Shown piece after piece: positions 1 through 64,000 of a stretch of 64,000 bases of DNA. Source of the DNA: Thermoanaerobaculia bacterium (lineage in GTDB: Bacteria > Acidobacteriota > Thermoanaerobaculia > Multivoradales > J023); assembly GCA_030431255.1 (NCBI GenBank), contig JAUIJL010000014.1, forward strand, positions 124,001 to 188,000. The letters run 5' to 3'. Each line of letters starts with the position of its first letter. Position 1 is the first letter of the stretch. Both the position numbers and the translations under genes were made by a program. The notes under the pieces were generated by a model. It saw only the letters and a list, made by a program, of their open reading frames with translations. It did not search any database and was not told where the DNA came from.

Positions 1-1807
1 AAGACCTCCTGGGCCAGCCGGGCGGCTCCGCCGAGGTCCGGCGTGGATTGCCGCAGCCGTTCGTGGGCGACCCGCAAGCGAAGCAGGCGGTCGTCGGGGC
101 GGATCGGCAAGAGATCGGTCAAGATTTCGACTTCAACGCCCGGTACCTCGCGGACTTTCTTCAGCCACTTTCGCATCCCTTGATCCAGATCGCCGGAACG
201 GGCCAACAACCGTTTTCCCAGCTCGATCAAGCGATCCGCATAGCTTTCTTCGATCAGGAGATCGGTGAGGATGCGTTCCAATAGGTCCCGGGCCTCGGAC
301 GTGATCTCGGGGGCGGCCAATCGGCGATCGAGCTCGCGAATCCGGGTGTCGACCGGAGCGTCGATGGTGCCTAGGGAGTAGTCGGGCAGGTCGGAGATCC
401 GGGATCTGAGAAGCTCGGTGAGTGCCGCCTTTTCGGCGTCGAGCCCGCAATCCTTCAGCAACGTGGAGACGGATTCAGCTCGCTTCGGGCAGGTGGCCAG
501 ATTGTGCAACACCGGGCGGTCCAAGGAACCGTCGCCAACGGCCCTTCCGAGCCGTGCGCACAGGCCATCGTGCAGGGCCTTCAGCTCTTCGGCTTCGTCT
601 CCCTCTTCGTCGGTGACCTCGGTGAGATCCAAAGCCATTTCCCACAGATCGTTGTAGCCGAAACCCGGACCTTCGATCAGCAGTCGTTCCAAGGTCTTCA
701 GATCGCGGTCGGCCACGGCTTTCTCCACCAACCCGTCCCGAACCTCATACACGTGAAAGTGCCAACTGCCGTAGTCCAGCTTGCCGACATCGTCCGGTGT
801 GGGGGATGGGCTCAGATGCAGCCCGGCTTCAACGATTCGCTCGGAGAAGGTCTGCCAGCATGAATCCGCGAAATTGGGATCTTCCATGAGGTTATCGATC
901 GCATTGCACAACACGGCACGTTCCACCACCGAGAGCTCGGCCGCGGAGAGCTCCTTCAACCGAGCGAGAATCTCCGCGGATCGATGGTCGTCCGCGATTT
1001 CTACCTCGTGCAGGAGGGATTTGATTTCCAGAAAGTCGTCTTCCGGCCGTTGTCGGCGTGCTCGATCCAGGATTTCGACTAAGCTTTCTTCTGTGTCGTA
1101 GGAGCTCATTTCGAAAGCGAATCGAGATCGAAGCGCTTCGGGCAAGTAGCCGTAGCGCTCCGCGACTTCAGGATCCGGCTCCGGATCGGCGTCCAGGAGC
1201 TCTTGAATCCGGGCGCTGGAGCCTGCTCGACGCAGGGCTCTCAACAAGCAGGATCGCACCGCGCCATTGCCGGGATCGGCGGCCAGGGCTGATTCGAGCT
1301 CCGCGATCACCGTCGTCTGCTCACGGGTCTTGGCGGCCTCCTCCGCCCAGCGGCACCAGGCGTCCTGCTGCTCGGGGTTGTGCCGTCGCCAGAGCTCGAG
1401 CCAGCCGAGCCGGTCGAGATCCCAGGTCGTCGCGGATCCTGGAACGTGCTCTTGCCAATGCCGGCTTCGATAGAAATGGGAGAGCTGCTCTGTGGAGCTT
1501 TGCTGTTGCTGATGCAGGTTGAGCAGGGAGTACCAAGTCTGGGTGGAAGCGACCGGATCGATCAAGAGCTGGGCCGCGAGGCGCTCGAAGTCTTCCGCTT
1601 CTTGGACGAAGGCGAGCTCATCCTGGATGATGACACCGCCGCAGCCCGAATAGGCCATGCACAAGCTGTCGGATTCGAGCTGGGGCTCGGTCGGGTCTTG
1701 GGCAGACACCGTGGCGACCAGACCCCCAGCCAGCCGGCGAGCAGGAGCACGGGGCCCAGGAACTTCCGTCCTTTGGGGCTGATGAGGGGCTTGACCAAAT
1801 AACTCAT
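1..1807 (-). CDS. Secreted alpha-helical protein of unknown function; 3' end cut by window edge; apparent frameshift near the start
   Basis: The minus strand is open without a stop from the left window edge to about 1727, reading ...CMAYSGCGGVII... and then roughly 560 residues rich in Glu, Leu and Arg that look like helical repeats. This frame has no ATG near its beginning. The adjacent frame supplies a good start at 1807, with GGAGG four bases upstream, and a signal-peptide N-terminus (MSYLVKPLIS... then a hydrophobic stretch). One extra G in the five-G run at 1723-1727 would join the two frames and give a clean signal peptide ending in VSA before QD. I therefore read this as one exported protein broken by a frameshift or an assembly error. 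No family is recognised. It lies upstream of nothing else visible, so its C-terminus and any operon partner are outside the window. Confidence 0.6.
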
Positions 1808-1941
1808 AAAACCTCCGCCGATGGGATTCGAGCCAGACGTTGCGACGCCTGCTAGGAGAACCCATTGCGGCGGAGGAGGTCAAGGAGAGGCGGTCGAGAC
1901 GCTGCCGACGTGGGATCGACCGCCGGGAAGGGGGCGATGGG

Positions 1942-3720
1942 CTAGGGCGTGGAGCTCGACCACTGGGTGAGGTCGCCGGTCTCGAAACCGTCTTCGAAGA
2001 GGCTGCCGGTGATTTCTAGGAAGGCGGCCGACACCACACCGGTATGGCCGGCGGAGTCGGTGCCACGCACGTAGAGCAGGTGGCGACCGGCGGGCAGACC
2101 GGAGGTGTCGAGCTCAACCTCGACGGTCTCGATCTCCTGGTCGAAGGTGCCGTCGGAGGAGCTCATGGGGATGGGCACGGCGCCGGGGCTCCAGGGCGGC
2201 ACACCGACGAAGGCCTCGGCGGAGGCGATGGTTTGGCTCGGCTCGGTGCCGTTGGAATCTTGGAAGCGGGTGTCATCGAGCACGGCGGTGAGCTGCACCA
2301 GGGTGCCGGGGTCTGTGCTCGCGGGCTGGGCCACAGCACTGTGGGCTTCCGGACCGGCGGGGGTCAAATAGGGGGTGCGAGCCACCTTGGCGGCGTAGAG
2401 CAGGGAGTCGAGATTGCCGGGAAGGACATTGGTTTCAAAGTTACTGCAAGACTCGAAAAATTGGGTGCCGAGCTCGTAACCAAATCCCGCAACCCCCAAA
2501 TCGCCGTAATAGAAATCCACGCTGCTGCCGTCGGCCAGGGTGAAGTCGCGAATTTGCAGCGGGAGATGATCGTTGAAGTAGGCCAGCTTGCGACCCAAGG
2601 TGGCGATGGCCGTGCCGTTGGGAGTGGGGTTGGAGTTGAATCCCCAGGACCAGAGGATCAGCTCGCCGGAAGAGTGCACATCGAGGGCGACGCCGGTGGC
2701 GTCGGCGGGTGCGGGGTCGTCGAGATTCGGGCCCCGCTGGTCGGGGAAAATCGATTGGACGTAGGCTTGTAGCGCTTGAATCTCCGGCTCCGAGGCCGCG
2801 GACGGGCCCCGGTAGGCGGTGCTGCATTGGCTGCCCGACGAGCCTCCGCAACAATTCCATTGATATTCGAAATTTCGGTTGAGATCGGCCCCCCGATCGT
2901 TGGTGTTGGAGCAATAATCGTTGTTGGTATTTTTGCGCCAAAAAGCGCCGGCCTCGGCCCGTTTGCGACCGTCGGGATTGGTTTGCAGCAGCAGGTGGAC
3001 CTCGTGGTGATCCAGGAGCCAAGTGACGTCGGGATCGACGTCGTATTGGTCGACCAAGAGCTCGGCGAAGCGGGTCCCCAGCTCGGCGGTCGTATATTCC
3101 CGCGCATGGATGGCGAAGCTGGAGAAAAGAACCGGTTTCGGGCCCGGCACCGAGCTTTGGGTCAGCTTGAGCACGAAGAGGTCGTAACCATTGGCCGCGT
3201 TCTGGACCTTCTCCCAGGAGTCTCCGATGTCGATCCACGACGCGAGATCCGGATGGTTGGCGACGATGAGCTCTGCGGTGGCGTAGGTCTCTTCGACCGT
3301 GCGATAGCAAGGAAATCCCGGGATACCACCGCCTTGGCCCGGCAGTGGAACGCCCAGCCGCGCGAGGCCCTGGGTTTGCTCGGCGTCCAGCCGGGGGACG
3401 AAACCTTGGGCGGTCAAGGCTCGATAGTCGGTCTCGGTGACCAAGATTTCGAGCTCTTTTCCTTCGCGCAGGACCCGCCACACATCGAAATCGGCGCTGA
3501 GCCGATCGATGGTGGCCTGCCCTTCGACGGGTACCCTGACCAGCCAAGGACCCGAGGGCGACACGGTCTGCCACGGGTCCGGCACTGAGCTCGGTGCCGG
3601 GGATTCCGGGGGCGTCGGCTCGGGCGAGGCCAATAGGGAGGATGGCAGAACGATGAGAAGGATCAGGATCCAGGATGTGGCGGTGATGGACTTGACGATG
3701 GTGGCTTGAGCAAAGGGCAT
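1942..3720 (-). CDS. Secreted zinc carboxypeptidase, M14 family, with DGFExG C-terminal tail
   Basis: This 592-residue protein has an N-terminal hydrophobic segment (residues 11-31) and a carboxypeptidase A/T-like domain. The zinc ligands are visible as HARE (His205, Glu208) and His349 in DVHSSGE. Substrate-binding residues appear in NPDGR and DLNRNF (Asn281, Arg282), and the catalytic Glu is Glu416 in GYELG. The reaction would be release of C-terminal residues from peptides outside the cytoplasm. After the catalytic domain comes a roughly 120-residue beta-rich region and a tail LFEDGFETGDLTQWSSS, very like the tail of the subtilase at 38276-40675. A Cys-rich stretch at 270-300 (YC...CC...QC) may form disulfides. 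It stands alone between two gaps. The family call is secure; the specificity is not. Confidence 0.9.
   Translation of the reverse strand: MPFAQATIVKSITATSWILILLIVLPSSLLASPEPTPPESPAPSSVPDPWQTVSPSGPWLVRVPVEGQATIDRLSADFDVWRVLREGKELEILVTETDYRALTAQGFVPRLDAEQTQGLARLGVPLPGQGGGIPGFPCYRTVEETYATAELIVANHPDLASWIDIGDSWEKVQNAANGYDLFVLKLTQSSVPGPKPVLFSSFAIHAREYTTAELGTRFAELLVDQYDVDPDVTWLLDHHEVHLLLQTNPDGRKRAEAGAFWRKNTNNDYCSNTNDRGADLNRNFEYQWNCCGGSSGSQCSTAYRGPSAASEPEIQALQAYVQSIFPDQRGPNLDDPAPADATGVALDVHSSGELILWSWGFNSNPTPNGTAIATLGRKLAYFNDHLPLQIRDFTLADGSSVDFYYGDLGVAGFGYELGTQFFESCSNFETNVLPGNLDSLLYAAKVARTPYLTPAGPEAHSAVAQPASTDPGTLVQLTAVLDDTRFQDSNGTEPSQTIASAEAFVGVPPWSPGAVPIPMSSSDGTFDQEIETVEVELDTSGLPAGRHLLYVRGTDSAGHTGVVSAAFLEITGSLFEDGFETGDLTQWSSSTP
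1945..1995 (-). other. DGFExG C-terminal tail of the M14 peptidase
   Basis: The last residues encode LFEDGFETGDLTQWS. The same pattern, IFSDGFESGNTSAWT, ends the subtilase at 40675. Such tails are common at the end of exported proteins in some gamma-proteobacterial and acidobacterial genomes; a sorting or anchoring role is an inference. Confidence 0.6.
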
Positions 3721-3964
3721 TCGGAGCTCCTCGGGTGCGCGTGGGGGGTGGGTCTACGGATAGCTACGCGCTAATCGGAGCTCAAGTCCGCCGTCTGAGC
3801 GATTGGATGCTTATTAAAAAAGGCGCTTCGGCCGTGGTTGCCAGCAGCCGAGGCGCGACGTCAGATCAAAATCGTTCACACGTCATGAATACGTTGATGC
3901 CGGGCGGTTTATTCGCGGATTTCGGTTGGGAAGGGTCGGCCAGATCGGGGCCCTCACCCCCTAA

Positions 3965-3991
3965 CCCCCTCTCCCGGGACGGGAGAGGGGG
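3965..3991. repeat. Perfect 11-bp inverted repeat in an intergenic gap
   Basis: CCCCCTCTCCC and GGGAGAGGGGG face each other across the five-base loop GGGAC. It is preceded by a C-rich stretch (CCCTCACCCCCTAACC). There is no T tract, so it is more likely a dispersed REP-like hairpin than a terminator. It lies in the 398-bp gap 3721-4118, which otherwise holds only the two hairpins listed next. Confidence 0.6.
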
Positions 3992-4053
3992 AATGACTGC
4001 TTGCGCTTCGCGCGCGCGATGGAAAGTGATTTTGAACCGGTCGGACGAAGAAC

Positions 4054-4074
4054 GGCCGGGGGCAAGCCCCGGCC
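4054..4074. repeat. REP-like hairpin, GGGGCAAGCCCC type
   Basis: An 8-bp perfect stem GGCCGGGG/CCCCGGCC encloses the loop GCAAG. The same loop and GGGG/CCCC core recur at 4098-4111, 60964-60984 and, in the opposite orientation, at 63983-64000. Confidence 0.7.
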
Positions 4075-4097
4075 CTAAGGCGGTTGTTTTGGACGAT

Positions 4098-4111
4098 CGG
4101 GGCAAGCCCCG
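4098..4111. repeat. REP-like hairpin, second copy 24 bp from the first
   Basis: CGGGGCAAGCCCCG has the same GCAAG loop with a shorter 5-bp stem. It lies directly behind the stop codon of the FG-GAP gene. Confidence 0.6.
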
Positions 4112-4118
4112 TGGAGAC

Positions 4119-6248
4119 CTAAGGGCAGGTGTCGAACGCTTGCGTGTCGGTGGTGGCGTCGGCGGAGGTTCCTAGGGGGTTGAAGTAGGTCTTGACGGCA
4201 CCGCTGACGGTATCGGTGACGGTCAAGGTGTATTCCACGTTGGTGACCGCGGCGGCGAAGACCCAGACCCGGCCGTTGACGTCGCATCCGTCGAGCACTT
4301 TGACCAACATCTCCCAATTGTCGGAATCGAAGAAGGTCAGCAGGCCGGAGTCTTCGGGGGCCGCGTCCGTGGGCACGACTTCCGCGGATCCCGTCATGTC
4401 GACGAAGTCCCGCCAATCGACCTCGACCCGATATCGGTCCCCCAACAAGCAGAGGGCTGTGTCGCTCTCCACGCAGGTGGCCTCGACCTCGCCACCCAGG
4501 GCCGCCCCACTGACGACGATGAGATTGCCCACGTCCTCGGCATCGGGGCCGAGGCCGTTGCCCACCATCTCGTTGGTGACGAAGTCGGTATGACCGTCGC
4601 CGTCGACGTCCGCGGCCGCCGCGCTATACCCCAAGGTGTCGCCGATATCCCGTCCATCGGTGGGATTGGCCCCGATGATGCGTGTCGTCCGCACCATGTC
4701 GCTCGGTGGCAGGTTGTTGACCCGGGTATCGATCAGCTCGGGCCAGCCCCCCGCTCGACCGAAGAAGAGAAATGCGGAGCCGGCCTCGGACCGGGCCAGG
4801 GGTTTGTCATGGGGTGCGGTGAAGATCAGATCCGCGATGCCGTCGGCGTTGAAGTCGCCATGGGCCGCGGTGTCACCGCCCAAGGCGTTGGGCAAGGGAC
4901 CGAAAATGGTGGTCGTGCGCTGATCGGCGGGCACGTGGTCGAGATCGAAGTCGAGACCTTTCAGGCCGGCGGAGTCGTAGAACACATGGCCGAGGCCGGA
5001 CGCCGAGCCGTTTTTCGGTGGCAGGGTCGATGTGGAAAGAAGACCGGGGATCAGGGCGCCGTTGCCGGCGATATCGCCGACGAAGAGGTCCGGGCGTCCA
5101 TCGGCGTCGTAGTCGAGGCCCCCGAGCAGCTCCTCGCCGAAGCGCACGTTGCCGGTGGCACCGCGGATCAGGCTCATCGAGCCCGGAGGATCCTCGAGCT
5201 CCACGGTGTACCCCGCGGGCCAGCTGCCGGTCGGAAAGTTGTCGTCCCAGGCGATGTAGAGATAACCGCCGGGGGGACCGCCGAAGCTGTGGGTGCCCCC
5301 GGCGGGGCCTCCCTCCGGGGGCAGAAACGCGCCGCCACGGGCCAGGGTGGCCGCCACCAAGACCTCGCCTTTGCCGTTGGCGTCGAGGTCGGAGATCAAA
5401 TTGGTGGCTCCGAAATGAAAGTCATTGGAGAAGAGGGGCGGCTCCACCTTAGCGAGGTGACCGTCCAGGGGGCCCTGGCCGAAGTCCTCGAGGTCGAAGG
5501 TGCCACCGCCGGCCAGATGGCTGCCACCACGAACCACATAGACCGCGCCACGGTGGGTTTCCATGGAGGTGCTTTCCTGGTCCGCACCGATCACCAAATC
5601 CGCGATGCCGTCGCCGTCCACATCGCCGGTCCGAACCCAGATGCCGAATCGGTCCAAGGCGTCCACGCCGATCAACGTGGTCAAGGTGAGGGCCGGCGGC
5701 GGTGAAGCGAGGTCCACCAGGGAATCGATCGCCGCTTGGGCGCGCAGGACCGGAGAGCCGACCACGATCGTCAAGGCGCCGGCGCCGATTCGACCGGCTT
5801 CGGGCGTGTAATTCTGACGGCAGATCAGGAGATCGCCGAGACCGTCACCGGTGACGTCGTCGATCCAAATCTCGCTGCCGGCGGTCTCGCCGATGCCTTC
5901 CCCCGCAATCTGCAAGACCCGGGTGCTGAACGTCGCGGTGTCGATGAAACCGCCGATGGTGCCGTCGCCGAAGATCAGGTCCACCTGGCCGGCGTTTTCC
6001 CGTTCAAAGGGGTCGGCTTGGAAAAACGCCACGGCGTAGTCGATGAAACCGTCACCGTCCAGATCCGAGCCGGTGGCCACCGGCAGACCCAAATGGCCCT
6101 CGCCGGACGCACCGTAGACCCGAGTCAAGACATCGGCCTCGTGACCGACCGTCGCGAGATCCAGGTCGAGCTCGGCGTTGTCGGCCGAAGCGAGGGCAGG
6201 GTTGAGCAAGGCGAATAGGAGACACGACGACAGCAGCAAATTTTTCAT
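4119..6248 (-). CDS. Secreted FG-GAP repeat (integrin-alpha-like) beta-propeller protein
   Basis: This 709-residue protein starts with a typical signal peptide (MKNLLLSSCLLFALLNPALASA). It contains repeated calcium-binding FG-GAP motifs: DLDGDGFID, DVTGDGLGD, DVDGDGIAD, DYDADGRPD, DFNADGIAD and DVDGDGHTD, about one per 60-100 residues, as expected for a propeller. The last 110 residues form a separate domain with paired cysteines (CVESDTALCLLGDRY, DGCDVNG, final DTCP) and the phrase YRVEVDWRDF...DNWEMLVKVLDGC. From memory, that domain recurs at the C-terminus of many acidobacterial secreted proteins. The role is probably surface adhesion or binding; nothing shows an enzyme. Family call secure, function unknown. 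Confidence 0.85.
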   Translation of the reverse strand: MKNLLLSSCLLFALLNPALASADNAELDLDLATVGHEADVLTRVYGASGEGHLGLPVATGSDLDGDGFIDYAVAFFQADPFERENAGQVDLIFGDGTIGGFIDTATFSTRVLQIAGEGIGETAGSEIWIDDVTGDGLGDLLICRQNYTPEAGRIGAGALTIVVGSPVLRAQAAIDSLVDLASPPPALTLTTLIGVDALDRFGIWVRTGDVDGDGIADLVIGADQESTSMETHRGAVYVVRGGSHLAGGGTFDLEDFGQGPLDGHLAKVEPPLFSNDFHFGATNLISDLDANGKGEVLVAATLARGGAFLPPEGGPAGGTHSFGGPPGGYLYIAWDDNFPTGSWPAGYTVELEDPPGSMSLIRGATGNVRFGEELLGGLDYDADGRPDLFVGDIAGNGALIPGLLSTSTLPPKNGSASGLGHVFYDSAGLKGLDFDLDHVPADQRTTTIFGPLPNALGGDTAAHGDFNADGIADLIFTAPHDKPLARSEAGSAFLFFGRAGGWPELIDTRVNNLPPSDMVRTTRIIGANPTDGRDIGDTLGYSAAAADVDGDGHTDFVTNEMVGNGLGPDAEDVGNLIVVSGAALGGEVEATCVESDTALCLLGDRYRVEVDWRDFVDMTGSAEVVPTDAAPEDSGLLTFFDSDNWEMLVKVLDGCDVNGRVWVFAAAVTNVEYTLTVTDTVSGAVKTYFNPLGTSADATTDTQAFDTCP

Positions 6249-6329
6249 GGTGACACGATGCTAGCGTCATTCCGGTTTATGCGCCAGTGGCATGTCTTGC
6301 GAAATGTCTCACGTTGTGCCCGGCACCGC

Positions 6330-6371
6330 AACGGCAGCACCATAACGGCAGCACTACAACAGCAGCAGCTC
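6330..6371. repeat. Short 14-bp tandem repeat
   Basis: AACGGCAGCACCAT and AACGGCAGCACTAC lie head to tail, followed by a degenerate third copy AACAGCAGCAGC. The tract sits in the 146-bp gap between the FG-GAP gene and the hydrolase gene. Confidence 0.5.
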
Positions 6372-6394
6372 GACGCGCACCGATGACCGGCGGG

Positions 6395-8371
6395 CTACGG
6401 CGATGCCTGGAGGTGCAGCTTGAGGATTCGACGGACCTCGGCGATGCCTTCCGGGTGGTGATGCACACCGTGGGTGGCGACGATGGTCTTCTCGGATTCG
6501 GCCCCTTCGATCAAAGCGCTCTTTCCCTCGACGATACCGTCGGAAACGATCTCGTCGTCGACCAGGGGCAGGTCGGCGACGACGGTGTGAAAAGGCACCT
6601 GGGGCGGGAGACCGTCGAGGGCCAGGATCAAGGGGTTGTCGGGGGCAAGGCTGTAGAAAACGTTGGGGGATTCGAGATCGTCTTCTTGAATCAGGTTTTG
6701 AGGGAAGACCTCGGCTTCCAGCAGACGGCCAAAGCTCTCAATGAGCTCCGCCGGCGCACGCACGAGGCTGCGGGCGAAGCGACCGAAGGCGCCGGAGGCG
6801 AGGGGGCTGCCGCGATGGGGCGTGGCCATGAAGATGGCCCGCGAGACCCAGGGCAGGGGCTCCACGAAGAGAGTGCTGCGCAAGAGCTGGAGATCCTCGG
6901 GGGCCGCTTTGAGGTCGTCGAAAGGCCGATCTGTCAGGGCCTTCCACAGACGATCCTCGCTGTGGGTGACCTGGAGCCTGCACACCAATCCACCCAAGCT
7001 GTGGCCGACGATGACCATGCGATCCAAACGGGGGTTTTCGCCGTTGGGGTCCAGCTGTTCGAAGGCTTGCTCCAAGGATTGTCGTAAGAGGGCGCCGGAG
7101 TAGGTGAAGGGCAATCCAGTGGGGTAGTTGAAGGCGAGGGCTTGGTAGTGCTCGCGCAGGATGGGATCGGCGCGCAGGCCGTTGACCATTTTGATCCAGG
7201 TGACGGAATTGGATTGCAGGCCGTGGACGAAAACGACCGGAATTTTATTTCGCCGATAAGGCTCGAAAAGCAGCAGACCCACCTCGTCGGTGTAATTTTC
7301 GGCCCGCAAAGCCGCGGCGGCCCCGGAGGCTCGCGGCTCGGCGATTTCGTTGAGCACCGCCAAGGGCGCGGTGAAATCGGCCTCCAATGGCACCGAATAG
7401 CCCTCGATCTCCGCATGCCCGTCGACGAGCGGGTCGTGGAGACGGATCCTGACTTTCCGGTGGCGATCGTGCCCGTTGCGACCCGGCTCCTCGGCATCGA
7501 AGAGGATGACTCCGGTGACGCCGTAGATCCCCCGGAAGGCGGGCAGGATGGCGTTGTCCGGCAGGAGTCTCGCCGGGATTTCTTTGAGGGTGATCACCAA
7601 AGGTGCGCCGAGACCGGAGCTGCGGTGGCGATTGTTGAGGCCCCTAACGGCGATTTGGTCGGCCGGGCGCATGACGAAGTGGTTGGGATCCCAAATGCGC
7701 TGATCCCCTTCGAGCTCAATGCGATAGGTGCCGAAAGGTCCCTCGACCGATGCCCCGGATTGGAGGGTGTGGTCTTCCGCCAGGGGACCGCTGAGCAAAG
7801 CGATGGCCCGCCCGGTGCTGAAGTTGTAGAGATCCGCGGAGAATCTCGCATGGGGGTTGAGCGGTGAAACCTCGCCGCGTACGGCTTGCATAGCGCCCTC
7901 GGAAGCGAGCTCTGCGGCGGCCAGAAACAATCCGGCGGCTTTTTGGGGCTCAGTAGGCTCCATTTGTCGGCCGGCGAGGATGGCGAGCTCGGCGACCGCA
8001 GTCTTGCCCTCGATCGGCGCCCAGGGGCGATCCTCCTGCTCGTGGATGGCGAGCAAGGCCCGCATGGCCCGTTCCGGAGCCTCTTCCGCCAGCTTGTCCA
8101 AGAAGGAGAGGCGAAGCAGGCGTTGGGTGGATTCGCTGGCGCGACCGTGGGAGATGGCTGAAGCCCGGGAGGCCTCGGCAAGCTTCTCGGGTGCCACGGG
8201 TTTTGTGCCGACGCTGGTGCAGCCGGCGCCGGCGAGCAGAAGCACACCGGCGACGGCCGCCGTAGCGACCGTCGATGCGGGCCTGAGCGCGAAGGGCCTG
8301 CGAGAGAAGGGCTTCAGCAGGTGGGTGGTTCCCGCCCTGCGGTGGGTCTTCGTCATGGGTTGCTCCGGCAC
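6395..8371 (-). CDS. Alpha/beta-hydrolase lipoprotein (PGAP1/lipase-like)
   Basis: The protein has 658 residues from the first start; MTKTHRR five residues later is an equally good start. A lipobox LAGAGC places the lipidated Cys at residue 51 of the long form. The C-terminal third is an alpha/beta hydrolase: the oxyanion strand is VVFVHGLQSN, the nucleophile elbow is VGHSLGG, and ATPHRGSPLA follows, which is typical of PGAP1-like lipases and acyl hydrolases. The first 350 residues hold helical and beta-rich regions found upstream of such hydrolases. The product should be an inner- or outer-membrane-anchored esterase or lipase. It lies 19 bp downstream of the propeller gene on the same strand, so the two are probably cotranscribed. 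The substrate is unknown. Confidence 0.8.
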   Translation of the reverse strand: MPEQPMTKTHRRAGTTHLLKPFSRRPFALRPASTVATAAVAGVLLLAGAGCTSVGTKPVAPEKLAEASRASAISHGRASESTQRLLRLSFLDKLAEEAPERAMRALLAIHEQEDRPWAPIEGKTAVAELAILAGRQMEPTEPQKAAGLFLAAAELASEGAMQAVRGEVSPLNPHARFSADLYNFSTGRAIALLSGPLAEDHTLQSGASVEGPFGTYRIELEGDQRIWDPNHFVMRPADQIAVRGLNNRHRSSGLGAPLVITLKEIPARLLPDNAILPAFRGIYGVTGVILFDAEEPGRNGHDRHRKVRIRLHDPLVDGHAEIEGYSVPLEADFTAPLAVLNEIAEPRASGAAAALRAENYTDEVGLLLFEPYRRNKIPVVFVHGLQSNSVTWIKMVNGLRADPILREHYQALAFNYPTGLPFTYSGALLRQSLEQAFEQLDPNGENPRLDRMVIVGHSLGGLVCRLQVTHSEDRLWKALTDRPFDDLKAAPEDLQLLRSTLFVEPLPWVSRAIFMATPHRGSPLASGAFGRFARSLVRAPAELIESFGRLLEAEVFPQNLIQEDDLESPNVFYSLAPDNPLILALDGLPPQVPFHTVVADLPLVDDEIVSDGIVEGKSALIEGAESEKTIVATHGVHHHPEGIAEVRRILKLHLQASP

Positions 8372-8390
8372 CGTCTACCGTTCTCCCCGT

Positions 8391-9863
8391 TCAGTGGTTG
8401 GTGTCGGATTTCTTGGACGAGGCCTTCGCTGCCGGTTTTTCTTTGACCTTGGCTTCTTTCTCTTTGACCTTGGCTTTGGCCTTGGAGGGGGCGCTTGTCC
8501 GGAGGTCGTAAGCGAAGAGGTCATCCTGCTCGCGCAAGTAGAGGTGGCCGTCGGCGATGACCGGTGCGGACCAGCTGAATTGGCGGACGTCGGGGATTTG
8601 GAAGGAGCCACGCTCCACGTAGGCTTTCGGGTTGGCCTCGAAGAGCACCATCAGGCCGTTTTCGTAGCGGAAGTAGAACCGATCCTCGGCAAAGGCCACC
8701 GCCGCGGAACCACGACCCTCATTGCGAATCGGGCCCCAGGCGACGCTACCGCTGGCCATCTTGACGGCGAGCGGAAAGCCTTTTTTGTGACCGGTGCCCG
8801 AGTACACATAACCGTCGTGCAGGATGAAACCGCCGTGGTGGTTTTGCATGGTTTGGGGTTGCAGGAAATATTTTTCCTCAGCCTTGAAGCCATCGCCGGC
8901 GGCGCTGATTTCGATCAGGGCCGAGCCGGTGTTGTAACCGGTGGAGACGAAGATCTGATTGCCCGAAATCACCGGCGTCGAAATATTGGCCACGTCGTTG
9001 GCGACGCCGCCGTAATGCCACAGCAGCTTGCCGCTCTCGGTGTCTACGCCGATCACGCCACGGCCCAGGAGCTGGACGTATTGGCGTTTGCCCGCCAGAT
9101 CCGCCACCATCACCGAGGAATAACCGGCGCCGTCCGCGCCTTTCTCGCCGAGACTTTTGTCGCCCTTGGCGGTCCGCCAGATCTCCTTGCCGGTGTTCTT
9201 ATTCAAGGCCACGAGCAAGGCGGTGTCGGCACCGGGGGTGACGATCACGCGATCCCCGTCGACCAAGGGCGATTCCGACCATTTCCAGGAGTAGGTGCCC
9301 ATGGCTTGCATCAATTTTCCGCCGAAATCCGCGGGGATATCCCGCTTCCATTGGATCTCGCCAGTCTTGCGATCGAGGCTGAGCAGCAGACCTTCCGTGC
9401 TCACGGCATAGACCCGATCGCCGTCCACCGTGGGGGTCGACCGGGCGCCGATGAACTCATCGTCCCAGCCGGGGCCGATCTCGGTTTTCCACACGTGGCT
9501 ACCGTCCTCGGAGCTCAGCGCGTGCACGTATTGTTTCTCGCCGACGTCACCGAGGGTGTAGATGTGGCCGTCCACCACCGCCAGGCTGGAATAACCGTTG
9601 CCGAGCCCTTTGGAGTGCCATGCCAGGGGTGGGCCGTTTTTCGGCCACTCCTTGAGCAATCCGGTGTCCGCGGAGCGTCCGTCCCGTTGCTCACCGCGCC
9701 ATTGGGGCCAATCCGCGGCGTCGGCGGAAGGGGCGAGACCGGCTCCCACCAAGCAGGCGACGGCTCCAATGGCAGCTGAGAAGGCAGCGGCTGAGAAGGT
9801 AGTGGTGAGAAACGTGCCGTTGAGGGCGGCGCGCAGATCGAGCGACCGTGGATGCTGAAGCAT
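8391..9863 (-). CDS. Exported PQQ-type beta-propeller protein with Lys-rich tail
   Basis: A signal peptide ends near APSADA, and the mature protein begins ADWPQWRGEQRDG, a phrase typical of outer-membrane BamB-like/PQQ-repeat proteins in Planctomycetes and Acidobacteria. The 490 residues carry several propeller blades of the form LxALNKNTGKEIWRT and VSTEGLLLSLDRKTGEIQWK. No dehydrogenase metal site is seen, so it is a scaffold or binding propeller and not an obvious quinoprotein enzyme. The last 35 residues are a low-complexity Lys/Ala/Glu tail (SKAKAKVKEKEAKVKEK) that may bind polyanions or the cell wall. It is the first gene of a two-gene unit with the hydrolase downstream. Confidence 0.8.
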   Translation of the reverse strand: MLQHPRSLDLRAALNGTFLTTTFSAAAFSAAIGAVACLVGAGLAPSADAADWPQWRGEQRDGRSADTGLLKEWPKNGPPLAWHSKGLGNGYSSLAVVDGHIYTLGDVGEKQYVHALSSEDGSHVWKTEIGPGWDDEFIGARSTPTVDGDRVYAVSTEGLLLSLDRKTGEIQWKRDIPADFGGKLMQAMGTYSWKWSESPLVDGDRVIVTPGADTALLVALNKNTGKEIWRTAKGDKSLGEKGADGAGYSSVMVADLAGKRQYVQLLGRGVIGVDTESGKLLWHYGGVANDVANISTPVISGNQIFVSTGYNTGSALIEISAAGDGFKAEEKYFLQPQTMQNHHGGFILHDGYVYSGTGHKKGFPLAVKMASGSVAWGPIRNEGRGSAAVAFAEDRFYFRYENGLMVLFEANPKAYVERGSFQIPDVRQFSWSAPVIADGHLYLREQDDLFAYDLRTSAPSKAKAKVKEKEAKVKEKPAAKASSKKSDTNH

Positions 9864-10020
9864 GTGGACCTCCGAGCGAGCTGGCTTGAGACGAAAGCTT
9901 AGGATGCAGTTTGTGGCGTTAGGCTATCCCGAAACGAGGTGAAACCGCCAAGGTGAGATGGCCTTGGGTAGGCCGTCGAAATGAGTCTCAGGACGAAGAC
10001 TAGATACGAATCCACACACC

Positions 10021-10623
10021 ATGGGTTCTGATAAGCTGCCCGGGATGACCCTGGAAAACGCCGAGATTACCCAGCTCCTATCGGCCCTCGGCCGAGGAGA
10101 GCGGACGGCCCTCGACCGTTTGATGCCGTTGGTTTACGACGGTCTTCACGATATCGCCCATCGCCAGCTGCGTCGTCGTCCGGGCATGAGCCTGAACACC
10201 ACCGCCTTGTTGCACGAGGCCTATCTCAAGCTGGCGGATCACCAACACGCGGCGCTGCGGGATCGCACCCACTTCATGGCGGTGGCGGCGGTGACCATGC
10301 GCAATATCCTGGTCGATTACGTGCGTAAGCGCACGGCGCAAAAACGTGGCGGTGGTGAGGAGGAGCTGCTGCTGGACGATCGGGATGTGGGCATCGCCGC
10401 CAGGGGTGAGGAGATCCTGGCGATCCACGAGGCCTTGGAGTCCCTATCCGCCCTCAGCCCACGTCTGGTCACCTTGGTGGAGCTTCGCTTTTTCGGCGGT
10501 TTGACAGTGGAGGAGGCGGCGGAGGTCATGGACACCTCGCCGCGCACGGTCAAGCGGGATTGGCGCAAAGCGAGAGCCTTTTTGTACCAGGCCTTGGGTC
10601 GTGAAGACCAGCAGCCCGCCTGA
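10021..10623 (+). CDS. ECF sigma factor (TIGR02999-type)
   Basis: This 200-residue protein has sigma region 2 (LMPLVYDGLHDIAHRQL, then TTALLHEAYLKLADHQ and RTHFMAVAAVTMRNILVDYVRKR) and sigma region 4 (LSPRLVTLVELRFFGGLTVEEAAEVMDTSPRTVKRDWRKARAFLYQ). The layout matches the ECF subfamily common in Acidobacteria and Planctomycetes that is encoded beside a Ser/Thr kinase. The kinase gene begins 21 bp downstream, so the pair is almost certainly one operon and the kinase probably controls this factor. No anti-sigma gene is present. Neither ATG 10021 nor the in-frame ATG at 10045 has a convincing Shine-Dalgarno sequence, so the exact start is open. Confidence 0.92.
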   Translation: MGSDKLPGMTLENAEITQLLSALGRGERTALDRLMPLVYDGLHDIAHRQLRRRPGMSLNTTALLHEAYLKLADHQHAALRDRTHFMAVAAVTMRNILVDYVRKRTAQKRGGGEEELLLDDRDVGIAARGEEILAIHEALESLSALSPRLVTLVELRFFGGLTVEEAAEVMDTSPRTVKRDWRKARAFLYQALGREDQQPA

Positions 10624-10644
10624 GCCCTCCCGGGGAATCCTTCG

Positions 10645-13600
10645 ATGAGCCCCCAACCCCTCGATCCTGCACGTTGGCAGCGGATTGAAGGCATTCTCGA
10701 TCGGGTTTTCGACGCCCCCGCTGAGCAGCGCGCCGAGATTCTCGACGAGGCCTGCGCCGGGGACGTCGAGCTGCGCGCCGAGGTGGAGGCCCTGTTGGCG
10801 GCAGAGGAGCGCTCGGGTCCCCTCGACCGGGAAGGCAGCGACCACGCGACCCTCATTCAAGAGGCGGTGGCCGAGGCTTCGGGCTCGGCCTTGGAAGGCA
10901 GCCTGTTGGGGCCTTATCGGGTGGATCGGGTCCTCGGAGCGGGGGGCATGGGCATCGTCTACGAGGGATTGGACACCCGTCTCGAGCGATCGGTGGCGAT
11001 CAAGGTACTGCCGGCGGGATTCGGCCAAGGGGCGGCCCAAGAGCGATTTTTGCGCGAGGCTCGCACCGCCTCTGCCCTCGACCACCCCAATATTTGCTCC
11101 ATCCACGACATCGGCACCAGCGGTGACGGTCGGCCCTATTTGGTGATGACTCGCTATCGGGGCGAAACCCTCCGGCGGCGTCTCGATCGAGGAGCCTTGT
11201 CCGTGGAGGAGGCTCGTAGCTTGGCCGCCCAGGTGGCCCGGGGGCTGGCCCGAGCCCACGAAGCCGACATCGTGCATCGGGATATCAAACCCGGGAACCT
11301 ATTCATCACCGAGCACGATGAGATCAAGATTCTCGATTTCGGCCTGGCGAAGATGGCGGACCAAGCGGGTTTGACCGCCAGCGGAGCCTTGATCGGCACC
11401 CCGGCCTATATGGCGCCGGAGCAAGTGCGCGGTGAGGCGGTGGACGCGCGCACGGATATTTGGGCGTTTGGGGTGGTGCTCTTCGAGATGTTGGCGGGTC
11501 GACGCCCGTTCCGCACCGGCAGCGGCGTGGGGTCCCTTTTCGCCACCCTGGAAGCCGAGCCCGATCCTCTGACCCAACACCGGCCCGACGCCCCGCCGGC
11601 CCTGGTGGGCTTGGTGGAGCGCTGTTTGGAGAAAGATCCCCGGGCGCGCCCGTCGAGCATGGAGGAGATTCTCAGCGAGCTCGAGGGGCCGTCGTCGGCC
11701 TCCCAAACCGTGACTCTCGATTCCGGCGAGCAGGGGCAGCCGGGCGGGAAGCGACCACGATGGAAGAAGTTTTGGCGCGAGGTCGTTGCGGGTCTGGTGG
11801 TGGTGGGGCTTCTGTCGTGGTTCGAATCCGGAGGACGGCAGCCGCAAAGCGATCAGGGCGCGTCCGGCGAACCGGGCACCGCCGTGGGCTCACCAGCCGA
11901 AGGAACTATCCAATCGTCCGCCGAGGCCAGGGTCGGTTTGGTGGTGCTCAATTTTCACGGTTTGACGGCGGATCCGGAGATCGCGAATTTAGGGCCGATG
12001 ATCACCGAAATGTTGGTGACGGATCTCCGCGGCTCCCCGGATCTCGATGTCGCCGGCACGTCGCAAATACACCGGCTGCTGGCTGGGCTCGACCACGACG
12101 AAAGCGCAGCACCGACCCCGGAGCTGATCCAGAAAGTGGTCTCGGAAACCGGCAAGGAGACCGTGCTCTACGGTAGCTTCACCCATTTGGGATCCCGTTA
12201 TCGGCTGCTCGCCACCTTGGAGCAGCCGCTCACCGGCAGGGTGCTGATGTCGAAGCAAGTGGAAGCCTCGGAGCAAGATCTCTTCAACGCCGTGGACGAG
12301 CTCAGCCTTGCGGTGCGAACCAGCCTCGAAGCGGGAACGGTCGGCGGCAGCGACGGCGTTCGCGGGGTGACCACCGATTCGTTGGATGCCATGCGCTTCT
12401 ATTCCGAGGGTTTGTTGCTCTACTACGACCAGCGATACGGCCCGTCGATCACGGCCCTGGAAGAAGCGGTTCGGCTGGATCCGAAGTTTGCCTTGGCCTG
12501 GCGGCGATTGGGCGTGGTCTACAGCAACGCGGGTCGAAAAGCAGACTCCCGGCGGGCCCTGAAACGGGCCTTTGAGCTGGCGGATCGTTTGCCACCGAAG
12601 CAGCGGTTCGTGGTTCAAGCCGATCACTACGCCAGCCGTTGGTCGACCCTCGACCAGAGCATCGAGGTCTACGAGCGGGGCCTTGCGCTCTATCCGCGGG
12701 AAACCTCCTGGCACAACAACCTCGGTTATACCTATGCGGAAATCGAGCGATACGAAGAGGCCTTTGACCAATACCGAGAGTCCATCGAGCTGGGAACGAC
12801 TTTTGGTTATGCCTACGTCAACAGCGCGTTGATCGCGACCGCCCTGGGGCGTCCCGATGACGGTCTCCGCATCTTGCAAGATTTCGCCGATCGTCACCCC
12901 GGGGATTGGGCGTGGCAGGATGCTTTGGGTCGTCATTTCTTGATCATGGGACGCCTCGAAGAAGCGGCTCGACATCTAGATCGGGCCGGGGAATTGGTGG
13001 CCGATCCGCAGTCGAAGATCCTTCACAATCGCTGGAAGCTGCACGCCCTGAATGCCGAGTGGGTCGACGCCGAGGCGGTTCTCGATCAGCTGGAAACCCT
13101 GGTGGATTCGAGATCTCGCTACCAAGCGGCGGTCGATCGGGCCCGCGGCCAATTGTTGCGGGGACGGGCCGAGGACGCCCTACAAGCTCTGCGTGAGGCG
13201 AGGGAGCTGACGGGCTGGCAGCCGCGGGCGGAGCTGGCGATGGCGGAAGTGTTGTTGCACCTGGGTCGTGCCGAGCCGGCGCTTTCCACCGCCTTGGAGG
13301 TCGTGTCGTCGGCGGAGGAGCAATGGCACGGTTTGCGGGCGGAGATGGTGGCGGCTTTGGCGGAGCAGGCGCTGGGTCGCCATGAAGCCGCGAGCGATCG
13401 CTTGCGCAGGCTCCAGGGACAGGCTTCGAATCGGGTGGAGCGACGCCAAGCCCATCATTTGGCCGGGCTGTTGGCGATGGCTCGCGGAGATTTCCCTGAG
13501 GCTTCGTCCGAGCTCGACGAGGCGTCGAAGCTGTTATCGAAGCGCGGGGTGACCTTCGGGGCCGTGGAGCCCCAACATGTGGCGATTTGGTTGGACGCTG

Positions 13601-13821
13601 GTCGAGCCGCGTTCGAGCTGGGTGACCTCAAGACGGCCAAGGATCAGCTGGCGCGGGCGGCGGACGCCGGCACTGAGCGCTTGGCCCAGCCCGTGGCCTG
13701 GGGGCTCAGCCTCTACTGGCTCGGCGAGGTCCATGACCGGCTCGGTGAGCACGACGAGGCCCGTCGTCGATTCCAGCAATTCAACACGCTCTGGGACCGT
13801 GCCGATGTGGAGATCAGGTAG
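10645..13821 (+). CDS. Membrane Ser/Thr protein kinase with TolB-like and TPR domains
   Basis: The protein has 1058 residues. Residues 1-60 are the helical leader usual in ECF-linked kinases. The kinase domain begins near GPYRVDRVLGAGGMG, with Lys120 (VAIK), catalytic HRDIKPGN at 211-218, DFG at 231-233 and APEQ at 257-260, so it should be active. A single membrane helix (VVAGLVVVGLLSWF) follows near residue 385. Outside it lies a roughly 130-residue TolB/FlgO-like domain (VGLVVLNFHGL...LVTDLRGSPDLDVAGTSQIHRLL), then many TPR units to the end (for example ALAWRRLGVVYSNAGRKADSRRALKRAFEL). It probably senses an extracytoplasmic cue and signals to the ECF factor encoded just upstream. The stop codon lies inside a REP-like hairpin. 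Confidence 0.92.
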   Translation: MSPQPLDPARWQRIEGILDRVFDAPAEQRAEILDEACAGDVELRAEVEALLAAEERSGPLDREGSDHATLIQEAVAEASGSALEGSLLGPYRVDRVLGAGGMGIVYEGLDTRLERSVAIKVLPAGFGQGAAQERFLREARTASALDHPNICSIHDIGTSGDGRPYLVMTRYRGETLRRRLDRGALSVEEARSLAAQVARGLARAHEADIVHRDIKPGNLFITEHDEIKILDFGLAKMADQAGLTASGALIGTPAYMAPEQVRGEAVDARTDIWAFGVVLFEMLAGRRPFRTGSGVGSLFATLEAEPDPLTQHRPDAPPALVGLVERCLEKDPRARPSSMEEILSELEGPSSASQTVTLDSGEQGQPGGKRPRWKKFWREVVAGLVVVGLLSWFESGGRQPQSDQGASGEPGTAVGSPAEGTIQSSAEARVGLVVLNFHGLTADPEIANLGPMITEMLVTDLRGSPDLDVAGTSQIHRLLAGLDHDESAAPTPELIQKVVSETGKETVLYGSFTHLGSRYRLLATLEQPLTGRVLMSKQVEASEQDLFNAVDELSLAVRTSLEAGTVGGSDGVRGVTTDSLDAMRFYSEGLLLYYDQRYGPSITALEEAVRLDPKFALAWRRLGVVYSNAGRKADSRRALKRAFELADRLPPKQRFVVQADHYASRWSTLDQSIEVYERGLALYPRETSWHNNLGYTYAEIERYEEAFDQYRESIELGTTFGYAYVNSALIATALGRPDDGLRILQDFADRHPGDWAWQDALGRHFLIMGRLEEAARHLDRAGELVADPQSKILHNRWKLHALNAEWVDAEAVLDQLETLVDSRSRYQAAVDRARGQLLRGRAEDALQALREARELTGWQPRAELAMAEVLLHLGRAEPALSTALEVVSSAEEQWHGLRAEMVAALAEQALGRHEAASDRLRRLQGQASNRVERRQAHHLAGLLAMARGDFPEASSELDEASKLLSKRGVTFGAVEPQHVAIWLDAGRAAFELGDLKTAKDQLARAADAGTERLAQPVAWGLSLYWLGEVHDRLGEHDEARRRFQQFNTLWDRADVEIR

Positions 13822-13842
13822 GGGCGAATCTTGTATTCGCCC
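13818..13842. repeat. REP-like hairpin overlapping the kinase stop codon
   Basis: GGGCGAAT (13822-13829) and ATTCGCCC (13835-13842) form an 8-bp stem around CTTGT, preceded by GTAGG. This has the same GTAGGG-stem-CTTG layout as the GTAGGGTCGGGGCTTGCC element at 63983 but a different stem sequence. It separates the plus-strand kinase from the convergent minus-strand genes and may help end transcription. Confidence 0.6.
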
Positions 13843-13852
13843 ACCGAGAGGC

Positions 13853-14113
13853 TCAGCCCCCGCCCGGGTCCCTCTCTGCCTCGTCGACACCGCGATCTTT
13901 GGGGCCGAGCAATTTGACGATTTGGCTCCAATCTCCCGAGCTCAGGGCTTTCGACTCTTCGTCCGACAAACCGGCATTGCCGATCACCGAATCCGGGTCG
14001 TCGAGGTAAGCGCGATGGAGGACGTCGTCTAAAGCCATGCGGGCGATCAATCGTCCGAGGCTGGTGACGACGGCGGTGGTTTCTTTTCTCGCGGATCGCA
14101 GATTGTTGGGCAT
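13853..14113 (-). CDS. 86-residue LigA/Os1348-like small protein downstream of the caspase pair
   Basis: The protein reads MPNNLRSARKETTAVVTS..., and its middle, YLDDPDSVIGNAGLSDEESKAL, leads into SGDWSQIVKLLG. That resembles the small helical fold of LigA-type dioxygenase subunits and of Os1348-like RiPP precursor leaders. GGGAG lies a few bases upstream of the ATG. The gene begins 96 bp after the end of the caspase-STAND gene on the same strand, so it may be the last member of that operon. The C-terminal 18 residues (PKDRGVDEAERDPGGG) are charged, probably disordered, and contain basic residues that an Arg/Lys-specific caspase could cut. Both the similarity and the functional link are inferences from the sequence pattern. 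Confidence 0.55.
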   Translation of the reverse strand: MPNNLRSARKETTAVVTSLGRLIARMALDDVLHRAYLDDPDSVIGNAGLSDEESKALSSGDWSQIVKLLGPKDRGVDEAERDPGGG

Positions 14114-14209
14114 GGTGCTCTCCCTGAAAGGTAGATAGAGGCCTGAATGGGAACTGTTTGTGTCCCTACTGTACTAGACGCGATTCGGCAAAATTGCGGG
14201 CCAATTCAT

Positions 14210-17200
14210 TTATTCTGAAGCGAGGAATTGGGAGATCCAGCTCAACCAACCCGTGTCGGTGGTAGTCAAGATTTCGAGGTCCTCCTGGATCTCCACCGGG
14301 GTGGGCGAGGAGCCCGACGACGGTATCTCTCCGATCCAACACCGATCGTCGATCCATTTTCCGATGCGCACCTCGCCTTCTAAGCGTCCGCGGCAGATGT
14401 AGAGGGCCTGAGGGCCCTGGCGTCCGCCGATCACCGCCTTCTCCAGATGCTGAAGATCGGGGCTCCATTGATAGTGCCCGCTCAATACCTCGAAGTCGCG
14501 TTGGGTGAGCTGAGGGCCTTTGGGGCTGAACAGCCGTGAGCGATAGGAGACCGGGGGCGGGGCGAATAGGCAAACCGGTTGATTCTCGTATAACCGCCAC
14601 TGACCGGGGATGACGTCGTCTTGAAAGCGAGTCCGGCAAATCGGATCCTTGACGAGGCCGGCGCCGGCGTCCGCGGCCGGGACTTGCTCGGCGCCGTTTC
14701 TCGCCCAGGGTGTGACCACCGGTTCCTCCAGACAAAGGCGATAGGCGTCCCAGGCGAGGTCGAGCCGATTCAGGGAAGACCGCCGATCGAGTTGGGAATT
14801 CAGAGAGTCGAAAAACTTCGGCGTGCACCGCTCGCAAGCCTCCGCTTTGGCGACCGCCTCCTCGGAAAGCTCCTGCAAATATTGCTCTCGTTCCTGGGGA
14901 ATGAGGCACGTTTGCAGCTCCTGCATGAGAAGGGCCTGGACCATTCTGGGGGCCACCGGCCAGATATCTAGGGAGCCGGCGGTCGCCGTCAACACCCGGG
15001 TGCCGTCGGGGCTCCAAGCAGCTTCCGTCACCGGCTCCACGGTTTCCAGGCGAGCGAGCCCGGCATGTGCTTCCATATCCCAAAGCGATACGGACGTCGC
15101 CGAGCTTTCCAGCAGCTGATCGCCGCGGGGAGACCAAGCCAATCCGGAGATCGTTCGCCCGCCGAGCTCGAACCGCTGAAGCTCGTGGTAGCGATTCGAA
15201 CGCCAAAGCAGGCCCTCGCCTCGCCAGACCAACAGCAGCTGGGTGCCGTCGGAGCTCCAAGCGGCGAGGGTCGTTTCCGCGGCGGGGTCGGGTAGGGTCT
15301 GCTCGAATTCCCTCCTGGGTTCCCCGGGCTCTGCGGGCTCGGCGCTCGGCAGGAGCTCGTCGAGCGGCTTCGGCGAGCTCTCAGCAGGCGGGGCTTTGGA
15401 GAAGAGCTCGGTGATTCGGTCTTCGTCCGCGTCCCAAAGGTGGACGGAGCGGGTGGTCGCCAGCACGGCGTGCCTGCCGGTGGGATCCCATCGCCCGGTC
15501 AGCAGCGGCTCATGGTGAATTTTGGTCGCTTCGGCTGTGGCCTTGTCGACATGCCAGCGCAGGGCCGATCGTTGGGTGACGATCAAGAGCCGCTTCCCCT
15601 CGTGGTCCCAGAGTGTGGATAAAACGGGATCGGATAGGGCGGGGATGGAAGGCATCGAAACAGCCCCAGAGCTTCCGTCACCGAGGGATTGGGGCTCTGG
15701 GCTCATCAGGTCCGCGTCCCAGATCACCGGAGCCTCTCCTCGGTAGACCACGAAGAGCCGGGCGGCCTCGGGATGCCATTCGAGGGCGGTGAAATCGTTC
15801 GGCTCACAAAGCCCCTCCGCGGCCCGTGGCAAAGTGACCGTCGATTCGGTCAACCAGCGGCTGCGGCCGGTAGAGACTTGAAGCTTGAAGATGCGCAGCT
15901 CGGCCTGTCGGTCGACCACCGCGATCCGTCGACTATCAGGGCTCCAGGCCACCGCCCTGAGGGCGTCCACGGAGGTTTGACCGGCTCGGCCGGGGGCAAC
16001 GCGCAACAAGTCCCGTTCCGACTCATGGGGAAACCAGATGTGCATCTGTCCGGAGCGCCCGGCCACCAGAACCGTGGAGCCGCTCGGGCTCCAAAAAGCC
16101 TGGGAGACGGGGTCGTCGGTGGCGTCGAGAGACGCGAACCGGCTTTGTTCCGGCAAATGCTCGAAAAGAGTTTGGTGCAGAATGCGGGCGGCGCTGGTGT
16201 CTCGCTGTGGGTTTTCCAGCTCGAGGGCCACCAAGGCGGCGAGGTCGGTTTCGCCTTGGTCGAGCAAGGAGCCGGCACTGGCGATTTGCAGCCGCGACTT
16301 CGCCACTTGAGCGACTCTTTGGAACTCGTTGCTTTGGTGCCAGGCGTAGAGCCCGAAGGCGAGAAAAGACGCGTAGATGATGCCGCGGTACACCAGGGTC
16401 TTGACGGCCCGCTTTCGTACCTCATGGACGCTCGCCTCGACAAATCGCAGCTCCAGGGCGTTGAGCTCCCGAAGTCGGGCCTTTCGCTGCTTCTCGGCTT
16501 CGCGGACTTGTTGTTTGGAGCCGGGATGGTAGATCCTTTGCCGCAGCCTTTTCAGCCGCGAGCTCAAATTCTTGACCAACGACAAACGGGGATTTTCGGT
16601 CCATAAGTGGCCGAGCTTCGCCCGCCGTTTCTTTTCCTCTCTCCAGGCCGTGGCGGAGTCCCAAAGGGCCCGGAGCAGGGGCTGGGTGTCGGAGGCTTCG
16701 AGCCACCGCAACAGCCGCGGCCAGGCCACCACCAGCGCATCGTGTCCGGGCTCGTAGTAGCCGTCATCGCGAATCAGCAGGTGGGCCTGGCTGTACTCCA
16801 CGAGCACTTCCTCCACCAGTCGATTTTCATCGAGGGTGGGTCGTTGAAGCTCTTCCCTCACCACGCGCCGCCGGCTCAGCCGTCCACCTTCGTCGGACAC
16901 CATGCGCAGGAAGACCCAACGGATCATGTCTCGTTTGGTGGCCGGGGCGGCATCCCACAGGCCGTTGGCCCGATTGTGCAACGAGCCCACCACCCCGCCG
17001 ACATCGTCGAAGTCTTCTTGGGTAATGGCGCGGCTGTGACCCTCGGCAAACCGTCGCTGCCAGGCGGTTCGGTACATCTCCGCCAACGCGAACGAGATCA
17101 TGGGCAGGGCACCGGGCATGGCGAGCACATCTTGGGTAATTTTGGTCACCAGCTCCGGTGGCTCGAAATAGAGGTCCTGAAGCGCCGCCGGGCCTTCGAC

Positions 17201-18670
17201 GATCTGTCGCAGCTCGAGGGCGTTCGGCTGTGGCACGGGAAAGAAAGCCTGGGCGATCCCCCGGCCGAAAGCGGTGATGGAGCGCATCTGAGGCTCGAAG
17301 TCACTGCGCACGGTGAGCACCAAGCGCAGGTGCTCGGAGTCGTCGACCAAGCGCATCAATCGCTCGAAGAAGGGCCCTCGGCCGGCGAGACCCAGGGTGT
17401 TCTGGCTGAAGACCTCCTCGAATTGGTCGATCACCAAGAGCTTGGGCCCTGAAACGGCCGCGAGCTCGTCCTCGACGTTTTTCAAGAGAAGTGTCGGATT
17501 GGCGGCCCTGAGGCGAGGCATGACCACCACGTGCCACGGCTCGGGTTCTTGCCGCAACAACTTGGGGATGAGGCCGGCCCGCACGATGCTCGACTTGCCG
17601 GAGCCGGAAGCGCCGATCACCACCGTCCAGCGTTTGTACTTCGCGTCGTTCCGGGCCTGCTCGCCGCTGACCTTCTGGTCGATGATCCGCTGGTCGGTGG
17701 TGACCGGTTGGTCCGTGACCCGTTGAAAGAGGTCTTCGACCACCGCTTTCCGTCCGAAGAATCTCTCGCTGTCGTTCCGGGTGTATGCGGAAAGCCCGAG
17801 CCAAGGGTTATCGTGCTCGTTGAGCTTGGGGCTGGGAAGGGTGTTTTTTTCCTTACCCGGGGCCAGGAATACGAATTGGCCCCGGTTGGTCCGTTTGAGA
17901 TTCGACAATCCGGGGGTTTGGAGGCGGGTTTCACGGCTGGATTCGAACCGATTGCAAACATATTGATACAGCTCGGTCACCGTGATGATGCCGTCGGACT
18001 GGAAACCACCTTGCTCCGTATCCGCTTCCCCCCTGAGGCCCGCGAGCAGGGCGGCGGCAAACGGCGAATGGCGTGTGGTTTCCGCTTGTGGGTCGAGATC
18101 GGGGGACTGTGGGCTCGACAACAGGTCGACGGCGGTTTCGTTGTAGGCGGAAGACGTCAGCAAATGCCACGCCTCGCCTTTCAAAAACCGCTGAAGCTGC
18201 TGGTCGTAGAGGGGTTTGCCCAGGGGCACGATCGCCCGGCTCGTGGCCCACCGAAAGCTGCCCGCGAAGCAGCAGTCTAGGATGAGGAGCAGGTGCTTAC
18301 AGGGCAGCTCCTCGAGGGCGCTGCTGACGGTCTTCATAGGTAGCCATGTGTCTTCCTCTCCCTTTTTCGAATCCTGTGGAAAGAAAAATCCCTCGGGATC
18401 CAGAGCGTCGCCATCGGCGAATGCGTGACCCGCGAAATAGAGCAGGAATGTGGTGTGCTCGGTGACTCGATCGAAGAGGCCTTCTTCGATCAAGTCCAGG
18501 AGGTCGTTCAGCTTGGCTTGTTCGTTGAGCCGCAGATCGACCTCGTATCCGTGATCCTGCTCCAGGCATTGGGCGAGGGCTCGCGCGTCGTTGCCGGCCG
18601 TTTGCAAGGGCATGACGCCGTTCGAGTAATTATCGATGCCGATGACGGCCGCGTATCGGTGAGCGTTCAA
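14210..18670 (-). CDS. Caspase (C14) - STAND NTPase - transmembrane - beta-propeller protein
   Basis: I choose the TTG at 18670, giving 1486 residues. It overlaps the upstream TGA as TTGA, has GGAG eight bases before it, and puts the caspase strand HRYAAVIGIDNYSNG right at the N-terminus. The longer GTG-type start at 18727 would overlap the upstream gene by 61 bp. Caspase catalytic residues are His82 (YFAGHAF) and Cys134 (LDCCFAGS). A STAND ATPase follows: the lead-in NPWLGLSAYTRNDSERFFGR at 289-307, Walker A GASGSGKSS at 353-361 and Walker B LLVIDQFEE at 411-419. A membrane helix lies near 758-777, followed by WD40-like blades (VSQAFWSPSGSTVLVAG, VDALRAVAWSPDSRRIAVV) and a Cys-containing C-terminal region. 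The architecture fits a ligand-triggered protease of a cell-death or defence type. The trigger and the substrate are unknown. Confidence 0.85.
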   Translation of the reverse strand: MNAHRYAAVIGIDNYSNGVMPLQTAGNDARALAQCLEQDHGYEVDLRLNEQAKLNDLLDLIEEGLFDRVTEHTTFLLYFAGHAFADGDALDPEGFFFPQDSKKGEEDTWLPMKTVSSALEELPCKHLLLILDCCFAGSFRWATSRAIVPLGKPLYDQQLQRFLKGEAWHLLTSSAYNETAVDLLSSPQSPDLDPQAETTRHSPFAAALLAGLRGEADTEQGGFQSDGIITVTELYQYVCNRFESSRETRLQTPGLSNLKRTNRGQFVFLAPGKEKNTLPSPKLNEHDNPWLGLSAYTRNDSERFFGRKAVVEDLFQRVTDQPVTTDQRIIDQKVSGEQARNDAKYKRWTVVIGASGSGKSSIVRAGLIPKLLRQEPEPWHVVVMPRLRAANPTLLLKNVEDELAAVSGPKLLVIDQFEEVFSQNTLGLAGRGPFFERLMRLVDDSEHLRLVLTVRSDFEPQMRSITAFGRGIAQAFFPVPQPNALELRQIVEGPAALQDLYFEPPELVTKITQDVLAMPGALPMISFALAEMYRTAWQRRFAEGHSRAITQEDFDDVGGVVGSLHNRANGLWDAAPATKRDMIRWVFLRMVSDEGGRLSRRRVVREELQRPTLDENRLVEEVLVEYSQAHLLIRDDGYYEPGHDALVVAWPRLLRWLEASDTQPLLRALWDSATAWREEKKRRAKLGHLWTENPRLSLVKNLSSRLKRLRQRIYHPGSKQQVREAEKQRKARLRELNALELRFVEASVHEVRKRAVKTLVYRGIIYASFLAFGLYAWHQSNEFQRVAQVAKSRLQIASAGSLLDQGETDLAALVALELENPQRDTSAARILHQTLFEHLPEQSRFASLDATDDPVSQAFWSPSGSTVLVAGRSGQMHIWFPHESERDLLRVAPGRAGQTSVDALRAVAWSPDSRRIAVVDRQAELRIFKLQVSTGRSRWLTESTVTLPRAAEGLCEPNDFTALEWHPEAARLFVVYRGEAPVIWDADLMSPEPQSLGDGSSGAVSMPSIPALSDPVLSTLWDHEGKRLLIVTQRSALRWHVDKATAEATKIHHEPLLTGRWDPTGRHAVLATTRSVHLWDADEDRITELFSKAPPAESSPKPLDELLPSAEPAEPGEPRREFEQTLPDPAAETTLAAWSSDGTQLLLVWRGEGLLWRSNRYHELQRFELGGRTISGLAWSPRGDQLLESSATSVSLWDMEAHAGLARLETVEPVTEAAWSPDGTRVLTATAGSLDIWPVAPRMVQALLMQELQTCLIPQEREQYLQELSEEAVAKAEACERCTPKFFDSLNSQLDRRSSLNRLDLAWDAYRLCLEEPVVTPWARNGAEQVPAADAGAGLVKDPICRTRFQDDVIPGQWRLYENQPVCLFAPPPVSYRSRLFSPKGPQLTQRDFEVLSGHYQWSPDLQHLEKAVIGGRQGPQALYICRGRLEGEVRIGKWIDDRCWIGEIPSSGSSPTPVEIQEDLEILTTTDTGWLSWISQFLASE

Positions 18671-20817
18671 GAGCTCGGCTCCAACTGAGGATCTGTGACG
18701 ATCAAGCTGCGGGACACCACGCACCATTGCGGCTCGCTCCCGGTGGGAGATCTCACGTCGACGCTTCGAGTGCCTCCACCGTAGGCGTAGAGGCGACAGA
18801 GCTCGCGCAGCGGGTGGCCGGTTTCTCCGGGATCCGATCGGGTGTTGGTTTGGCTCAGCATCTCAAAGCTCGCCGGCGCGTCGGTGACCATCAAACGCAG
18901 GTGCTCGAGACCTTCCGGCTTGTCTCCTTCCGTGGCCATGGCCCACGGGAACCGCTCGGGGCGGCTGAGAGTCAATCCTCGGTCCATTTGCAGAAAAGCG
19001 GCGAAATAGTCTTGCACCAGCCGTAGCTCTTGCCCGGGTCGCAATCGATATCCCTCGGAAGGGCGGTGGGGATCCAGCTCGTGGGGCAACAATAGGCCGA
19101 TGCTGAAGTCACAGCTGAAGTTGAGCAGGGAAACCCAGACCTCGACATCGTGGTGATTGGAAATCACCGCTTCGAGACCCTCTCCCCAGTGGAAGGTGGG
19201 CAAGCCGTCGCCGGGCGCGGTCTCGACATCGACGAAACCGCCGTCCTGATAGCGTTGGAGCCGCATCTCCACCTTTTCCGACCACGCATGGCCGACCCGT
19301 GGATGGCCGACCCGCGGATGCTCGATCGACAGCAGACCGCGATATCGGGCGACCTGCTCCAGACTGCGCACCCACGAGGAGATAGCGCCCCGTTCGGCGG
19401 CCTTGGCTCGAATGGGGGCGCTGCCGTCTTTGGCGACCGCGGCCCAAGTGGCCTTGTCCAGCGGACCGAGGGTGGGGCATGGATCGTCGTCGCCGACCTG
19501 TGAGCGCGGCGCCAAGCCGTGGACCAGGACGTCCGCGTCGCCGGGATCGTCGGCTTCTGTGATTTCGATCAACGGTGATGAGCTCAATCGTCGACGCAAT
19601 CGGCTTTCATTCAAGTCGGCATGATCTTGAATCTGAAGCGCGACCCGCAGCAGGGGTTTGGGGATGACCATCTGGCGGAGAAAGGCCCGCTGTCCTTCGC
19701 GCAGCTCCGTGTGGTTGCCGACCGCGCGGGCCATGGAGGAGCCCGCGGCCACGGACTCCACCACCAGCTCGGCGATCTCAGGCGCTGATTCCGGGTCTTG
19801 GGTAGTGGCCGAGCACAAGGTCCAGCGGCTGCCGACGGAAACTCCCTGGGCGGCCCCACCGCTTAGAACGAGGCGAGCCTGACGATCCGTCGCGGCATCT
19901 TCCGCCTCTGCGGCGTCGGCGCCTGCTGCCGGGTCAGAGTTACGGATGATCTCCTTGACCCGCAAATAGGAACGCGGACGATATTCGTCCGTGCCGAAAA
20001 GGATCTGATCCCACGGACCTTCGATCTGCGGGTGCTGGCTCGGGAAAAGCGCGCTGATCCGGGGCGCGATGGATTCGAAAAGGCCGCGCCACGTCATCCC
20101 GGGGCCGGGGTCCTTCAAAGCGCAGCTCAGGAAATAGCTGAACACACCGTGGGTGTAGGTGTCTCCATCGACGCTCACCCGATATTCCTTGGCTTTCTCT
20201 TCGGCCCGACAGGCGGCGAGCACCAGAGCCCGGCGCCGATCCTGGAGCAAACGGGCGGAGCTCTCCGCCAGCCGTGCCGCCCGTTCCACCAAGGCGTCGT
20301 TCGATAGGGCTTGCGAGGTATCCCGCTCGTCCTCGGGGACCTCGCGCACGGCATCCACAAAAGGATTCCGGGTCACCGAGCCGGAGTGGCAGCAATCGAA
20401 AATCAAGGTCAGATTCGGGGTCTTTGCATTGAGCTTGCGGATCCAATCGTTGACCTCGAGATCGTAAATGTCGCGATTTTCACCTCCATCGCCGTGGGGG
20501 GCGGGTCGCCCGCTGTCCGAAGGCACCAAAGACTCGACCCGCTGGCCACCCCGGATGGATCGCGAGCCGTGGCCGGAGTAGCACACCACCACGATGTCGT
20601 CCTTTTCGACCCGTTCCTCCAGCTCTTGGAATCCCTTCAGCACGGTCTCGCGGTCGATGGCGCCGTCGAAATAGGCGCTGACGTGATCGTCGGGAAATGC
20701 GTATCGATCCAGGAGCAGGGTGCCGATCTCGATGATGTCGTTGCGTGGACCGGCGAGGTCCTGCCCTTCAAGATGAGGATAGTCCTGAATACCAAATAAA
20801 AGGGCGTGCTTAGCCAT
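18667..20817 (-). CDS. Stand-alone caspase-family peptidase (C14, orthocaspase) with C-terminal effector-like region
   Basis: The 716-residue protein begins directly with the caspase strand MAKHALLFGIQDYPHLEG. The catalytic dyad is His83 in YSGHGS and Cys143 in DCCHSGS, so it should be active; bacterial members usually cut after Arg or Lys. The caspase domain occupies about residues 1-270. The rest has no signal peptide or membrane helix. It contains a beta-rich linker (residues 310-400) and a final domain (VEVWVSLLNFSCDFSIGLLLP...) that recalls DUF4384, a domain often fused to bacterial caspases. It is the first gene of the module, coupled to the caspase-STAND gene, and may be activated by it or may act with it. 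The promoter must lie in 20818-21035. Confidence 0.85.
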   Translation of the reverse strand: MAKHALLFGIQDYPHLEGQDLAGPRNDIIEIGTLLLDRYAFPDDHVSAYFDGAIDRETVLKGFQELEERVEKDDIVVVCYSGHGSRSIRGGQRVESLVPSDSGRPAPHGDGGENRDIYDLEVNDWIRKLNAKTPNLTLIFDCCHSGSVTRNPFVDAVREVPEDERDTSQALSNDALVERAARLAESSARLLQDRRRALVLAACRAEEKAKEYRVSVDGDTYTHGVFSYFLSCALKDPGPGMTWRGLFESIAPRISALFPSQHPQIEGPWDQILFGTDEYRPRSYLRVKEIIRNSDPAAGADAAEAEDAATDRQARLVLSGGAAQGVSVGSRWTLCSATTQDPESAPEIAELVVESVAAGSSMARAVGNHTELREGQRAFLRQMVIPKPLLRVALQIQDHADLNESRLRRRLSSSPLIEITEADDPGDADVLVHGLAPRSQVGDDDPCPTLGPLDKATWAAVAKDGSAPIRAKAAERGAISSWVRSLEQVARYRGLLSIEHPRVGHPRVGHAWSEKVEMRLQRYQDGGFVDVETAPGDGLPTFHWGEGLEAVISNHHDVEVWVSLLNFSCDFSIGLLLPHELDPHRPSEGYRLRPGQELRLVQDYFAAFLQMDRGLTLSRPERFPWAMATEGDKPEGLEHLRLMVTDAPASFEMLSQTNTRSDPGETGHPLRELCRLYAYGGGTRSVDVRSPTGSEPQWCVVSRSLIVTDPQLEPSS
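18668..18682 (-). promoter_or_regulatory. Coupled TTG start with GGAG ribosome-binding site
   Basis: On the minus strand GGAG (18682-18679) is followed by eight bases and then TTG (18670-18668), which shares two bases with the TGA stop of the upstream caspase gene (18669-18667). This decides the start of the caspase-STAND gene and implies translational coupling. Confidence 0.65.
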
Positions 20818-20978
20818 GTGCGATGTCTCCCTGCCAACGGTCGTGAGCCCTGAAATCTTGTCAGATCATTTGCCTGTGGGGAATCCGGCATTCCAGGAGC
20901 CGTCTAACCATGGAAACGGGAATGCAGGCTCAAAGGGGCCACGCTGCTGCCCATGGATGTGCCGTCGGCCTGGCCCCC

Positions 20979-20993
20979 TTTTCCAGGGGAAAA
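20979..20993. promoter_or_regulatory. Candidate operator in the divergent promoter region
   Basis: TTTTCC and GGAAAA form a 6-bp inverted repeat around AGG, inside the 218-bp region that separates the caspase operon (minus strand) from the plus-strand gene at 21036. An AAAGGGGCCA...TGGCCCCCTT pair also brackets this region. A regulatory role is only suggested by position. Confidence 0.3.
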
Positions 20994-21035
20994 CGTTCAG
21001 CTCCTTGAACCGATCACCTGCTCAAGGAGAGCCCG

Positions 21036-21254
21036 ATGTCGACCCTGCCCCCACGCCGATTCCTTCACATGCTCCATGCTCGACCGATGCCTCGCGCGGT
21101 GGTCGCGTTGCTTTTGGGCTTAGGCCTTCTGGGGGCCGCCTGGTTGACTCGCCTCGCGGTGGACGGTGCTCGGGATCACCTCCGCCAGTCGGCTGCGGTT
21201 GCTTCGTCGTCGCCCTTTGCCGAGCCCGGATCAACCCTGTCTTCTGATCCCTGA
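21036..21254 (+). CDS. Small single-pass membrane protein
   Basis: The 72-residue protein has a basic N-terminus, one hydrophobic helix (AVVALLLGLGLLGAAWLTRLAV, residues 21-42) and a short polar tail. AAGGAG precedes the ATG at a normal distance. The next gene starts 13 bp downstream, so the two are likely cotranslated. No homologue is recognised. It might anchor or modulate the acyl-synthase protein, but that is only inferred from adjacency. Confidence 0.6.
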   Translation: MSTLPPRRFLHMLHARPMPRAVVALLLGLGLLGAAWLTRLAVDGARDHLRQSAAVASSSPFAEPGSTLSSDP

Positions 21255-21267
21255 GGGAGGAGCCGCC

Positions 21268-22482
21268 ATGAACCTCGCCCAGAATGTGTCCGCCCAGAAC
21301 GTATCCTCCCAAAACGTGTCCGCTGTCCGCCAAGCAGCTGGGGACCTCCGAGCAGCCCGTGGACTACCCAGGGTCCACCGAGCCGAGAGCCGGCAGGAGC
21401 TGGAGGCGATCTACCGATTCCGCTATGAAGTCTATTTCCGAGAATTCGGTCGCTTGCTGGGCGAGCCCGACCACCAGCGCCGTTGGGTGAAAGACCACGA
21501 CGACGAGCTGCCCACCACCACGATTCTTTACACCGGCACTCCCGAGCGCATCACCTCCACGGTTCGTCTGCGCCACTGGCAGCCCGGACAAGTGCCGGAG
21601 CACGACGTCCATGAGCTGTCCATGGATCGCATTCCCGAGCTCGAATCGCTAGCCACCGCCGAAATCGGCCGATTGATGGTCCGCTCGTCCCGTCGGGGTC
21701 GTTTGCAGGTGGCGGCCTTGGTCCGCGCCGCCTACGAGATCTTGGTGGGTGAGCATCAATGCCTGCTGGTCTTCTGTTATTGCTCCCCGGGTTTGGCGCA
21801 TTTCTACCAACGCATCGCCATGCGCCCCTTCGGTGGACGCATGGTGGCGGCGCCGGACGGGGTCATGGTGCCCATGGTGTCGGTGACCTCCGATGTCGAC
21901 TACTACCGCCGAGTCGGCTCCTACCTGGCACCCATGGTCGAGCGTTTTTACGGCCCGGGCAAACTAGCGCCAGTGGACCTCGCGCCCTTCGCGAAGATCT
22001 TCGAAGACACCACCCTCGAGCTCGATACCGCCCGAGTCCGTCGGCTATGTGATCGGTATTTGCACGTGCCCGACCGGTCGTCGAGCCAGGGTCTTTGGCG
22101 CTCAGCCTTCTTCAACTCATTGAAAAGCACCGAGCTCGACGACCTATTGAGCAGCGCCTTGGTGCTCGAAGTCGAGCCGGATGTGGTCGTGACCCGTCGA
22201 GGGTTTTGCGAAGACGAGCTCTACGTGGTCCTGGAGGGGGATTTCGGCGGCTATGGTGTGGGTGATTGCTTCGGCGAAGAAAGCCTGCTCAACGCCGACG
22301 GGCGGAGACGGCACACGATTCGATCGCAGACCGCGGGTCGGCTTCTGGTGATCCGGGGCCGCTGCGTGCAAAAAGTCTTGCGACGTCGGCCCGAGCTGGC
22401 GGTGGCCCTTCGGGGATTGCCTGCAACGTGGCGGCGTCAGCCGGACGGTGATGGGGACGCGCTTGCTCGGAACCTCTTCTGA
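21268..22482 (+). CDS. N-acyl amino acid synthase-like GNAT fused to a cyclic-nucleotide-binding domain
   Basis: I choose the ATG at 21268, which follows GAGGAG; earlier in-frame starts would overlap the upstream gene. The product has 404 residues. Residues 40-225 resemble the FeeM/LuxI-like acyl-transfer GNAT fold, with IYRFRYEVYFREFGR at 48-61 and EIGRLMVRSSRRGR at 132-145. These enzymes transfer an acyl chain from acyl-ACP to an amino acid or similar amine. Residues 285-380 are a cyclic-nucleotide-binding domain (GFCEDELYVVLEGDF, GDCFGEESLL, RRRHTIRS). The fusion suggests an acyl-product signal synthase that is allosterically gated by cAMP or a related ligand. Substrate and ligand are not determined by the sequence. 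Residues 4-19 are three copies of AQNVS-type units. Confidence 0.75.
   Translation: MNLAQNVSAQNVSSQNVSAVRQAAGDLRAARGLPRVHRAESRQELEAIYRFRYEVYFREFGRLLGEPDHQRRWVKDHDDELPTTTILYTGTPERITSTVRLRHWQPGQVPEHDVHELSMDRIPELESLATAEIGRLMVRSSRRGRLQVAALVRAAYEILVGEHQCLLVFCYCSPGLAHFYQRIAMRPFGGRMVAAPDGVMVPMVSVTSDVDYYRRVGSYLAPMVERFYGPGKLAPVDLAPFAKIFEDTTLELDTARVRRLCDRYLHVPDRSSSQGLWRSAFFNSLKSTELDDLLSSALVLEVEPDVVVTRRGFCEDELYVVLEGDFGGYGVGDCFGEESLLNADGRRRHTIRSQTAGRLLVIRGRCVQKVLRRRPELAVALRGLPATWRRQPDGDGDALARNLF
21278..21322 (+). repeat. Three 15-bp tandem repeats at the start of the acyl-synthase gene
   Basis: CCCAGAATGTGTCCG, CCCAGAACGTATCCT and CCCAAAACGTGTCCG lie in frame and encode AQNVS, AQNVS and SQNVS. Slippage here would change the N-terminal length in steps of five residues without breaking the frame. 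Confidence 0.7.
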
Positions 22483-22511
22483 ATAAGGCTCGTCGGCGAA
22501 TGGTTCTCGCT

Positions 22512-22760
22512 TCAGTCTAGGTGTTTTTGTAGCCCGAGGTGCATTGCTACCTCACGAATTGCTTCGCGAGCGTCCCGTCCGTCCTTCCTTTCGATTGCGG
22601 CAATCGTCTCGTCCCAGGCCTGGCCACGTTCAAGGGTCAGGGCGATATTTTCGGGAAATTCTAAGCCCATAAAAGTGATCGTAAATCGGAGTCCTTGGAG
22701 ATGCAACGCTTGCGAACAGATGGATTCATTGCGAAAGCACTCTCTGGACCGCCTTTCCAA
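22512..22760 (-). CDS. Short hypothetical protein at the end of the lasso operon, possibly an FCD-domain remnant
   Basis: The 82-residue frame overlaps the end of the kinase gene by 35 bp if read from 22760; an internal ATG at 22670 would avoid the overlap and give 52 residues. The C-terminal part (AWDETIAAIERKDGRDAREAIREVAMHLGLQKHL) resembles the last helices of GntR-type FCD domains, but no DNA-binding domain is present. It could be a decayed regulator or a chance frame. It is not similar to lasso B1 (PqqD-like) or B2 (transglutaminase-like) proteins. Confidence 0.35.
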   Translation of the reverse strand: MERRSRECFRNESICSQALHLQGLRFTITFMGLEFPENIALTLERGQAWDETIAAIERKDGRDAREAIREVAMHLGLQKHLD

Positions 22761-23685
22761 CGTCCGGTGATTTCGGATAGGTCAGCTCGAGAACGCGGAT
22801 TCGATTCACCACCTCTGCCCAGTGATCGAGCAGCCGACCGGCCAAGGACGGATCGAAGAGGTTGACCGCGATGGTTTGACCGAGCAGCGCGGCGACGGAT
22901 TCGCTCGGTGAGAGGGGACGTCCCTGGACGTTTTCACCGGCGGCTGTGGGTTTGAGCAAGCAGATCTGAGTCAGCGGTAGGGTGGAGGGTAGGCGGGCGA
23001 TGGCTTGGCGTTGGGCTGCCGGCAGACCGAGGTGGGCGATTTCGGGGGAGATGCGGATCTCCGGCTCGCCTCCTTCTCGGTCCATGGCGGGCTCGGATAT
23101 CGGCAAGACGGGGAAGACGTCGTCGGCGACCTTGGGCCAGCCGAGCTCGGCCAAGAGGCTCACCAATGTGGATTTGCCGGCTCCGGACTCACCGATGAAG
23201 GCGACCGCTCCCCCAGGCGTCAGCGCTGCGCTGCCGTGGAGGCAGAAGATGCCCCGATGAGCCAGGGCTGAGCACAGGGCAGGGCCGTGCATCCAAGCGT
23301 TTTGCTCGGCGGCCGGTATGGTTTGGTCGAGCTGCCATTCCACCAGATCCCCATCGGTCGTGATCGCCACGGTACCGCCCTCGAAGGCCAAGAGGTCGAG
23401 CCCTCGGCTCCGGTAGCAGGCGAGCTTCCACGGACGCTCGCAGACCCAGACATCGTTTTGAAAGCGGGGTGCTTGCTCGGGCCGCCAATGGTGCTCGGGA
23501 ATGGTTTGGGGGGAATCGAGGAGTGGGACAGCGGGCGGATCTTGCTCGGGATCTTTGAGGTGTAGGGGCTCGAGACCGAGCACTTCTTGGTCGGAGATCA
23601 GGCGACCGGCGGCGAATCGATAGATGAAATAGGAAGTATGTTCGTGGACATGGCCGCGGCGTCGCAGCCAAATGGGCGACATCAC
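22726..23685 (-). CDS. HprK-like kinase of the lasso-peptide locus
   Basis: The 319-residue protein starts at GTG 23685, or at the next codon (ATG 23682), overlapping the precursor stop as GTGA. The C-terminal half has the HPr kinase/phosphorylase core: LHGSAAL, Walker A GESGAGKST at 165-173, then VADDVFPV with Asp188 and Asp189. HprK-like proteins of this length are known lasso-peptide kinases (PadeK/ThcoK type) that phosphorylate the C-terminal Ser of the precursor. The precursor here ends in Thr, which could be the target. The N-terminal part (residues 1-140) is divergent. It lacks the HPr-binding context and no PTS genes are near, so a peptide-tailoring role is favoured over carbon control. 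Confidence 0.75.
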   Translation of the reverse strand: MMSPIWLRRRGHVHEHTSYFIYRFAAGRLISDQEVLGLEPLHLKDPEQDPPAVPLLDSPQTIPEHHWRPEQAPRFQNDVWVCERPWKLACYRSRGLDLLAFEGGTVAITTDGDLVEWQLDQTIPAAEQNAWMHGPALCSALAHRGIFCLHGSAALTPGGAVAFIGESGAGKSTLVSLLAELGWPKVADDVFPVLPISEPAMDREGGEPEIRISPEIAHLGLPAAQRQAIARLPSTLPLTQICLLKPTAAGENVQGRPLSPSESVAALLGQTIAVNLFDPSLAGRLLDHWAEVVNRIRVLELTYPKSPDVGKAVQRVLSQ

Positions 23686-23876
23686 GTGCCGGGAGGTTTG
23701 GGTGCGAAACCACTCTTCCGGGTGAACGGGTCGAGGCTGTCACCCACGCCGGCGGACACTCCCATGGTCACCTTCTTAAGATCTCCATGAAGCACCAGCT
23801 CCGGCGGTTGGTACGTTCGTTTCTTTTTGGACGTCGCCGGTGAGGCAATATAGGTAGGGTCCTTCGAAAGGCTCAT
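23682..23876 (-). CDS. Lasso-peptide precursor
   Basis: The 64-residue product starts at ATG 23876, whose ATGA overlaps the stop of the cyclase gene. The leader contains Y22-x-x-P25-x-L27-x-x-x-G31-x5-T37, exactly the signature recognised by lasso B1 proteins, with Thr at position -2. Cleavage after Met38 would release a 26-residue core beginning GVSAGVGDSLDP and ending FAPKPPGT. Gly1 and Asp8 of that core are spaced for the usual eight-residue macrolactam ring. Phe13 and Phe19 (FTRKSGF) are plausible bulky plug residues, and the final Thr26 is a possible phosphorylation site for the adjacent kinase. The gene is embedded between cyclase and kinase with four-base overlaps at both ends. The assignment rests on motif and context and is strong. 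Confidence 0.88.
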   Translation of the reverse strand: MSLSKDPTYIASPATSKKKRTYQPPELVLHGDLKKVTMGVSAGVGDSLDPFTRKSGFAPKPPGT

Positions 23877-25732
23877 CCGATGGCTCCTGAGGGCAAGGGG
23901 GACTCTTGTGATGGGTTGGAATGGTTGAGGCTCCGCCGGTGACGGACCCAAAGCTCTAGGCAGATGCTGCGCCAAAGGACGACCCACGCCGGGCCGTCTT
24001 GCAGGCTCGGCAGGGTGTTTTCGTAAGCGTTCTGAAGCCACACGGGGTCGACGAATGGGCGATGGGCGGCGTCGGCGTGGCCGATGAGATCCAAGACCGC
24101 ATCCCTCTCGGCTTCGAGCAGACCCTTAGCGCAGAGGGAAATCAAGCTGCTGACGCGGCGTCGAGCCCGGACGGATTCCGGCAGCCGACCGCGCATGGCT
24201 TCTCGCAGAAGCCATTTGGTCCAGCCCGGACGAAAGAGCAGGTGCGCGGGCAGGCCCCACATGAACGCGGCGAGCCGATAGTCGCGGAAGGGTCGACGCA
24301 GCTCGATGCCGTCGCGCGAGCTGTGGCGAGACTCCAACACCACGGGGCGGGCGCCCTCGGCGCTCAAGAAGGTGTCGGTTTGTTCCGGGCGCCCTGCCGC
24401 AGAGTGATGCTGTCCGACATCGGGGGCTGCCCGTCGATGCCGGGCCGCCAAGTGGGAGAGCCCGCTGCGCAAACCCAAGGGATATCTCGAACGGGCCGCC
24501 CGTGGACCGTGGCGCAACAACCAGGACATCGCCGGTGCCACACCATCGGCGTCGATCCATTCCGTCAGCCAGCGAGAGCTGCCGGCGAAGAGCTCGTCGC
24601 CGTATTCGCCGGTGAGCATGACGTGGCAACCCCGCTCCGCGGCCGCTCGATAGGCGCGACGGCGCAGCTCGCGATAAGGGCCTTCGTACGGGCCGTTGGG
24701 GTCGGTCGCCCAGGTTTCGGGCCGACGCAGGGACCAGCCGTCGTCGCCGACGATCTCGTGGAGCTCGATGGGCAACGCTTCCTTCATGGCATGGATATAC
24801 GTGCGCTCGTCGGCCCTCGGGTGGTGATCGAAAACCCAGGAGAAAGCTTGAGGGCGAGCGGAGCCACCGAGACCTCCACCGAGACCTCCACGGGGGCTCG
24901 CCATGGCTGCCACGGAGGTGGAGTCGAGCCCGCCGCTCATCAGGACGGCCGTCGGCCGCTCGGGGTCGCAGCGATGGTCGACCGCCCGCTGGAAACGCTC
25001 GCGGAAGGCTTCGACATAGTCGGATTCCGAATAACTGTCCAGGCATTCCGGACGCCAAGCGTCGAGGTCGTTGAAGCGCGCTTTGTCGGGGGTGACGATC
25101 AAGACTTGGCCCGGCAGGAGCTCTCGAACGTGGCGGAAGAAGGTGGAGCCTTCGGGGGTGGGTCGCAGCTCGCACCACGCTCGGAGAGTTTCTTGGTCTA
25201 GGGCGTCGTCCACCGCTGGGTGGCAGGCCACCGCGGACGGCTCCGAGGCGATCACCAAGAGGTCTCGGCTCAGGTGATAGTAGAGGGCGCGACCGCCGAA
25301 ACGATCTCTGACGGCGGTGATGCGTTGCTCGAAGGGCTCGACCACCACCGCGACAAAGGGGCCGAGCAAGTGTTGCCACGCCCCTTGACCCCAACGGCGC
25401 CATGCCGCGTCCGCGAGATCGCTGGGGTCGGCTCGCGGCCCGAGGTCCAGCTCACGGCGGAGCTCGTCGGCATTTTCCAGCCGTCCGTCGAAGAACAAAC
25501 GACCCGCTGAAGCCGGGCTATTCGCCCCCCGGATCGACGCTTCCCTCAGCGAGCGATTCTCCGTGCACCAGCAGGCTCGGCCCAGGCTTTCGAAGCGACA
25601 CGACGACGGATCGACCGACGGTGGCAAAGCCAAAGCTTTGAAGACACGGTCGACCGCCGGCGCGCTCTCGATGGAGCCGGCGCGGGCGTTGTCGACGTCG
25701 CCGCGGGTGAAGGTCAAGGCTATGGCTGCCAT
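23873..25732 (-). CDS. Lasso-peptide cyclase (asparagine-synthase family)
   Basis: I choose the ATG at 25732, which follows GGAGG, giving 619 residues; the longer frame to 25975 adds low-complexity sequence inside the neighbouring gene. Residues 1-240 are a class II glutamine-amidotransferase-like domain without the N-terminal catalytic Cys (the protein starts MAAIALTF), as in lasso cyclases. The synthetase domain holds the ATP-pyrophosphatase loop SGGLDS at 266-271 and VMLTGEYGDELFAGSS further on. The expected reaction is adenylation of the Asp8 side chain and closure of the amide with Gly1. The stop codon overlaps the precursor start (ATGA). It begins 31 bp after the giant C25 gene, so it is either read through from there or uses a promoter inside that gene. 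Confidence 0.85.
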   Translation of the reverse strand: MAAIALTFTRGDVDNARAGSIESAPAVDRVFKALALPPSVDPSSCRFESLGRACWCTENRSLREASIRGANSPASAGRLFFDGRLENADELRRELDLGPRADPSDLADAAWRRWGQGAWQHLLGPFVAVVVEPFEQRITAVRDRFGGRALYYHLSRDLLVIASEPSAVACHPAVDDALDQETLRAWCELRPTPEGSTFFRHVRELLPGQVLIVTPDKARFNDLDAWRPECLDSYSESDYVEAFRERFQRAVDHRCDPERPTAVLMSGGLDSTSVAAMASPRGGLGGGLGGSARPQAFSWVFDHHPRADERTYIHAMKEALPIELHEIVGDDGWSLRRPETWATDPNGPYEGPYRELRRRAYRAAAERGCHVMLTGEYGDELFAGSSRWLTEWIDADGVAPAMSWLLRHGPRAARSRYPLGLRSGLSHLAARHRRAAPDVGQHHSAAGRPEQTDTFLSAEGARPVVLESRHSSRDGIELRRPFRDYRLAAFMWGLPAHLLFRPGWTKWLLREAMRGRLPESVRARRRVSSLISLCAKGLLEAERDAVLDLIGHADAAHRPFVDPVWLQNAYENTLPSLQDGPAWVVLWRSICLELWVRHRRSLNHSNPSQESPLPSGAIG

Positions 25733-25763
25733 ATTCCCTCCGCGCGGCCGGGGCGGGGGAGCC

Positions 25764-28700
25764 CTACCACGGCTCGACGTGCTCCGGCTGTCCCTGTCCC
25801 GGCTGTCCTTGCTCTGGCTCTCCCTGCTCAGAGTTTGCGCCCGTCGGCTCCACCGCCACCGCCATGGCCGGATCGCCGAGCAGGGTCCATCCCAACAAGA
25901 TGTCGACCATCTCGGGATGCTGCTCGCCCAAACGCCGTTTGGCCTCGGTGAGAGCGCCGCCGATCGTCCAGCCACGCTCGCCCAAGAGGGGCAGGATCTC
26001 GCGCGCTAATCCGAGGTCGGATTCCGGCTCGGTCAGTGTCGCGGCGCCGAGCACCGCGGCCCCGCCTCGATCACCGCCCAACAACAGCTCATGACCCATG
26101 GTGTCGTAGGTGGGGGTGACGTAATAGGTATTCCAACAACCCCATTGGGCGAAGATCGACGGCAAGCCGTGGTTGGTCAAGCCGGCGGCGTCGTTGGTGG
26201 TGAAGAGCTGCAGGAAGGACCACAGGGTCGGACCGCTGTGTCCGAAGTAATGGGTCAGCGATACGCCGGATTCTACGCGGCTCATCAGCTCTGCTCGGGC
26301 TCCCGCGAGACCGAGATCGTCGATGTCGGCGTGGTGCACGGACCAATCCGGTCCGAGGTAACCCGCCAGCTCCGAGCTGATGTCGGCGAACGACAGGCCG
26401 GCACCGCCGTCGAAGGCGTCGCTGGCGAAGAGGGCCGCTCCGGAAGGCGTGTTCTCGGCGTAGGCCAGAATCTTGCCGATCAGAATCTCGAGCTCCTCCA
26501 CCGTGCGCACCGGCAGGCGGCCGACCGCCAGCTCCGGCAGGCCGTCGTCGTCGACATCGGCGAAGAGGGTGTCGGTGGGCGCGTATTGCACGATTGAGCT
26601 GGTGGCCGCGTAGAGGGACGGGATGAAGCTGATGGAGCCGACCCCCAGGCGGTCTTTGTAGTCGTAGGTATCGCCGCCCACCAAGAGCAGGAAGCGGGCG
26701 CCTTTGACCTCGGCGGCGAATCGCACGTAGTCGCGGATGGCGTTCGGATCCACCACGCCACCGCTGTAGATCTGGTAGAGATCGTTGACGTCGACCACCT
26801 CGACGGCGTACCCGTCCGCCCGGCGAGCGTCCGCCAAGGGCGTTATGGCCTGTCGGAAATCTCCGTGGGTGACGATCAAATAGTCGGCCGGTGTGCGGCT
26901 CGGAATCGGCAGCTTGGGCATGGACCGAACTTGCGGCCGGAGGAACGAGCCGTCGGTCGCCAGCCAATAAGTAGTGGGCTCACCGGTGCCGGCGAAGCGG
27001 GCGGTGAATCCGTTGAAACCACCGATGATCTCGAGGTCGGTCAAGCGCTCGATCGGTCCTGCTTGACCGAGCTCCCCTCGGACCTGTCGATAGACGGCCA
27101 CGTCGGCGGACGGCAGGGCGTTGACCCGCAGGTTTTCAGCAGTGTCGGATTCGAAGGTCAGCCGACCCTCGGGCGCTTCCAGGCGACGCGCGTAGGTCAC
27201 GCCGTAGGCTTCGAGGGCGACCAGATCCCAATCCCCTCCGACGTCTTGGGGTTGGTGGATCACCAGCTCGTTGTGAGCTTGCAGCAAACCCGGCGGCAGC
27301 TCCACCTCAACGGGGTAGTCCACCAAGCCGTCGAAGATCTCGTCCGCCAACAGAACCCCGTTGAGGGAGATCTGCACGTGGTGGTCGGGGCTCACCGGCC
27401 AATTCGTGACACCCCACATCTCCACCTTCAGGCTGGCCGGTCCGTCGCCGAGCACAGCGGCTTCGATCGGTAGGTCGAGGGTGGTGGTCAAGGGGGCTCC
27501 GTTGGCCAGCATCCAGCGGTCGTACCATGGGTCTCCGTTGGGCGACGCGAAGCTGTAGTCCCGGTTTTCTTCCACCCGATGGGTCGCCGGGTAGCTGTCG
27601 ATGTTGCCGGCCAGGGATTGCGGAGCGGCCGACTGTGGATCGGGACGCAGGGCGGATCGAGGATCGAGGACCAAGCGGTAGACGTTGCGATCGGTGTATT
27701 GGCTGTCGATGGCCGCACCGACGAATTCGATCACGCAGCCTTCCTGGAATCGGTCCGGGCAGCTGACGAAGATGGGCTGGGGCTCATCCCCGCGCAGCAA
27801 GGCCAGCTGGCGGCTCGGCAGGCTGCCCCATTGGGCGACGCGATCATCGGCCTCGGCGAGGTCTTGCCAGGTCACCCGGTGGACGCCGTCGGCGAAGACT
27901 CCGAGCTCGAAGTAGGGTCGACCGCTACGGTGTTGGGGTTGCTCGCCGGCTTTTTGAAGCTGGGCCTGAAGCTCTTGGGCTCGGAGCTGCCGCTCGCGGA
28001 TCTCTTGCCAGGGAATCGGCGCGCCCATGGGCAGGGCCTTGCCTTGGATACCGCGCTGGAACGGCCCGTGGAATCGCGCCGTGCCCCGGGTATCGATGTC
28101 TTCGAGCAAGAAAGCTTCGGCTTTTTGGGTCCAAAGATGCTTCTCGTCCATGGCGATGGCCAAGCGATAGGTCTGCGGCTCGATGGAATCGATGCGCCGG
28201 GAGGGCACGAATTGGTGGACCAGCTGCCACTGCTTGCCCACCCGAGCCCAGAGGTAGAAGCCCACATTGCCCGCCTCGGTGGCGGTGATCCACTCGAGGT
28301 GCAGGGTGTCGTCCGCTTGCCACGAGCTGAATGACGCCAGGGTCACCGGCAGGGCTTGGGGCTGGCTTTGGTAGCCGAAATCGGCGTCGTTGTAGTCGTC
28401 GGAATTAGTCGCCAGCACCACGTCCAGGGGCTCGTTGCCGGTGGTCAGCGTGTAGGCGGTGGAGGGCAGGGTGTCCTCGTCCACATCGACCCGATAGCTG
28501 CCGGCGGAGAGACCGGTGAAGTCGTAGGCACCGGTGGCGTCGGTGAAGGTGGTGGCCACCAACACGTCGTCGGCGGTGCCGAGCATGCCGTCGCTGCCCG
28601 GGGTGTAGAGCCGCACCAGGACGTTTTCGATGCCCGACTCGCCGGTGGGATCGCCGTCGCCGTTCTCATCTTCCCAAATGAAGTCGCCGATCGACGCCGC

Positions 28701-31700
28701 GTTGGGGGTGACCAGGGTCTCGCTGACCGTGTCGCTGACCGGAGGCAGCTCGTCGGAGTCGGCGAAGGCGGTATTGACCAAATCCGTGACGCCGAGGGGC
28801 GCGGGATTGTCGACCAAGACCTGGAAGGTGACGGTCATGATTTCCGCCGGCAGCAGATCGTAGCCGTCGGCGGTGGTGACCAGGCCCGAGGGATCGTGGG
28901 CGGCAAAGGTGCCGTTGGCCCGGGGCACGATCTCGATTTGCAGGTCGTCGACGAAGAAGAGGTCGCCGACCGCGAGGCCGGACGACAGGAAGCGCACCAC
29001 GGCGTTCGACACCAGGTAATCGCTGATGTCGTAGGAGGCGTTTTGGTACGTCGCGTCGGTCGTCACGGTGGCGCCGTCGAAGGTGTCGAGCACGTCGAAA
29101 TTGCTGCCGCCGTCGTCGGAGATTTCGACGGTCACGAAGTCGCTCGCGTTGTCGAAGGCCTCGCGGCGGTAGCTGAAGGTCAGGGTGCCCGTGGCGCCGG
29201 TGGAGAGATCCGCTTGGCGCGAGGCGCCGTTGCCGGCTCGACGAATTCTCAAGCTGTTGTCGCCGCCGTCGGCGGTGACGATGACGTCGCCTGTGGCGGC
29301 GTTGCCGTCGTCGCTGATCTCGGCCCACGGATTGGGTGCCCAATTGACGGTGCCGGTGCTGCCGGCATAACCGCCGGTTTCGAAGTCATCGGCGTAGGTC
29401 GCGGCGGTTTGGTCGACCGGGGTGGTGACCTGGCTGCTGGCGGCGACGTAGGACGAGCCCGTCGGCACGGCGTCGGTGACGGTGACGTTGTTGGCGATGG
29501 CCGAGCCGGTGTTGGTGACCACCATGGTGTAGGTCACGGTGTCGCCGGGGTTGACCGAGCCACCTCCATCGGAGGTCTTGACGATCGTCAGCAGGGGCGC
29601 GTCGCCCACGGTGACGTCCTCATCGTCTTCGGGATCGAAGGTCTTGGGCGTGTCCGCGTCTTGGGGCACGGTGCCGTCGTCGTCGATGGTGGCGTGGTTC
29701 GTGGCGCTCAGGGACGCGGTGTTGTCGTAGGTTCCGGCGCTCACCCCGGCGCCGATATCGACCACGAAGGTGACCGTGATCGAGCCTCCGGCGTCGATGT
29801 CCCAGGTGCCCCAGCCGAGGGCGTTGTCACCGACGGTGGGGTCGGTGGTGATGGTACGGGTGGCGCCCGATTCCACCACCGAGCTGCTCGCATAGGTAAA
29901 GCCCGTGGGCAAGGTGTCGGCGAGGGTCACGTCCGTGGCCGTGGCGGTGCCGGAGTTGCGCACGGCGATGGTGTAGGTCGCCTGGCCGCCGGCGGTGACG
30001 TCGGGGGTGGAGGTGTCCTTGTCGATGTCGAGGATCGGGATCGAATCCCGTTGGTAGCCGAAGTCGATGGTCAGGTCGACGCCGCCGGCCAGCACCACCG
30101 TGGCCACGGAGTCGCAGGTGACACAGCCGTTGCCTTCGTCGGGATCGTAGGTTTGGCTGATGTTGGCCGGCAAGGTGCCGGTCACCACCGTCACCGTGTA
30201 GGTGTCGTTGGCCAGATCTCCAAAGGAATAATTGCCCTCGGAGTCGGTGGTGGTGGTGGCGATCAGGGTGTTGGTGCCGTCCCGCAGCTCCACCGTGACC
30301 CCGGCGATGCCCTCTTCGGCGATCGGGTCGAAGACGCCGTCGCCGTTGTCGTCGATCCACACCGTATCGCCGATCACGCCCGGCGGCTGGACGCCGAAAT
30401 CGGCGTAGCGGATGGTGTCCCCGGCGTTGACCGTCAGGCCGGTCTCGCCGTCGGCGGTGGCGTCGGGATCGCCGGTGACGGTGGTGCTCGGCAGATCCGG
30501 ATCCGTCAGATCCATCACCACCACGTACTCGCCGGCGGGCAGGCCGTTGAATTCGTAGTTGCCCGAGCTGTCGGTGACGTCGGTGGCCACCAGGGTGTCG
30601 GTGCCGGCGTCGTAATCGCCGTCGCCGTTGACGTCGTTGTAGAGGCTGACGGTGATGTTGGCCAGGCCGATCTCGGTTTCGCTCTGCAAGCCGTCGCCGT
30701 TGTCGTCTCGCCACACGGTGTCGCCGATGATGGCGCCGGTGCCGAAGCCGAAGTCGGCGTCCTCGTGGATCTCCGCGCCCGCCAGGGTCACGGTGTAGGG
30801 ATCCGTGTCCGAGGTGGTGAGCACGTAGAGATTGCCGAAGCCGTCGGTGGGCAGGTCGGTGTCGGTGGTGTCGACGAACACGATGTAGCTACCGGCCGGC
30901 AGCAGGGACGGGAATTGGTAGAAACCCGTGGCGTCGGTGAACGTGGTGCTGACCAAGGCGTCGTCGGCGGGATCGTAGATGCCGTTGCCCGCCGTGTCCT
31001 CGTAGAGGGTGAGGGTAATGTTTTCGAGGCCGCTTTCGCCGCTGTCGAAAATGCCGTTGCCGTTGGCGTCGTTCCACACCAGATCGCCGATGGCGGCGAA
31101 TCCCACGGGTTGGTAGCCGAAATCGATCAGATCCGTGCCGGTCACGCCGTCGAGGGTCACCGACGCCGATCCGTCACACACGGTGCACAGCCCGCTCTCG
31201 TCCGGATCTTGGGTGTTCTGATAGGTGTTGGGCAGGGCAGCGGAGCCTTGCACGGCTTGCACGATGAAGTCGCCGGCGGGCAGGCCGGTGAAGCTGTAGA
31301 GACCGTCCGCGTCGGTGACGGTGGTGGCGATGAGGGCGTCTTCGGGGTCGACCACGCCGTCGCCGTCGGCATCTTCGTAGAGGTTGACCGTCACACCGGC
31401 CAGACCTTCCTCGCCGGTGTCGGTATCGCCGTCACCGTTCCAATCCGCGTACACCAAATCGCTGATGAAGGACGTGCTGGCTTGCTGGTAGGCAAAGTCG
31501 TAGGCACCGAAGATCTGACCGCCGGAGACCACCAGGGTGGAGGTGGTTTGATCGTCGACGGTGGCGTCGGGATCCACGGTTTGGGTCCAGGTACCGCCGG
31601 CGGGCAAAGTGGTGGTGTCGACCACCACGCGGTAATTGCCGTCCACCAGATCCTCGAAGAGATAGGAGCCGTCGGCGGCGGTGGCGACGGTGACGGTGGC

Positions 31701-34700
31701 GCCGTCGTCACCGTTTCCGCAGATGGTGTCCAGGCCGCAGTCCTCGAGACGCACTGTGACGCCCGCGATGCCGTTTTCGCCGGAATCTTGGGTGCCGTTG
31801 CCGTCGTGGTCTTGCCAAACATTGCCGTAGACCGCGTTGGGCACGGTGTAGCCGAAGTCGATGTTGGTGAGGTCGTCGTTGGCCGAGCTGCCGTCGTTGT
31901 TGTTGAGGGTGCCGCCGCCCTGGTTGTCGAGGGTGGCGTCGGGATCACCGGTTTGGGTGAAGGTGGAGCCGGGCAAGGTGGCGGTGGAGACCACGGCCAC
32001 ATAGTTGTCGTCGCCCAGGCCGTCGAAGAGGTAATCCCCGTTGGCGTCGGTCACCTGGGTGTCGACTAAAACGCCGTCCGCGGGATCGCCGTCGCCGTTG
32101 GGATCGGTGAAGAGCTGCACGGTCACGCCTGGGATCCCTTGCTCGCCGCCGTCTTGGGTGCCGTTGGCCGACGTGCCGCCGCCGAAGCCGTTGTCGTTCC
32201 AAACCGTGCCCGCCAAGCTGCCGGTGGGATTCAACGTCGACACCGCGTCGTCGGTGGCGTCGTTCAAGGGGGTGCCGTCGCTGAACGTGGCGCCGGTGGT
32301 GCTGCCCGTATTGGTCAGGACGGCGCTGTCGTTCTCGCCGTCGGCGTCGTTGTCGGGTGGCTCGAGGGCGGTGAAGGTCACCGAGATGGTGGTGCTCTGG
32401 CCGGTGTTCAAAGGCCCGACATCGCTCCAGCTGAGCACACCGGTATTGGCGTAAGGCGTGTTGGTAAAGCTCTGGCCGGTGATCGCCGGCGAGGCCGAAA
32501 CGAATTGCAGGAGGTCGGCGTCGTAGGTGTCGGTCACCGGCAGGGGCGAGATCGAGCTGGCCGAGGCGCCGCTGCAGGAATAGCTGGAGGTGACCCGGAA
32601 ACCCAGGGCGTCGACGAAGGAGGTGGCGCCGTCGGCTCCGCCGGTTTTGACCGAGTCGATCTCTACCGAGGCACCGCCGGCGGCGTCGAAATCGGGCCAA
32701 TCCCAGGCGTGGGAGGCGGTGACGTCGACCGCCAACAGGCCGGCATCGGCAATCGTGGTGCCGTAGGTGTTGAGGGTCGGAATCGGCAGGTTGTCGGTCT
32801 GCACGATGGCGTTGTTGGCGTAGGTGTTGATCAGCAGGAAGTCGTCGACCAAGGGGGCGTCGACGTAAAAGAAGAAAATGGCCTCGACTTGGGTGATGGC
32901 GCCCAGACCCGCGTTGACCTGGCTCGCCAGGTCGAAGGTGTCGCCTTGCAGCTGCTTGTTGCCGGGGAAGTTGGAATTGGCGTAGAGGCCGTCGGGCCCG
33001 CCGGCGCCGACCGCGTTGGTGGGCGAGGTCCATTGACCCGAGAGCTCGTTTTGCGCCCAGGTGGTGTACACGCAGGGCTCACCCCCTTGGACGTTGTTGG
33101 TGAGGGTGATGTCGTAGGTCACCAAGCCGGCCTCGGTTGCCGGATCCGACGAGGTCAAGGTTTTGGCGAGGCTGAGGGCCGGACGGAAACCGAAATCGGC
33201 GTCGTTGAACGGGCTCGCCAGGGTCGTGCCGAGCTCGAAGGCGGCAATGACCTCATCGGTGGTCAGGGTGAAACCCGTGGGCAGCTGCGGATCGTTGGTA
33301 TCGACCGCCACCAAGAAGTTGCCGTCGGGCAGGAGGTCGAAGGAGTAATTGCCGCTGCCGTCGGAGGAGGCGGTGGTGACCAGGATGTCGTCCGCGTCCA
33401 GCTCGCCGTCGCCGTCGACATCGTAGTAAAGCTCGACCGTGATGTCGGCAATGCCGGCCTCGCCGCCGTCCACCACACCGTCGCCGTCGTCGTCGCTCCA
33501 CACCAGATCGCCGATGGTGTTGGTGCCTTGGATCAGGGTGACGGTGGAATCGTCGTCGAAGGGGGGAGCGGAGCCGAATCCCACCTCGCCGGTGTTGATC
33601 ACGAACGGAGCGCCGCCGAAGGGGGAGTCCACGGTGACGTCGAAGGTCACGGAGCCGGTGCCACCCGCGGGCAAGTTATCCTGCAACCACCATTGAATGT
33701 CGGTCACGGTGGAGGCGTCGGCCGGCTCGGTCTCGGAGAAGCTGGTGCCGCCGTCGGTGGAGTAGAGGATTACGACGCCGTTGTTGGGCATGAAGCTCAG
33801 ACTCGCGGCGGCGGTGCCGGCCGCGTAGGAGGTGCCGGTGGGAATCGAGTCCCGCAGCACCAGGGGCATGGCCAAGTCCACCAGACCCGCGGGTTCGGTG
33901 CCGATATTCTCGAAGTCCATGGAGTAGGTCAGGGTTCCGCCGGGCAAGACCGAGTCGAGGTCGACGTTCTTGTCCAGGGTCACCTCGGGGGCCGAGCTAT
34001 CGAGCCGGGGCAGAGAGGCGCCGTAGTCGCCTGAGAATTTCTCATTGTCCGCCCCAGAAGCCACTTCTTGGTAAGGGGTGATCGCCACGGAGCATGGGCC
34101 CCTCAAGACCATGAAGGAGTAGACCACCGTGCCCACGCCACCGGTGTTGTCGGCGGGCAGATTCGGGTAGTAGAGCTGGTCGACAAAGTCGAGCACCAGG
34201 TCGGGCTGGCCGCCGCTGCGGCTGATGATCACCTGGGATTCGGATTTGATCAGCCGATAACAAGTGGGGTCGAAGCTCGGGTCGCCGATCGGCTGCAACC
34301 AGGCGTTGTAGTCGAACGAGAGATCGCCGTCGTTGTCGAAGCCCTTGTTGATATTGCCCAGATCGTAATTGACGCCGTTGGTCGTGATGATGCTGCCGGG
34401 CACGGCGGAGACCGGCTCGTTGAACCAGAGGCCACCGCTGGGCTCGATTTTGTTGGCGTTGGCGGAGATCTCGTTGCGCATGGTCGCCCGACGGGTGAGG
34501 TCAGCGGTGGCGCCCTCGGCGCTGGTGGTCCACATGTCGAAGGTCAGCCAAAGATCATCGTCCGGGGTGTTGGAATTGCCCCAGACCTTGTCGCCGGTAT
34601 TGTCTGGATTGCCCCGGCGGGGGTAGGTGAAATGCCAATATTGGACCTTGCACTCGCCGATGGCTAGATTGCCCACCCAACGCGCGGCGTCGGTCGCGCC

Positions 34701-35147
34701 GCCCAGGTGGGTGAAGGAGTAGGTGCCTGTGGACGATAGGTGGGGATGCTCCGCTTGAAACGCGGCGTCGGCGCTGTCGCGGCTCGGGTAGGTGCCCGGG
34801 GTGCCGGCGGAAAAATCGCCGATGAACATCTGCACATTGGTCAGCGGAACGGTGCCGTAGTTACAGGCCTTGCCGTTGACGGTGGCCACCGCCGGCGCAT
34901 AGGTCGACGGCGAGAGGACGTTGGAGTCGACCACCAGGTTGTAGGCGGCGTCGACCTCGAGGGTGAGCACCGGAGCGCCGAGCACCGGCGCCGCGAGCGC
35001 GGGGCTCAATACGAGCAGGAGCGCGATCAGGGTCCCGAACGTGGCGCGGTGTGATCCAGTGGGCCTGGGCAGAACCTGTCGATCCGTTCCCGCAAAACGG
35101 CGGAATCGTAAGAAAGAATCCTTCACATAAAGGCTTGTCGGGTTCAT
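25764..35147 (-). CDS. Giant secreted protein: DUF11-like and SdrD-type B repeats with C-terminal gingipain-like C25 peptidase
   Basis: I choose the ATG at 35147 (MNPTSLYVKDS), which has GGAG six bases upstream, giving 3127 residues. A hydrophobic export segment (LIALLLVLSPALAAPVLGA) lies near residue 50. The body contains DUF11-like units (for example LDIDKDTSTPDVTAGGQATYTI) and eight SdrD-type B repeats of the form IGDxVWxDxNGDGxxDxGExG, each with a calcium-binding Asp/Gly loop and a GxYxFxxLPxGxYxV strand. The final 450 residues are a peptidase C25 domain: catalytic His in HYFGHSG (codon 26240-26238) and Cys in AQWGCWN (codon 26138-26136), preceded by a gingipain-like region (DYLIVTHGDFRQAI). 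It would form a long calcium-stiffened stalk carrying a cysteine protease outside the cell. No LPXTG or sorting tail is visible; it ends in a Glu/Gln/Pro-rich low-complexity tail. Confidence 0.85.
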   Translation of the reverse strand: MNPTSLYVKDSFLRFRRFAGTDRQVLPRPTGSHRATFGTLIALLLVLSPALAAPVLGAPVLTLEVDAAYNLVVDSNVLSPSTYAPAVATVNGKACNYGTVPLTNVQMFIGDFSAGTPGTYPSRDSADAAFQAEHPHLSSTGTYSFTHLGGATDAARWVGNLAIGECKVQYWHFTYPRRGNPDNTGDKVWGNSNTPDDDLWLTFDMWTTSAEGATADLTRRATMRNEISANANKIEPSGGLWFNEPVSAVPGSIITTNGVNYDLGNINKGFDNDGDLSFDYNAWLQPIGDPSFDPTCYRLIKSESQVIISRSGGQPDLVLDFVDQLYYPNLPADNTGGVGTVVYSFMVLRGPCSVAITPYQEVASGADNEKFSGDYGASLPRLDSSAPEVTLDKNVDLDSVLPGGTLTYSMDFENIGTEPAGLVDLAMPLVLRDSIPTGTSYAAGTAAASLSFMPNNGVVILYSTDGGTSFSETEPADASTVTDIQWWLQDNLPAGGTGSVTFDVTVDSPFGGAPFVINTGEVGFGSAPPFDDDSTVTLIQGTNTIGDLVWSDDDGDGVVDGGEAGIADITVELYYDVDGDGELDADDILVTTASSDGSGNYSFDLLPDGNFLVAVDTNDPQLPTGFTLTTDEVIAAFELGTTLASPFNDADFGFRPALSLAKTLTSSDPATEAGLVTYDITLTNNVQGGEPCVYTTWAQNELSGQWTSPTNAVGAGGPDGLYANSNFPGNKQLQGDTFDLASQVNAGLGAITQVEAIFFFYVDAPLVDDFLLINTYANNAIVQTDNLPIPTLNTYGTTIADAGLLAVDVTASHAWDWPDFDAAGGASVEIDSVKTGGADGATSFVDALGFRVTSSYSCSGASASSISPLPVTDTYDADLLQFVSASPAITGQSFTNTPYANTGVLSWSDVGPLNTGQSTTISVTFTALEPPDNDADGENDSAVLTNTGSTTGATFSDGTPLNDATDDAVSTLNPTGSLAGTVWNDNGFGGGTSANGTQDGGEQGIPGVTVQLFTDPNGDGDPADGVLVDTQVTDANGDYLFDGLGDDNYVAVVSTATLPGSTFTQTGDPDATLDNQGGGTLNNNDGSSANDDLTNIDFGYTVPNAVYGNVWQDHDGNGTQDSGENGIAGVTVRLEDCGLDTICGNGDDGATVTVATAADGSYLFEDLVDGNYRVVVDTTTLPAGGTWTQTVDPDATVDDQTTSTLVVSGGQIFGAYDFAYQQASTSFISDLVYADWNGDGDTDTGEEGLAGVTVNLYEDADGDGVVDPEDALIATTVTDADGLYSFTGLPAGDFIVQAVQGSAALPNTYQNTQDPDESGLCTVCDGSASVTLDGVTGTDLIDFGYQPVGFAAIGDLVWNDANGNGIFDSGESGLENITLTLYEDTAGNGIYDPADDALVSTTFTDATGFYQFPSLLPAGSYIVFVDTTDTDLPTDGFGNLYVLTTSDTDPYTVTLAGAEIHEDADFGFGTGAIIGDTVWRDDNGDGLQSETEIGLANITVSLYNDVNGDGDYDAGTDTLVATDVTDSSGNYEFNGLPAGEYVVVMDLTDPDLPSTTVTGDPDATADGETGLTVNAGDTIRYADFGVQPPGVIGDTVWIDDNGDGVFDPIAEEGIAGVTVELRDGTNTLIATTTTDSEGNYSFGDLANDTYTVTVVTGTLPANISQTYDPDEGNGCVTCDSVATVVLAGGVDLTIDFGYQRDSIPILDIDKDTSTPDVTAGGQATYTIAVRNSGTATATDVTLADTLPTGFTYASSSVVESGATRTITTDPTVGDNALGWGTWDIDAGGSITVTFVVDIGAGVSAGTYDNTASLSATNHATIDDDGTVPQDADTPKTFDPEDDEDVTVGDAPLLTIVKTSDGGGSVNPGDTVTYTMVVTNTGSAIANNVTVTDAVPTGSSYVAASSQVTTPVDQTAATYADDFETGGYAGSTGTVNWAPNPWAEISDDGNAATGDVIVTADGGDNSLRIRRAGNGASRQADLSTGATGTLTFSYRREAFDNASDFVTVEISDDGGSNFDVLDTFDGATVTTDATYQNASYDISDYLVSNAVVRFLSSGLAVGDLFFVDDLQIEIVPRANGTFAAHDPSGLVTTADGYDLLPAEIMTVTFQVLVDNPAPLGVTDLVNTAFADSDELPPVSDTVSETLVTPNAASIGDFIWEDENGDGDPTGESGIENVLVRLYTPGSDGMLGTADDVLVATTFTDATGAYDFTGLSAGSYRVDVDEDTLPSTAYTLTTGNEPLDVVLATNSDDYNDADFGYQSQPQALPVTLASFSSWQADDTLHLEWITATEAGNVGFYLWARVGKQWQLVHQFVPSRRIDSIEPQTYRLAIAMDEKHLWTQKAEAFLLEDIDTRGTARFHGPFQRGIQGKALPMGAPIPWQEIRERQLRAQELQAQLQKAGEQPQHRSGRPYFELGVFADGVHRVTWQDLAEADDRVAQWGSLPSRQLALLRGDEPQPIFVSCPDRFQEGCVIEFVGAAIDSQYTDRNVYRLVLDPRSALRPDPQSAAPQSLAGNIDSYPATHRVEENRDYSFASPNGDPWYDRWMLANGAPLTTTLDLPIEAAVLGDGPASLKVEMWGVTNWPVSPDHHVQISLNGVLLADEIFDGLVDYPVEVELPPGLLQAHNELVIHQPQDVGGDWDLVALEAYGVTYARRLEAPEGRLTFESDTAENLRVNALPSADVAVYRQVRGELGQAGPIERLTDLEIIGGFNGFTARFAGTGEPTTYWLATDGSFLRPQVRSMPKLPIPSRTPADYLIVTHGDFRQAITPLADARRADGYAVEVVDVNDLYQIYSGGVVDPNAIRDYVRFAAEVKGARFLLLVGGDTYDYKDRLGVGSISFIPSLYAATSSIVQYAPTDTLFADVDDDGLPELAVGRLPVRTVEELEILIGKILAYAENTPSGAALFASDAFDGGAGLSFADISSELAGYLGPDWSVHHADIDDLGLAGARAELMSRVESGVSLTHYFGHSGPTLWSFLQLFTTNDAAGLTNHGLPSIFAQWGCWNTYYVTPTYDTMGHELLLGGDRGGAAVLGAATLTEPESDLGLAREILPLLGERGWTIGGALTEAKRRLGEQHPEMVDILLGWTLLGDPAMAVAVEPTGANSEQGEPEQGQPGQGQPEHVEPW
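28450..33520 (-). repeat. Eight SdrD-type B repeats in the giant protein
   Basis: The units begin IGDLVWSDDDGDGVVDGG, LAGTVWNDNGFGGG, VYGNVWQDHDGNGTQDSG, FISDLVYADWNGDGDTDTG, AIGDLVWNDANGNGIFDSG, IIGDTVWRDDNGDGLQ, VIGDTVWIDDNGDGVFDP and SIGDFIWEDENGDGDPTG. They are diverged at the protein level, so this is an old domain array and not a recent DNA duplication. Boundaries are approximate. Confidence 0.75.
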
Positions 35148-35162
35148 TCGAGGCTCCAACAT

Positions 35163-35599
35163 TCATATTTTCCTATCGTGCACGGAATAGCCGGTTGCGT
35201 TCACGCAATCGGTTCAAGTCCTGCGATCCACGAAGCAGAGAGCGGCTCGGCGCTGAGCAAGAGGGGGAGGGAACGACGAAAGCCGGACGAGCCGACAAAA
35301 AGATCCTGAAAAGATTCCTGAAAAATATCGACGCAGCAGCCGGATCGCTCAGCATCCAGCGGGACATCGGTGGGGACCATTAGCTGGGCCGACACAGTTT
35401 AAGGATACCCTTCGCAAGGCTAAGGATCAATGGTTTTAGCCTATTGGACTTTCCGCTGTGTGTTCCGCCGGTCCTGCCGATCTGTGTCTTTCCCGCTGTG
35501 TCATTCCACTGCGGCTCGCGGTCATTCAGCAGTGCGAAGGCCCCTATTCTCTTTAAATAGAGGCGAGGGGGAAGCCGAAAAATATAACCCGACCTTTAA
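35163..35599. other. 437-bp gap without a recognised gene
   Basis: This gap holds the upstream region of the giant gene and the end of the ribbon-helix-helix gene. It contains the direct repeat CGCTGTGT (35454 and 35494 areas) and a weak CTCT-TTAAAT-AGAG inverted repeat near 35560. No tRNA, riboswitch or coding frame is convincing. Confidence 0.5.
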
Positions 35600-36157
35600 T
35601 CAAGAACCGGAGTCTCCCCCTCCGAAAATCTCCCGAGCTTGTTGGTGCAAGCGCTCTTGGGCGGCTTCCACCTCGCGCAGGGCGTCACGCAGCCGCTCGA
35701 GCTCGTCGGCCCGGACTTTCAGGCCTTCGCGAATGAAGAGCGCTGCGGCCTCGGAGCGGCTTTTGACCGCGCCGGTTTTGACCCAGGCGTCCAGGTTGTC
35801 GCGGGTTGCTTCGTCCACTCGCACCATGACCACTTGATCCCGGTGGGTTTCTTTCATTTCCTCGGCGCTCGCCTTCAGGTCCGGGGACACGCAGACCACT
35901 TTGATGCCACCGTTCTCACCGCCGATTTCGACCTTGAGGTTTTCCAGGTCGTCGAGGCCGAGATCCCCGATGTTGATCTCGTCCAGGCCGTCGATGTCAT
36001 TGATGCCGATGTAGACGCCGTGCTCGGAGAGGCGGCTGCGGATTCGTTGCCAGAGACTCGGTTGCCGGGTTTCCTGGTGGTCTTGCTCGCCGTGGGATTG
36101 TGCTGAGCCGTTCGACGCTGTGTGGTTTTTTTTGGTGTGGGTTTCTTCGGTGGTCAT
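35600..36157 (-). CDS. Ribbon-helix-helix DNA-binding protein with coiled-coil tail
   Basis: I choose the ATG at 36157 (MTTEETHTKK), which follows AGGAG, giving 185 residues. Residues 1-35 are polar and His-rich. Residues 50-85 carry an Asp/Gly/Asn-rich segment (INDIDGLDEINIGDLGLDDL). Residues 109-150 match a ribbon-helix-helix pattern: strand VVMVRVDE, helix ATRDNLDAWVKTG and helix SRSEAAALFIREGLKV. Residues 148-177 form an amphipathic helix, likely a coiled coil. Two palindromic sites 40-75 bp upstream suggest it represses its own gene. It is not part of a toxin-antitoxin pair, as no partner gene is adjacent. The function beyond DNA binding is unknown. Confidence 0.65.
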   Translation of the reverse strand: MTTEETHTKKNHTASNGSAQSHGEQDHQETRQPSLWQRIRSRLSEHGVYIGINDIDGLDEINIGDLGLDDLENLKVEIGGENGGIKVVCVSPDLKASAEEMKETHRDQVVMVRVDEATRDNLDAWVKTGAVKSRSEAAALFIREGLKVRADELERLRDALREVEAAQERLHQQAREIFGGGDSGS

Positions 36158-36195
36158 GGTGCGCTCCTTGTTGCTCGTGATGCCTATGGTAACTC

Positions 36196-36230
36196 GCGTA
36201 ATTAGATTACGCAATGTGTAATTTAATTAC
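36196..36230. promoter_or_regulatory. Paired palindromic operator upstream of the ribbon-helix-helix gene
   Basis: GCGTAATTAGATTACGC (36196-36212, 7-bp arms) and GTAATTTAATTAC (36218-36230, 5-bp arms) share GTAAT-N3-ATTAC. Their centres are 20 bp apart, about two helical turns, so two dimers would bind on the same face. The stretch is markedly AT-rich against its surroundings, and an ordinary promoter could overlap it. Confidence 0.6.
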
Positions 36231-36597
36231 GTGACTCCGGGAACTTTGTTCGAACTGGGTTTCGAATTTGCGATTGGCAGGCCATTGGGCAGGCAATCGG
36301 GTAGATGGTGGAGGCCGAAAATCCGAAGGAGTGCTATGATTCGGAAAATTTCTATTCAGTCATCTCTGAACGAAGCGCGAGCCCGACGTGTATTTGAACC
36401 GGGCCTATTTGAACCGGACCGACCTCGAAGAGGCGGCTTTGGGCTGTGCTTTGGTTGGGTGCCTTTAGGGTCGCCGGCGAAGATGTCGTGCGATCGTGAC
36501 GAGAAGGCCTTTCAAGCGGGTGTCGAGTATGGATTCGCCTCGGAATGAAGATTTGGAATGAAGATGCAGTAGTTATGGACGACCATAGGAGAAGTGG
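36231..36597. other. 367-bp gap upstream of the heme lipoprotein gene
   Basis: This gap contains a 15-bp tandem duplication (36391-36420) and a good ribosome-binding site (AGGAG) before the ATG at 36598. No small gene is supported; the frames present lack coding character. Confidence 0.45.
36391..36420. repeat. 15-bp direct tandem repeat in a promoter region
   Basis: TATTTGAACCGGGCC and TATTTGAACCGGACC are head to tail with one mismatch, about 180 bp upstream of the lipoprotein start. They could be iterated regulator sites or a slippage duplication. Confidence 0.5.
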
Positions 36598-38091
36598 ATG
36601 ATGAAAGTTTCGATGTTTCGATCAGGTATGTTGTCGATCGTTTGCCTTGGGCTCCTTGGGCTGCTCACCGCTTGTGATCAAAGCGGGTCTGCTCCAAAGG
36701 CTGACGCGCCGGATTCAGCGGAAGACGCTTCCGCCCGCACGGCGGATCCCGGGGCCCGGGAAGGCGGCTTGCCCTGCGCCCCCGGCAGCAAATGTTTGAA
36801 AGTGAACAGCAATGGTGCTCCGAATCCTTCCGGCACCAGCATCGCCCAATGCTCGGAGGGAGCCAGCTTTCCCGACTACATCGTGCCCGCGAGCTATTTC
36901 CCGGAGAATTACCAGGGACCGTGGTTTGCCGGTTCCATGGACTTCCCCCAACAAGAGCCGGATTTGGGACCGCTGCCCTGGGAAGAGATCGACTTTTGGG
37001 AAGGGCAGGAGCAAGCGAACGCTTATATCTATGCGTTGCGGGAGTATTCGTTTGAGGGCAACATCGAGGTGGATTTCCGGGTCCAGGAGAATTCGATCCG
37101 TCCCTGGTACACCATTCCCTACATGAATTACGGCCCGGGACGCCGGGAGCTGGTCCACGGCTTGACCAAGGAGCGGTCGGTCACCGGTCCTGAGCTGGGG
37201 CTCAAGCCCGGGGTGACGATCCAAAATTACGCCATCGGCTTTTATAACGCGGGCGGCGGTTATACCACCGGTCAAGTTTGGCAAGCGGTTACCCAACCGG
37301 ACCTCTCGAAGGCCATGATGCAGAACGGCACCATGGTGTTCAAAATCCTCTTCACCACCGCCACGGCGGACGATTTTGAGAATCCCGACGACTATCCGCT
37401 CGCCGGCGCGCCGGAGTGGCAAATCGCCACCGGTAGCGGCGAGCTGACCACCGTGCGTCTGATGCAGATGGATGTGGCGGTTCGGGATGCCCGCGCCGAG
37501 GTCAACGGTTGGGTTTTCGGCACCTTTGCCTACGATGGTGACGCCGAGGATCCGATCGCCTGGAATCGCTTGAGGCCGGTGGGCATTCAATGGGGCAATG
37601 CTCCGGGATATACCCCCACCGACCAGCAGGAAGGCAAGCCGCTGCCGGAAAACATCGTCAGTGACGAGATTCCGTCCTACGCCGCCGCCCACCTGGGTTG
37701 GGCGGGTCGGGTCAACGGACCGGTGGACAATCCGGTGTCGGCGTGCATGAGCTGTCACGCCACGGCGCAATATCCCGTGGACGCGGCTCTGGCGCCGTTC
37801 TCCAGCAAATGCGATACGGATGAGAAGAAGCTGCAGTGGTTCGAGAACAATCCCGCGGAGCACGCGTTCGGTTTCATCGACAGCGACACGTGCTTGCGCG
37901 GTGAAACGCCGGATCCGCCTCCGGTCTCCCTGGACCTTTCTCTGCAGATGCAGGTCTCCGTGCAAAGCATCTTGCAATACAACGACGTCAATCCATGTGT
38001 CGACGCACCGGAGGCAGGGCGTGCCGCCGCAAGGTCCGCCATACGTTCCACCGATGCCCCGCGTACTCTCCGCGGTGGAGACGCCGACTGA
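36598..38091 (+). CDS. Lipoprotein with a single c-type heme motif
   Basis: The 497-residue protein has a lipobox GLLTAC with Cys26 and then a polar Ala/Asp-rich linker. A large domain of about 300 residues without a recognised family follows (PDYIVPASYFPENYQGPWFAG...). One heme-binding CMSCH lies at 383-387, near the C-terminus, and further cysteines (CDTDEKK, CLRGE) lie downstream. It is probably an outer-facing membrane-anchored monoheme cytochrome or an enzyme with an electron-entry heme. AGGAG precedes the start and a strong terminator follows, so it is a single-gene unit. The redox partner is unknown. Confidence 0.65.
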   Translation: MMKVSMFRSGMLSIVCLGLLGLLTACDQSGSAPKADAPDSAEDASARTADPGAREGGLPCAPGSKCLKVNSNGAPNPSGTSIAQCSEGASFPDYIVPASYFPENYQGPWFAGSMDFPQQEPDLGPLPWEEIDFWEGQEQANAYIYALREYSFEGNIEVDFRVQENSIRPWYTIPYMNYGPGRRELVHGLTKERSVTGPELGLKPGVTIQNYAIGFYNAGGGYTTGQVWQAVTQPDLSKAMMQNGTMVFKILFTTATADDFENPDDYPLAGAPEWQIATGSGELTTVRLMQMDVAVRDARAEVNGWVFGTFAYDGDAEDPIAWNRLRPVGIQWGNAPGYTPTDQQEGKPLPENIVSDEIPSYAAAHLGWAGRVNGPVDNPVSACMSCHATAQYPVDAALAPFSSKCDTDEKKLQWFENNPAEHAFGFIDSDTCLRGETPDPPPVSLDLSLQMQVSVQSILQYNDVNPCVDAPEAGRAAARSAIRSTDAPRTLRGGDAD

Positions 38092-38120
38092 TCTCGACGA
38101 TCCGTTTCAGCATCGCTCGA

Positions 38121-38153
38121 AAGGCCCGCGACCTCGGTCGCGGGCCTTTTTTT
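38121..38153 (+). terminator. Rho-independent terminator after the heme lipoprotein gene
   Basis: AAGGCCCGCGAC and GTCGCGGGCCTT form a perfect 12-bp stem around CTCG, directly followed by a T run. It lies 30 bp after the stop codon. Confidence 0.9.
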
Positions 38154-38275
38154 AAAGGGTCAAAAGCTCCGAGTAACTTTCAATCGAAAAAAGTTGATCC
38201 GGTTCCAGTCGTCATTCCGCGTCTGGTGGTGGCATCGAACCCCAGACATCTCGATTTCAATAGAAGGAGCTAGGA

Positions 38276-40675
38276 ATGACAGCAGACAGCACGGCCTCCT
38301 CTTCCACGGTACCTTCCTCCGCCGTATTTTCCTCCGCCGGGATTCGCCCGTTGATTTGGCTATGGGCACTGATCTTAGGCTTCGGGCTCGGCAGCGGAAT
38401 GGAGGTTTCGGCCCAAGAAGTCTCCCCGGAGGCCTTAAAGCAAGTTTCGTTGTTGATGCAGGAAAAGCAAAGCCGAACCGCGGCCCAAAAGAAGATCGAT
38501 TCGGGCCTGTTGTTGGAGCTTCGGGCACGACGGGGCGACTCGTTGCTTCGGCAGCTGCCCCAGCTGAGGGTGCCCCGGCGCGCCGACGCCGAAGGCAATG
38601 TGTTGGTCGACATCAACGCCGTGGTCGACGACAACCTGTTGCTGTACATCGAAAGCCTCGGCGGCAAGGTGCACAGCTCCTTCGCCCGATGGCAAGCGAT
38701 CCGCGCGACCCTGCCTTTCGATCAATTGGAAACCTTGGCCGGGGAGTCCGCGATCCGCGGTATTCGCGCGGCGGACCTCTACATGACCCAGATGATGAAT
38801 ACCACCGAGGGTGATGTAGCCCACGGCGCGGACACCGCACGCACCAATTTCGGGGTCGACGGCACGGGTGTCAGTGTCGGGGTGATTTCCGACAGTGTCG
38901 ACGCCTTGGCCGACGTCCAAGCGTCCGGTGACCTGCCCGGCACGGTGACGGTGCTGGAGGACCAAAGCGGCAACCCCGGCACCAGTGAAGGCACGGCTTT
39001 GATGGAAATCGTGCACGACATGGCCCCCGGCGCCGACCTCTTCTTCGCCACCGCCGCCGGCGGTCAGGCCCAATTTGCCGCCAATATTCTCGCGCTAGAA
39101 GAAGAGGGTTGCAAAGTCATCGTCGACGACGTGCTCTATTTCGCGGAGCCGGTTTTCCAAGACGGCATCGTCGCTCAGGCGGTCGACGAGGTGGCGGCGA
39201 AGGGAGTGGCTTTCTTCTCCGCGGCCGGCAACTCCGGCAACTTAGCGGCCGGCACCGCCGGCGTTTGGGAAGGTCTCTATTCGGCGACTACCCTGCCCGC
39301 GCCCCTCGCTGCCGCCGGCATGTCGGCCCACGACTTTGGGGCCGGCGCCAATTCCAACGAGATCACTTTCGATCCGCCGGTGTTGATCACCTTGCAATGG
39401 TCGGATCCCTTCGGCGGCTCGGACAACGACTACGATCTCTTCCTGCTCAACGACACCTTGACCACCGTGATTGCGGCGTCCAACAACTCCCAAAACGGGA
39501 CCCAAGATCCCATCGAGTTCATCTTGTCGAACGGTGACGACGATTTGGGCAATCACCTCGTGGTGGTCAAGGTGAACGGCGACGATCGATTCCTACACCT
39601 CAATACCCACCGCGGCCGGCTGGACGTCGGCACCGACGGGCAGATTTTCGGCCATCCCGCGGCCGTCAGCGCCATCGCAGTGGCTGCCGTGGACGTGGCT
39701 ACGGCCGGTGGCGGCGTGTTTACCGGCGGCGCCGGCAACCCGCCCGAGACCTTCAACTCCGATGGCCCCCGAAGGATCTTCTTCGACGTGGACGGCAATC
39801 CGGTCGGCGCCCTATCGAGTTTCGGTGGTCAATCCTCAGAGGTGCGCCAGAAGCCCGATGTCGCCGCCGCTGACGGCGTTTCCACGGCCACTCCAGGATT
39901 CGAGACCTTCTTCGGCAGCTCGGCGTCGGCTCCCCATCTGGCGGCCATTGCGGCTCTGTTGGAGGAGATCATCTCGTCCCTCGACAGCAACGGCGTCAAA
40001 GATCGATTTACCAAGGATGCTTTGGATATCGGCATCACCGGCACCGACAACGTCTCAGGATCCGGTATCCCCAACGCCGATCAAATATTGGACGGTAAAA
40101 AAGGTTTTCAAGACGACGAATTTTCCGTCAAACCCAAGGTCGGCAAGAACGACGGCACCGACTGCTCGGACCAGCATCTGAGCGGATTCGACGGTGAGTC
40201 CTTCGACGGCGAAAACAACACCGCCGGCTCCGTCAACGGAAACGACGCTACGGTTCAGGGGGCCCAGGGCAATCCGGACCTCGATCCCGGCGGCTCTTTC
40301 AATGTCGATCTCAACGTGGTCGGGCAGGATCTTTTTCCCGAGGGTTTCACGGATCCCGAAACGGGGACTCCGTTGGACGCCGCCTGCGTAGAAGTCGGTA
40401 TCGACAAGAGTCTCGATTCCGATTGTCCGGTGAATGTGACCTCGGCGACGCTGCAATTCCTCGATTCCACGGGCACGTTGGTCGGCAGCCCGTTCGATGT
40501 GACCTCGATCTTCAACACCGATCCTTGGGACGGGCGGTTCAATATCTCCGTTCCCAACATGGCTGGGCAGGGGATCAACCAAGTGCAGCTTCAGATCCAA
40601 ATGCAGGAGTCGGACGCCGTGCCCATCTTCTCCGACGGTTTTGAAAGCGGAAATACCTCCGCGTGGACGAATTAG
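38276..40675 (+). CDS. Secreted subtilase-like peptidase (S8) with Glu at the His position; DGFExG tail
   Basis: The 799-residue protein has an export segment (PLIWLWALILGFGLGSGMEVSAQ) and a propeptide-like region to about residue 180. The catalytic domain shows Asp206 (VISDSVD), oxyanion Asn319 (AAGNSG) and Ser549 (FGSSASAPH). Where classical subtilases have HGTxVA the sequence is EGTALMEIVHD, with Glu238 in the His position, a change also seen in sedolisins. A beta-rich insert with DNDYDLFLL (residues 370-440) interrupts the domain. The C-terminal 200 residues include Cys pairs and end in IFSDGFESGNTSAWT. It is likely exported and may be an active Ser-Glu-Asp-type peptidase or a subtilase relative with altered chemistry. 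GAAGGAG precedes the ATG. Confidence 0.8.
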   Translation: MTADSTASSSTVPSSAVFSSAGIRPLIWLWALILGFGLGSGMEVSAQEVSPEALKQVSLLMQEKQSRTAAQKKIDSGLLLELRARRGDSLLRQLPQLRVPRRADAEGNVLVDINAVVDDNLLLYIESLGGKVHSSFARWQAIRATLPFDQLETLAGESAIRGIRAADLYMTQMMNTTEGDVAHGADTARTNFGVDGTGVSVGVISDSVDALADVQASGDLPGTVTVLEDQSGNPGTSEGTALMEIVHDMAPGADLFFATAAGGQAQFAANILALEEEGCKVIVDDVLYFAEPVFQDGIVAQAVDEVAAKGVAFFSAAGNSGNLAAGTAGVWEGLYSATTLPAPLAAAGMSAHDFGAGANSNEITFDPPVLITLQWSDPFGGSDNDYDLFLLNDTLTTVIAASNNSQNGTQDPIEFILSNGDDDLGNHLVVVKVNGDDRFLHLNTHRGRLDVGTDGQIFGHPAAVSAIAVAAVDVATAGGGVFTGGAGNPPETFNSDGPRRIFFDVDGNPVGALSSFGGQSSEVRQKPDVAAADGVSTATPGFETFFGSSASAPHLAAIAALLEEIISSLDSNGVKDRFTKDALDIGITGTDNVSGSGIPNADQILDGKKGFQDDEFSVKPKVGKNDGTDCSDQHLSGFDGESFDGENNTAGSVNGNDATVQGAQGNPDLDPGGSFNVDLNVVGQDLFPEGFTDPETGTPLDAACVEVGIDKSLDSDCPVNVTSATLQFLDSTGTLVGSPFDVTSIFNTDPWDGRFNISVPNMAGQGINQVQLQIQMQESDAVPIFSDGFESGNTSAWTN
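40620..40675 (+). other. DGFExG C-terminal tail of the subtilase
   Basis: The last 16 residues are IFSDGFESGNTSAWTN, matching the M14 peptidase tail in pattern (aromatic or Ile/Phe, x, DGFExG, then W near the end). Confidence 0.6.
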
Positions 40676-40809
40676 CACGCCACAATGATCCGTCTGTCCC
40701 GCGCCCTGGAGTGATTTCCGGGCGGAGACCGACCATCGCCCAGCTCAGCACGTCTCGTAGACCGTGTCCTCAGGAGCCGTTCATAGGAACACGCTAGTCA
40801 GCTCCTGAA

Positions 40810-40844
40810 GCCTGAGCCCCATGCAGGGGCTCAGGCCCTTTTTT
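40810..40844 (+). terminator. Rho-independent terminator after the subtilase gene
   Basis: GCCTGAGCCCC and GGGGCTCAGGC form a perfect 11-bp stem around ATGCA, followed by CCTTTTTTC. It is about 135 bp after the stop codon and may also serve the convergent gene ending at 40959. Confidence 0.85.
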
Positions 40845-40958
40845 CATGAGGTTCTGCTCGACCGATCGGCGAAATGGTCACGGTTGGCACGGCGGCCCAG
40901 AGCAGGCGAAGGCGAGCTTTTCATTCCGGTGATGGCCTTTCGTCTTGACCTCTCGATT

Positions 40959-42245
40959 TTAAGGCAAAGGAATCACCGGCCAATGACCGAAGGACAGCTC
41001 GCGGGTGGCGACTTGGTAGACCACGACCTTGGCCTCATGGAGGCGCTCGCTCTGGCGAGCGAGGTCACGGCGGACTTGATCGGAGGAGCCGTCGGGGCGA
41101 GCGATGCGGTCGACGTCTAGCAATAGGTGGTAGGCGAGCTGCTCGGCGAGGCCGGCGGCTCGCCCCCAGTGTAGGGCCGGGTCGGAGTAGACTGTGGAGA
41201 AGCTGTCCCCCAACAGCAGCACGGGGGCGCCGCGTTTGGCGGTCCACAACCGACCGTCCCAGGTGGTGACTTCGTGCACGCGCACTTTTTCCTCGGCGTA
41301 GAGCGGGCGATCCGCCGGCAGTTTGAGGGCTTGCCACAGGTCGCCGCGTCCGCGGCGCTCAAAGGGCGCGCGCGTCCAGTCGCGATCGGCGGGCGGTAGG
41401 CTGACGAGCCCGTGGATTCGGGCGGCTAGGGCCTCGGCCACGGTGTCGATGGCCGTGGGGCTCCAATGGGAGTCGGTGCTCAGGTAGGCCTCGGAGTCTG
41501 AGGCGCCGGCAATCCGGCTCAGGAGCTCGCTGGGATCGAAAACGTGGATTCCGGCTCGGCGCAGGTCGTCGAGCAGCGGGCCCAAGGACGGGTTGCGCAG
41601 GGGTCCCGACGAGCCGGACCCGAGGGCTGCGGGATGGATCGCCCCGTGGGTAGGCACGGGCATGAAGATCAGCTCGATGTTTCTCGCCTGGAGCCGGCGG
41701 TGGAGGTCGAGCAGGGCGGGGCGCGGATCCGGCTCGAGCGGCGCTCGGCCGCTGGGCTGGGAGCGACGTCGACGCTCGAGCACCTTGGGGTCGAGGAAGG
41801 GTGGTCCGACGAGGTGGTCGAAACCTTTGCGTAGGATCAATGGGCTTTCACGGGAGGGATCAGTCCCCCGTCGCGGGCCGGCGTAGACCGTCTCATTGCC
41901 GATTCCGCCGAAGCGAAGAAGGATCCATTGCACGGTAGGCAGGGCGGTCTGCAAAACGGGCGAGCTGTCTTCCAAGCCGGTCTCGATCCACTCGATGCCC
42001 CGCTGCAAGGTGTGATTCCAAGCCAGCGCTTGTTGCAGACCCACGTCCGGCGTGCTCGATTCGGTGGAGGAGGCGAGCTCCGCTCGGAGGTCGTCGAGGC
42101 TCGGGTGAGTCGTCGCGAGCTGTCGCCAAGCAGGCACCGCGAGCACGGCCGCAAGACTTGAAATGACGAGCATCCGGGCCACCCAGGGATGCACCTGCAC
42201 CGGTTGCATGCGGGTGTCGTCGGTGCTGCTACGGCGGTCGTTCAT
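40959..42245 (-). CDS. AlgJ/AlgX-like SGNH acetyl-transfer protein
   Basis: The 428-residue protein has one N-terminal membrane helix (VARMLVISSLAAVLAVPAW) and a periplasmic domain. It carries the SGNH-like catalytic motifs of AlgJ/AlgX: LLGDSFS with the nucleophilic Ser, and TDSHWSP with Asp and His. Such proteins pass acetyl groups, handed over by an MBOAT partner, to an exported polysaccharide. The MBOAT gene lies 21 bp upstream on the same strand, which supports the call. No alginate biosynthesis genes are present, so the acetylated polymer is unknown. Confidence 0.78.
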   Translation of the reverse strand: MNDRRSSTDDTRMQPVQVHPWVARMLVISSLAAVLAVPAWRQLATTHPSLDDLRAELASSTESSTPDVGLQQALAWNHTLQRGIEWIETGLEDSSPVLQTALPTVQWILLRFGGIGNETVYAGPRRGTDPSRESPLILRKGFDHLVGPPFLDPKVLERRRRSQPSGRAPLEPDPRPALLDLHRRLQARNIELIFMPVPTHGAIHPAALGSGSSGPLRNPSLGPLLDDLRRAGIHVFDPSELLSRIAGASDSEAYLSTDSHWSPTAIDTVAEALAARIHGLVSLPPADRDWTRAPFERRGRGDLWQALKLPADRPLYAEEKVRVHEVTTWDGRLWTAKRGAPVLLLGDSFSTVYSDPALHWGRAAGLAEQLAYHLLLDVDRIARPDGSSDQVRRDLARQSERLHEAKVVVYQVATRELSFGHWPVIPLP

Positions 42246-42266
42246 GGCTGGGCTCGGGTCTCAGGC

Positions 42267-43694
42267 TCAGAAAATAAAGTAAATAAAAGGGTTATAACCT
42301 TGAGTTTCCATCATCACCACCGACGTCGCGAAAAGCATTAGGGTGAGCACGGCCTTCGCCGGGGTCAACCGCTCGGTGAAGTCCCAAGTCTGGGGCGCAC
42401 ACCAAGTGATCACCGCGGCTAGGCTGAGGCACGTCAGGTAATAGGGGGCGAGCATCATGCCGGCGACGAGCGCGGTCTCCGGGTTATTTCCCCATCCGAC
42501 CATGTCTGCGAGATACGCCACGGCCCGTCCGAGATCGGGAGCACGGAAGAAGACCCAGCTGATCAGCACCACCAGGAATGTGGCGGCAATGCGGACGGGG
42601 CGAGGTCCGGGCAGAGTCGGTCGGCCCGTGTGATCGCGGTGCAGACGTTCCACCGCCAGCAGCGAGCCGTGAATGGCACCCCAGACGACAAAGGTCCAAG
42701 CGGCGCCGTGCCACAGACCGCCGAGCAGCATCACCAACATCAGGTTGACGTAGGTGCGTGCTCGGCCCCGGCGATTGCCGCCCAAGGGAATGTAGAGGTA
42801 GTCCCGCAGCCAGCGGGAAAGGGACATATGCCAGCGTCGCCAGAATTCGGTGATGGACGCGGATCGATACGGCGAATCGAAGTTTTTGGGAAAGCGGAAA
42901 CCGAGGATCAGGCCCAGGCCGATGGCCATGTCGCTATAGCCGCTGAAGTCGAAGTAGATCTGGAAGGCATAGGCGAAGACCCCCAACCAAGCTTCGAGCA
43001 CACCGAGGGCGTGGGATTCAAAGGCCAGGTCGGCGACTTTTCCGCAGGGGTTGGCGAGCAAAACTTTCTTGGCCAAGCCGAGGCTGAAGAACGCCACGCC
43101 CCGGGCGCTTTTGGCCAGGGTGTGGCGACGCTCCTGGAGCTGATCGGCGACCTCCTGGAAGCGGATGATCGGACCCGCCACCAGTTGGGGGAACATGGCC
43201 ACATAGGCCGCGAAATCGATCGGATTTCGGAGCGCACGACATCGCCCTCGATAAACGTCGATCGTGTAGCTCATGGATTGGAAGGTGTAGAAGCTGATGC
43301 CCAAGGGCAGGGTAATGCGCAGGACGCTTTCAGCACGGAGACCTTCCAGGCCCAAGGTGGCGAACGTGGCGTTCCAGGTGTCGATGCCGAAGTTGAAGTA
43401 TTTAAAAAAGGCCAACAAACCCAGGTTCACCAGCACCGACACCGTGACCGCCGCCTTGCGTCGCCCCGGATCGTGCTCGGCTCGGTCGATCACCAAGCCG
43501 CAGAGATAGTCGACCGAGGTCGAAAAGAGCATCAGGATTACAAAGGCTGGGTTGGCCCAGCCGTAAAAGAAATAGCTCGCGATCAACAACCCTAGGTGCT
43601 GGGTCGGTTTCGGCAGCCACCGTCGGCTCGCGGCGTAGAGCGCCAGGGCCGCGGGCAGGAAATAGAAGATGAAGAGGTGGGAGCTGAAGACCAT
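42267..43694 (-). CDS. MBOAT-family O-acyltransferase, AlgI-like
   Basis: The 475-residue protein has about ten membrane helices and the MBOAT signature WRRWHMSLSRWLRDYLYIPL, followed by MLLGGLWHGAAWTFV with the invariant His. AlgI-like members move acetyl groups across the inner membrane for polysaccharide O-acetylation. It lies between the LamG lipoprotein gene (32 bp upstream) and the AlgJ-like gene (21 bp downstream), forming a three-gene operon. Confidence 0.9.
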   Translation of the reverse strand: MVFSSHLFIFYFLPAALALYAASRRWLPKPTQHLGLLIASYFFYGWANPAFVILMLFSTSVDYLCGLVIDRAEHDPGRRKAAVTVSVLVNLGLLAFFKYFNFGIDTWNATFATLGLEGLRAESVLRITLPLGISFYTFQSMSYTIDVYRGRCRALRNPIDFAAYVAMFPQLVAGPIIRFQEVADQLQERRHTLAKSARGVAFFSLGLAKKVLLANPCGKVADLAFESHALGVLEAWLGVFAYAFQIYFDFSGYSDMAIGLGLILGFRFPKNFDSPYRSASITEFWRRWHMSLSRWLRDYLYIPLGGNRRGRARTYVNLMLVMLLGGLWHGAAWTFVVWGAIHGSLLAVERLHRDHTGRPTLPGPRPVRIAATFLVVLISWVFFRAPDLGRAVAYLADMVGWGNNPETALVAGMMLAPYYLTCLSLAAVITWCAPQTWDFTERLTPAKAVLTLMLFATSVVMMETQGYNPFIYFIF

Positions 43695-43726
43695 GATGTT
43701 GGGAGGCGACGGCTCGGTCTCGCAGA

Positions 43727-46384
43727 TTACGGATCCAAGCGATCACTCCAATAGAGCTTACCGTCACCTGGGAGGTCGTTGGAAAGGAAGAGGCTCTCCA
43801 GCTGGGGTTGGGCGTCGAAGGGCTCCAGCTTCAGTTCCACCATGCTGCCTTTGGTCAGGCTTGCAAGCGGGGTTTCTCGGCCGTCGAGCAGCACGCGATG
43901 CACGACTCGAATGGGTTTTTGGGTGGCCGTGTCCTCATACTCGAAGACCGCCAGAGCCTCCCGATAGGGCGCGATGTCCTGAAGGCTCGGCGTCGACGAT
44001 CGGCGCAGCAAGCGGGCCGTGACCTCCAGGGTGTCCACCGTCTCCCGACGCTCGCGCAGCTCCAGATATCGACGGTAGTGGGTGGCCGTCTCTTCCGGGC
44101 TCAGGGGACGGTCATAGACCGCCACCCCCTCGAGGCTACCGTGCCAAGGCCAAGGAAAACGGCTGCCGTCACCATCGGGCGGTCCCATGGCTCCCAGACG
44201 CAGCCAGGTGCGTTGCCAATGGAAGAAACCGCTCTTGAGCTCTTCGGTGTCGGCGGTGGGCTCACCGTCCAAATAGGCGCGCAATCGACCCGGGCTGTAG
44301 ATCACCACCAGGTGTTGGGCGACCCCGGGCCGAGCCCGGCCGAGATCGACGACGGGTCGGTCGGCATTCTGCCCGCTCGACGGGGTGCGCAAGCGCAGCT
44401 TCAAACGGTCGCCCTCTTGGGTCACGATCAAGTTGCGCCGCGGGCCGGCGGCAAAGCTGAAGAGCGCGCCGGGTGTGTCGGTGGAGCCGCGGTCCGCGAC
44501 GAAGGTCAGCTCCAGCGTCAGCTCGTTGCCGGCTTTCAAGCCGAGGAATAGGCGGTCCATGGTGTCGGTGTCGGCTTGGAAGGCGCCGCCGCGCAACACC
44601 ATCCGGCCCCAGCGGTCGACGAAGGATCGACCCTTGGCTTCGAGCAGGGTGGTTCGGGCCTCCCCGGCGTGGTCACCGCCGGCGGTGATGCGGTTGGCAT
44701 GAAGCGCGGTTTGCCACAGGAACACGAGATCCCGGCGCGCGGTGGGCCAACGGGGGGGCTCGACCCGCAGCTTGGCTTGGCGCAGCACGTTGGGTCGGGA
44801 CGCCCGATCTCGCACCGAGCGCACCACCACTTGGGCTGGGCGTTGAATCGGGTCTGAGAGCTGAAGCCGCCAAATCGTGCCGCTCTCGTCGAGCTGTGTT
44901 TCGGTGATCCGAATTTCGGCGCTGCCTTGGATTTCGACCTCCGCGTCGGCAACCTGGACCGGCTCGTCGAATTGCAAGTGCAGCTCCGTGCCGCGATTCC
45001 TCAGCTCGGAGCCGACCAATTGGGGCGCTTGCGCCGGACGCACGTGGATCCACCCACGGGCAACCGGAGCTTGGGTGTCCGGAGCCTTGGACGGTCGGGC
45101 CGTAACCTCGTAGTGGCCGGGCTCTTGCCAAGTGCCGACGACTCGACGTGCTCCGTCGGACCCGGCGGTGGGTCCGCCCTCGAGGACTCCACCATCTAGA
45201 TCCCAGGTCCAGCGCTCGGCATGGGTGCTCGACCCTCGGGAAGGGATCTCCAAGGACACCGTGAACGGCGCCTCGCCGGTGTGGCGTCCGAGCTCCGTAG
45301 GCACGAGCCAAACCGAGGGGAAGCGGTCCGTGGCGGGATGGCGAGTGAAACGCACGGGGGGGGCCGTCAGCTCTAGGGTTTGGGGATCCGTGGGGGCGAC
45401 GAAGACGTCGTAGTCCGCGCGAGTGTGATCGTGATCGTCGTTGGAAGCGGCCCAAGCGAGGGCGTAACCGTCACTGGACGGCATGGGGAAGTACAAATAG
45501 CGGTGCGAGCCGGGCAGACGCTCGTCGCCCTTGTTGAGGATCTGCCATTGGCGACGAGAATTTAGGTCGATGGCGCGGATCGGTCCGCCGGCGCCTGCCA
45601 CCCACACACCGAGTCGGCCGTCGGCGGAAAAATAAGGCTGGCAGCCCCCTAGCTTGTCGAGCTCCTGGACCGTTCGGCTCTCGGCGTTGTAGGGCGAGAA
45701 CGTCGGCGCGCCTCGGCTGGCGAAGCTGAGGGTCGGGTTCAACAGCCAGCCGTGGGCGGGACTGCCCTCGGGCACTAAGATTCGGGAGCTGTCGGCGGCT
45801 AAATCCGTCAACACGGTTCGTCCCTCACCGTCGATCCAAATCAGCTCGTGGGAGCTTTTCCACACCGCCGCCCGATGCTCGAAATAGGTTCTCGCTCGGG
45901 GGGCGAGGATCTCCCCCAGCTGGGGCCGGCCTGGATCTCCGTTGGCGCTGAGGTCCAAGCGACGTAGCTCGCCGACGGCGCCGTTCTTGGGGTAGGCGGC
46001 TTGGCCTACGGGCAAGGAGAGGTAGACCAAAGACAGCCCGTCCGGAGCAATGTGGGCGCAGCAGTGGGCCCGGGAAGGCTCGGCGGGGGTCAGGGGATAA
46101 GCACCTTCCGTGGGCTTGAGATCCCGACCGCCGAAATCCTTGCGCCACAGACGCCAGGCGCCGCGTGGATTGGAGTCGGCTCGATTGGACTCCCAAACCA
46201 CGAATCCGGCTCCCAACAAGTCGTCCTGAGCGGCAGTAGCAGTTTGTGATTGCGTGGCCGACTCAGAGGTCGGCGAGGATTCTGGGGTCGTGGGTAGCTC
46301 CGCGCCCGAGGATAGATCTCCGTCGGAGCAAGCGGCGAGCGCGATCGTGAAAAGGATTCCGAGGATGCGGCAGATGGGGCTCAT
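43727..46384 (-). CDS. Multidomain lipoprotein: TolB-like propeller, PKD-like and LamG domains
   Basis: The 885-residue protein starts with a lipobox (FTIALAAC). The first 350 residues contain propeller-like repeats (HCCAHIAPDGLSLVYLSL, YFSADGRLGVWVAG, YFPMPSSDGYALAW). A PKD-like domain follows (ERWTWDLDGGVLEGG...WQEPGHYEVTARPS), then an Ig-like segment, then a LamG/concanavalin-type domain (LELTFVADRG...WLRLGAMG...WHGSLEGVAVYDRPLSPEE). Such domains bind carbohydrates or proteins. It is the first gene of an apparent operon with the AlgI- and AlgJ-like genes, so it may recognise the polysaccharide that is acetylated. No catalytic motif is visible. Confidence 0.75.
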   Translation of the reverse strand: MSPICRILGILFTIALAACSDGDLSSGAELPTTPESSPTSESATQSQTATAAQDDLLGAGFVVWESNRADSNPRGAWRLWRKDFGGRDLKPTEGAYPLTPAEPSRAHCCAHIAPDGLSLVYLSLPVGQAAYPKNGAVGELRRLDLSANGDPGRPQLGEILAPRARTYFEHRAAVWKSSHELIWIDGEGRTVLTDLAADSSRILVPEGSPAHGWLLNPTLSFASRGAPTFSPYNAESRTVQELDKLGGCQPYFSADGRLGVWVAGAGGPIRAIDLNSRRQWQILNKGDERLPGSHRYLYFPMPSSDGYALAWAASNDDHDHTRADYDVFVAPTDPQTLELTAPPVRFTRHPATDRFPSVWLVPTELGRHTGEAPFTVSLEIPSRGSSTHAERWTWDLDGGVLEGGPTAGSDGARRVVGTWQEPGHYEVTARPSKAPDTQAPVARGWIHVRPAQAPQLVGSELRNRGTELHLQFDEPVQVADAEVEIQGSAEIRITETQLDESGTIWRLQLSDPIQRPAQVVVRSVRDRASRPNVLRQAKLRVEPPRWPTARRDLVFLWQTALHANRITAGGDHAGEARTTLLEAKGRSFVDRWGRMVLRGGAFQADTDTMDRLFLGLKAGNELTLELTFVADRGSTDTPGALFSFAAGPRRNLIVTQEGDRLKLRLRTPSSGQNADRPVVDLGRARPGVAQHLVVIYSPGRLRAYLDGEPTADTEELKSGFFHWQRTWLRLGAMGPPDGDGSRFPWPWHGSLEGVAVYDRPLSPEETATHYRRYLELRERRETVDTLEVTARLLRRSSTPSLQDIAPYREALAVFEYEDTATQKPIRVVHRVLLDGRETPLASLTKGSMVELKLEPFDAQPQLESLFLSNDLPGDGKLYWSDRLDP

Positions 46385-46489
46385 GGGTCCATATTAAGTT
46401 GAATTGCCCTCGGCTCGAAATCCGAATTCGAAAGTAGGTCTAAATCTAAAGTTAATGAGTAGTTTATGTAGGTGTGCTATACATATTAT

Positions 46490-46744
46490 ATGGCGCATAG
46501 GACAACCCTACTATTCGACGATGAGACCCGAAAGGCCGCGAAGCAGTTGGCTTCTCGCTTTGATTGCAGCACCTCGGAAGCGGTGAGGCGCGCTGTGGTC
46601 AGTCATCGTGACACCGTTTTCGGAGTTAACCGTGAGTTTCGCCGCAAAAGGGTCGAAGCGCTGCACCAGCTATTTGATCTCTTCGAAGGTCACGATGCTG
46701 ACGAAGAAATTCGACGGTTGAAGTCGGAGGATGAAGGCTTCTGA
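46490..46744 (+). CDS. Antitoxin, ribbon-helix-helix type (VapB-like)
   Basis: I choose the ATG at 46490 (MAHRTTLLFDDET), giving 84 residues; a GTG at 46472 would add six odd residues. The N-terminal half fits a short strand (RTTLLF), a helix (DETRKAAKQLASRFD) and a second helix (STSEAVRRAVVSHRD) of a ribbon-helix-helix fold. The C-terminal half is charged and would wrap the toxin. The stop TGA overlaps the toxin start as TGATG. There is no Shine-Dalgarno sequence, and TATACAT lies just upstream, so the mRNA may be leaderless. Confidence 0.75.
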   Translation: MAHRTTLLFDDETRKAAKQLASRFDCSTSEAVRRAVVSHRDTVFGVNREFRRKRVEALHQLFDLFEGHDADEEIRRLKSEDEGF

Positions 46745-47121
46745 TGAGAGTGCACCTCGATACGGATTTCTTGGTCCACGCGGTGTCTCGCGCAGGTCCG
46801 GAGCGGTTTCGCTTGCTTGAGCTGGCAGAATCAGAAGCAAACATCGAAATGAGTGCCATCGCTTGGTATGAATTCGCGCGAGGCCCACGGACGGCTCAGC
46901 AACTGGCTGTTGCTCGCTCCTTCTTTTCCGATGATGGAATCATTCCGTTCTCCGAGGATATTGCTGCCGAAACAGCAGAGGTTTTTAGGAGATTGGGTTC
47001 TCCTCGACGCCGGGCGGCAGATTTCGCGATTGGAGTGACGGCTCTGACGTTTCGAGCAGGTCTTCTGACCCGCAATCGGAGAGATTTCGCTGGAATCGAG
47101 GGTCTAGAGCTTCTGGAGTAG
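46744..47121 (+). CDS. vapC: PIN-domain ribonuclease toxin (VapC-like)
   Basis: The 125-residue protein has the PIN-domain acidic residues Asp6 (LDTDFLVH), Glu43 (WYEFARG), Asp93 (AADFAIG) and Asp114 (RRDFAG), in the order of VapC toxins. It would cleave RNA unless bound by the antitoxin encoded directly upstream, with which it is translationally coupled. The pair stands alone between two longer units, as is usual for mobile toxin-antitoxin modules. Confidence 0.85.
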   Translation: MRVHLDTDFLVHAVSRAGPERFRLLELAESEANIEMSAIAWYEFARGPRTAQQLAVARSFFSDDGIIPFSEDIAAETAEVFRRLGSPRRRAADFAIGVTALTFRAGLLTRNRRDFAGIEGLELLE

Positions 47122-47145
47122 AAGGACTTCTGAGCCGGTCTTGCC

Positions 47146-47415
47146 CTAATGTTTGCCGGGTGCGGTGCGATGGGGACCGAAATATTTTTCGCTGCGATAG
47201 CGCAACCAAACACGCAGCGTCTGAGGCACTTTTTCTTTCTGCTCCGGCGTGAGGCGTTCGTAGAGGGCCAACGCCCGCTCCCGTTCCCGCCGACAGGCCT
47301 TGTTGTTGCGAGCGTCCCAGAATGCTCGGGCAAGCCGTATACGCCGATTCGTTTCTTTGACCAGCTCCGAGCCCTTGAGGTCTTCGTCGCGTTTTTTATT
47401 TTTCTTGGCCGGCAT
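47146..47415 (-). CDS. Small basic conserved-looking hypothetical protein
   Basis: The 89-residue protein is very basic (MPAKKNKKRDEDLKG...) and helical (RRIRLARAFWDARNNKACRRERERALALYERL), with a C-terminal LRVWLRYRSEKYFG. The gene starts seven bases after the kinase stop on the same strand, so it belongs to that operon. No family is recognised with confidence. Confidence 0.6.
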   Translation of the reverse strand: MPAKKNKKRDEDLKGSELVKETNRRIRLARAFWDARNNKACRRERERALALYERLTPEQKEKVPQTLRVWLRYRSEKYFGPHRTAPGKH

Positions 47416-47422
47416 GGGGTGT

Positions 47423-49135
47423 CTATTCCGACGCAGAGCCCTGGAGGCTCTGGATCGCCTGGAGGCGTTCTTGGTCGGCGCGCAGGGCGTCGATGTCGGT
47501 GGGGTCGTATTGGTTTTGCAGATCGAGGGCGGTTTCGGCCAACCGTCTGGCTTCCGGCAGCATGTGTAGACGCACGTAGACGTCGCTCAAGGTGCCAAAG
47601 AGCTCTGCCCGCTGCAAAGGCTCGTCGGCGAAGCGACGTCCGATCCGCTGCTCGCCCCGTTGTAGGAGCTGGGCGGCGGTGGTGGACTCGCCACCGGCTT
47701 CTCGGGGATCGGAGACCTCGAAGAGCTCCACCAGGAAGTCCGTGACCTCCTCCGCGCCGGTCAGAGCCTGCTTGGCCCGCTCCACCTCTTGGGCTGCCCG
47801 CCCCGCTTCTTGGCGTGCTCGCAACATGCCCGCGGTGGTGCCGATGCTGCCGAGCATCAAAGCGAGGGCCGCAGCGGTCGCCCCGGCGGTGATCGCCGGG
47901 TGTCGTCGGGCGAGCCGATCCAGCCGATAGGCGAGGCTCGGCGGACCGACCGACACCGGCTCGAGGTCCAAATGCCGTTGGACGTCGTCTGCCAGCTCGG
48001 CAGCGGAGCCGTAGCGACGGGAGCGGTCCTTTTCCACCGCTCGGTGGATGATCCATTCCAGGTCGCCCGCTAGTCTTCTCTGGACGGTCCTCGGCTCGCT
48101 GCGCAGCAGGCTCGCGACCCGTGTTTGCTCTTCCGGGTCCAACGCGTCGAAAAAAGCCCCGATCCGTGGCGGCACCTCGGTGGAGATCCGCTGGGCCACC
48201 TTGGACAGGCTCAGGCCGCGGGTCTCCAAAGGCAATTTACCCACCAGCAACTGAAAGAGGATGACCCCCAAGGCGTAGACGTCGGTCCGGGTGTCGACAT
48301 CGAGCTCGGGGCCGTTTTCGCCGTGAAACGCCTCAGGGCTCATGTAGCTGGGGGTGCCGATGCCGATCTGGGTGAGCACGGTTTGATCGGTGAGGGAGCC
48401 GGAGATGGCTTTGGCGATTCCGAAGTCGATGATCTTGGGCGCCGGCCGATCGTCAACGTCGGTGATCAAGATATTCGACGGCTTGAGGTCGCGATGCAAG
48501 ATGCCCTTGCGATGGGCGTGCTCGACACCCCGGCAAATCTGGATGAAGAGGCCGAGTCGGCTGTCGACATCGAGCTTTCGGCGATCGCAATAGTCGGTCA
48601 GACTCGCGCCGTCGACGTGCTCCATGACGAAGTAGGGGAAGCCGTCGTCGGTGGTTCCGGCTTCGAGCATCTTGGCGATCGCCGGATGGGACAGCCGCGC
48701 CATGGCCTGGCGCTCGGCGTGGAATCGTGCCATCGCACCCGGGGAGGTGAAGCCGGTCTTGATCAGCTTGATGGCGACGGTTCGGCGAACGGGCTCCTCC
48801 TGTTGCGCCAAATACACGCAGCCCATGCCGCCTTCCCCCAGCACCGAGAGCACCCTAAACGGCCCCAGGTTTTCAGGGTGTTGCCGAATGAATTGGGTTT
48901 CATGGCCGGATTGATCGGCCACGAGCTCGGCGAAGGCTTCCGCTGCCGGCTCCCCCAAGAATTCCGATTTCAGGTCGTCTTCACCCTCCAGAATGGAGCT
49001 CAGCTCGTCGGCCAGCTCGGGATCCCGCCCGCGAATCTCCTCCACGAACGCGGAGCGTTCCGAGCCGCTCAGGTCGAGGGCGCGTTCCAACAGCTCGAGA
49101 ATGTCGGGTTTGGGGTTGTCGGCTTCGGAGCTCAT
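47423..49135 (-). CDS. Membrane Ser/Thr protein kinase with short C-terminal TPR region
   Basis: I choose the ATG at 49135 (MSSEADNPKP), giving 570 residues; the longer frame to 49279 adds low-complexity residues. The kinase domain has GEGGMG at 100-105, Lys123 (VAIK), HRDLKPSN at 214-221 and DFG at 237-239, so it should be active. A membrane helix (AITAGATAAALALMLGSIG) follows near residue 445, and the periplasmic part is only about 110 residues with one or two TPR-like helices. Related acidobacterial kinases usually carry several hundred residues of TPRs, so this one is short or truncated. No ECF sigma gene is adjacent, unlike the pair at 10021-13821. Confidence 0.88.
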   Translation of the reverse strand: MSSEADNPKPDILELLERALDLSGSERSAFVEEIRGRDPELADELSSILEGEDDLKSEFLGEPAAEAFAELVADQSGHETQFIRQHPENLGPFRVLSVLGEGGMGCVYLAQQEEPVRRTVAIKLIKTGFTSPGAMARFHAERQAMARLSHPAIAKMLEAGTTDDGFPYFVMEHVDGASLTDYCDRRKLDVDSRLGLFIQICRGVEHAHRKGILHRDLKPSNILITDVDDRPAPKIIDFGIAKAISGSLTDQTVLTQIGIGTPSYMSPEAFHGENGPELDVDTRTDVYALGVILFQLLVGKLPLETRGLSLSKVAQRISTEVPPRIGAFFDALDPEEQTRVASLLRSEPRTVQRRLAGDLEWIIHRAVEKDRSRRYGSAAELADDVQRHLDLEPVSVGPPSLAYRLDRLARRHPAITAGATAAALALMLGSIGTTAGMLRARQEAGRAAQEVERAKQALTGAEEVTDFLVELFEVSDPREAGGESTTAAQLLQRGEQRIGRRFADEPLQRAELFGTLSDVYVRLHMLPEARRLAETALDLQNQYDPTDIDALRADQERLQAIQSLQGSASE

Positions 49136-49277
49136 TTGGGCGCTGCGACGGGTTGGTGGGTGAGAAGGCGAACGGCTTATGGTGGCATTTCCGAAACGCG
49201 CCGACAATATGCATCGGTTCGGAGCCGAAATCTGTGCCCGGCGGGCAATCCGTCTGTGCCCGACATAGAATCCCGGC

Positions 49278-51623
49278 ATGGCATCCGATTTCCGAGCAAG
49301 CCCCCAACTTTGGGTCGTGGTCGTCGCATTGTTGTTGTGGGCTATTTGGCCCGTGCCCGAGCTGTGGGCAGGGGTCCTGGCCTACGGGGTGGCTTGGTTG
49401 CTGCTCCAAGCGCGGCCCCGCCGGTCGACCTGGCCCGCGAGTGGTTTCGGCATCGCCCTCGGTCTGATGCTGCTGTCGATCCCGGCGGCGGCCCTGTGGC
49501 GGGCTCGGGCCGACTTTCCGGTCGAGGAGGGCCTGCGGGGTTTGGGGATCCACACCCGGGATCGACTGCGAGGGGAGGTGTCTCCCTCCATCGCCCCGCC
49601 CCTGATCACCACGGATCGCCCCCAAACTTTCTACGTCAACGCCTCCAACACGGACACGTTGCGCATGATCCTGGGCGAAGGCGGACCGGTGCTCGAAGGC
49701 CACGCCGTGGCCGACGACCTCTTCGCGGTGTTCTACGATCCCCGGCGTCATGGGCGTCCCACGGGTCTCGACGCCCAGCAGGACGTGTTGCTGCAAACCG
49801 ATCGAGGCATCTATTCCCGTCGGCTTTCGCGGGTCGATCCCGAGCCCCATCCCCGATGGTTCTGCAACGATCCTGAATTGGGTTGGGCGGCCACTCCCAG
49901 CGAGGAGACGGACGAGCTGATCTTGATCTCCCGCGACGGTGATTTCGGTCGGCTCGACACCGCGGATGGCCCCGTCGATTGCGCGTTCCTCAAGGATGCA
50001 GACGGCGGTCCGGGACGTTTGGTGGTCAGCCATCGCTACGATCATCGCTTGCTGCTTTTTTCGACGCCGGATTTTCAGCCCGCGGGTGAGCTCGAGGTGG
50101 GGCCATTCCAGGGGCGTATGGCGGTGTCTCCGGACCAGCGTCTTCTAGCGGTCGCTAGGGTGGGCGAAGCACCGTCGATTCAGATCCTGCGGGCGCGCAG
50201 TGTTTTCGAGCCCGAGGTCCAACCCGAAACCCCGAAAACGACGGAGGTCGATCCGTCCCTCGGTGAACGAATCGATCTGGAGGTGATCCCGGATTGGATC
50301 GCTTTCGTCGGCGACCGCGACGACTTGGCGGTATCGAGCCTGGAAAAACGAACCCTATGTCGTTTTCGCCGAAGTGATGCCGGTGCAGGACTTTGGCAAG
50401 AAGACGCCCACCTTTGGTTGGGTCGTCCAGCGGTGACCTTGGCCCCGAGTCTCGACGGCCGTCGGCTCTTTGTCGCCACCACGGATTATCGACCCAGCGG
50501 CGAGGACCACCGAGGCAATCACTTCATTCAAGATCAAATCTTGACCTTGGACACCGAGAGCTGGGAAGTGGTGGCACAAGCGCTGACCGCCCGTCGAACC
50601 GAGGTCCAGGTCTATCCCGGTAGCCTCGACTCCGGCCTTTCACCCATGGCTATTCAGCAGCAGACCGACGGCGCTCTGAGGGTGGTTTTCGCCGGCAGCG
50701 ACGAGGTCTGGCGGGTGGATGAGAGCTTCGTCCGTCCGCCGGAGGTCACGGCGGGTGTGGATCTGGATCTGGTGGCGCCCCACGGCATCGCCGACCTCGG
50801 CGAAGGGCGATGGGCGGCCTCGTCACCGGCAGGGGGCGCGGTGGCGGTTTATGGTGAGCAAGGCCTGCTCTTCTTTCATGGTGTGGCCCGCAAAGACGCC
50901 GAGATGGCGTCGGCCCCGAGGGGCTCGGTCGTCCGCCGGGGGTTGGCATTGCGTCGCGGAGAACGGGCTTTTTACGAGGCCACCCGCTCGGGAATTTCTT
51001 GTCAGAGCTGCCATCTCCACGGGGGCACGGACCACAGCCCCCATGACATCGGCCAAACCCCCCTATTGCCGACCCTGACCGTGCGCGGACTCACGGGTAC
51101 GTCGCCGTATTTGCGCGACGGCAGCTTCCCTCGTGTGCGGGATCTACATCCTGGATTGGCGGACTCTTTGTTGCGTGGTTATCGTCGCTATTTCGCCACT
51201 CGCGCCGAGGATTTAGAGGCCTGGGTGGAGTCCCTGCCCAGGCCGCTGCACCCGGCCCATTTGGCGATGGCCCAAGGGCGAGCTTCGGTCGATCCGTGGG
51301 CCGATAAGGTGAGCTCGGGCATGGAGGTCTTCGAAGCCGCCGCCTGCCACGTCTGCCACACGCCGCCCGCTTTCACCCACCTGGGGGGTCACCCCGCGCG
51401 CTCTCTATTTCCCGAATACGGTGCCCAGCTCCGACCGACGGTCTTCTTGGATACGCCGTCCCTTCTGGGCATCGGTGCCAAGGGCCATTGGCTGCAAGAC
51501 GGCCGGGCCGACTCCCTCGAAGAGGTGTTGGTGGAGCACAACCGCGGCAACCGTCACGGAGACACCGCGGGTCTTTCCGAGCAGCAGATCCACGAGCTGG
51601 CGCAGATGTTGGACTTCCTATGA
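49278..51623 (+). CDS. Membrane-anchored diheme cytochrome c (MauG/peroxidase-like C-terminus) with propeller domain
   Basis: The 781-residue protein has two N-terminal membrane helices (residues 10-45 and 57-75) and a propeller-like domain (LLVSHRYDHRLLLFSTPDF, MAVSPDQRLLAVARV, VTLAPSLDGRRLFVATTDY). The C-terminal third holds two heme motifs, CQSCH at 575-579 and CHVCH at 690-694, with the ending TPSLLGIGAKGHWLQDGRADSL typical of MauG and diheme peroxidases. It probably moves electrons at the periplasmic face. The stop overlaps the start of the next membrane gene (ATGA), so the two products likely act together. Confidence 0.8.
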   Translation: MASDFRASPQLWVVVVALLLWAIWPVPELWAGVLAYGVAWLLLQARPRRSTWPASGFGIALGLMLLSIPAAALWRARADFPVEEGLRGLGIHTRDRLRGEVSPSIAPPLITTDRPQTFYVNASNTDTLRMILGEGGPVLEGHAVADDLFAVFYDPRRHGRPTGLDAQQDVLLQTDRGIYSRRLSRVDPEPHPRWFCNDPELGWAATPSEETDELILISRDGDFGRLDTADGPVDCAFLKDADGGPGRLVVSHRYDHRLLLFSTPDFQPAGELEVGPFQGRMAVSPDQRLLAVARVGEAPSIQILRARSVFEPEVQPETPKTTEVDPSLGERIDLEVIPDWIAFVGDRDDLAVSSLEKRTLCRFRRSDAGAGLWQEDAHLWLGRPAVTLAPSLDGRRLFVATTDYRPSGEDHRGNHFIQDQILTLDTESWEVVAQALTARRTEVQVYPGSLDSGLSPMAIQQQTDGALRVVFAGSDEVWRVDESFVRPPEVTAGVDLDLVAPHGIADLGEGRWAASSPAGGAVAVYGEQGLLFFHGVARKDAEMASAPRGSVVRRGLALRRGERAFYEATRSGISCQSCHLHGGTDHSPHDIGQTPLLPTLTVRGLTGTSPYLRDGSFPRVRDLHPGLADSLLRGYRRYFATRAEDLEAWVESLPRPLHPAHLAMAQGRASVDPWADKVSSGMEVFEAAACHVCHTPPAFTHLGGHPARSLFPEYGAQLRPTVFLDTPSLLGIGAKGHWLQDGRADSLEEVLVEHNRGNRHGDTAGLSEQQIHELAQMLDFL

Positions 51624-52285
51624 CCGCCGGCTCACACTCCCGCGTCGAGGTCCCGGAAGCCAAAAAGCAAAGGGTTACGGGGTCGACCCGAGATCGCGCC
51701 TTGACCCGGGTCGCGGCGGTGACGATGGTGGCTCTCTTCGGGATCATGATCTATGCGGCGGCGGAGCCCTGGTTTTGGCTGAAACAACTCCACGCCGTGC
51801 GGGCCACGGGCTGGGCCGCGGTGGTGGCCCTGTTGCTTTCGCTGCTCATGACCCCTTTGAGCCGATTGTGGAGCTTTTGGAAACCTCAGCCGGGACCCGC
51901 GGTGTGGATCGCCTATCGCCGGGCCTTTGGGGTGGTGTCGGCGGTGCTCGCCTGGGTCCACTTGGGGCTGTCCCTGGGGACCTATCTGCGCGACTCCTGG
52001 CCGGCGGTTTTGTATTGGCCTTATTTGCGTTCCGGTTTGGTGGCGGCCTGCGTGTTGACGATCCTCTTCATGACGTCGTTTTCGTCGGTCTTGGCCGTGT
52101 TGAGATTGAAGGGTTGGAAGGAGCTGCATCGACTGGCCTATGTGGCTGCGATTCTGGTGCTGCACCATCTGCTTCTGTCGCCGTTTGCACCTCGGCAGTG
52201 GGTGCTGGTGGTCTTCGGGCTTTGCCTGCTGCCCGCGCCCCTGCGGGCTTTGCGCACCAGACGCAAAAGAGCGGGAGATCCTTGA
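51620..52285 (+). CDS. Ferric-reductase-like transmembrane protein (YedZ/MsrQ-like heme b protein)
   Basis: I choose the ATG at 51620, which overlaps the previous stop; it gives 221 residues. Five to six membrane helices carry His residues at places expected for heme ligation: VLAWVHLGLSL, KELHRLAYVAAILVLHHLLLSP. This matches the ferric-reductase-like membrane domain of YedZ/MsrQ and related quinol-heme proteins. It probably passes electrons from the quinone pool to the diheme cytochrome encoded upstream. No flavin or NAD domain is fused. A 9-bp hairpin spans its stop codon. Confidence 0.8.
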   Translation: MTAGSHSRVEVPEAKKQRVTGSTRDRALTRVAAVTMVALFGIMIYAAAEPWFWLKQLHAVRATGWAAVVALLLSLLMTPLSRLWSFWKPQPGPAVWIAYRRAFGVVSAVLAWVHLGLSLGTYLRDSWPAVLYWPYLRSGLVAACVLTILFMTSFSSVLAVLRLKGWKELHRLAYVAAILVLHHLLLSPFAPRQWVLVVFGLCLLPAPLRALRTRRKRAGDP

Positions 52286-52298
52286 CGACCTCCCGCTC
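52269..52298. terminator. Hairpin spanning the stop codon of the reductase-like gene
   Basis: GAGCGGGAG and CTCCCGCTC form a 9-bp stem around a 12-base loop that contains the TGA stop. No T run follows, so it is either a Rho-aided end or a barrier between the two convergent genes. Confidence 0.35.
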
Positions 52299-52328
52299 CC
52301 TGTTGCCATTTGCTGTCAAGCGTTCGAC

Positions 52329-52733
52329 TTAGGCGCCGCCACCGCCGCCGCCGCCGTGGGCATGTCCAGAGTGGCCGTGACCGGAGTGACCGTGTCCAGA
52401 GTGACCGTGACCGGAGTGACCGTGGCCGGAGTGGCCATGTCCGGAGTGGCCATGTCCGGAGTGACCGTGACCAGAGTGGCCATGGCCGGAATGACCGTGA
52501 CCGGAGTGATCATGACCGGAGTGATCATGACCGGAGTGATCATGACCGGAGTGGCCATGGGCATGTCCGTGGGCGTGTCCATGGCCGTGGCCTTTTTCAG
52601 CATGTCCATGGCCGTGGCCTTGTTGGGATTCGTCGGTCCGAGCGCTGTCGGAGGCCGACGCGCTGAGGCCGACCGCCAAACTCAGGCCGAACAACAGCAG
52701 GACTGCCAACAGAATGGATCCTTTGCTTCGCAT
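52329..52733 (-). CDS. Secreted His-rich repeat protein
   Basis: I choose the ATG at 52733 (MRSKGSILLAVLLLF), which begins a clear signal peptide ending near SASA, giving 134 residues. The mature part is almost wholly SGHGH/SGHDH units with a Gly7 end, and more than a third of its residues are His. Such proteins chelate zinc, nickel, copper or cobalt. It faces the diheme cytochrome/ferric-reductase unit, so a metal-storage or metal-delivery link is possible but unproven. The DNA is a 15-bp tandem array (next entry), so length may vary between strains. Confidence 0.7.
   Translation of the reverse strand: MRSKGSILLAVLLLFGLSLAVGLSASASDSARTDESQQGHGHGHAEKGHGHGHAHGHAHGHSGHDHSGHDHSGHDHSGHGHSGHGHSGHGHSGHGHSGHGHSGHGHSGHGHSGHGHSGHGHSGHAHGGGGGGGA
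52366..52560 (-). repeat. Thirteen 15-bp tandem repeats encoding SGHGH units
   Basis: Exactly 195 bp divide into 13 units based on CCGGAGTGACCGTGA (plus strand), each one SGHGH or SGHDH on the minus strand. Three identical GHDH units sit together, which suggests recent slippage. Because the unit is a multiple of three, copy-number change keeps the frame. Confidence 0.9.
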
Positions 52734-52911
52734 TTCACTCCTCCGGGTTGGTCCGAAAAGGCCGAGGCATGCGGATACAGGTACCTTGCGGTAGTCGACT
52801 CGCGCTGCTTCGGAAGACATTAGTGTGGAAGTACGTATATCACGTCCCAGGGTTGCCGACGAATCGCTCCCATGAATCTGACGAGGAGGCGGCAGGCTCC
52901 CACCCTAGGCC

Positions 52912-53949
52912 TCACCAAGTTCGCGTGACCTTTCTCAATCCCCTGGGCATCTCGGGATCCAAGCCTTTGTGGCGAGTCAGGAAGAAGCAGAAGAGCTGAG
53001 CCGGAATGATGGTCAAAACCGGGCTCAGCCATTCCGGCATATCGGTCGGCAGGGGGAATACCGCGTCGCCGAGCCGCAAGGCTTCCGGAGCGTTGGACAC
53101 CACTAAGAGGTCCGCTTGTTGGGACTCCGCCAAGCCCTGCAGGAGCTCGAAGCTGTCTTGGAAAGCAGGGCCGCGAACCGCCAAGCCGAAAATAGGGAAT
53201 CCTGGCTCGACGATGGCGATCGGTCCGTGCCGAAAGTCCGACGGCGAGTACGGCTCGGCCACCACATAGGTCAGCTCTTTGAGCTTCAAGGACCATTCGT
53301 GGGCGGTGGCGAAGTTGAATCCACGGCCGAGGACCACGCATCGTTCCATGAATCGGTAACGCTCGGCGGCGCGCTCGGTGGCGGGGCACAGCTCGAGAAT
53401 TTGATCGACGCGATAGGGCAGCTCCGCCAGCTCTTCGCTTTTCATAGCATCCGGAGCCAGGGCGTTGGACAACATGGCGATCGCCACGAGCTGGGTGGTG
53501 TACGTCTTGGTGGCGGCCACGGAGCTTTCGGGGCCGGCGCAAGTGTCGAGCACGAAGTCGGCGGCTTCGGCCAGGGGTGAGTCCGGACAGTTGGTGATCG
53601 CCAGGGTGATCGCCCCTTGATGGGCGGCTTCGGTCAAAACGCTGACGATGTCCGGCGATTGGCCGGATTGGGAAATGCCGATGACCAGCGCGTCGTCCAA
53701 GCGGGGCGCGCTTTGATAGAGGCTGAAGATGGATGGGGTGGCCAAGGCCACGGGTAGGCGATTGACCGTGCCGAAGAGATATTTGGCGTAGAGACCGGCG
53801 TGGTCTGAGGTGCCCCGCGCGGCCAAGTAGACGAATCTCGGTGGTCGACGACCGAGGGAGGCGGCGATGTCGTCGACGTTCTTACGCTGTTGTTCGAGCA
53901 GCCGAGCGAGAGCCTCGGGTTGTTCAAAAATCTCGTCGATCATGCTCAT
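52912..53949 (-). CDS. SIS-domain sugar isomerase/deaminase, glucosamine-6-phosphate deaminase (NagB-II)-like
   Basis: The 345-residue protein consists of two SIS domains without the N-terminal glutaminase of GlmS. Typical motifs are YLAARGTSDHAGLYAKYLF, IGISQSGQSPD and CAGPESSVAATKTYTTQ in the first, and VLGRGFNFATAHEWSLKLKE and PYSPSDFRHGPIAIVEPG in the second. This matches the NagB-II/AgaS group, which converts glucosamine-6-phosphate to fructose-6-phosphate and ammonia. It is the last gene of the operon with the GH2 enzyme and the deacetylase-like lipoprotein, which supplies the substrate logic. The catalytic reaction is inferred from family and context. Confidence 0.82.
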   Translation of the reverse strand: MSMIDEIFEQPEALARLLEQQRKNVDDIAASLGRRPPRFVYLAARGTSDHAGLYAKYLFGTVNRLPVALATPSIFSLYQSAPRLDDALVIGISQSGQSPDIVSVLTEAAHQGAITLAITNCPDSPLAEAADFVLDTCAGPESSVAATKTYTTQLVAIAMLSNALAPDAMKSEELAELPYRVDQILELCPATERAAERYRFMERCVVLGRGFNFATAHEWSLKLKELTYVVAEPYSPSDFRHGPIAIVEPGFPIFGLAVRGPAFQDSFELLQGLAESQQADLLVVSNAPEALRLGDAVFPLPTDMPEWLSPVLTIIPAQLFCFFLTRHKGLDPEMPRGLRKVTRTW

Positions 53950-54010
53950 GGCGTGGGTTGTCCTTATCGGAGGTTCGCTTTCCTCTTTCGCTTCAGGGCC
54001 TGATCCGGAT

Positions 54011-55201
54011 TCAGGGCTCGGTCGCCGCCGGGAGCTCGTCGAGGGCGACCGGTTGACGGATCCAATCCAAAATTTCTCGGCTGGAGGCGAAGCGGACGTC
54101 GGGCAAAGAGGTGGCGTAATCTATGAAGACTTCCACCGCCTGCCGACGCTCCAAGTAAGTGGAGCCGAGGGCCGGCTCGCTTTCCTCGGAGTATTCTTCT
54201 GTGTGCATGCCGATCAGCAGGGGGGCGCGGTTGCCGGCGAGCCGCTGATCCAGGGTGTATTTGAGAATAGCGACGACCTCCTCTTTGGAAAGATGGAAGA
54301 GATACCAAAGGTTGTAGTCGAAACCCGTGATCTTGCCGTTTTGCGGCTGAAAATATTTCTGAATTTTTGCCAGTCTATCCCGGAGCCCTGGAGAGATGCC
54401 ATAAGCCTCACACGCGGAGTCCGGCGGCACCACGAAGGTGTAGGCCGGCATTTCCCACAAGCCCGGATGGCGACCGATCGGGGTCTTTAATTCCTGGGCA
54501 GCCAGCATTTCGTTGCCCGGGCTGCCGGTGTCGAGGGTGTAGGGCCAGAGGAAATCCGTGCCGTCGGACGAGGCGTCGAAGCCTTCCTCAAGGGAGCAGT
54601 CGTATTTCAAACCATGCTCGCGGATGGCGATGAAGGTCGCTTCGTTGTGCTCCAAATACGGGGTGCGGAAGCCGACGATCTCGTTTCGGGGCACGCGGAT
54701 TTCTCGTTCGAGAAAGTCGATGCAGCCGGAGATCTCGGCCCGCCATTCCTCCAACGTCGTGGTGACGTTGGTGGTGTGGGTGCTGGTGTGGACGCCGACT
54801 TCGTGACCTTGCTCAAAGGCCCTCCGCCAGGTCTTCGCCACCTCGGGATCCTCGCCATAGGCGGAAGTGAAATAAAAGCTCATATGCCCAGGCACGCCGT
54901 CGAAGGTGGCCGGGCGGCCCGCTCCCCGAGGATTCGGGCGATCTTGGGTTAAACCGAGGGCCCAGGTCATGCCGTCGGCATAACCGTTGTCGTCCCAGCC
55001 GAGGCTGATGAGCATCGGGGTTCGGCTCGGCTCCAAACCTCCCGGCGGCGAGCTCGACGGCGGATGTCGATCGTCGGACGCCGGCGGCAGGGCGGTGTTC
55101 GGGGACGACTCGGGAGCGCTGGGTTTGCACGCCAGGCCGGTGACCAGCAAGCCGATCAAGGCCAGGTAGATTCTTGGCCCGCGGGTGGTTGGATGGGTCA
55201 T
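54011..55201 (-). CDS. Polysaccharide-deacetylase-like lipoprotein
   Basis: I choose the ATG at 55201, which overlaps the GH2 stop as ATGA, giving 396 residues. The lipobox is LLVTGLAC (Cys25). A NodB-like core shows Asp70-Asp71 (LGWDDNG), the metal-binding His138 and His142 (HTSTH) and RTPY further on. The domain is an atypical member that aligns only over the metal site. It would remove acetyl groups from chitin oligomers or a similar glycan at the cell surface, feeding the exo-glucosaminidase. It is cotranscribed with the GH2 gene upstream and the SIS gene 61 bp downstream. Confidence 0.75.
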   Translation of the reverse strand: MTHPTTRGPRIYLALIGLLVTGLACKPSAPESSPNTALPPASDDRHPPSSSPPGGLEPSRTPMLISLGWDDNGYADGMTWALGLTQDRPNPRGAGRPATFDGVPGHMSFYFTSAYGEDPEVAKTWRRAFEQGHEVGVHTSTHTTNVTTTLEEWRAEISGCIDFLEREIRVPRNEIVGFRTPYLEHNEATFIAIREHGLKYDCSLEEGFDASSDGTDFLWPYTLDTGSPGNEMLAAQELKTPIGRHPGLWEMPAYTFVVPPDSACEAYGISPGLRDRLAKIQKYFQPQNGKITGFDYNLWYLFHLSKEEVVAILKYTLDQRLAGNRAPLLIGMHTEEYSEESEPALGSTYLERRQAVEVFIDYATSLPDVRFASSREILDWIRQPVALDELPAATEP

Positions 55202-57900
55202 GAGCCCAGGGGCTCCTCGCCCCCTTGCACATTCCATCCGGTGTAGCGCAGGACCCATTCACTCGCCGGCCGGGCCCCGGCGGTGGACGGAATTCGAGCC
55301 TTGAGCCGTCGGCTTTCCCTGGGAAGCAAGGAAATATAGTTGTCGTCCAGCAATACGGGCAGGATCGATTGGTCGGTGTCCGGATCCACGATGCGCAGCT
55401 CTAGGAAGAAGGCCAAACGATCACCGGTGTTTTTCACCTCCATGGCGATTTGATGCCGATCGTCCTGGTCTCGGCCTTCGATCCGAGCTTTGACGTCCAG
55501 GGTAGTGGGCGCCAGATCATTCAGGGCGGTGAAGTCGGCGAATTCCGCCGTCGGGGTGTAGAACCAGGTGGAGGCGGCATCGTCGAGCACATCGTCGCGG
55601 GAAGACAACCAATAGAAGTTGGAGGCCACGGCAGTATCTTCGGCGTCGAGCAAGCGGAGGTCGAGGAAGCTGACCGGCGACGTCTTGATCTGCTCGCCGA
55701 GCTCGGCGATGGATTGTGAGTGCGCGAAATCGTCCGTCAGCGGGATCGATTGTCGGTGCAGCTCCCGGCTTTGGAGATCGAAGAGCCGGATCTGAGCCGT
55801 GGTGCCGGCCAAGGCATGCTCGGGGTCATTCCGTTGCACCCACACCGTGGCGTCGCCGTAATCGAAAACCAAGCCCACGCTCGCATTAGCCCGTCGAGCA
55901 CCGTAGAAGGCACCGTTGGGCATGAGGTAGTGGTCGTAGAGCTGCCAATAGAGCTCGGGCCAGGCGGAGTTGAGCATCCACTGCACCACGCCGGTGGCTT
56001 CCGGTCGGCGGACGGCGAACGCTTCGAACATGGCGCGCATGGCTTCGTAATTGGCCACCTGGGCTTTGCGGCTGAAGGTCTCGACATCGGAAGAAGGACC
56101 ATAGCGAGCGTTGAGGGCCTTTTCATAACGCTTGAGGGTGTTGAACTCGTGGCGACCGCAGTGGTACTCCCACATCTCGTCGATCGGCCAGAGATGCTCC
56201 TCCGGCAGCATTCGGCGCAGGCTCTCCACGGGCGGTGGCTGAGGACCCGGCCCCGTTTCCGTATTGAAACCGAAGGCTCCACCGCGGTCGCGGTTGACGT
56301 ACCAGTAGGCGGGGGGCACGTAGTCGTAGGGACCGTTCATTTTCACCCCGGTGGGCCCGCTGACCTCGCTCTTGCGATCCGAGCAGGCGGCGAGCAGGGG
56401 TCGGGTGGGATCGAGCGCGGGCATGATGTCCGCGTAGCGTTGTTCCAGGTCCGGTTTGGGCAGCAAGTCACTGGCCAGCACCCAAACGAAAATGCTGGGA
56501 TGGCGGCGCAGCCAGCGCACTTGGTCGGCCCACATTCGGGTCACCAGATCGATGTCTTGCTCGGTCAGGACTCCGCCGTAGGTCTCATCGACCGGTTTTC
56601 CCAGGTACTCCTGCCATTCCCATTGGCAGCTCCAGCCGGGCATCAACAAAATTCCGTATTCGTCGGCGATGTCGTAGAGCTTGCGGCTGCTGCCCCAAAA
56701 ACCCTCCAAGCGGACGGTGTTGAGGCCGAGATGGCGGACGTAGTCCATTTGTGCCTCGATCTTGGCGTCGGTGTCGTCGAGCATCAGGTCGTCGACCCAG
56801 CCGCCGCCGCGGATCAAGATGTCTTTGCCGTTGATGCGGTAGCCGCGATGCCCCTGGGCATTGAAGAAGTCGCTCACCTCGCGCACGCCGAAGCGCAGCT
56901 GCTCGCGGTCGGAGGCGGTGCCGTCCACCTCGGCGATGAGGTCGAGGGGGTAGAGGTGGGGCTCGCCCAACGTGTGGGGCCACCATAGGCGCGGTGAGGT
57001 CATGCTCAGGGCCGGGTGATGGTCGGCGGTCAGGCGCAGGTCTTGGGATTGCCCCGGAGCCAGCTCATAGGTCTGCTCGAAGGAAAGCTTCTCGATACGG
57101 CCGAGCAGCCGGCCTTGAATTTGGCGATCCGTATGGTTGCTCAAGGTGGCGAGCACGGTGAGCTCGGCCGCAGTGCCGTCGTCGCTGAGATCCGTGTGGA
57201 CCACCACGTCTTTCATGGAAACGGCGCCGGTCCGACGCAGCCAAACCTGGCGCCACAGACCCATATTACGGTCGGGGGGCACGGGATTCCAGTCGACGAA
57301 TCCGAGGGTGAAATCCCCGGGCCGGGGCGGATGGACCTCCACCGCCAGCACGTTTCGGCCCGGCTGTGCGTGATCGCGGATGCTGAGCTCGAATTGCCGG
57401 AAGGAGCCCAGGATGTCCTCGTCATCGGCGATTTGTCGGCCGTTGAGCCAGATGCTCGCTCGGTAGTTGATGCCGTCGAAGACCAAGGCCAGACCTTCGT
57501 CCACGGCGTCCAGCTCGAAGGTGGTGCGGTACCACCACGGACCCTGGAAGGGCTCGGTGTCGATACTCGCCAAATTGTCGGCGAAATAGGGCTCGGTAAA
57601 GTGACCGTTGTCCACCAGGGCCGCCAACACCGTGGTCGGTACCGAGGTGGGATACCACTGCTCGGTGGAAAAATCCGCGCTCGAAATGGCCGCCCCGTCG
57701 GCTTCCACATCCGCCGCCGCGCGCAGCATCCAATGGTCTTCCAGGAGAACATGAAAAGCCGAAGACGCTGGGGCCGCTATTTCGGGGGTGGATCCCGGCT
57801 CCGAGCTGTTTTGGCCGCATCCGAGGACGATCATGACGAGGCCGATCAGGAATCCGGTGCCCAGTGTGCGGGAATGAAAAGAGAAGCGTTGAGAATCCAT
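55198..57900 (-). CDS. csxA: GH2 exo-beta-D-glucosaminidase-like lipoprotein
   Basis: I choose the ATG at 57900 (MDSQRF), which has AGGAAAGG upstream, giving 900 residues with a lipobox Cys28 (VLGC). Domains follow the GH2 order: sugar-binding jelly roll (WWYRTTFEL..., FDGINYRASIWLNG), Ig-like domain and TIM barrel. The acid/base is Asp478 in WVLASD, where most GH2 enzymes have NE, and the nucleophile is Glu548 in FNTETGPG. That Asp/Glu pair and the 70-residue spacing match exo-glucosaminidase CsxA (Asp469/Glu541). It would release glucosamine from the non-reducing end of chitosan. It heads the operon with the deacetylase-like and SIS genes and follows a CadC-type regulator gene. Confidence 0.85.
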   Translation of the reverse strand: MDSQRFSFHSRTLGTGFLIGLVMIVLGCGQNSSEPGSTPEIAAPASSAFHVLLEDHWMLRAAADVEADGAAISSADFSTEQWYPTSVPTTVLAALVDNGHFTEPYFADNLASIDTEPFQGPWWYRTTFELDAVDEGLALVFDGINYRASIWLNGRQIADDEDILGSFRQFELSIRDHAQPGRNVLAVEVHPPRPGDFTLGFVDWNPVPPDRNMGLWRQVWLRRTGAVSMKDVVVHTDLSDDGTAAELTVLATLSNHTDRQIQGRLLGRIEKLSFEQTYELAPGQSQDLRLTADHHPALSMTSPRLWWPHTLGEPHLYPLDLIAEVDGTASDREQLRFGVREVSDFFNAQGHRGYRINGKDILIRGGGWVDDLMLDDTDAKIEAQMDYVRHLGLNTVRLEGFWGSSRKLYDIADEYGILLMPGWSCQWEWQEYLGKPVDETYGGVLTEQDIDLVTRMWADQVRWLRRHPSIFVWVLASDLLPKPDLEQRYADIMPALDPTRPLLAACSDRKSEVSGPTGVKMNGPYDYVPPAYWYVNRDRGGAFGFNTETGPGPQPPPVESLRRMLPEEHLWPIDEMWEYHCGRHEFNTLKRYEKALNARYGPSSDVETFSRKAQVANYEAMRAMFEAFAVRRPEATGVVQWMLNSAWPELYWQLYDHYLMPNGAFYGARRANASVGLVFDYGDATVWVQRNDPEHALAGTTAQIRLFDLQSRELHRQSIPLTDDFAHSQSIAELGEQIKTSPVSFLDLRLLDAEDTAVASNFYWLSSRDDVLDDAASTWFYTPTAEFADFTALNDLAPTTLDVKARIEGRDQDDRHQIAMEVKNTGDRLAFFLELRIVDPDTDQSILPVLLDDNYISLLPRESRRLKARIPSTAGARPASEWVLRYTGWNVQGGEEPLGS

Positions 57901-58103
57901 GATCACCTTTCCTGTCGGTCGTTACCAGAGAGCCCGTGCCTTATGAGGTTCCGCTCGATGCTCGACGTTCGGTGTCCTCAATCGGCATCCCGACGTCAGG
58001 TTTGCTGCAGCCGGATTCGTCTGCACGGTCCGGAAGCGAGCGAGCGCCGTTTCAGCAGGGCTCGAGTCTAAGAGACCCGGCGGCAGAGGGGTTTACCGAG
58101 AGT

Positions 58104-59894
58104 TTACGGAGATCTTACCGCCCCAACAGCGCGGGATTCCAAGAGATCTTCCATTTCGAGCCGTGCGGTGACGGCGATTTTTTCCAGGTTGAGCTCCGCC
58201 AAGGCGTCGAGGCTATTTCGATAGGAGACGAGGGCCTCCTCGGGTTTGAGGCGTCGACGTTGCAGCCGGGCGAGGGCGAGCTCAGCGCGGGCCAAACCCT
58301 TCAAGTGGCCGGCGGCGACGAAGCTTTCCACCGCCGTTTCAAATAGCCGTTGGGCGTCTTCCAGCTGGCCTCGCTCGGCGAGCAGCCGACCGACGAGGAA
58401 AAATCCCCAGGCCAGCTCTTTGCGATTTTCCAGCCGATGGCTGACGCCGATCACGGATTCCGCCAATAGTCGGGCTTCGTCCAGCTCACCGCGATCGGTC
58501 AGCACCTCCGCCAAATGCTGGGCCACTTGGGTGGATCGGCTGTTGAAGCCGTAGGTTTGAAACATGCTCTCCGCCTGGCGGAGCACCGAGTCGACGGGTT
58601 TGGAAGAGCCCGATCGATGGCGGGCAAAACCGACCGCATCCAGGGCCCTGGCGTGCAACCACGGAGAGCCGCCGGTGGCGGTGAGCTGGGTCGCGCGCTC
58701 CGCGGCTTGCAGCATGCAGGCATAGTCTTCGAGCACCCGGCAGCTGTCCGCCAGCTCGAGGTGTAACCTAGGATGATCGATCATCGGACCTTTCAGCCAC
58801 TCCGCGACCAAGTCCCGGGCCTTCTCGGGCCGGCCCCCTTCGCGCAGGGCCCGGCCGTAAGTGAGAGCCAGGCCGATTTGTTGGGGATGTCGGTCGAAGA
58901 GGGTGCGGTAGCGGCCAACGGCACGGGTCCAATCCCCTGCGAGCTCGTCGCCCAGGGCGCTGATCATCAGCCTGGCCTGCCACGGCAGCCCCTGGGAATG
59001 CTCGAGAGCTCGGGCGGCGGCTTCGCGGGCCTCGTGAAGACGGCCCATTTCCTGCCACGCCCGGCTGAGGTGCCAGAGCAGCGCAGACGACTTAGGCTCC
59101 CGGGTCAGGGCGTCTCGCAGCCGGTCGATGGCCAGGCCCGGATCGATGGTGGCGTCGCGGGCGAGGGGAGGTGCCCCCAATCCCAGCTCGGACCATTGTC
59201 GGGTTTCGAGGGCATCGAACGGGCTTTGCGGATCTTGGCTTCGAATTCGGGTGTCTTGAGCTGGGGTGTCCTGGCCGAGTGGCCCGAAATCCGCCAGCGA
59301 TTGACCGGCTCCCGTCCAATGGAGCAGCCACGCCGTGCTCGCCAGGGCGAGGAGCAGGAAACCCGTCGTCAATAACGGCTGGGCCGAAGGGCGTGATAGC
59401 CGTCCCCGCCGTCCCCATTTTCGCAATCCCCTTGGCCATCTTCCGTGGTCGGGCCCTGAAGCGCTTTCCTCCGGTGATGCTCCGGATTCTGCTGATGCTC
59501 CAAATTCTCGAGCGGTCGGCTGCGGGATCCGGCCGGAGCTCCTGGGGTCTTCGGATCCGGTGTCCTCGGCCGGTCTCGGATCTCGAATCCGCTCCAAATG
59601 CCCTACGAATCGATACCCCCGGCGATGCACGGTTTCGATGAATCGTGGTTGTCGGGCTTCGTCCCCGAGCACGTTGCGCAGCTCACAAATACCCCGGGGT
59701 AGGGAGGTGGTGCACAAATGCTGGGTGCCCCAAATCTCGTCGATCAGCCGATCTTGCGGCACCACGGCCGGGGCTTCTTCGAGCAACAACGCCAGCAGGC
59801 GGAAGACCTGTGGGCGCAGGGAGACGTCGCCCCCAGGGCCGATCAATAGACCCCTTTGGTCGTCCAGCTCGAAGGTGTCGAAGCGATATCTCAC
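58104..59894 (-). CDS. Transcriptional regulator with winged-helix N-terminus, membrane helix and TPRs (CadC-like)
   Basis: The 596-residue protein begins with an OmpR/CadC-type winged helix (LRPQVFRLLALLLEEAPAVVPQDRLIDEIWG...RFIETVHRRGYRFVG). A low-complexity linker and one membrane helix (LLTTGFLLLALASTAWLL, near residue 180) follow. The periplasmic or C-terminal half has TPR-type helices (ALLWHLSRAWQEMGRLHEAREAAARAL, LAWGFFLVGRLLAERGQLEDAQRLFE). It ends 203 bp before the GH2 operon on the same strand and could regulate it. TPRs outside the membrane suggest protein sensing. The target promoter is not identified. Confidence 0.8.
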   Translation of the reverse strand: MRYRFDTFELDDQRGLLIGPGGDVSLRPQVFRLLALLLEEAPAVVPQDRLIDEIWGTQHLCTTSLPRGICELRNVLGDEARQPRFIETVHRRGYRFVGHLERIRDPRPAEDTGSEDPRSSGRIPQPTAREFGASAESGASPEESASGPDHGRWPRGLRKWGRRGRLSRPSAQPLLTTGFLLLALASTAWLLHWTGAGQSLADFGPLGQDTPAQDTRIRSQDPQSPFDALETRQWSELGLGAPPLARDATIDPGLAIDRLRDALTREPKSSALLWHLSRAWQEMGRLHEAREAAARALEHSQGLPWQARLMISALGDELAGDWTRAVGRYRTLFDRHPQQIGLALTYGRALREGGRPEKARDLVAEWLKGPMIDHPRLHLELADSCRVLEDYACMLQAAERATQLTATGGSPWLHARALDAVGFARHRSGSSKPVDSVLRQAESMFQTYGFNSRSTQVAQHLAEVLTDRGELDEARLLAESVIGVSHRLENRKELAWGFFLVGRLLAERGQLEDAQRLFETAVESFVAAGHLKGLARAELALARLQRRRLKPEEALVSYRNSLDALAELNLEKIAVTARLEMEDLLESRAVGAVRSP

Positions 59895-59918
59895 ACCGAA
59901 ATCATACCGAGAGGCGGG

Positions 59919-60326
59919 TTATTTGAGCAGGCTCAAGAAATATCTGGCGGAGCCCACGAGAAAGACCGGCAGGCTCTCTTGTTGAATGGCGGTAAGCTCT
60001 CCGCCGTCCAGCCAGACCCCTCGGCAGCTCGGGCATCGGTCGAGCACGACCCGGTGATCTCGGTGGTGCTCGAATTTCTCCATGGGCTCGGCAGGCTCGC
60101 ACACGGGGCAGCCCAGGATCCGTTGTTGATCCTCGGCGTCGGGGATTCGGCGCAGCTCGAGCACCACCGGCTCGACGGTTTCCTCGATGCGCTGCAAATC
60201 CGATTCGGCGAGAAACCGACCGTCACAGCCCGGACAGATCCAGGAGTCGAGTTCGGCACCCGGCTCGTTTTGGTTTCGGCGGTCGAGGCTGGTACGGCAA
60301 CGGGGGCAAGATGGAGTGAGGCCCAT
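59919..60326 (-). CDS. Zinc-ribbon (TFIIB-type) protein
   Basis: The 135-residue protein contains two zinc-ribbon halves: CPRC...CPGC in the first 40 residues, and CPVC...CPSC followed by GVWLDGGEL, the hallmark of the small zf-TFIIB family. It lacks a DNA-binding domain. It begins 24 bp upstream of the CadC-like regulator on the same strand and is probably cotranscribed. Function unknown. Confidence 0.75.
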   Translation of the reverse strand: MGLTPSCPRCRTSLDRRNQNEPGAELDSWICPGCDGRFLAESDLQRIEETVEPVVLELRRIPDAEDQQRILGCPVCEPAEPMEKFEHHRDHRVVLDRCPSCRGVWLDGGELTAIQQESLPVFLVGSARYFLSLLK

Positions 60327-60531
60327 GGTGGCTCCTGGGATCGTTTAGGCTCGGCCGACAGCGCTCTTATCAAAAGCTCTCGCCAAAGGTTTCGCCAAAA
60401 AGTTTCCGCAAAAAAAGTGAGGGTATCCAGCTTATCGGTGCGCAGATATTAATGAAGACACAAATCAAAGTCCGTCATTTTTTGCGATGCGTCCATCGAA
60501 CGGTGTCCAACCAGGTTTTGTCGAGGTAAAG

Positions 60532-60930
60532 ATGGTAGTCAACGATTTACACTCCGTCCCATTCTCCCAGGGTTCTTTCTCCGGCTGTGATCGCGACGGC
60601 GTTCCGTCTTGGGTCGAAGAACAGCTGAAAACCGTGGTTCGGCAGCTTCGCTCGGCCATGCCCGGCGGTAGCTTTCGTCGCGCCCCCTTCAATTCCGCGG
60701 ACCGTGACCTCGAGCTGGTCGAGCAGGCCTTGTCACGCTTGGCCGAGCTCGATCCGAGATTGGTCGAGGTCTTGGAATGCCGAGCGTTCCGTGGTTTTTC
60801 CAACCGCGAGACCGCCCTCGCTCTGGGCGTTTCCCCCAAGGTCGCACAACAGGATTGGCGTCGCGCCAAGCTTTGGTTCTACCGCTACCTGCAACGGGAG
60901 GTCGCGCTCTCGATCTCCGCTCCCTGCTGA
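60532..60930 (+). CDS. Sigma region-4-like protein without region 2
   Basis: I choose the ATG at 60532 (MVVNDLHS), which has GAGG upstream, giving 132 residues. Residues 75-125 (LAELDPRLVEVLECRAFRGF then SNRETALALGVSPKVAQQDWRRAKLWFYRYL) align well with region 4 of the ECF factor at 10021. The first 70 residues contain no region 2. It could be a truncated sigma factor or an independent DNA-binding regulator of the same promoters. No kinase or anti-sigma gene is adjacent. Confidence 0.65.
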   Translation: MVVNDLHSVPFSQGSFSGCDRDGVPSWVEEQLKTVVRQLRSAMPGGSFRRAPFNSADRDLELVEQALSRLAELDPRLVEVLECRAFRGFSNRETALALGVSPKVAQQDWRRAKLWFYRYLQREVALSISAPC

Positions 60931-60963
60931 GCTTGTCTCGAGACCGGATGGAGAAGCAGACCC

Positions 60964-60988
60964 GGTCGGGGGCAAGCCCCGACCCTAC
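60964..60988. repeat. REP-like hairpin, GGGGCAAGCCCC type
   Basis: GGTCGGGG and CCCCGACC form an 8-bp stem around GCAAG, followed by CTAC. It lies between the convergent sigma-like and SRPBCC genes and repeats, in inverse orientation, at 63983-64000. Confidence 0.75.
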
Positions 60989-61025
60989 ATTCGGAAAGCC
61001 GATTCGAGGAGCTCTCCACGCTAGC

Positions 61026-61541
61026 CTAACCCTCCAGGTTGGCCTTGAAGGTCGAGAGCACGTGCTTCCAAGCCGCCTCGAAATACTCGTAGGTTTCTTG
61101 CCATGCCGGGCCTTCGCCGAAGCCGAGATGGGTCAGCCGAACCCGGGTTCCTCCTTCCACGGGAGACAGCTCCACCACCACCCAAGTTCGCTTGAGGCGA
61201 TTCGCTGCTTGGGTGGGCGGTGAATTCCAACTGAAGCTGATCATGCGATCGGGCACATAGCTCAGGACCTGACAGCCATTCGAGCCGGTCACCCCGTCGA
61301 ATAACCACTCGTATTTGCCGCCGATTTTGAGCTCGATATCCGCCCGCAGCTCGTGTCGATCCGGGCCGTAGGCCTGTTCGAACGACGGACCGTCGGCGAA
61401 GGCGGCAAAGACCCGGCTCGCGTCCGTGCGGATTTCTTGCTCCAACACCAATTGTCGCAGGTCCAAACCCGATGCCACGAATGGCGACGTGTCGATGGAC
61501 GCGGCGTGGGTTGGGTCGATCGGGGTCTTTTCGTCAGTCAT
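61026..61541 (-). CDS. SRPBCC/AHSA1-type small-molecule-binding protein
   Basis: The 171-residue protein has the AHSA1-like helix-grip fold pattern: LEQEIRTDASRVFAAFAD, KIGGKYEWLFDGVTGSN, SFSWNSPP, and TRVRLTHLGFGEGPAWQETYEYFEAAW. Such proteins bind hydrophobic ligands in a central cavity. Its start overlaps the end of the TetR gene by 8 bp, so the TetR protein probably controls it. The ligand is unknown. Confidence 0.8.
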   Translation of the reverse strand: MTDEKTPIDPTHAASIDTSPFVASGLDLRQLVLEQEIRTDASRVFAAFADGPSFEQAYGPDRHELRADIELKIGGKYEWLFDGVTGSNGCQVLSYVPDRMISFSWNSPPTQAANRLKRTWVVVELSPVEGGTRVRLTHLGFGEGPAWQETYEYFEAAWKHVLSTFKANLEG

Positions 61542-62133
61542 GACCGGTTCCTTTCGCGGCTGCCAAGAGGCGATTGAAATGATCCCGCAGCACGGCCACG
61601 GACGCGTCGAACGGGGCTAGGTCATCGGCGGCTCTGGCTTGCAGCAAGCCTCCTTCCATCACCGTCAGCACGAAGTAGGAAAGGGCCTCGCGGTCGCAGT
61701 CTTGGGGCAAACGATCCGCGGCTTCGTCGAGCCAGCCGCGGATTCCGGCCCGCCAACCCGCCAGGTTGGCCTCGATCTTGGGTCGCGCTTGGGGATGGGT
61801 ATCGCTCAGCTCGAGGGCCAAATTTCCGATCGGGCATCCCAGCCGACACCCGCTCTCGACCATGCTGTCGCGATACCAATCGAGCAGCCTGAAAATGCGC
61901 TCGATGGGATCTTGCTCCGCCTCTTGAACCGGACCCAAGACCACGGGCCAGAGCAGCTCTTGGTATTGATCGAGCACGGCGTGCACCAGGTCTTCCTTGG
62001 TTTTGAAGAAGTGGTAGAGGCTGCCGGGGTTGGCTTCGGCGCGACGCAGGATGGTGCTGATGCCCGTGGCGGTATAGCCCTGCTCGTGAAAGAGCTGCAT
62101 CGAGGATTCGAGTATTTTCTCGCGGGTAGCCAT
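61534..62133 (-). CDS. TetR-family transcriptional regulator
   Basis: I choose the ATG at 62133 (MATREKILESS); a TTG at 62151 would add six residues. The 199-residue product has a TetR helix-turn-helix (MQLFHEQGYTATGISTILRRAEANPGSLYHFFKTKEDLV) and a C-terminal ligand domain with GCRLGCPIGNLALEL. It is coupled to the SRPBCC gene. Two similar palindromes 90-150 bp upstream are likely its operators and lie in the divergent region shared with the M64 peptidase gene. Confidence 0.88.
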   Translation of the reverse strand: MATREKILESSMQLFHEQGYTATGISTILRRAEANPGSLYHFFKTKEDLVHAVLDQYQELLWPVVLGPVQEAEQDPIERIFRLLDWYRDSMVESGCRLGCPIGNLALELSDTHPQARPKIEANLAGWRAGIRGWLDEAADRLPQDCDREALSYFVLTVMEGGLLQARAADDLAPFDASVAVLRDHFNRLLAAAKGTGHD

Positions 62134-62222
62134 GGGTGCGTGGAGCTCCAAATAAGCATGAAAGAGAAAAAGCGATTTTGAGACGGTCGGTTAGAGACGG
62201 GTCAGATCTATGAAGGGTAAAG

Positions 62223-62280
62223 TTGAGCGATTGCTCAAAATTTCGTAGACGAGCTTAGATCTTCTTGAGTGATCAGTCAA
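62223..62280. promoter_or_regulatory. Two operator-like palindromes between the TetR and M64 genes
   Basis: TTGAGCGATTGCTCAA (62223-62238, perfect 6-bp arms) and TTGAGTGATCAGTCAA (62265-62280, imperfect) share 12 of 16 bases. Their starts are 42 bp apart, four helical turns. Position and form fit TetR binding; they may control the TetR-SRPBCC unit, the divergent M64 gene or both. Confidence 0.6.
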
Positions 62281-62299
62281 TCCGCGGTGTGATTTCCAG

Positions 62300-62329
62300 C
62301 AAAGCGACCCACATCAAAGCGACCTACAT
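62300..62329. repeat. 15-bp direct tandem repeat
   Basis: CAAAGCGACCCACAT and CAAAGCGACCTACAT lie head to tail with one mismatch in the upstream region of the M64 gene. The rest of the 331-bp gap (62134-62464) holds the palindromes above and a GAGGAG ribosome-binding site. Confidence 0.5.
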
Positions 62330-62464
62330 CTATGGGACTTTCATCACGCGCCGTGCGAAAGGACGGTCTTTTTGCCATGATGCGGGACCGAGGCAGATGG
62401 GCTCGCGGGAGATCGGCCGGCAAACGCCGTCTCCTGCAGTGATTCATGGAAAGAGGAGATAGGC

Positions 62465-63922
62465 ATGCATGGGAAGCACTCAGAGTCGGACCGGCGGCTC
62501 CTGAAGATTTGGGCGATGCTCGCGGTGCTCGTCGGCTCGTTCGGGTCGGTGGAGGCTCGATCCTCGGAAACCGCGGCGACGGGCTCCGCGCCCGGGACCC
62601 TCCGGGTGGACTATTTCCACAGCGGTGGTCTCGGTGAGGAGATTTGGAGCCTCGATCGGGTGGTGGTGGAGCCGTTGCCGTGGCCGGGTCATCCCGAGCG
62701 AGCGATCGATACCACTGGGCTGGGCAAATATCGATACCGGGTCTTCGATCGCGAAGGCACGGAAATCTACTCCCGTGGATTCGCCTCCATCTACGGTGAA
62801 TGGGAGACCACCGGCGAAGCCAAGAAGATGCACCGCACCTTCCACGAGTCCTTGCGCTTTCCCGAGCCCACGGATGTGGTGGAGGTGCGGGTGGAGAAGC
62901 GGGCCGCGGACCAGAGCTTCGCCGAGGTCTGGCGGGTGGAGATCGATCCCGGGGATATGTTGGTGGATCGGTCGGCGGTGCCGAAATTAGAAGCCCTGAA
63001 AATCCACTACTCCGGCGATCCCGCGCGCAAATTGGATCTTCTTTTCTTGGGTGACGGCTACACCGCCGACGAGTGCGACCATTTCGCGGAGCGTGCCGGC
63101 CATTTCACCGAGGTCCTATTCGCTTACGAGCCCTATGCTTCGCGGCGAAACGACATCAACGTGTGGGGTTTGTGCCCGCCGGCCGCGGAATCTGGGGTCT
63201 CGCGACCTTCCACGGGGCAATATCGACGCTCCCCCGTCGGCGCCTCCTACGATGCCTTTCGATCCGAGCGCTATGTGCTGACCTACGACAATCGGGCGTT
63301 CCGGGATATCGCCGCCTGGGCTCCCTACGACGCAGTGGAGATCCTGGTCAACGGTGAGGTCTACGGCGGGGGTGGCATCTTCGGCCAATTCAGCACGGTG
63401 GCGGCGGACAACGCGTGGGCGGATTACGTCTTCATCCACGAGCTGGGGCACCATCTGGCGGCGTTGGCGGACGAATACTACAGCTCGGCGGTGGCCTACG
63501 AGCTGGATCCCGATCGTCCGGAGCCGTGGGAGCCCAACGCCACTGCCCTCAAGGATCCCAAGGCCCTGAAGTGGGGTGACCTGGTGGTCGACGACACACC
63601 TTTGCCCACCCCTTGGCCGAAAGAGGCATTCGAGGTGTTGGCGGAAGAGATTCAAAGCCGCCGCAAAGCGATCCGGGCCAAGAATCGGCCGGAGTCGGAG
63701 ATGTCGGCCTTGTTCAAGGAGCAGAGCCGTCGGGAAGTAGAGCTCTTCGGCGCACCGGGCCGGGTCGGCGCCTTCGAAGGGGCGAATTACGCGGCCCACG
63801 GCTACTACCGGCCCGAAGTGGATTGCGTGATGTTCTCCCGCAACGACGTGCCGTTCTGCGCCGTCTGCCAACGGGGCATCGAAGCGATCATCGACCTCTA
63901 TGCGGGTTCTGCTAGTCCCTGA
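62465..63922 (+). CDS. Secreted peptidase M64 (IgA-peptidase-like metalloprotease)
   Basis: The 485-residue protein has an export segment (IWAMLAVLVGSFGSVEA) and then the M64 N-terminal domain (residues 45-165). The catalytic domain has DLLFLGDGYTADE at 191-203 and the extended zinc motif HELGHHLAALADEYY with His325, Glu326, His329 and Asp336. M64 members cleave immunoglobulin A or similar proteins in gut bacteria; here the substrate is unknown. GAGGAG precedes the ATG. The gene diverges from the TetR gene and shares its upstream region. Confidence 0.85.
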   Translation: MHGKHSESDRRLLKIWAMLAVLVGSFGSVEARSSETAATGSAPGTLRVDYFHSGGLGEEIWSLDRVVVEPLPWPGHPERAIDTTGLGKYRYRVFDREGTEIYSRGFASIYGEWETTGEAKKMHRTFHESLRFPEPTDVVEVRVEKRAADQSFAEVWRVEIDPGDMLVDRSAVPKLEALKIHYSGDPARKLDLLFLGDGYTADECDHFAERAGHFTEVLFAYEPYASRRNDINVWGLCPPAAESGVSRPSTGQYRRSPVGASYDAFRSERYVLTYDNRAFRDIAAWAPYDAVEILVNGEVYGGGGIFGQFSTVAADNAWADYVFIHELGHHLAALADEYYSSAVAYELDPDRPEPWEPNATALKDPKALKWGDLVVDDTPLPTPWPKEAFEVLAEEIQSRRKAIRAKNRPESEMSALFKEQSRREVELFGAPGRVGAFEGANYAAHGYYRPEVDCVMFSRNDVPFCAVCQRGIEAIIDLYAGSASP

Positions 63923-63982
63923 GCCCGGCCGCGAAGCGCTCGATTTCACCGGCGCGTCCCTGGTCGTCGAGCCCTTCCGGAC

Positions 63983-64000
63983 GTAGGGTCGGGGCTTGCC
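63983..64000. repeat. Partial REP-like element at the window edge
   Basis: GTAGGGTCGGGGCTTGCC is the inverse complement of the element at 60964-60988 and is cut by the window end. The 60 bases before it may hold the end of a minus-strand gene, but too little is visible to call it. Confidence 0.6.

What the first reader, a model, noticed from the sequence alone, without database searches (positions are those of the whole stretch)
22726..25732. Undescribed lasso-peptide locus with overlapping cyclase, precursor and kinase genes
Seen: an asparagine-synthase-type gene, a 64-residue precursor and an HprK-like gene overlap by four bases each (ATGA, GTGA). The precursor carries Y22-x2-P25-x-L27-x3-G31-x5-T37 followed by a core starting GVSAGVGD. 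Known: that signature, Thr at -2, a first Gly and an Asp or Glu at position 7-9 define lasso precursors. Inference: an eight-residue Gly1-Asp8 ring with a long 18-residue tail containing FTRKSGF.
Basis: partly seen in the sequence, partly recalled or inferred. Interest (0 to 1): 0.9.

Follow-up and report, generated by a model that had tools for sequence, protein, structure and literature searches.

The report
Lasso-peptide locus paired with giant protease
A bacterium, probably an acidobacterium, carries genes for a knotted "lasso" peptide that is probably phosphorylated, and in related bacteria the same peptide genes keep turning up beside the gene for a large exported protease, which hints at an unknown partnership between the two.

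Summary
In detail: overlapping minus-strand genes for an Asn-synthetase-type cyclase (25732-23873), a 64-aa precursor (23876-23682) and an HprK-like kinase (23685-22726). The precursor passes NCBI's lasso-leader model. The cyclase lacks the glutaminase Cys and scores higher on the lasso than on the AsnB model. The kinase keeps the motif spacing of BsfK, which phosphorylates core Ser3. Relatives keep Gly1, Ser3 and Asp/Glu8. No mass evidence exists.

(2) The gene 31 bp upstream (35162-25764) encodes a 3132-aa exported-looking protein ending in a C25 (gingipain/PorU-type) peptidase domain. A discrete C25 subfamily (40 members in 148 genomes of the class) lies within 10 kb of this cyclase in 15 of the 21 other best loci, in permuted orders; C25-cyclase-precursor also recurs in MAGs labelled Contendobacter, Proteobacteria and Anaerolinea. 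(3) In relatives the pathway can be scattered over contigs.

Verdict: new variant of the phosphorylated lasso peptide kind. Its C25 link was not found in the open-access papers searched; what it does is inference.

The parts
25764..35162 (-). 3132-aa giant: signal-peptide-like N-terminus (by eye), SdrD-B/DUF11 repeats, C-terminal C25 (gingipain/PorU-type) peptidase domain with GHSG and WGCWN motifs; 31 bp upstream of the cyclase
   Evidence: Pfam PF01364 201 bits, SdrD_B 8 stretches; subfamily search; motifs; PDB PorU 6za2 E 9e-12; N-terminus printed
23873..25732 (-). Asn-synthetase-type lasso cyclase (C), SGGLDS present, no Cys at position 2
   Evidence: NF033535 196.8 > TIGR01536 164 bits; N-terminus and motif; tree
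23682..23876 (-). 64-aa lasso precursor (A): leader 1-38, core GVSAGVGDSLDPFTRKSGFAPKPPGT
   Evidence: NF033521 23.1 bits, cut-off 19; family alignment
23739..23762 (-). predicted macrolactam ring Gly1-Asp8 (GVSAGVGD), Ser3 the predicted phosphorylation site
   Evidence: conservation; BsfA/BsfK precedent PMC10368454; inference
22726..23685 (-). HprK/PEPCK-fold precursor kinase (K): H150, G165-G168-G170-K171-S172, D188-D189
   Evidence: BsfK spacing; AlphaFold pLDDT 86.9; HprK/P 3tqf Z 10.5 over residues 146-319

Best explanation
The locus makes a phosphorylated lasso peptide of a family tied to a subfamily of exported C25 peptidases. Proposed steps: an RRE (B1) binds Y(-17)xxP(-14)xL(-12) of the leader; the HprK-like kinase phosphorylates Ser3 on the linear precursor; B2 cleaves after Met38; the cyclase activates Asp8 with ATP and joins it to the Gly1 amine, closing an 8-residue ring around the tail. 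B1 and B2 are not encoded here and are most likely supplied in trans by the canonical lasso locus on contig C25 of the same genome. The product is then exported and acts with the C25 giant outside the cell, most likely as its dedicated regulator (inhibitor or activator) or as its substrate. Shown: genes, motifs, family resemblance by sequence, genomic linkage. Inferred: every chemical step, trans supply and the partnership.
For: Leader model passed and rare genome-wide. Cyclase nearer lasso than AsnB models, no Cys2. Gly1/Ser3/Asp-Glu8 conserved. Kinase motif spacing as in BsfK, which phosphorylates Ser3, and HprK/PEPCK fold. Trans supply: no B1/B2 in the window; one strong lasso-type B2 in the genome, in a complete locus with the same leader spacing; stand-alone B1-B2 pairs in G053 and G054, whose cyclase loci lack them. 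C25 link: 16 of the 21 non-window best cyclase loci have a C25 gene within 10 kb (15 of the subfamily, one general) against 3 of 39 lower-ranked Asn-synthetase rows (Fisher 9e-8); by genome, window's genome left out, both 19, cyclase only 2, C25 only 4, neither 122 (5e-18; relatedness not corrected) (counted). Gene order is permuted and the set recurs in L157, L167 and L171.
Against: No mass or activity data. The tree's deep forks are open, so membership of the canonical lasso-cyclase clade is not shown by phylogeny. NF033535's cut-off (525) is missed, as it is by the annotated lasso cyclases scanned. G038, G056 and G120 (96-97% complete) have cyclase and precursor but no convincing B2 (G056 only a 26-bit match in a 537-aa frame), so trans supply is not general. 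A kinase also sits beside a lasso-like precursor with Phe at position 3 (G087:C163, L084/L152). Of the 40 subfamily C25 genes 16 adjoin a cyclase, 5 more only a precursor, and 19 have no lasso gene found in the fetched flanks. G055 and G056 have no C25 beside the cyclase, and G045 has none at E <= 1e-10.
Confidence: 0.55

Rival explanations
1. An ordinary phosphorylated lasso peptide (antibiotic, signal or metal binder). The C25 giant is a frequent neighbour because both belong to one envelope or secretion regulon, with no molecular contact.
For: C25 genes are common in the class (76 of 148 genomes); 19 of 40 subfamily C25 genes have no lasso gene found nearby; G055, G056 and G045 keep the cyclase without adjacent C25.
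Against: It is one discrete C25 subfamily (223-574 bits against 194 and below for the rest), in permuted orders and in MAGs of other phyla; a precursor follows a C25 giant with no cyclase between in L112, L113, L126 and L129.
Confidence: 0.3
2. The C25 peptidase is a maturation protease: it replaces B2 where B2 is missing, or trims the tail at the basic residue that many cores carry near position 15-16 (TRK here, FRA/FRP in relatives).
For: C25 subfamily present in G038, G056 and G120, which lack a convincing B2; R or K at core positions 14-17 in 17 of 25 cores; gingipains cut at Arg or Lys (recalled); a leader peptidase other than B2 exists in the related LPP clusters (PMC13381572, passages).
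Against: C25 giants look exported (by eye), while leader removal should precede the cytosolic ATP-driven cyclisation; C25 also sits in loci with clustered B1/B2 (G044, G104, G116, G122); 8 of 25 cores lack the basic residue.
Confidence: 0.2
3. A decayed or non-functional lasso locus, left without B1/B2 and exporter.
For: No B1 or B2 in the window and no exporter recognised among its called neighbours; cyclase on a fairly long branch with a diverged N-terminus.
Against: Frames intact with ribosome sites and tight overlaps; active-site motifs of cyclase, kinase and C25 retained; 16 of the 22 best loci, window included, show neither B1 nor B2 in the fetched flanks, some on short contigs.
Confidence: 0.1
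4. The product is not threaded: a branched-cyclic or linear phosphopeptide, like the LPP peptides phosphorylated at S3 (PMC13381572).
For: Some relatives have precursor and kinase with no cyclase nearby (L112; nine gammaproteobacterial loci).
Against: The window has a co-translated cyclase gene; the nine gammaproteobacterial genomes each hold a cyclase of this family on another contig.
Confidence: 0.15

Closest known systems
bsf cluster of Bradymonas sediminis (PMC10368454; sections 22-23 and passages seen)
   Same: HprK-like kinase with the same motif spacing; Gly1-Asp8 ring predicted; Ser3 the kinase target; Tyr(-17), Pro(-14), Leu(-12) leader.
   Different: bsf has clustered B1, B2, transporter and nucleotidyltransferase and Ile at -2; here Thr at -2, no B1/B2 in the locus and a C25 giant upstream. 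The gene list seen for bsf names no C25 gene.
Paeninodin-type lasso peptides and kinases (ThcoK, SyanK), passages of PMC8498205
   Same: HprK-homologue kinase acting on a linear lasso precursor.
   Different: Those phosphorylate a C-terminal Ser; here the C-terminus is Thr and is not conserved, Ser3 is.
Linear polyphosphorylated peptides (LPP) of Bacillota, passages of PMC13381572
   Same: Lasso-like leader motif, discrete RRE, HprK-like kinase that targets core residue S3, a leader peptidase other than B2.
   Different: Only about a third of those SpI clusters were linked to lasso enzymes such as the macrolactam synthase; the window has a cyclase. A SipW-like peptidase was not searched for here.
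Gingipain/PorU C25 peptidases
   Same: C25 domain with His and Cys motifs; PorU (6za2) is the nearest solved sequence.
   Different: A discrete subfamily, C-terminal in giants (with SdrD/DUF11 repeats in the window) and linked to lasso genes; no T9SS role was tested.

Membership tests
Lasso peptide (class of RiPP) | Leader Y(-17)xxP(-14)xL(-12) with Thr(-2) | tested here: met
   NF033521 23.1 bits, cut-off 19; positions read
Lasso peptide (class of RiPP) | Core Gly1 and Asp/Glu at 7-9, conserved in homologues | tested here: met
   13 precursors at the 22 best loci, window included: Gly1 13/13, Asp/Glu8 12/13, one Asp9 (the pattern allowed only G/A at 1 and D/E at 6-9)
Lasso peptide (class of RiPP) | Asn-synthetase-like C protein without glutaminase Cys2, nearer to lasso than to AsnB models | tested here: met
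Lasso peptide (class of RiPP) | Cyclase inside the clade of canonical lasso cyclases | tested here: inconclusive
   groups with its own family (98/97; 24 rows 92/77), AsnBs apart (100/99), but deep forks open at 87/41 and other lasso cyclases do not form one group
Lasso peptide (class of RiPP) | NF033535 curated score of 525 bits (not a defining feature) | tested here: not met
   196.8 bits; annotated lasso-cluster cyclases also miss it (374 and 451)
Lasso peptide (class of RiPP) | B1 (RRE) and B2 (leader peptidase) in the cluster | tested here: not met
   none in the window; a lasso-type pair in L025 on another contig. Not met in cis, possible in trans
Lasso peptide (class of RiPP) | Isopeptide ring threaded by the tail | not testable with these tools
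   needs mass spectrometry and NMR or ion mobility
HprK-like lasso precursor kinase | H-G..G.GKS-DD motif and HprK/PEPCK fold | tested here: met
   same spacing as BsfK; HprK/P 3tqf Z 10.5, 3.3 A over 127 residues
HprK-like lasso precursor kinase | Target residue: Ser3 (BsfK type) or C-terminal Ser (ThcoK type) | tested here: inconclusive
   Ser3 13 of 13 in the family, 1 of 9 in other precursors; window ends in Thr and the family end is not conserved; no assay; a kinase also accompanies a GPF core (L084/L152)
Peptidase family C25 | PF01364 score and catalytic His/Cys | tested here: met
   201 bits; GHSG and WGCWN

The most novel reading that the evidence does not exclude
Phosphorylated lasso peptides of this family are dedicated partners (inhibitor, activator or processed ligand) of a subfamily of giant exported C25 peptidases. 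One pathway, scattered over the genome with shared B1/B2, would serve several C25 proteins: a lasso-protease pairing kept across phyla, not a strain-specific antibiotic.
Probability: 0.35. Interest if true: 0.8.

Novelty: new variant of a known kind. Interest (0 to 1): 0.55.

Why it matters
Few lasso peptides have a known role in the cell that makes them (recalled). Here the ring is nearly constant (G-x-S-x-G-x-G-D/E-S in most) across several families of the class and into gammaproteobacterial MAGs, and the genes keep company with one subfamily of exported-looking cysteine peptidases. That gives a concrete, testable partner for a lasso peptide. It also shows that loci without B1/B2, which cluster-based mining might discard, can belong to pathways scattered over a genome.

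Tried and rejected
Searching named genomes with the window cyclase alone found nothing; a precursor alignment then found 25 loci, but its pattern fixes Ser3, so those loci cannot test Ser3. The regular expressions also fix Ser/Thr3; hence the Ser3 count uses only, and the '25 of 25' is partly circular. One search's pattern can also have missed divergent precursors beside C25 genes. Considered: that the kinase's N-terminal part is an RRE standing in for B1. Its model aligns with HprK/PEPCK structures over residues 10-319, so I claim none; that no RRE is listed proves nothing. Considered: an RRE-precursor fusion in L070 (143 aa). hhalign to my B1 set is weak (E 9e-4, probability 23%) and Pfam finds nothing at 0.01: a lead only. 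Considered: C25 in place of B2; disfavoured because C25 looks exported and occurs beside clustered B1/B2. A secreted serine protease beside gammaproteobacterial cyclases was suspected from a GGSSGSGL motif, but Pfam gave no such match; not used. C25-subfamily-like genes (296 bits or more as best hit) occur in all 14 genomes outside the class that were searched because they hold the precursor, but I had no precursor-less control there; not used as proof. The C25 lists were cut at the bottom, so weak C25 neighbours may be missing from the 39 control rows. The 39 rows are the rows below the best 22, without two second pieces of genes already counted. B1 in L062 and L065 was assigned by eye before the local B1 profile was built. 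Literature: listings of searches 'lasso peptide' with C25, gingipain, Acidobacteria, Acidobacteriota, unclustered/stand-alone, HPr kinase, leader peptidase in trans, Thermoanaerobaculia with lasso and RiPP with peptidase C25 showed no description of this link; only open-access papers are held, listings were mostly not followed into the papers, and supplements were not read.
Full report
What is there. On the minus strand lie, in order, a 3132-aa gene (35162-25764), a 31-bp gap, a 619-aa Asn-synthetase-type gene (25732-23873), a 64-aa gene (23876-23682) and a 319-aa gene (23685-22726). The last three overlap by ATGA and GTGA. The next called gene, on the other strand, is FeeM-like with a weak cyclic-nucleotide-binding match. 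The window is G000:C39:124001-188000 of a 10.2-Mb genome, 98.8% complete. Two contigs of genome G038, of the same class, are titled Thermoanaerobaculia; other titles in that class read Acidobacteria, Terriglobia or Deltaproteobacteria, so the organism is most likely an acidobacterium of Thermoanaerobaculia.

Is it a lasso precursor? Y22, P25, L27, G31 and T37 fall at -17, -14, -12, -8 and -2 of a core GVSAGVGDSLDPFTRKSGFAPKPPGT. NF033521 lasso_leader_L3 gives 23.1 bits (cut-off 19); the rhodolasso and lasso_cyano models give matches below their cut-offs. In the whole genome three places pass the leader cut-off; the other two are the tandem precursors of locus L025.

Is the cyclase a lasso cyclase? 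It scores NF033535 (lasso) 196.8 against TIGR01536 (AsnB) 164. Two plasmid-borne cyclases annotated beside PqqD and B2 show the same order (374/238 and 451/218); the genome's own AsnB and a Pseudomonas AsnB the reverse (209/438 and 314/493). None of the lasso-type cyclases scanned reaches the NF033535 cut-off of 525. The window protein has SGGLDS and no Cys at position 2, while the three AsnBs start MCGI. In a 36-row ML tree it groups with two relatives (98/97), inside 24 cyclases of this family (92/77), and the AsnBs form their own group (100/99). The deep forks are open (87/41) and the other lasso cyclases do not form one group, so the tree neither puts this family among canonical lasso cyclases nor takes it out. 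Left out of the tree: genome rows L004-L008 (L004 is the gene of the L026 row that was kept) and the family members L065, L071 and L076.

Relatives. Among 148 genomes of the class, 44 have a cyclase match at E <= 1e-20. I took the 22 best loci (146 bits or more, window included). At 13 of them a leader pattern that leaves position 3 free finds a precursor: Gly1 13 of 13 (the pattern allows G or A), Ser3 13 of 13, Asp/Glu8 12 of 13, one with Asp9. Nine distinct precursors of other lasso-type loci found by the same pattern have Ser3 once. Six further loci have a precursor found with a pattern that already required Ser/Thr3; at three (L059, L071, L138) I found none. The consensus of 16 members is RRPYxxPxLxxxGDLRxLTLGxSPGVGESGxPxxFRP.

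Kinase. BsfK of Bradymonas sediminis phosphorylates Ser3 of its precursor; its motif is H148-G163-G166-G168-K169-S170-D186-D187, and its precursor is predicted to close Gly1-Asp8 (PMC10368454, sections 22 and 23 and passages). The window kinase has H150-G165-G168-G170-K171-S172-D188-D189, the same spacing. The full G..G.GK[ST] string is found in 22 of 27 related kinases; H150, G168, G170, K171, S172, D188 and D189 are invariant in a 15-row alignment. The AlphaFold model (pLDDT 86.9, pTM 0.87) matches PEP carboxykinase (2pc9, Z 12.0, 4.1 A, 224 residues) and HprK/P (3tqf, Z 10.5, 3.3 A, 127 residues, model 146-319). The C-terminal Ser targeted by paeninodin-type kinases (PMC8498205, passages) is not a feature of the family. 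Against this: a kinase also accompanies a precursor with a GPF core at G087:C163 (L084, L152).

Missing B1 and B2. The window has neither. In the genome the one strong lasso-type B2 (148 bits with a 15-row B2 profile; 88 bits with PF13471) is on contig C25, next to a PqqD gene, a cyclase and two precursors; the next B2-profile match has 36 bits. The leaders share Y..P.[IL]...GD....T at the same spacing, so trans processing is plausible, not shown. In relatives B1 and B2 lie with the cyclase in 5 of 22 loci (G044, G045, G104, G116, G122), B1 alone in G031, neither in 16 (window included), some on short contigs. G053 and G054 carry a B1-B2 pair with no cyclase in the fetched 10-13 kb, in similar surroundings. 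G038 and G120 have no B2 match and G056 only a weak one. In nine gammaproteobacterial MAGs (eight titled Lysobacterales, one Alcanivoracaceae) the precursor sits with the kinase, in eight also with a B2 match, and the cyclase lies on another contig, in some behind a gene that looks like rlpA (by eye).

The C25 partner. The upstream giant ends in a C25 domain (PF01364 201 bits) after SdrD-B and DUF11 repeats; by sequence the nearest solved proteins are PorU (E 9e-12) and Lys-gingipain (1e-4). Searching the class with aa 2500-3132 gives 40 hits of 223 bits or more (39-49% identity apart from the window itself) in 24 genomes, then a drop to 194 bits and 33%. A C25 gene lies within 10 kb of the cyclase in 16 of the 21 non-window best loci (15 of this subfamily, one general, G087), against 3 of 39 lower-ranked rows (G036, G101, G102); Fisher 9e-8. 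Two of the five exceptions (G053, G047) end near contig ends; G055, G056 and G045 are real exceptions. By genome, without G000: both 19, cyclase only 2, C25 only 4, neither 122 (5e-18; relatedness not corrected). Gene order varies: C25-C-A-K in the window, C-A-K-C25 in L066 and L162, C25-A-C-K in L165, C-A-C25 in L153, C25-C-A-K-B1 in L168. In L112, L113, L126 and L129 a precursor follows a C25 giant with no cyclase between. C25, cyclase and precursor also recur together in a Contendobacter MAG (L157), a proteobacterial MAG (L167) and a MAG labelled Anaerolinea (L171); the last label could be a binning error. Both catalytic motifs were found by pattern in 35 of 45 frames, the rest including truncated ones. 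Still, 19 of 40 subfamily genes have no lasso gene found in the fetched flanks.

How it probably works. Phosphorylation of the linear precursor, leader removal and cyclisation follow the order known for such systems. The C25 giant looks exported, so it cannot easily remove the leader before a cytosolic ATP-dependent cyclisation. I therefore favour a partnership outside the cell, with the peptide as regulator or substrate of C25. This is inference, about one in three.

Novelty. Phosphorylated lasso peptides with an HprK-like kinase and Ser3 as target are known (PMC10368454), and related linear peptides phosphorylated at S3 are known (PMC13381572, passages only). In the search listings I saw no paper linking lasso genes with C25 peptidases or describing this core family. 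The MAGs are public and genome-mining tools may well flag some of these loci. Hence: new variant of a known kind.

Noticed in passing
L025 (G000:C25:174000-190000) 6336-9551: A second, complete lasso locus of the same genome: PqqD, B2, cyclase and two precursors with near-identical leaders and Cys-rich cores (GRPNLDADDACDCTKSCGCDEIAL), next to genes that look like an ABC transporter and HlyD (by eye).
   Followed up: partly
L070 12818-13249 (G059:C75): 143-aa ORF that may fuse an RRE-like domain to a lasso core (GPSAGVGESGNPLIFRSP) without YxxP in front of it; support is weak (hhalign E 9e-4, probability 23%).
   Followed up: partly
L106 (G000:C35:596000-614000) 385-13031: Two general C25 giants followed by a PqqD gene, a radical SAM/SPASM gene and a weak HprK-like gene: another RiPP-like set beside C25 peptidases.
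   Followed up: partly
L026 (G000:C35:727000-743000) 4063-8757: PqqD, Asn-synthetase-type gene, HprK-like kinase and a PRMT-like methyltransferase, with no PF13471 or lasso-leader match there.
   Followed up: partly
L198, L199, L200, L205 (gammaproteobacterial MAGs): Cyclase directly behind a gene that looks like rlpA (by eye), while precursor and kinase sit on another contig.
   Followed up: partly
window 13853-20817: Two adjacent caspase-like (Peptidase_C14) genes, one with nSTAND1 and WD40-type repeats, with an 86-aa ORF without a Pfam match downstream.
   Followed up: partly
window 21166-22482: FeeM-like N-acyl amino acid synthase with a weak cyclic-nucleotide-binding match (below Pfam's cut-off).
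   Followed up: no
window 22512-22760: 82-aa ORF overlapping the end of the kinase, resembling by eye the C-terminal end of an FCD/GntR regulator; no Pfam or NCBIfam match.
   Followed up: no
L120 5375-6094 and L121 6553-7333: Stand-alone B1-B2 pairs in two related genomes, each near a protein ending in a short LRRR-type tail (by eye).
   Followed up: partly
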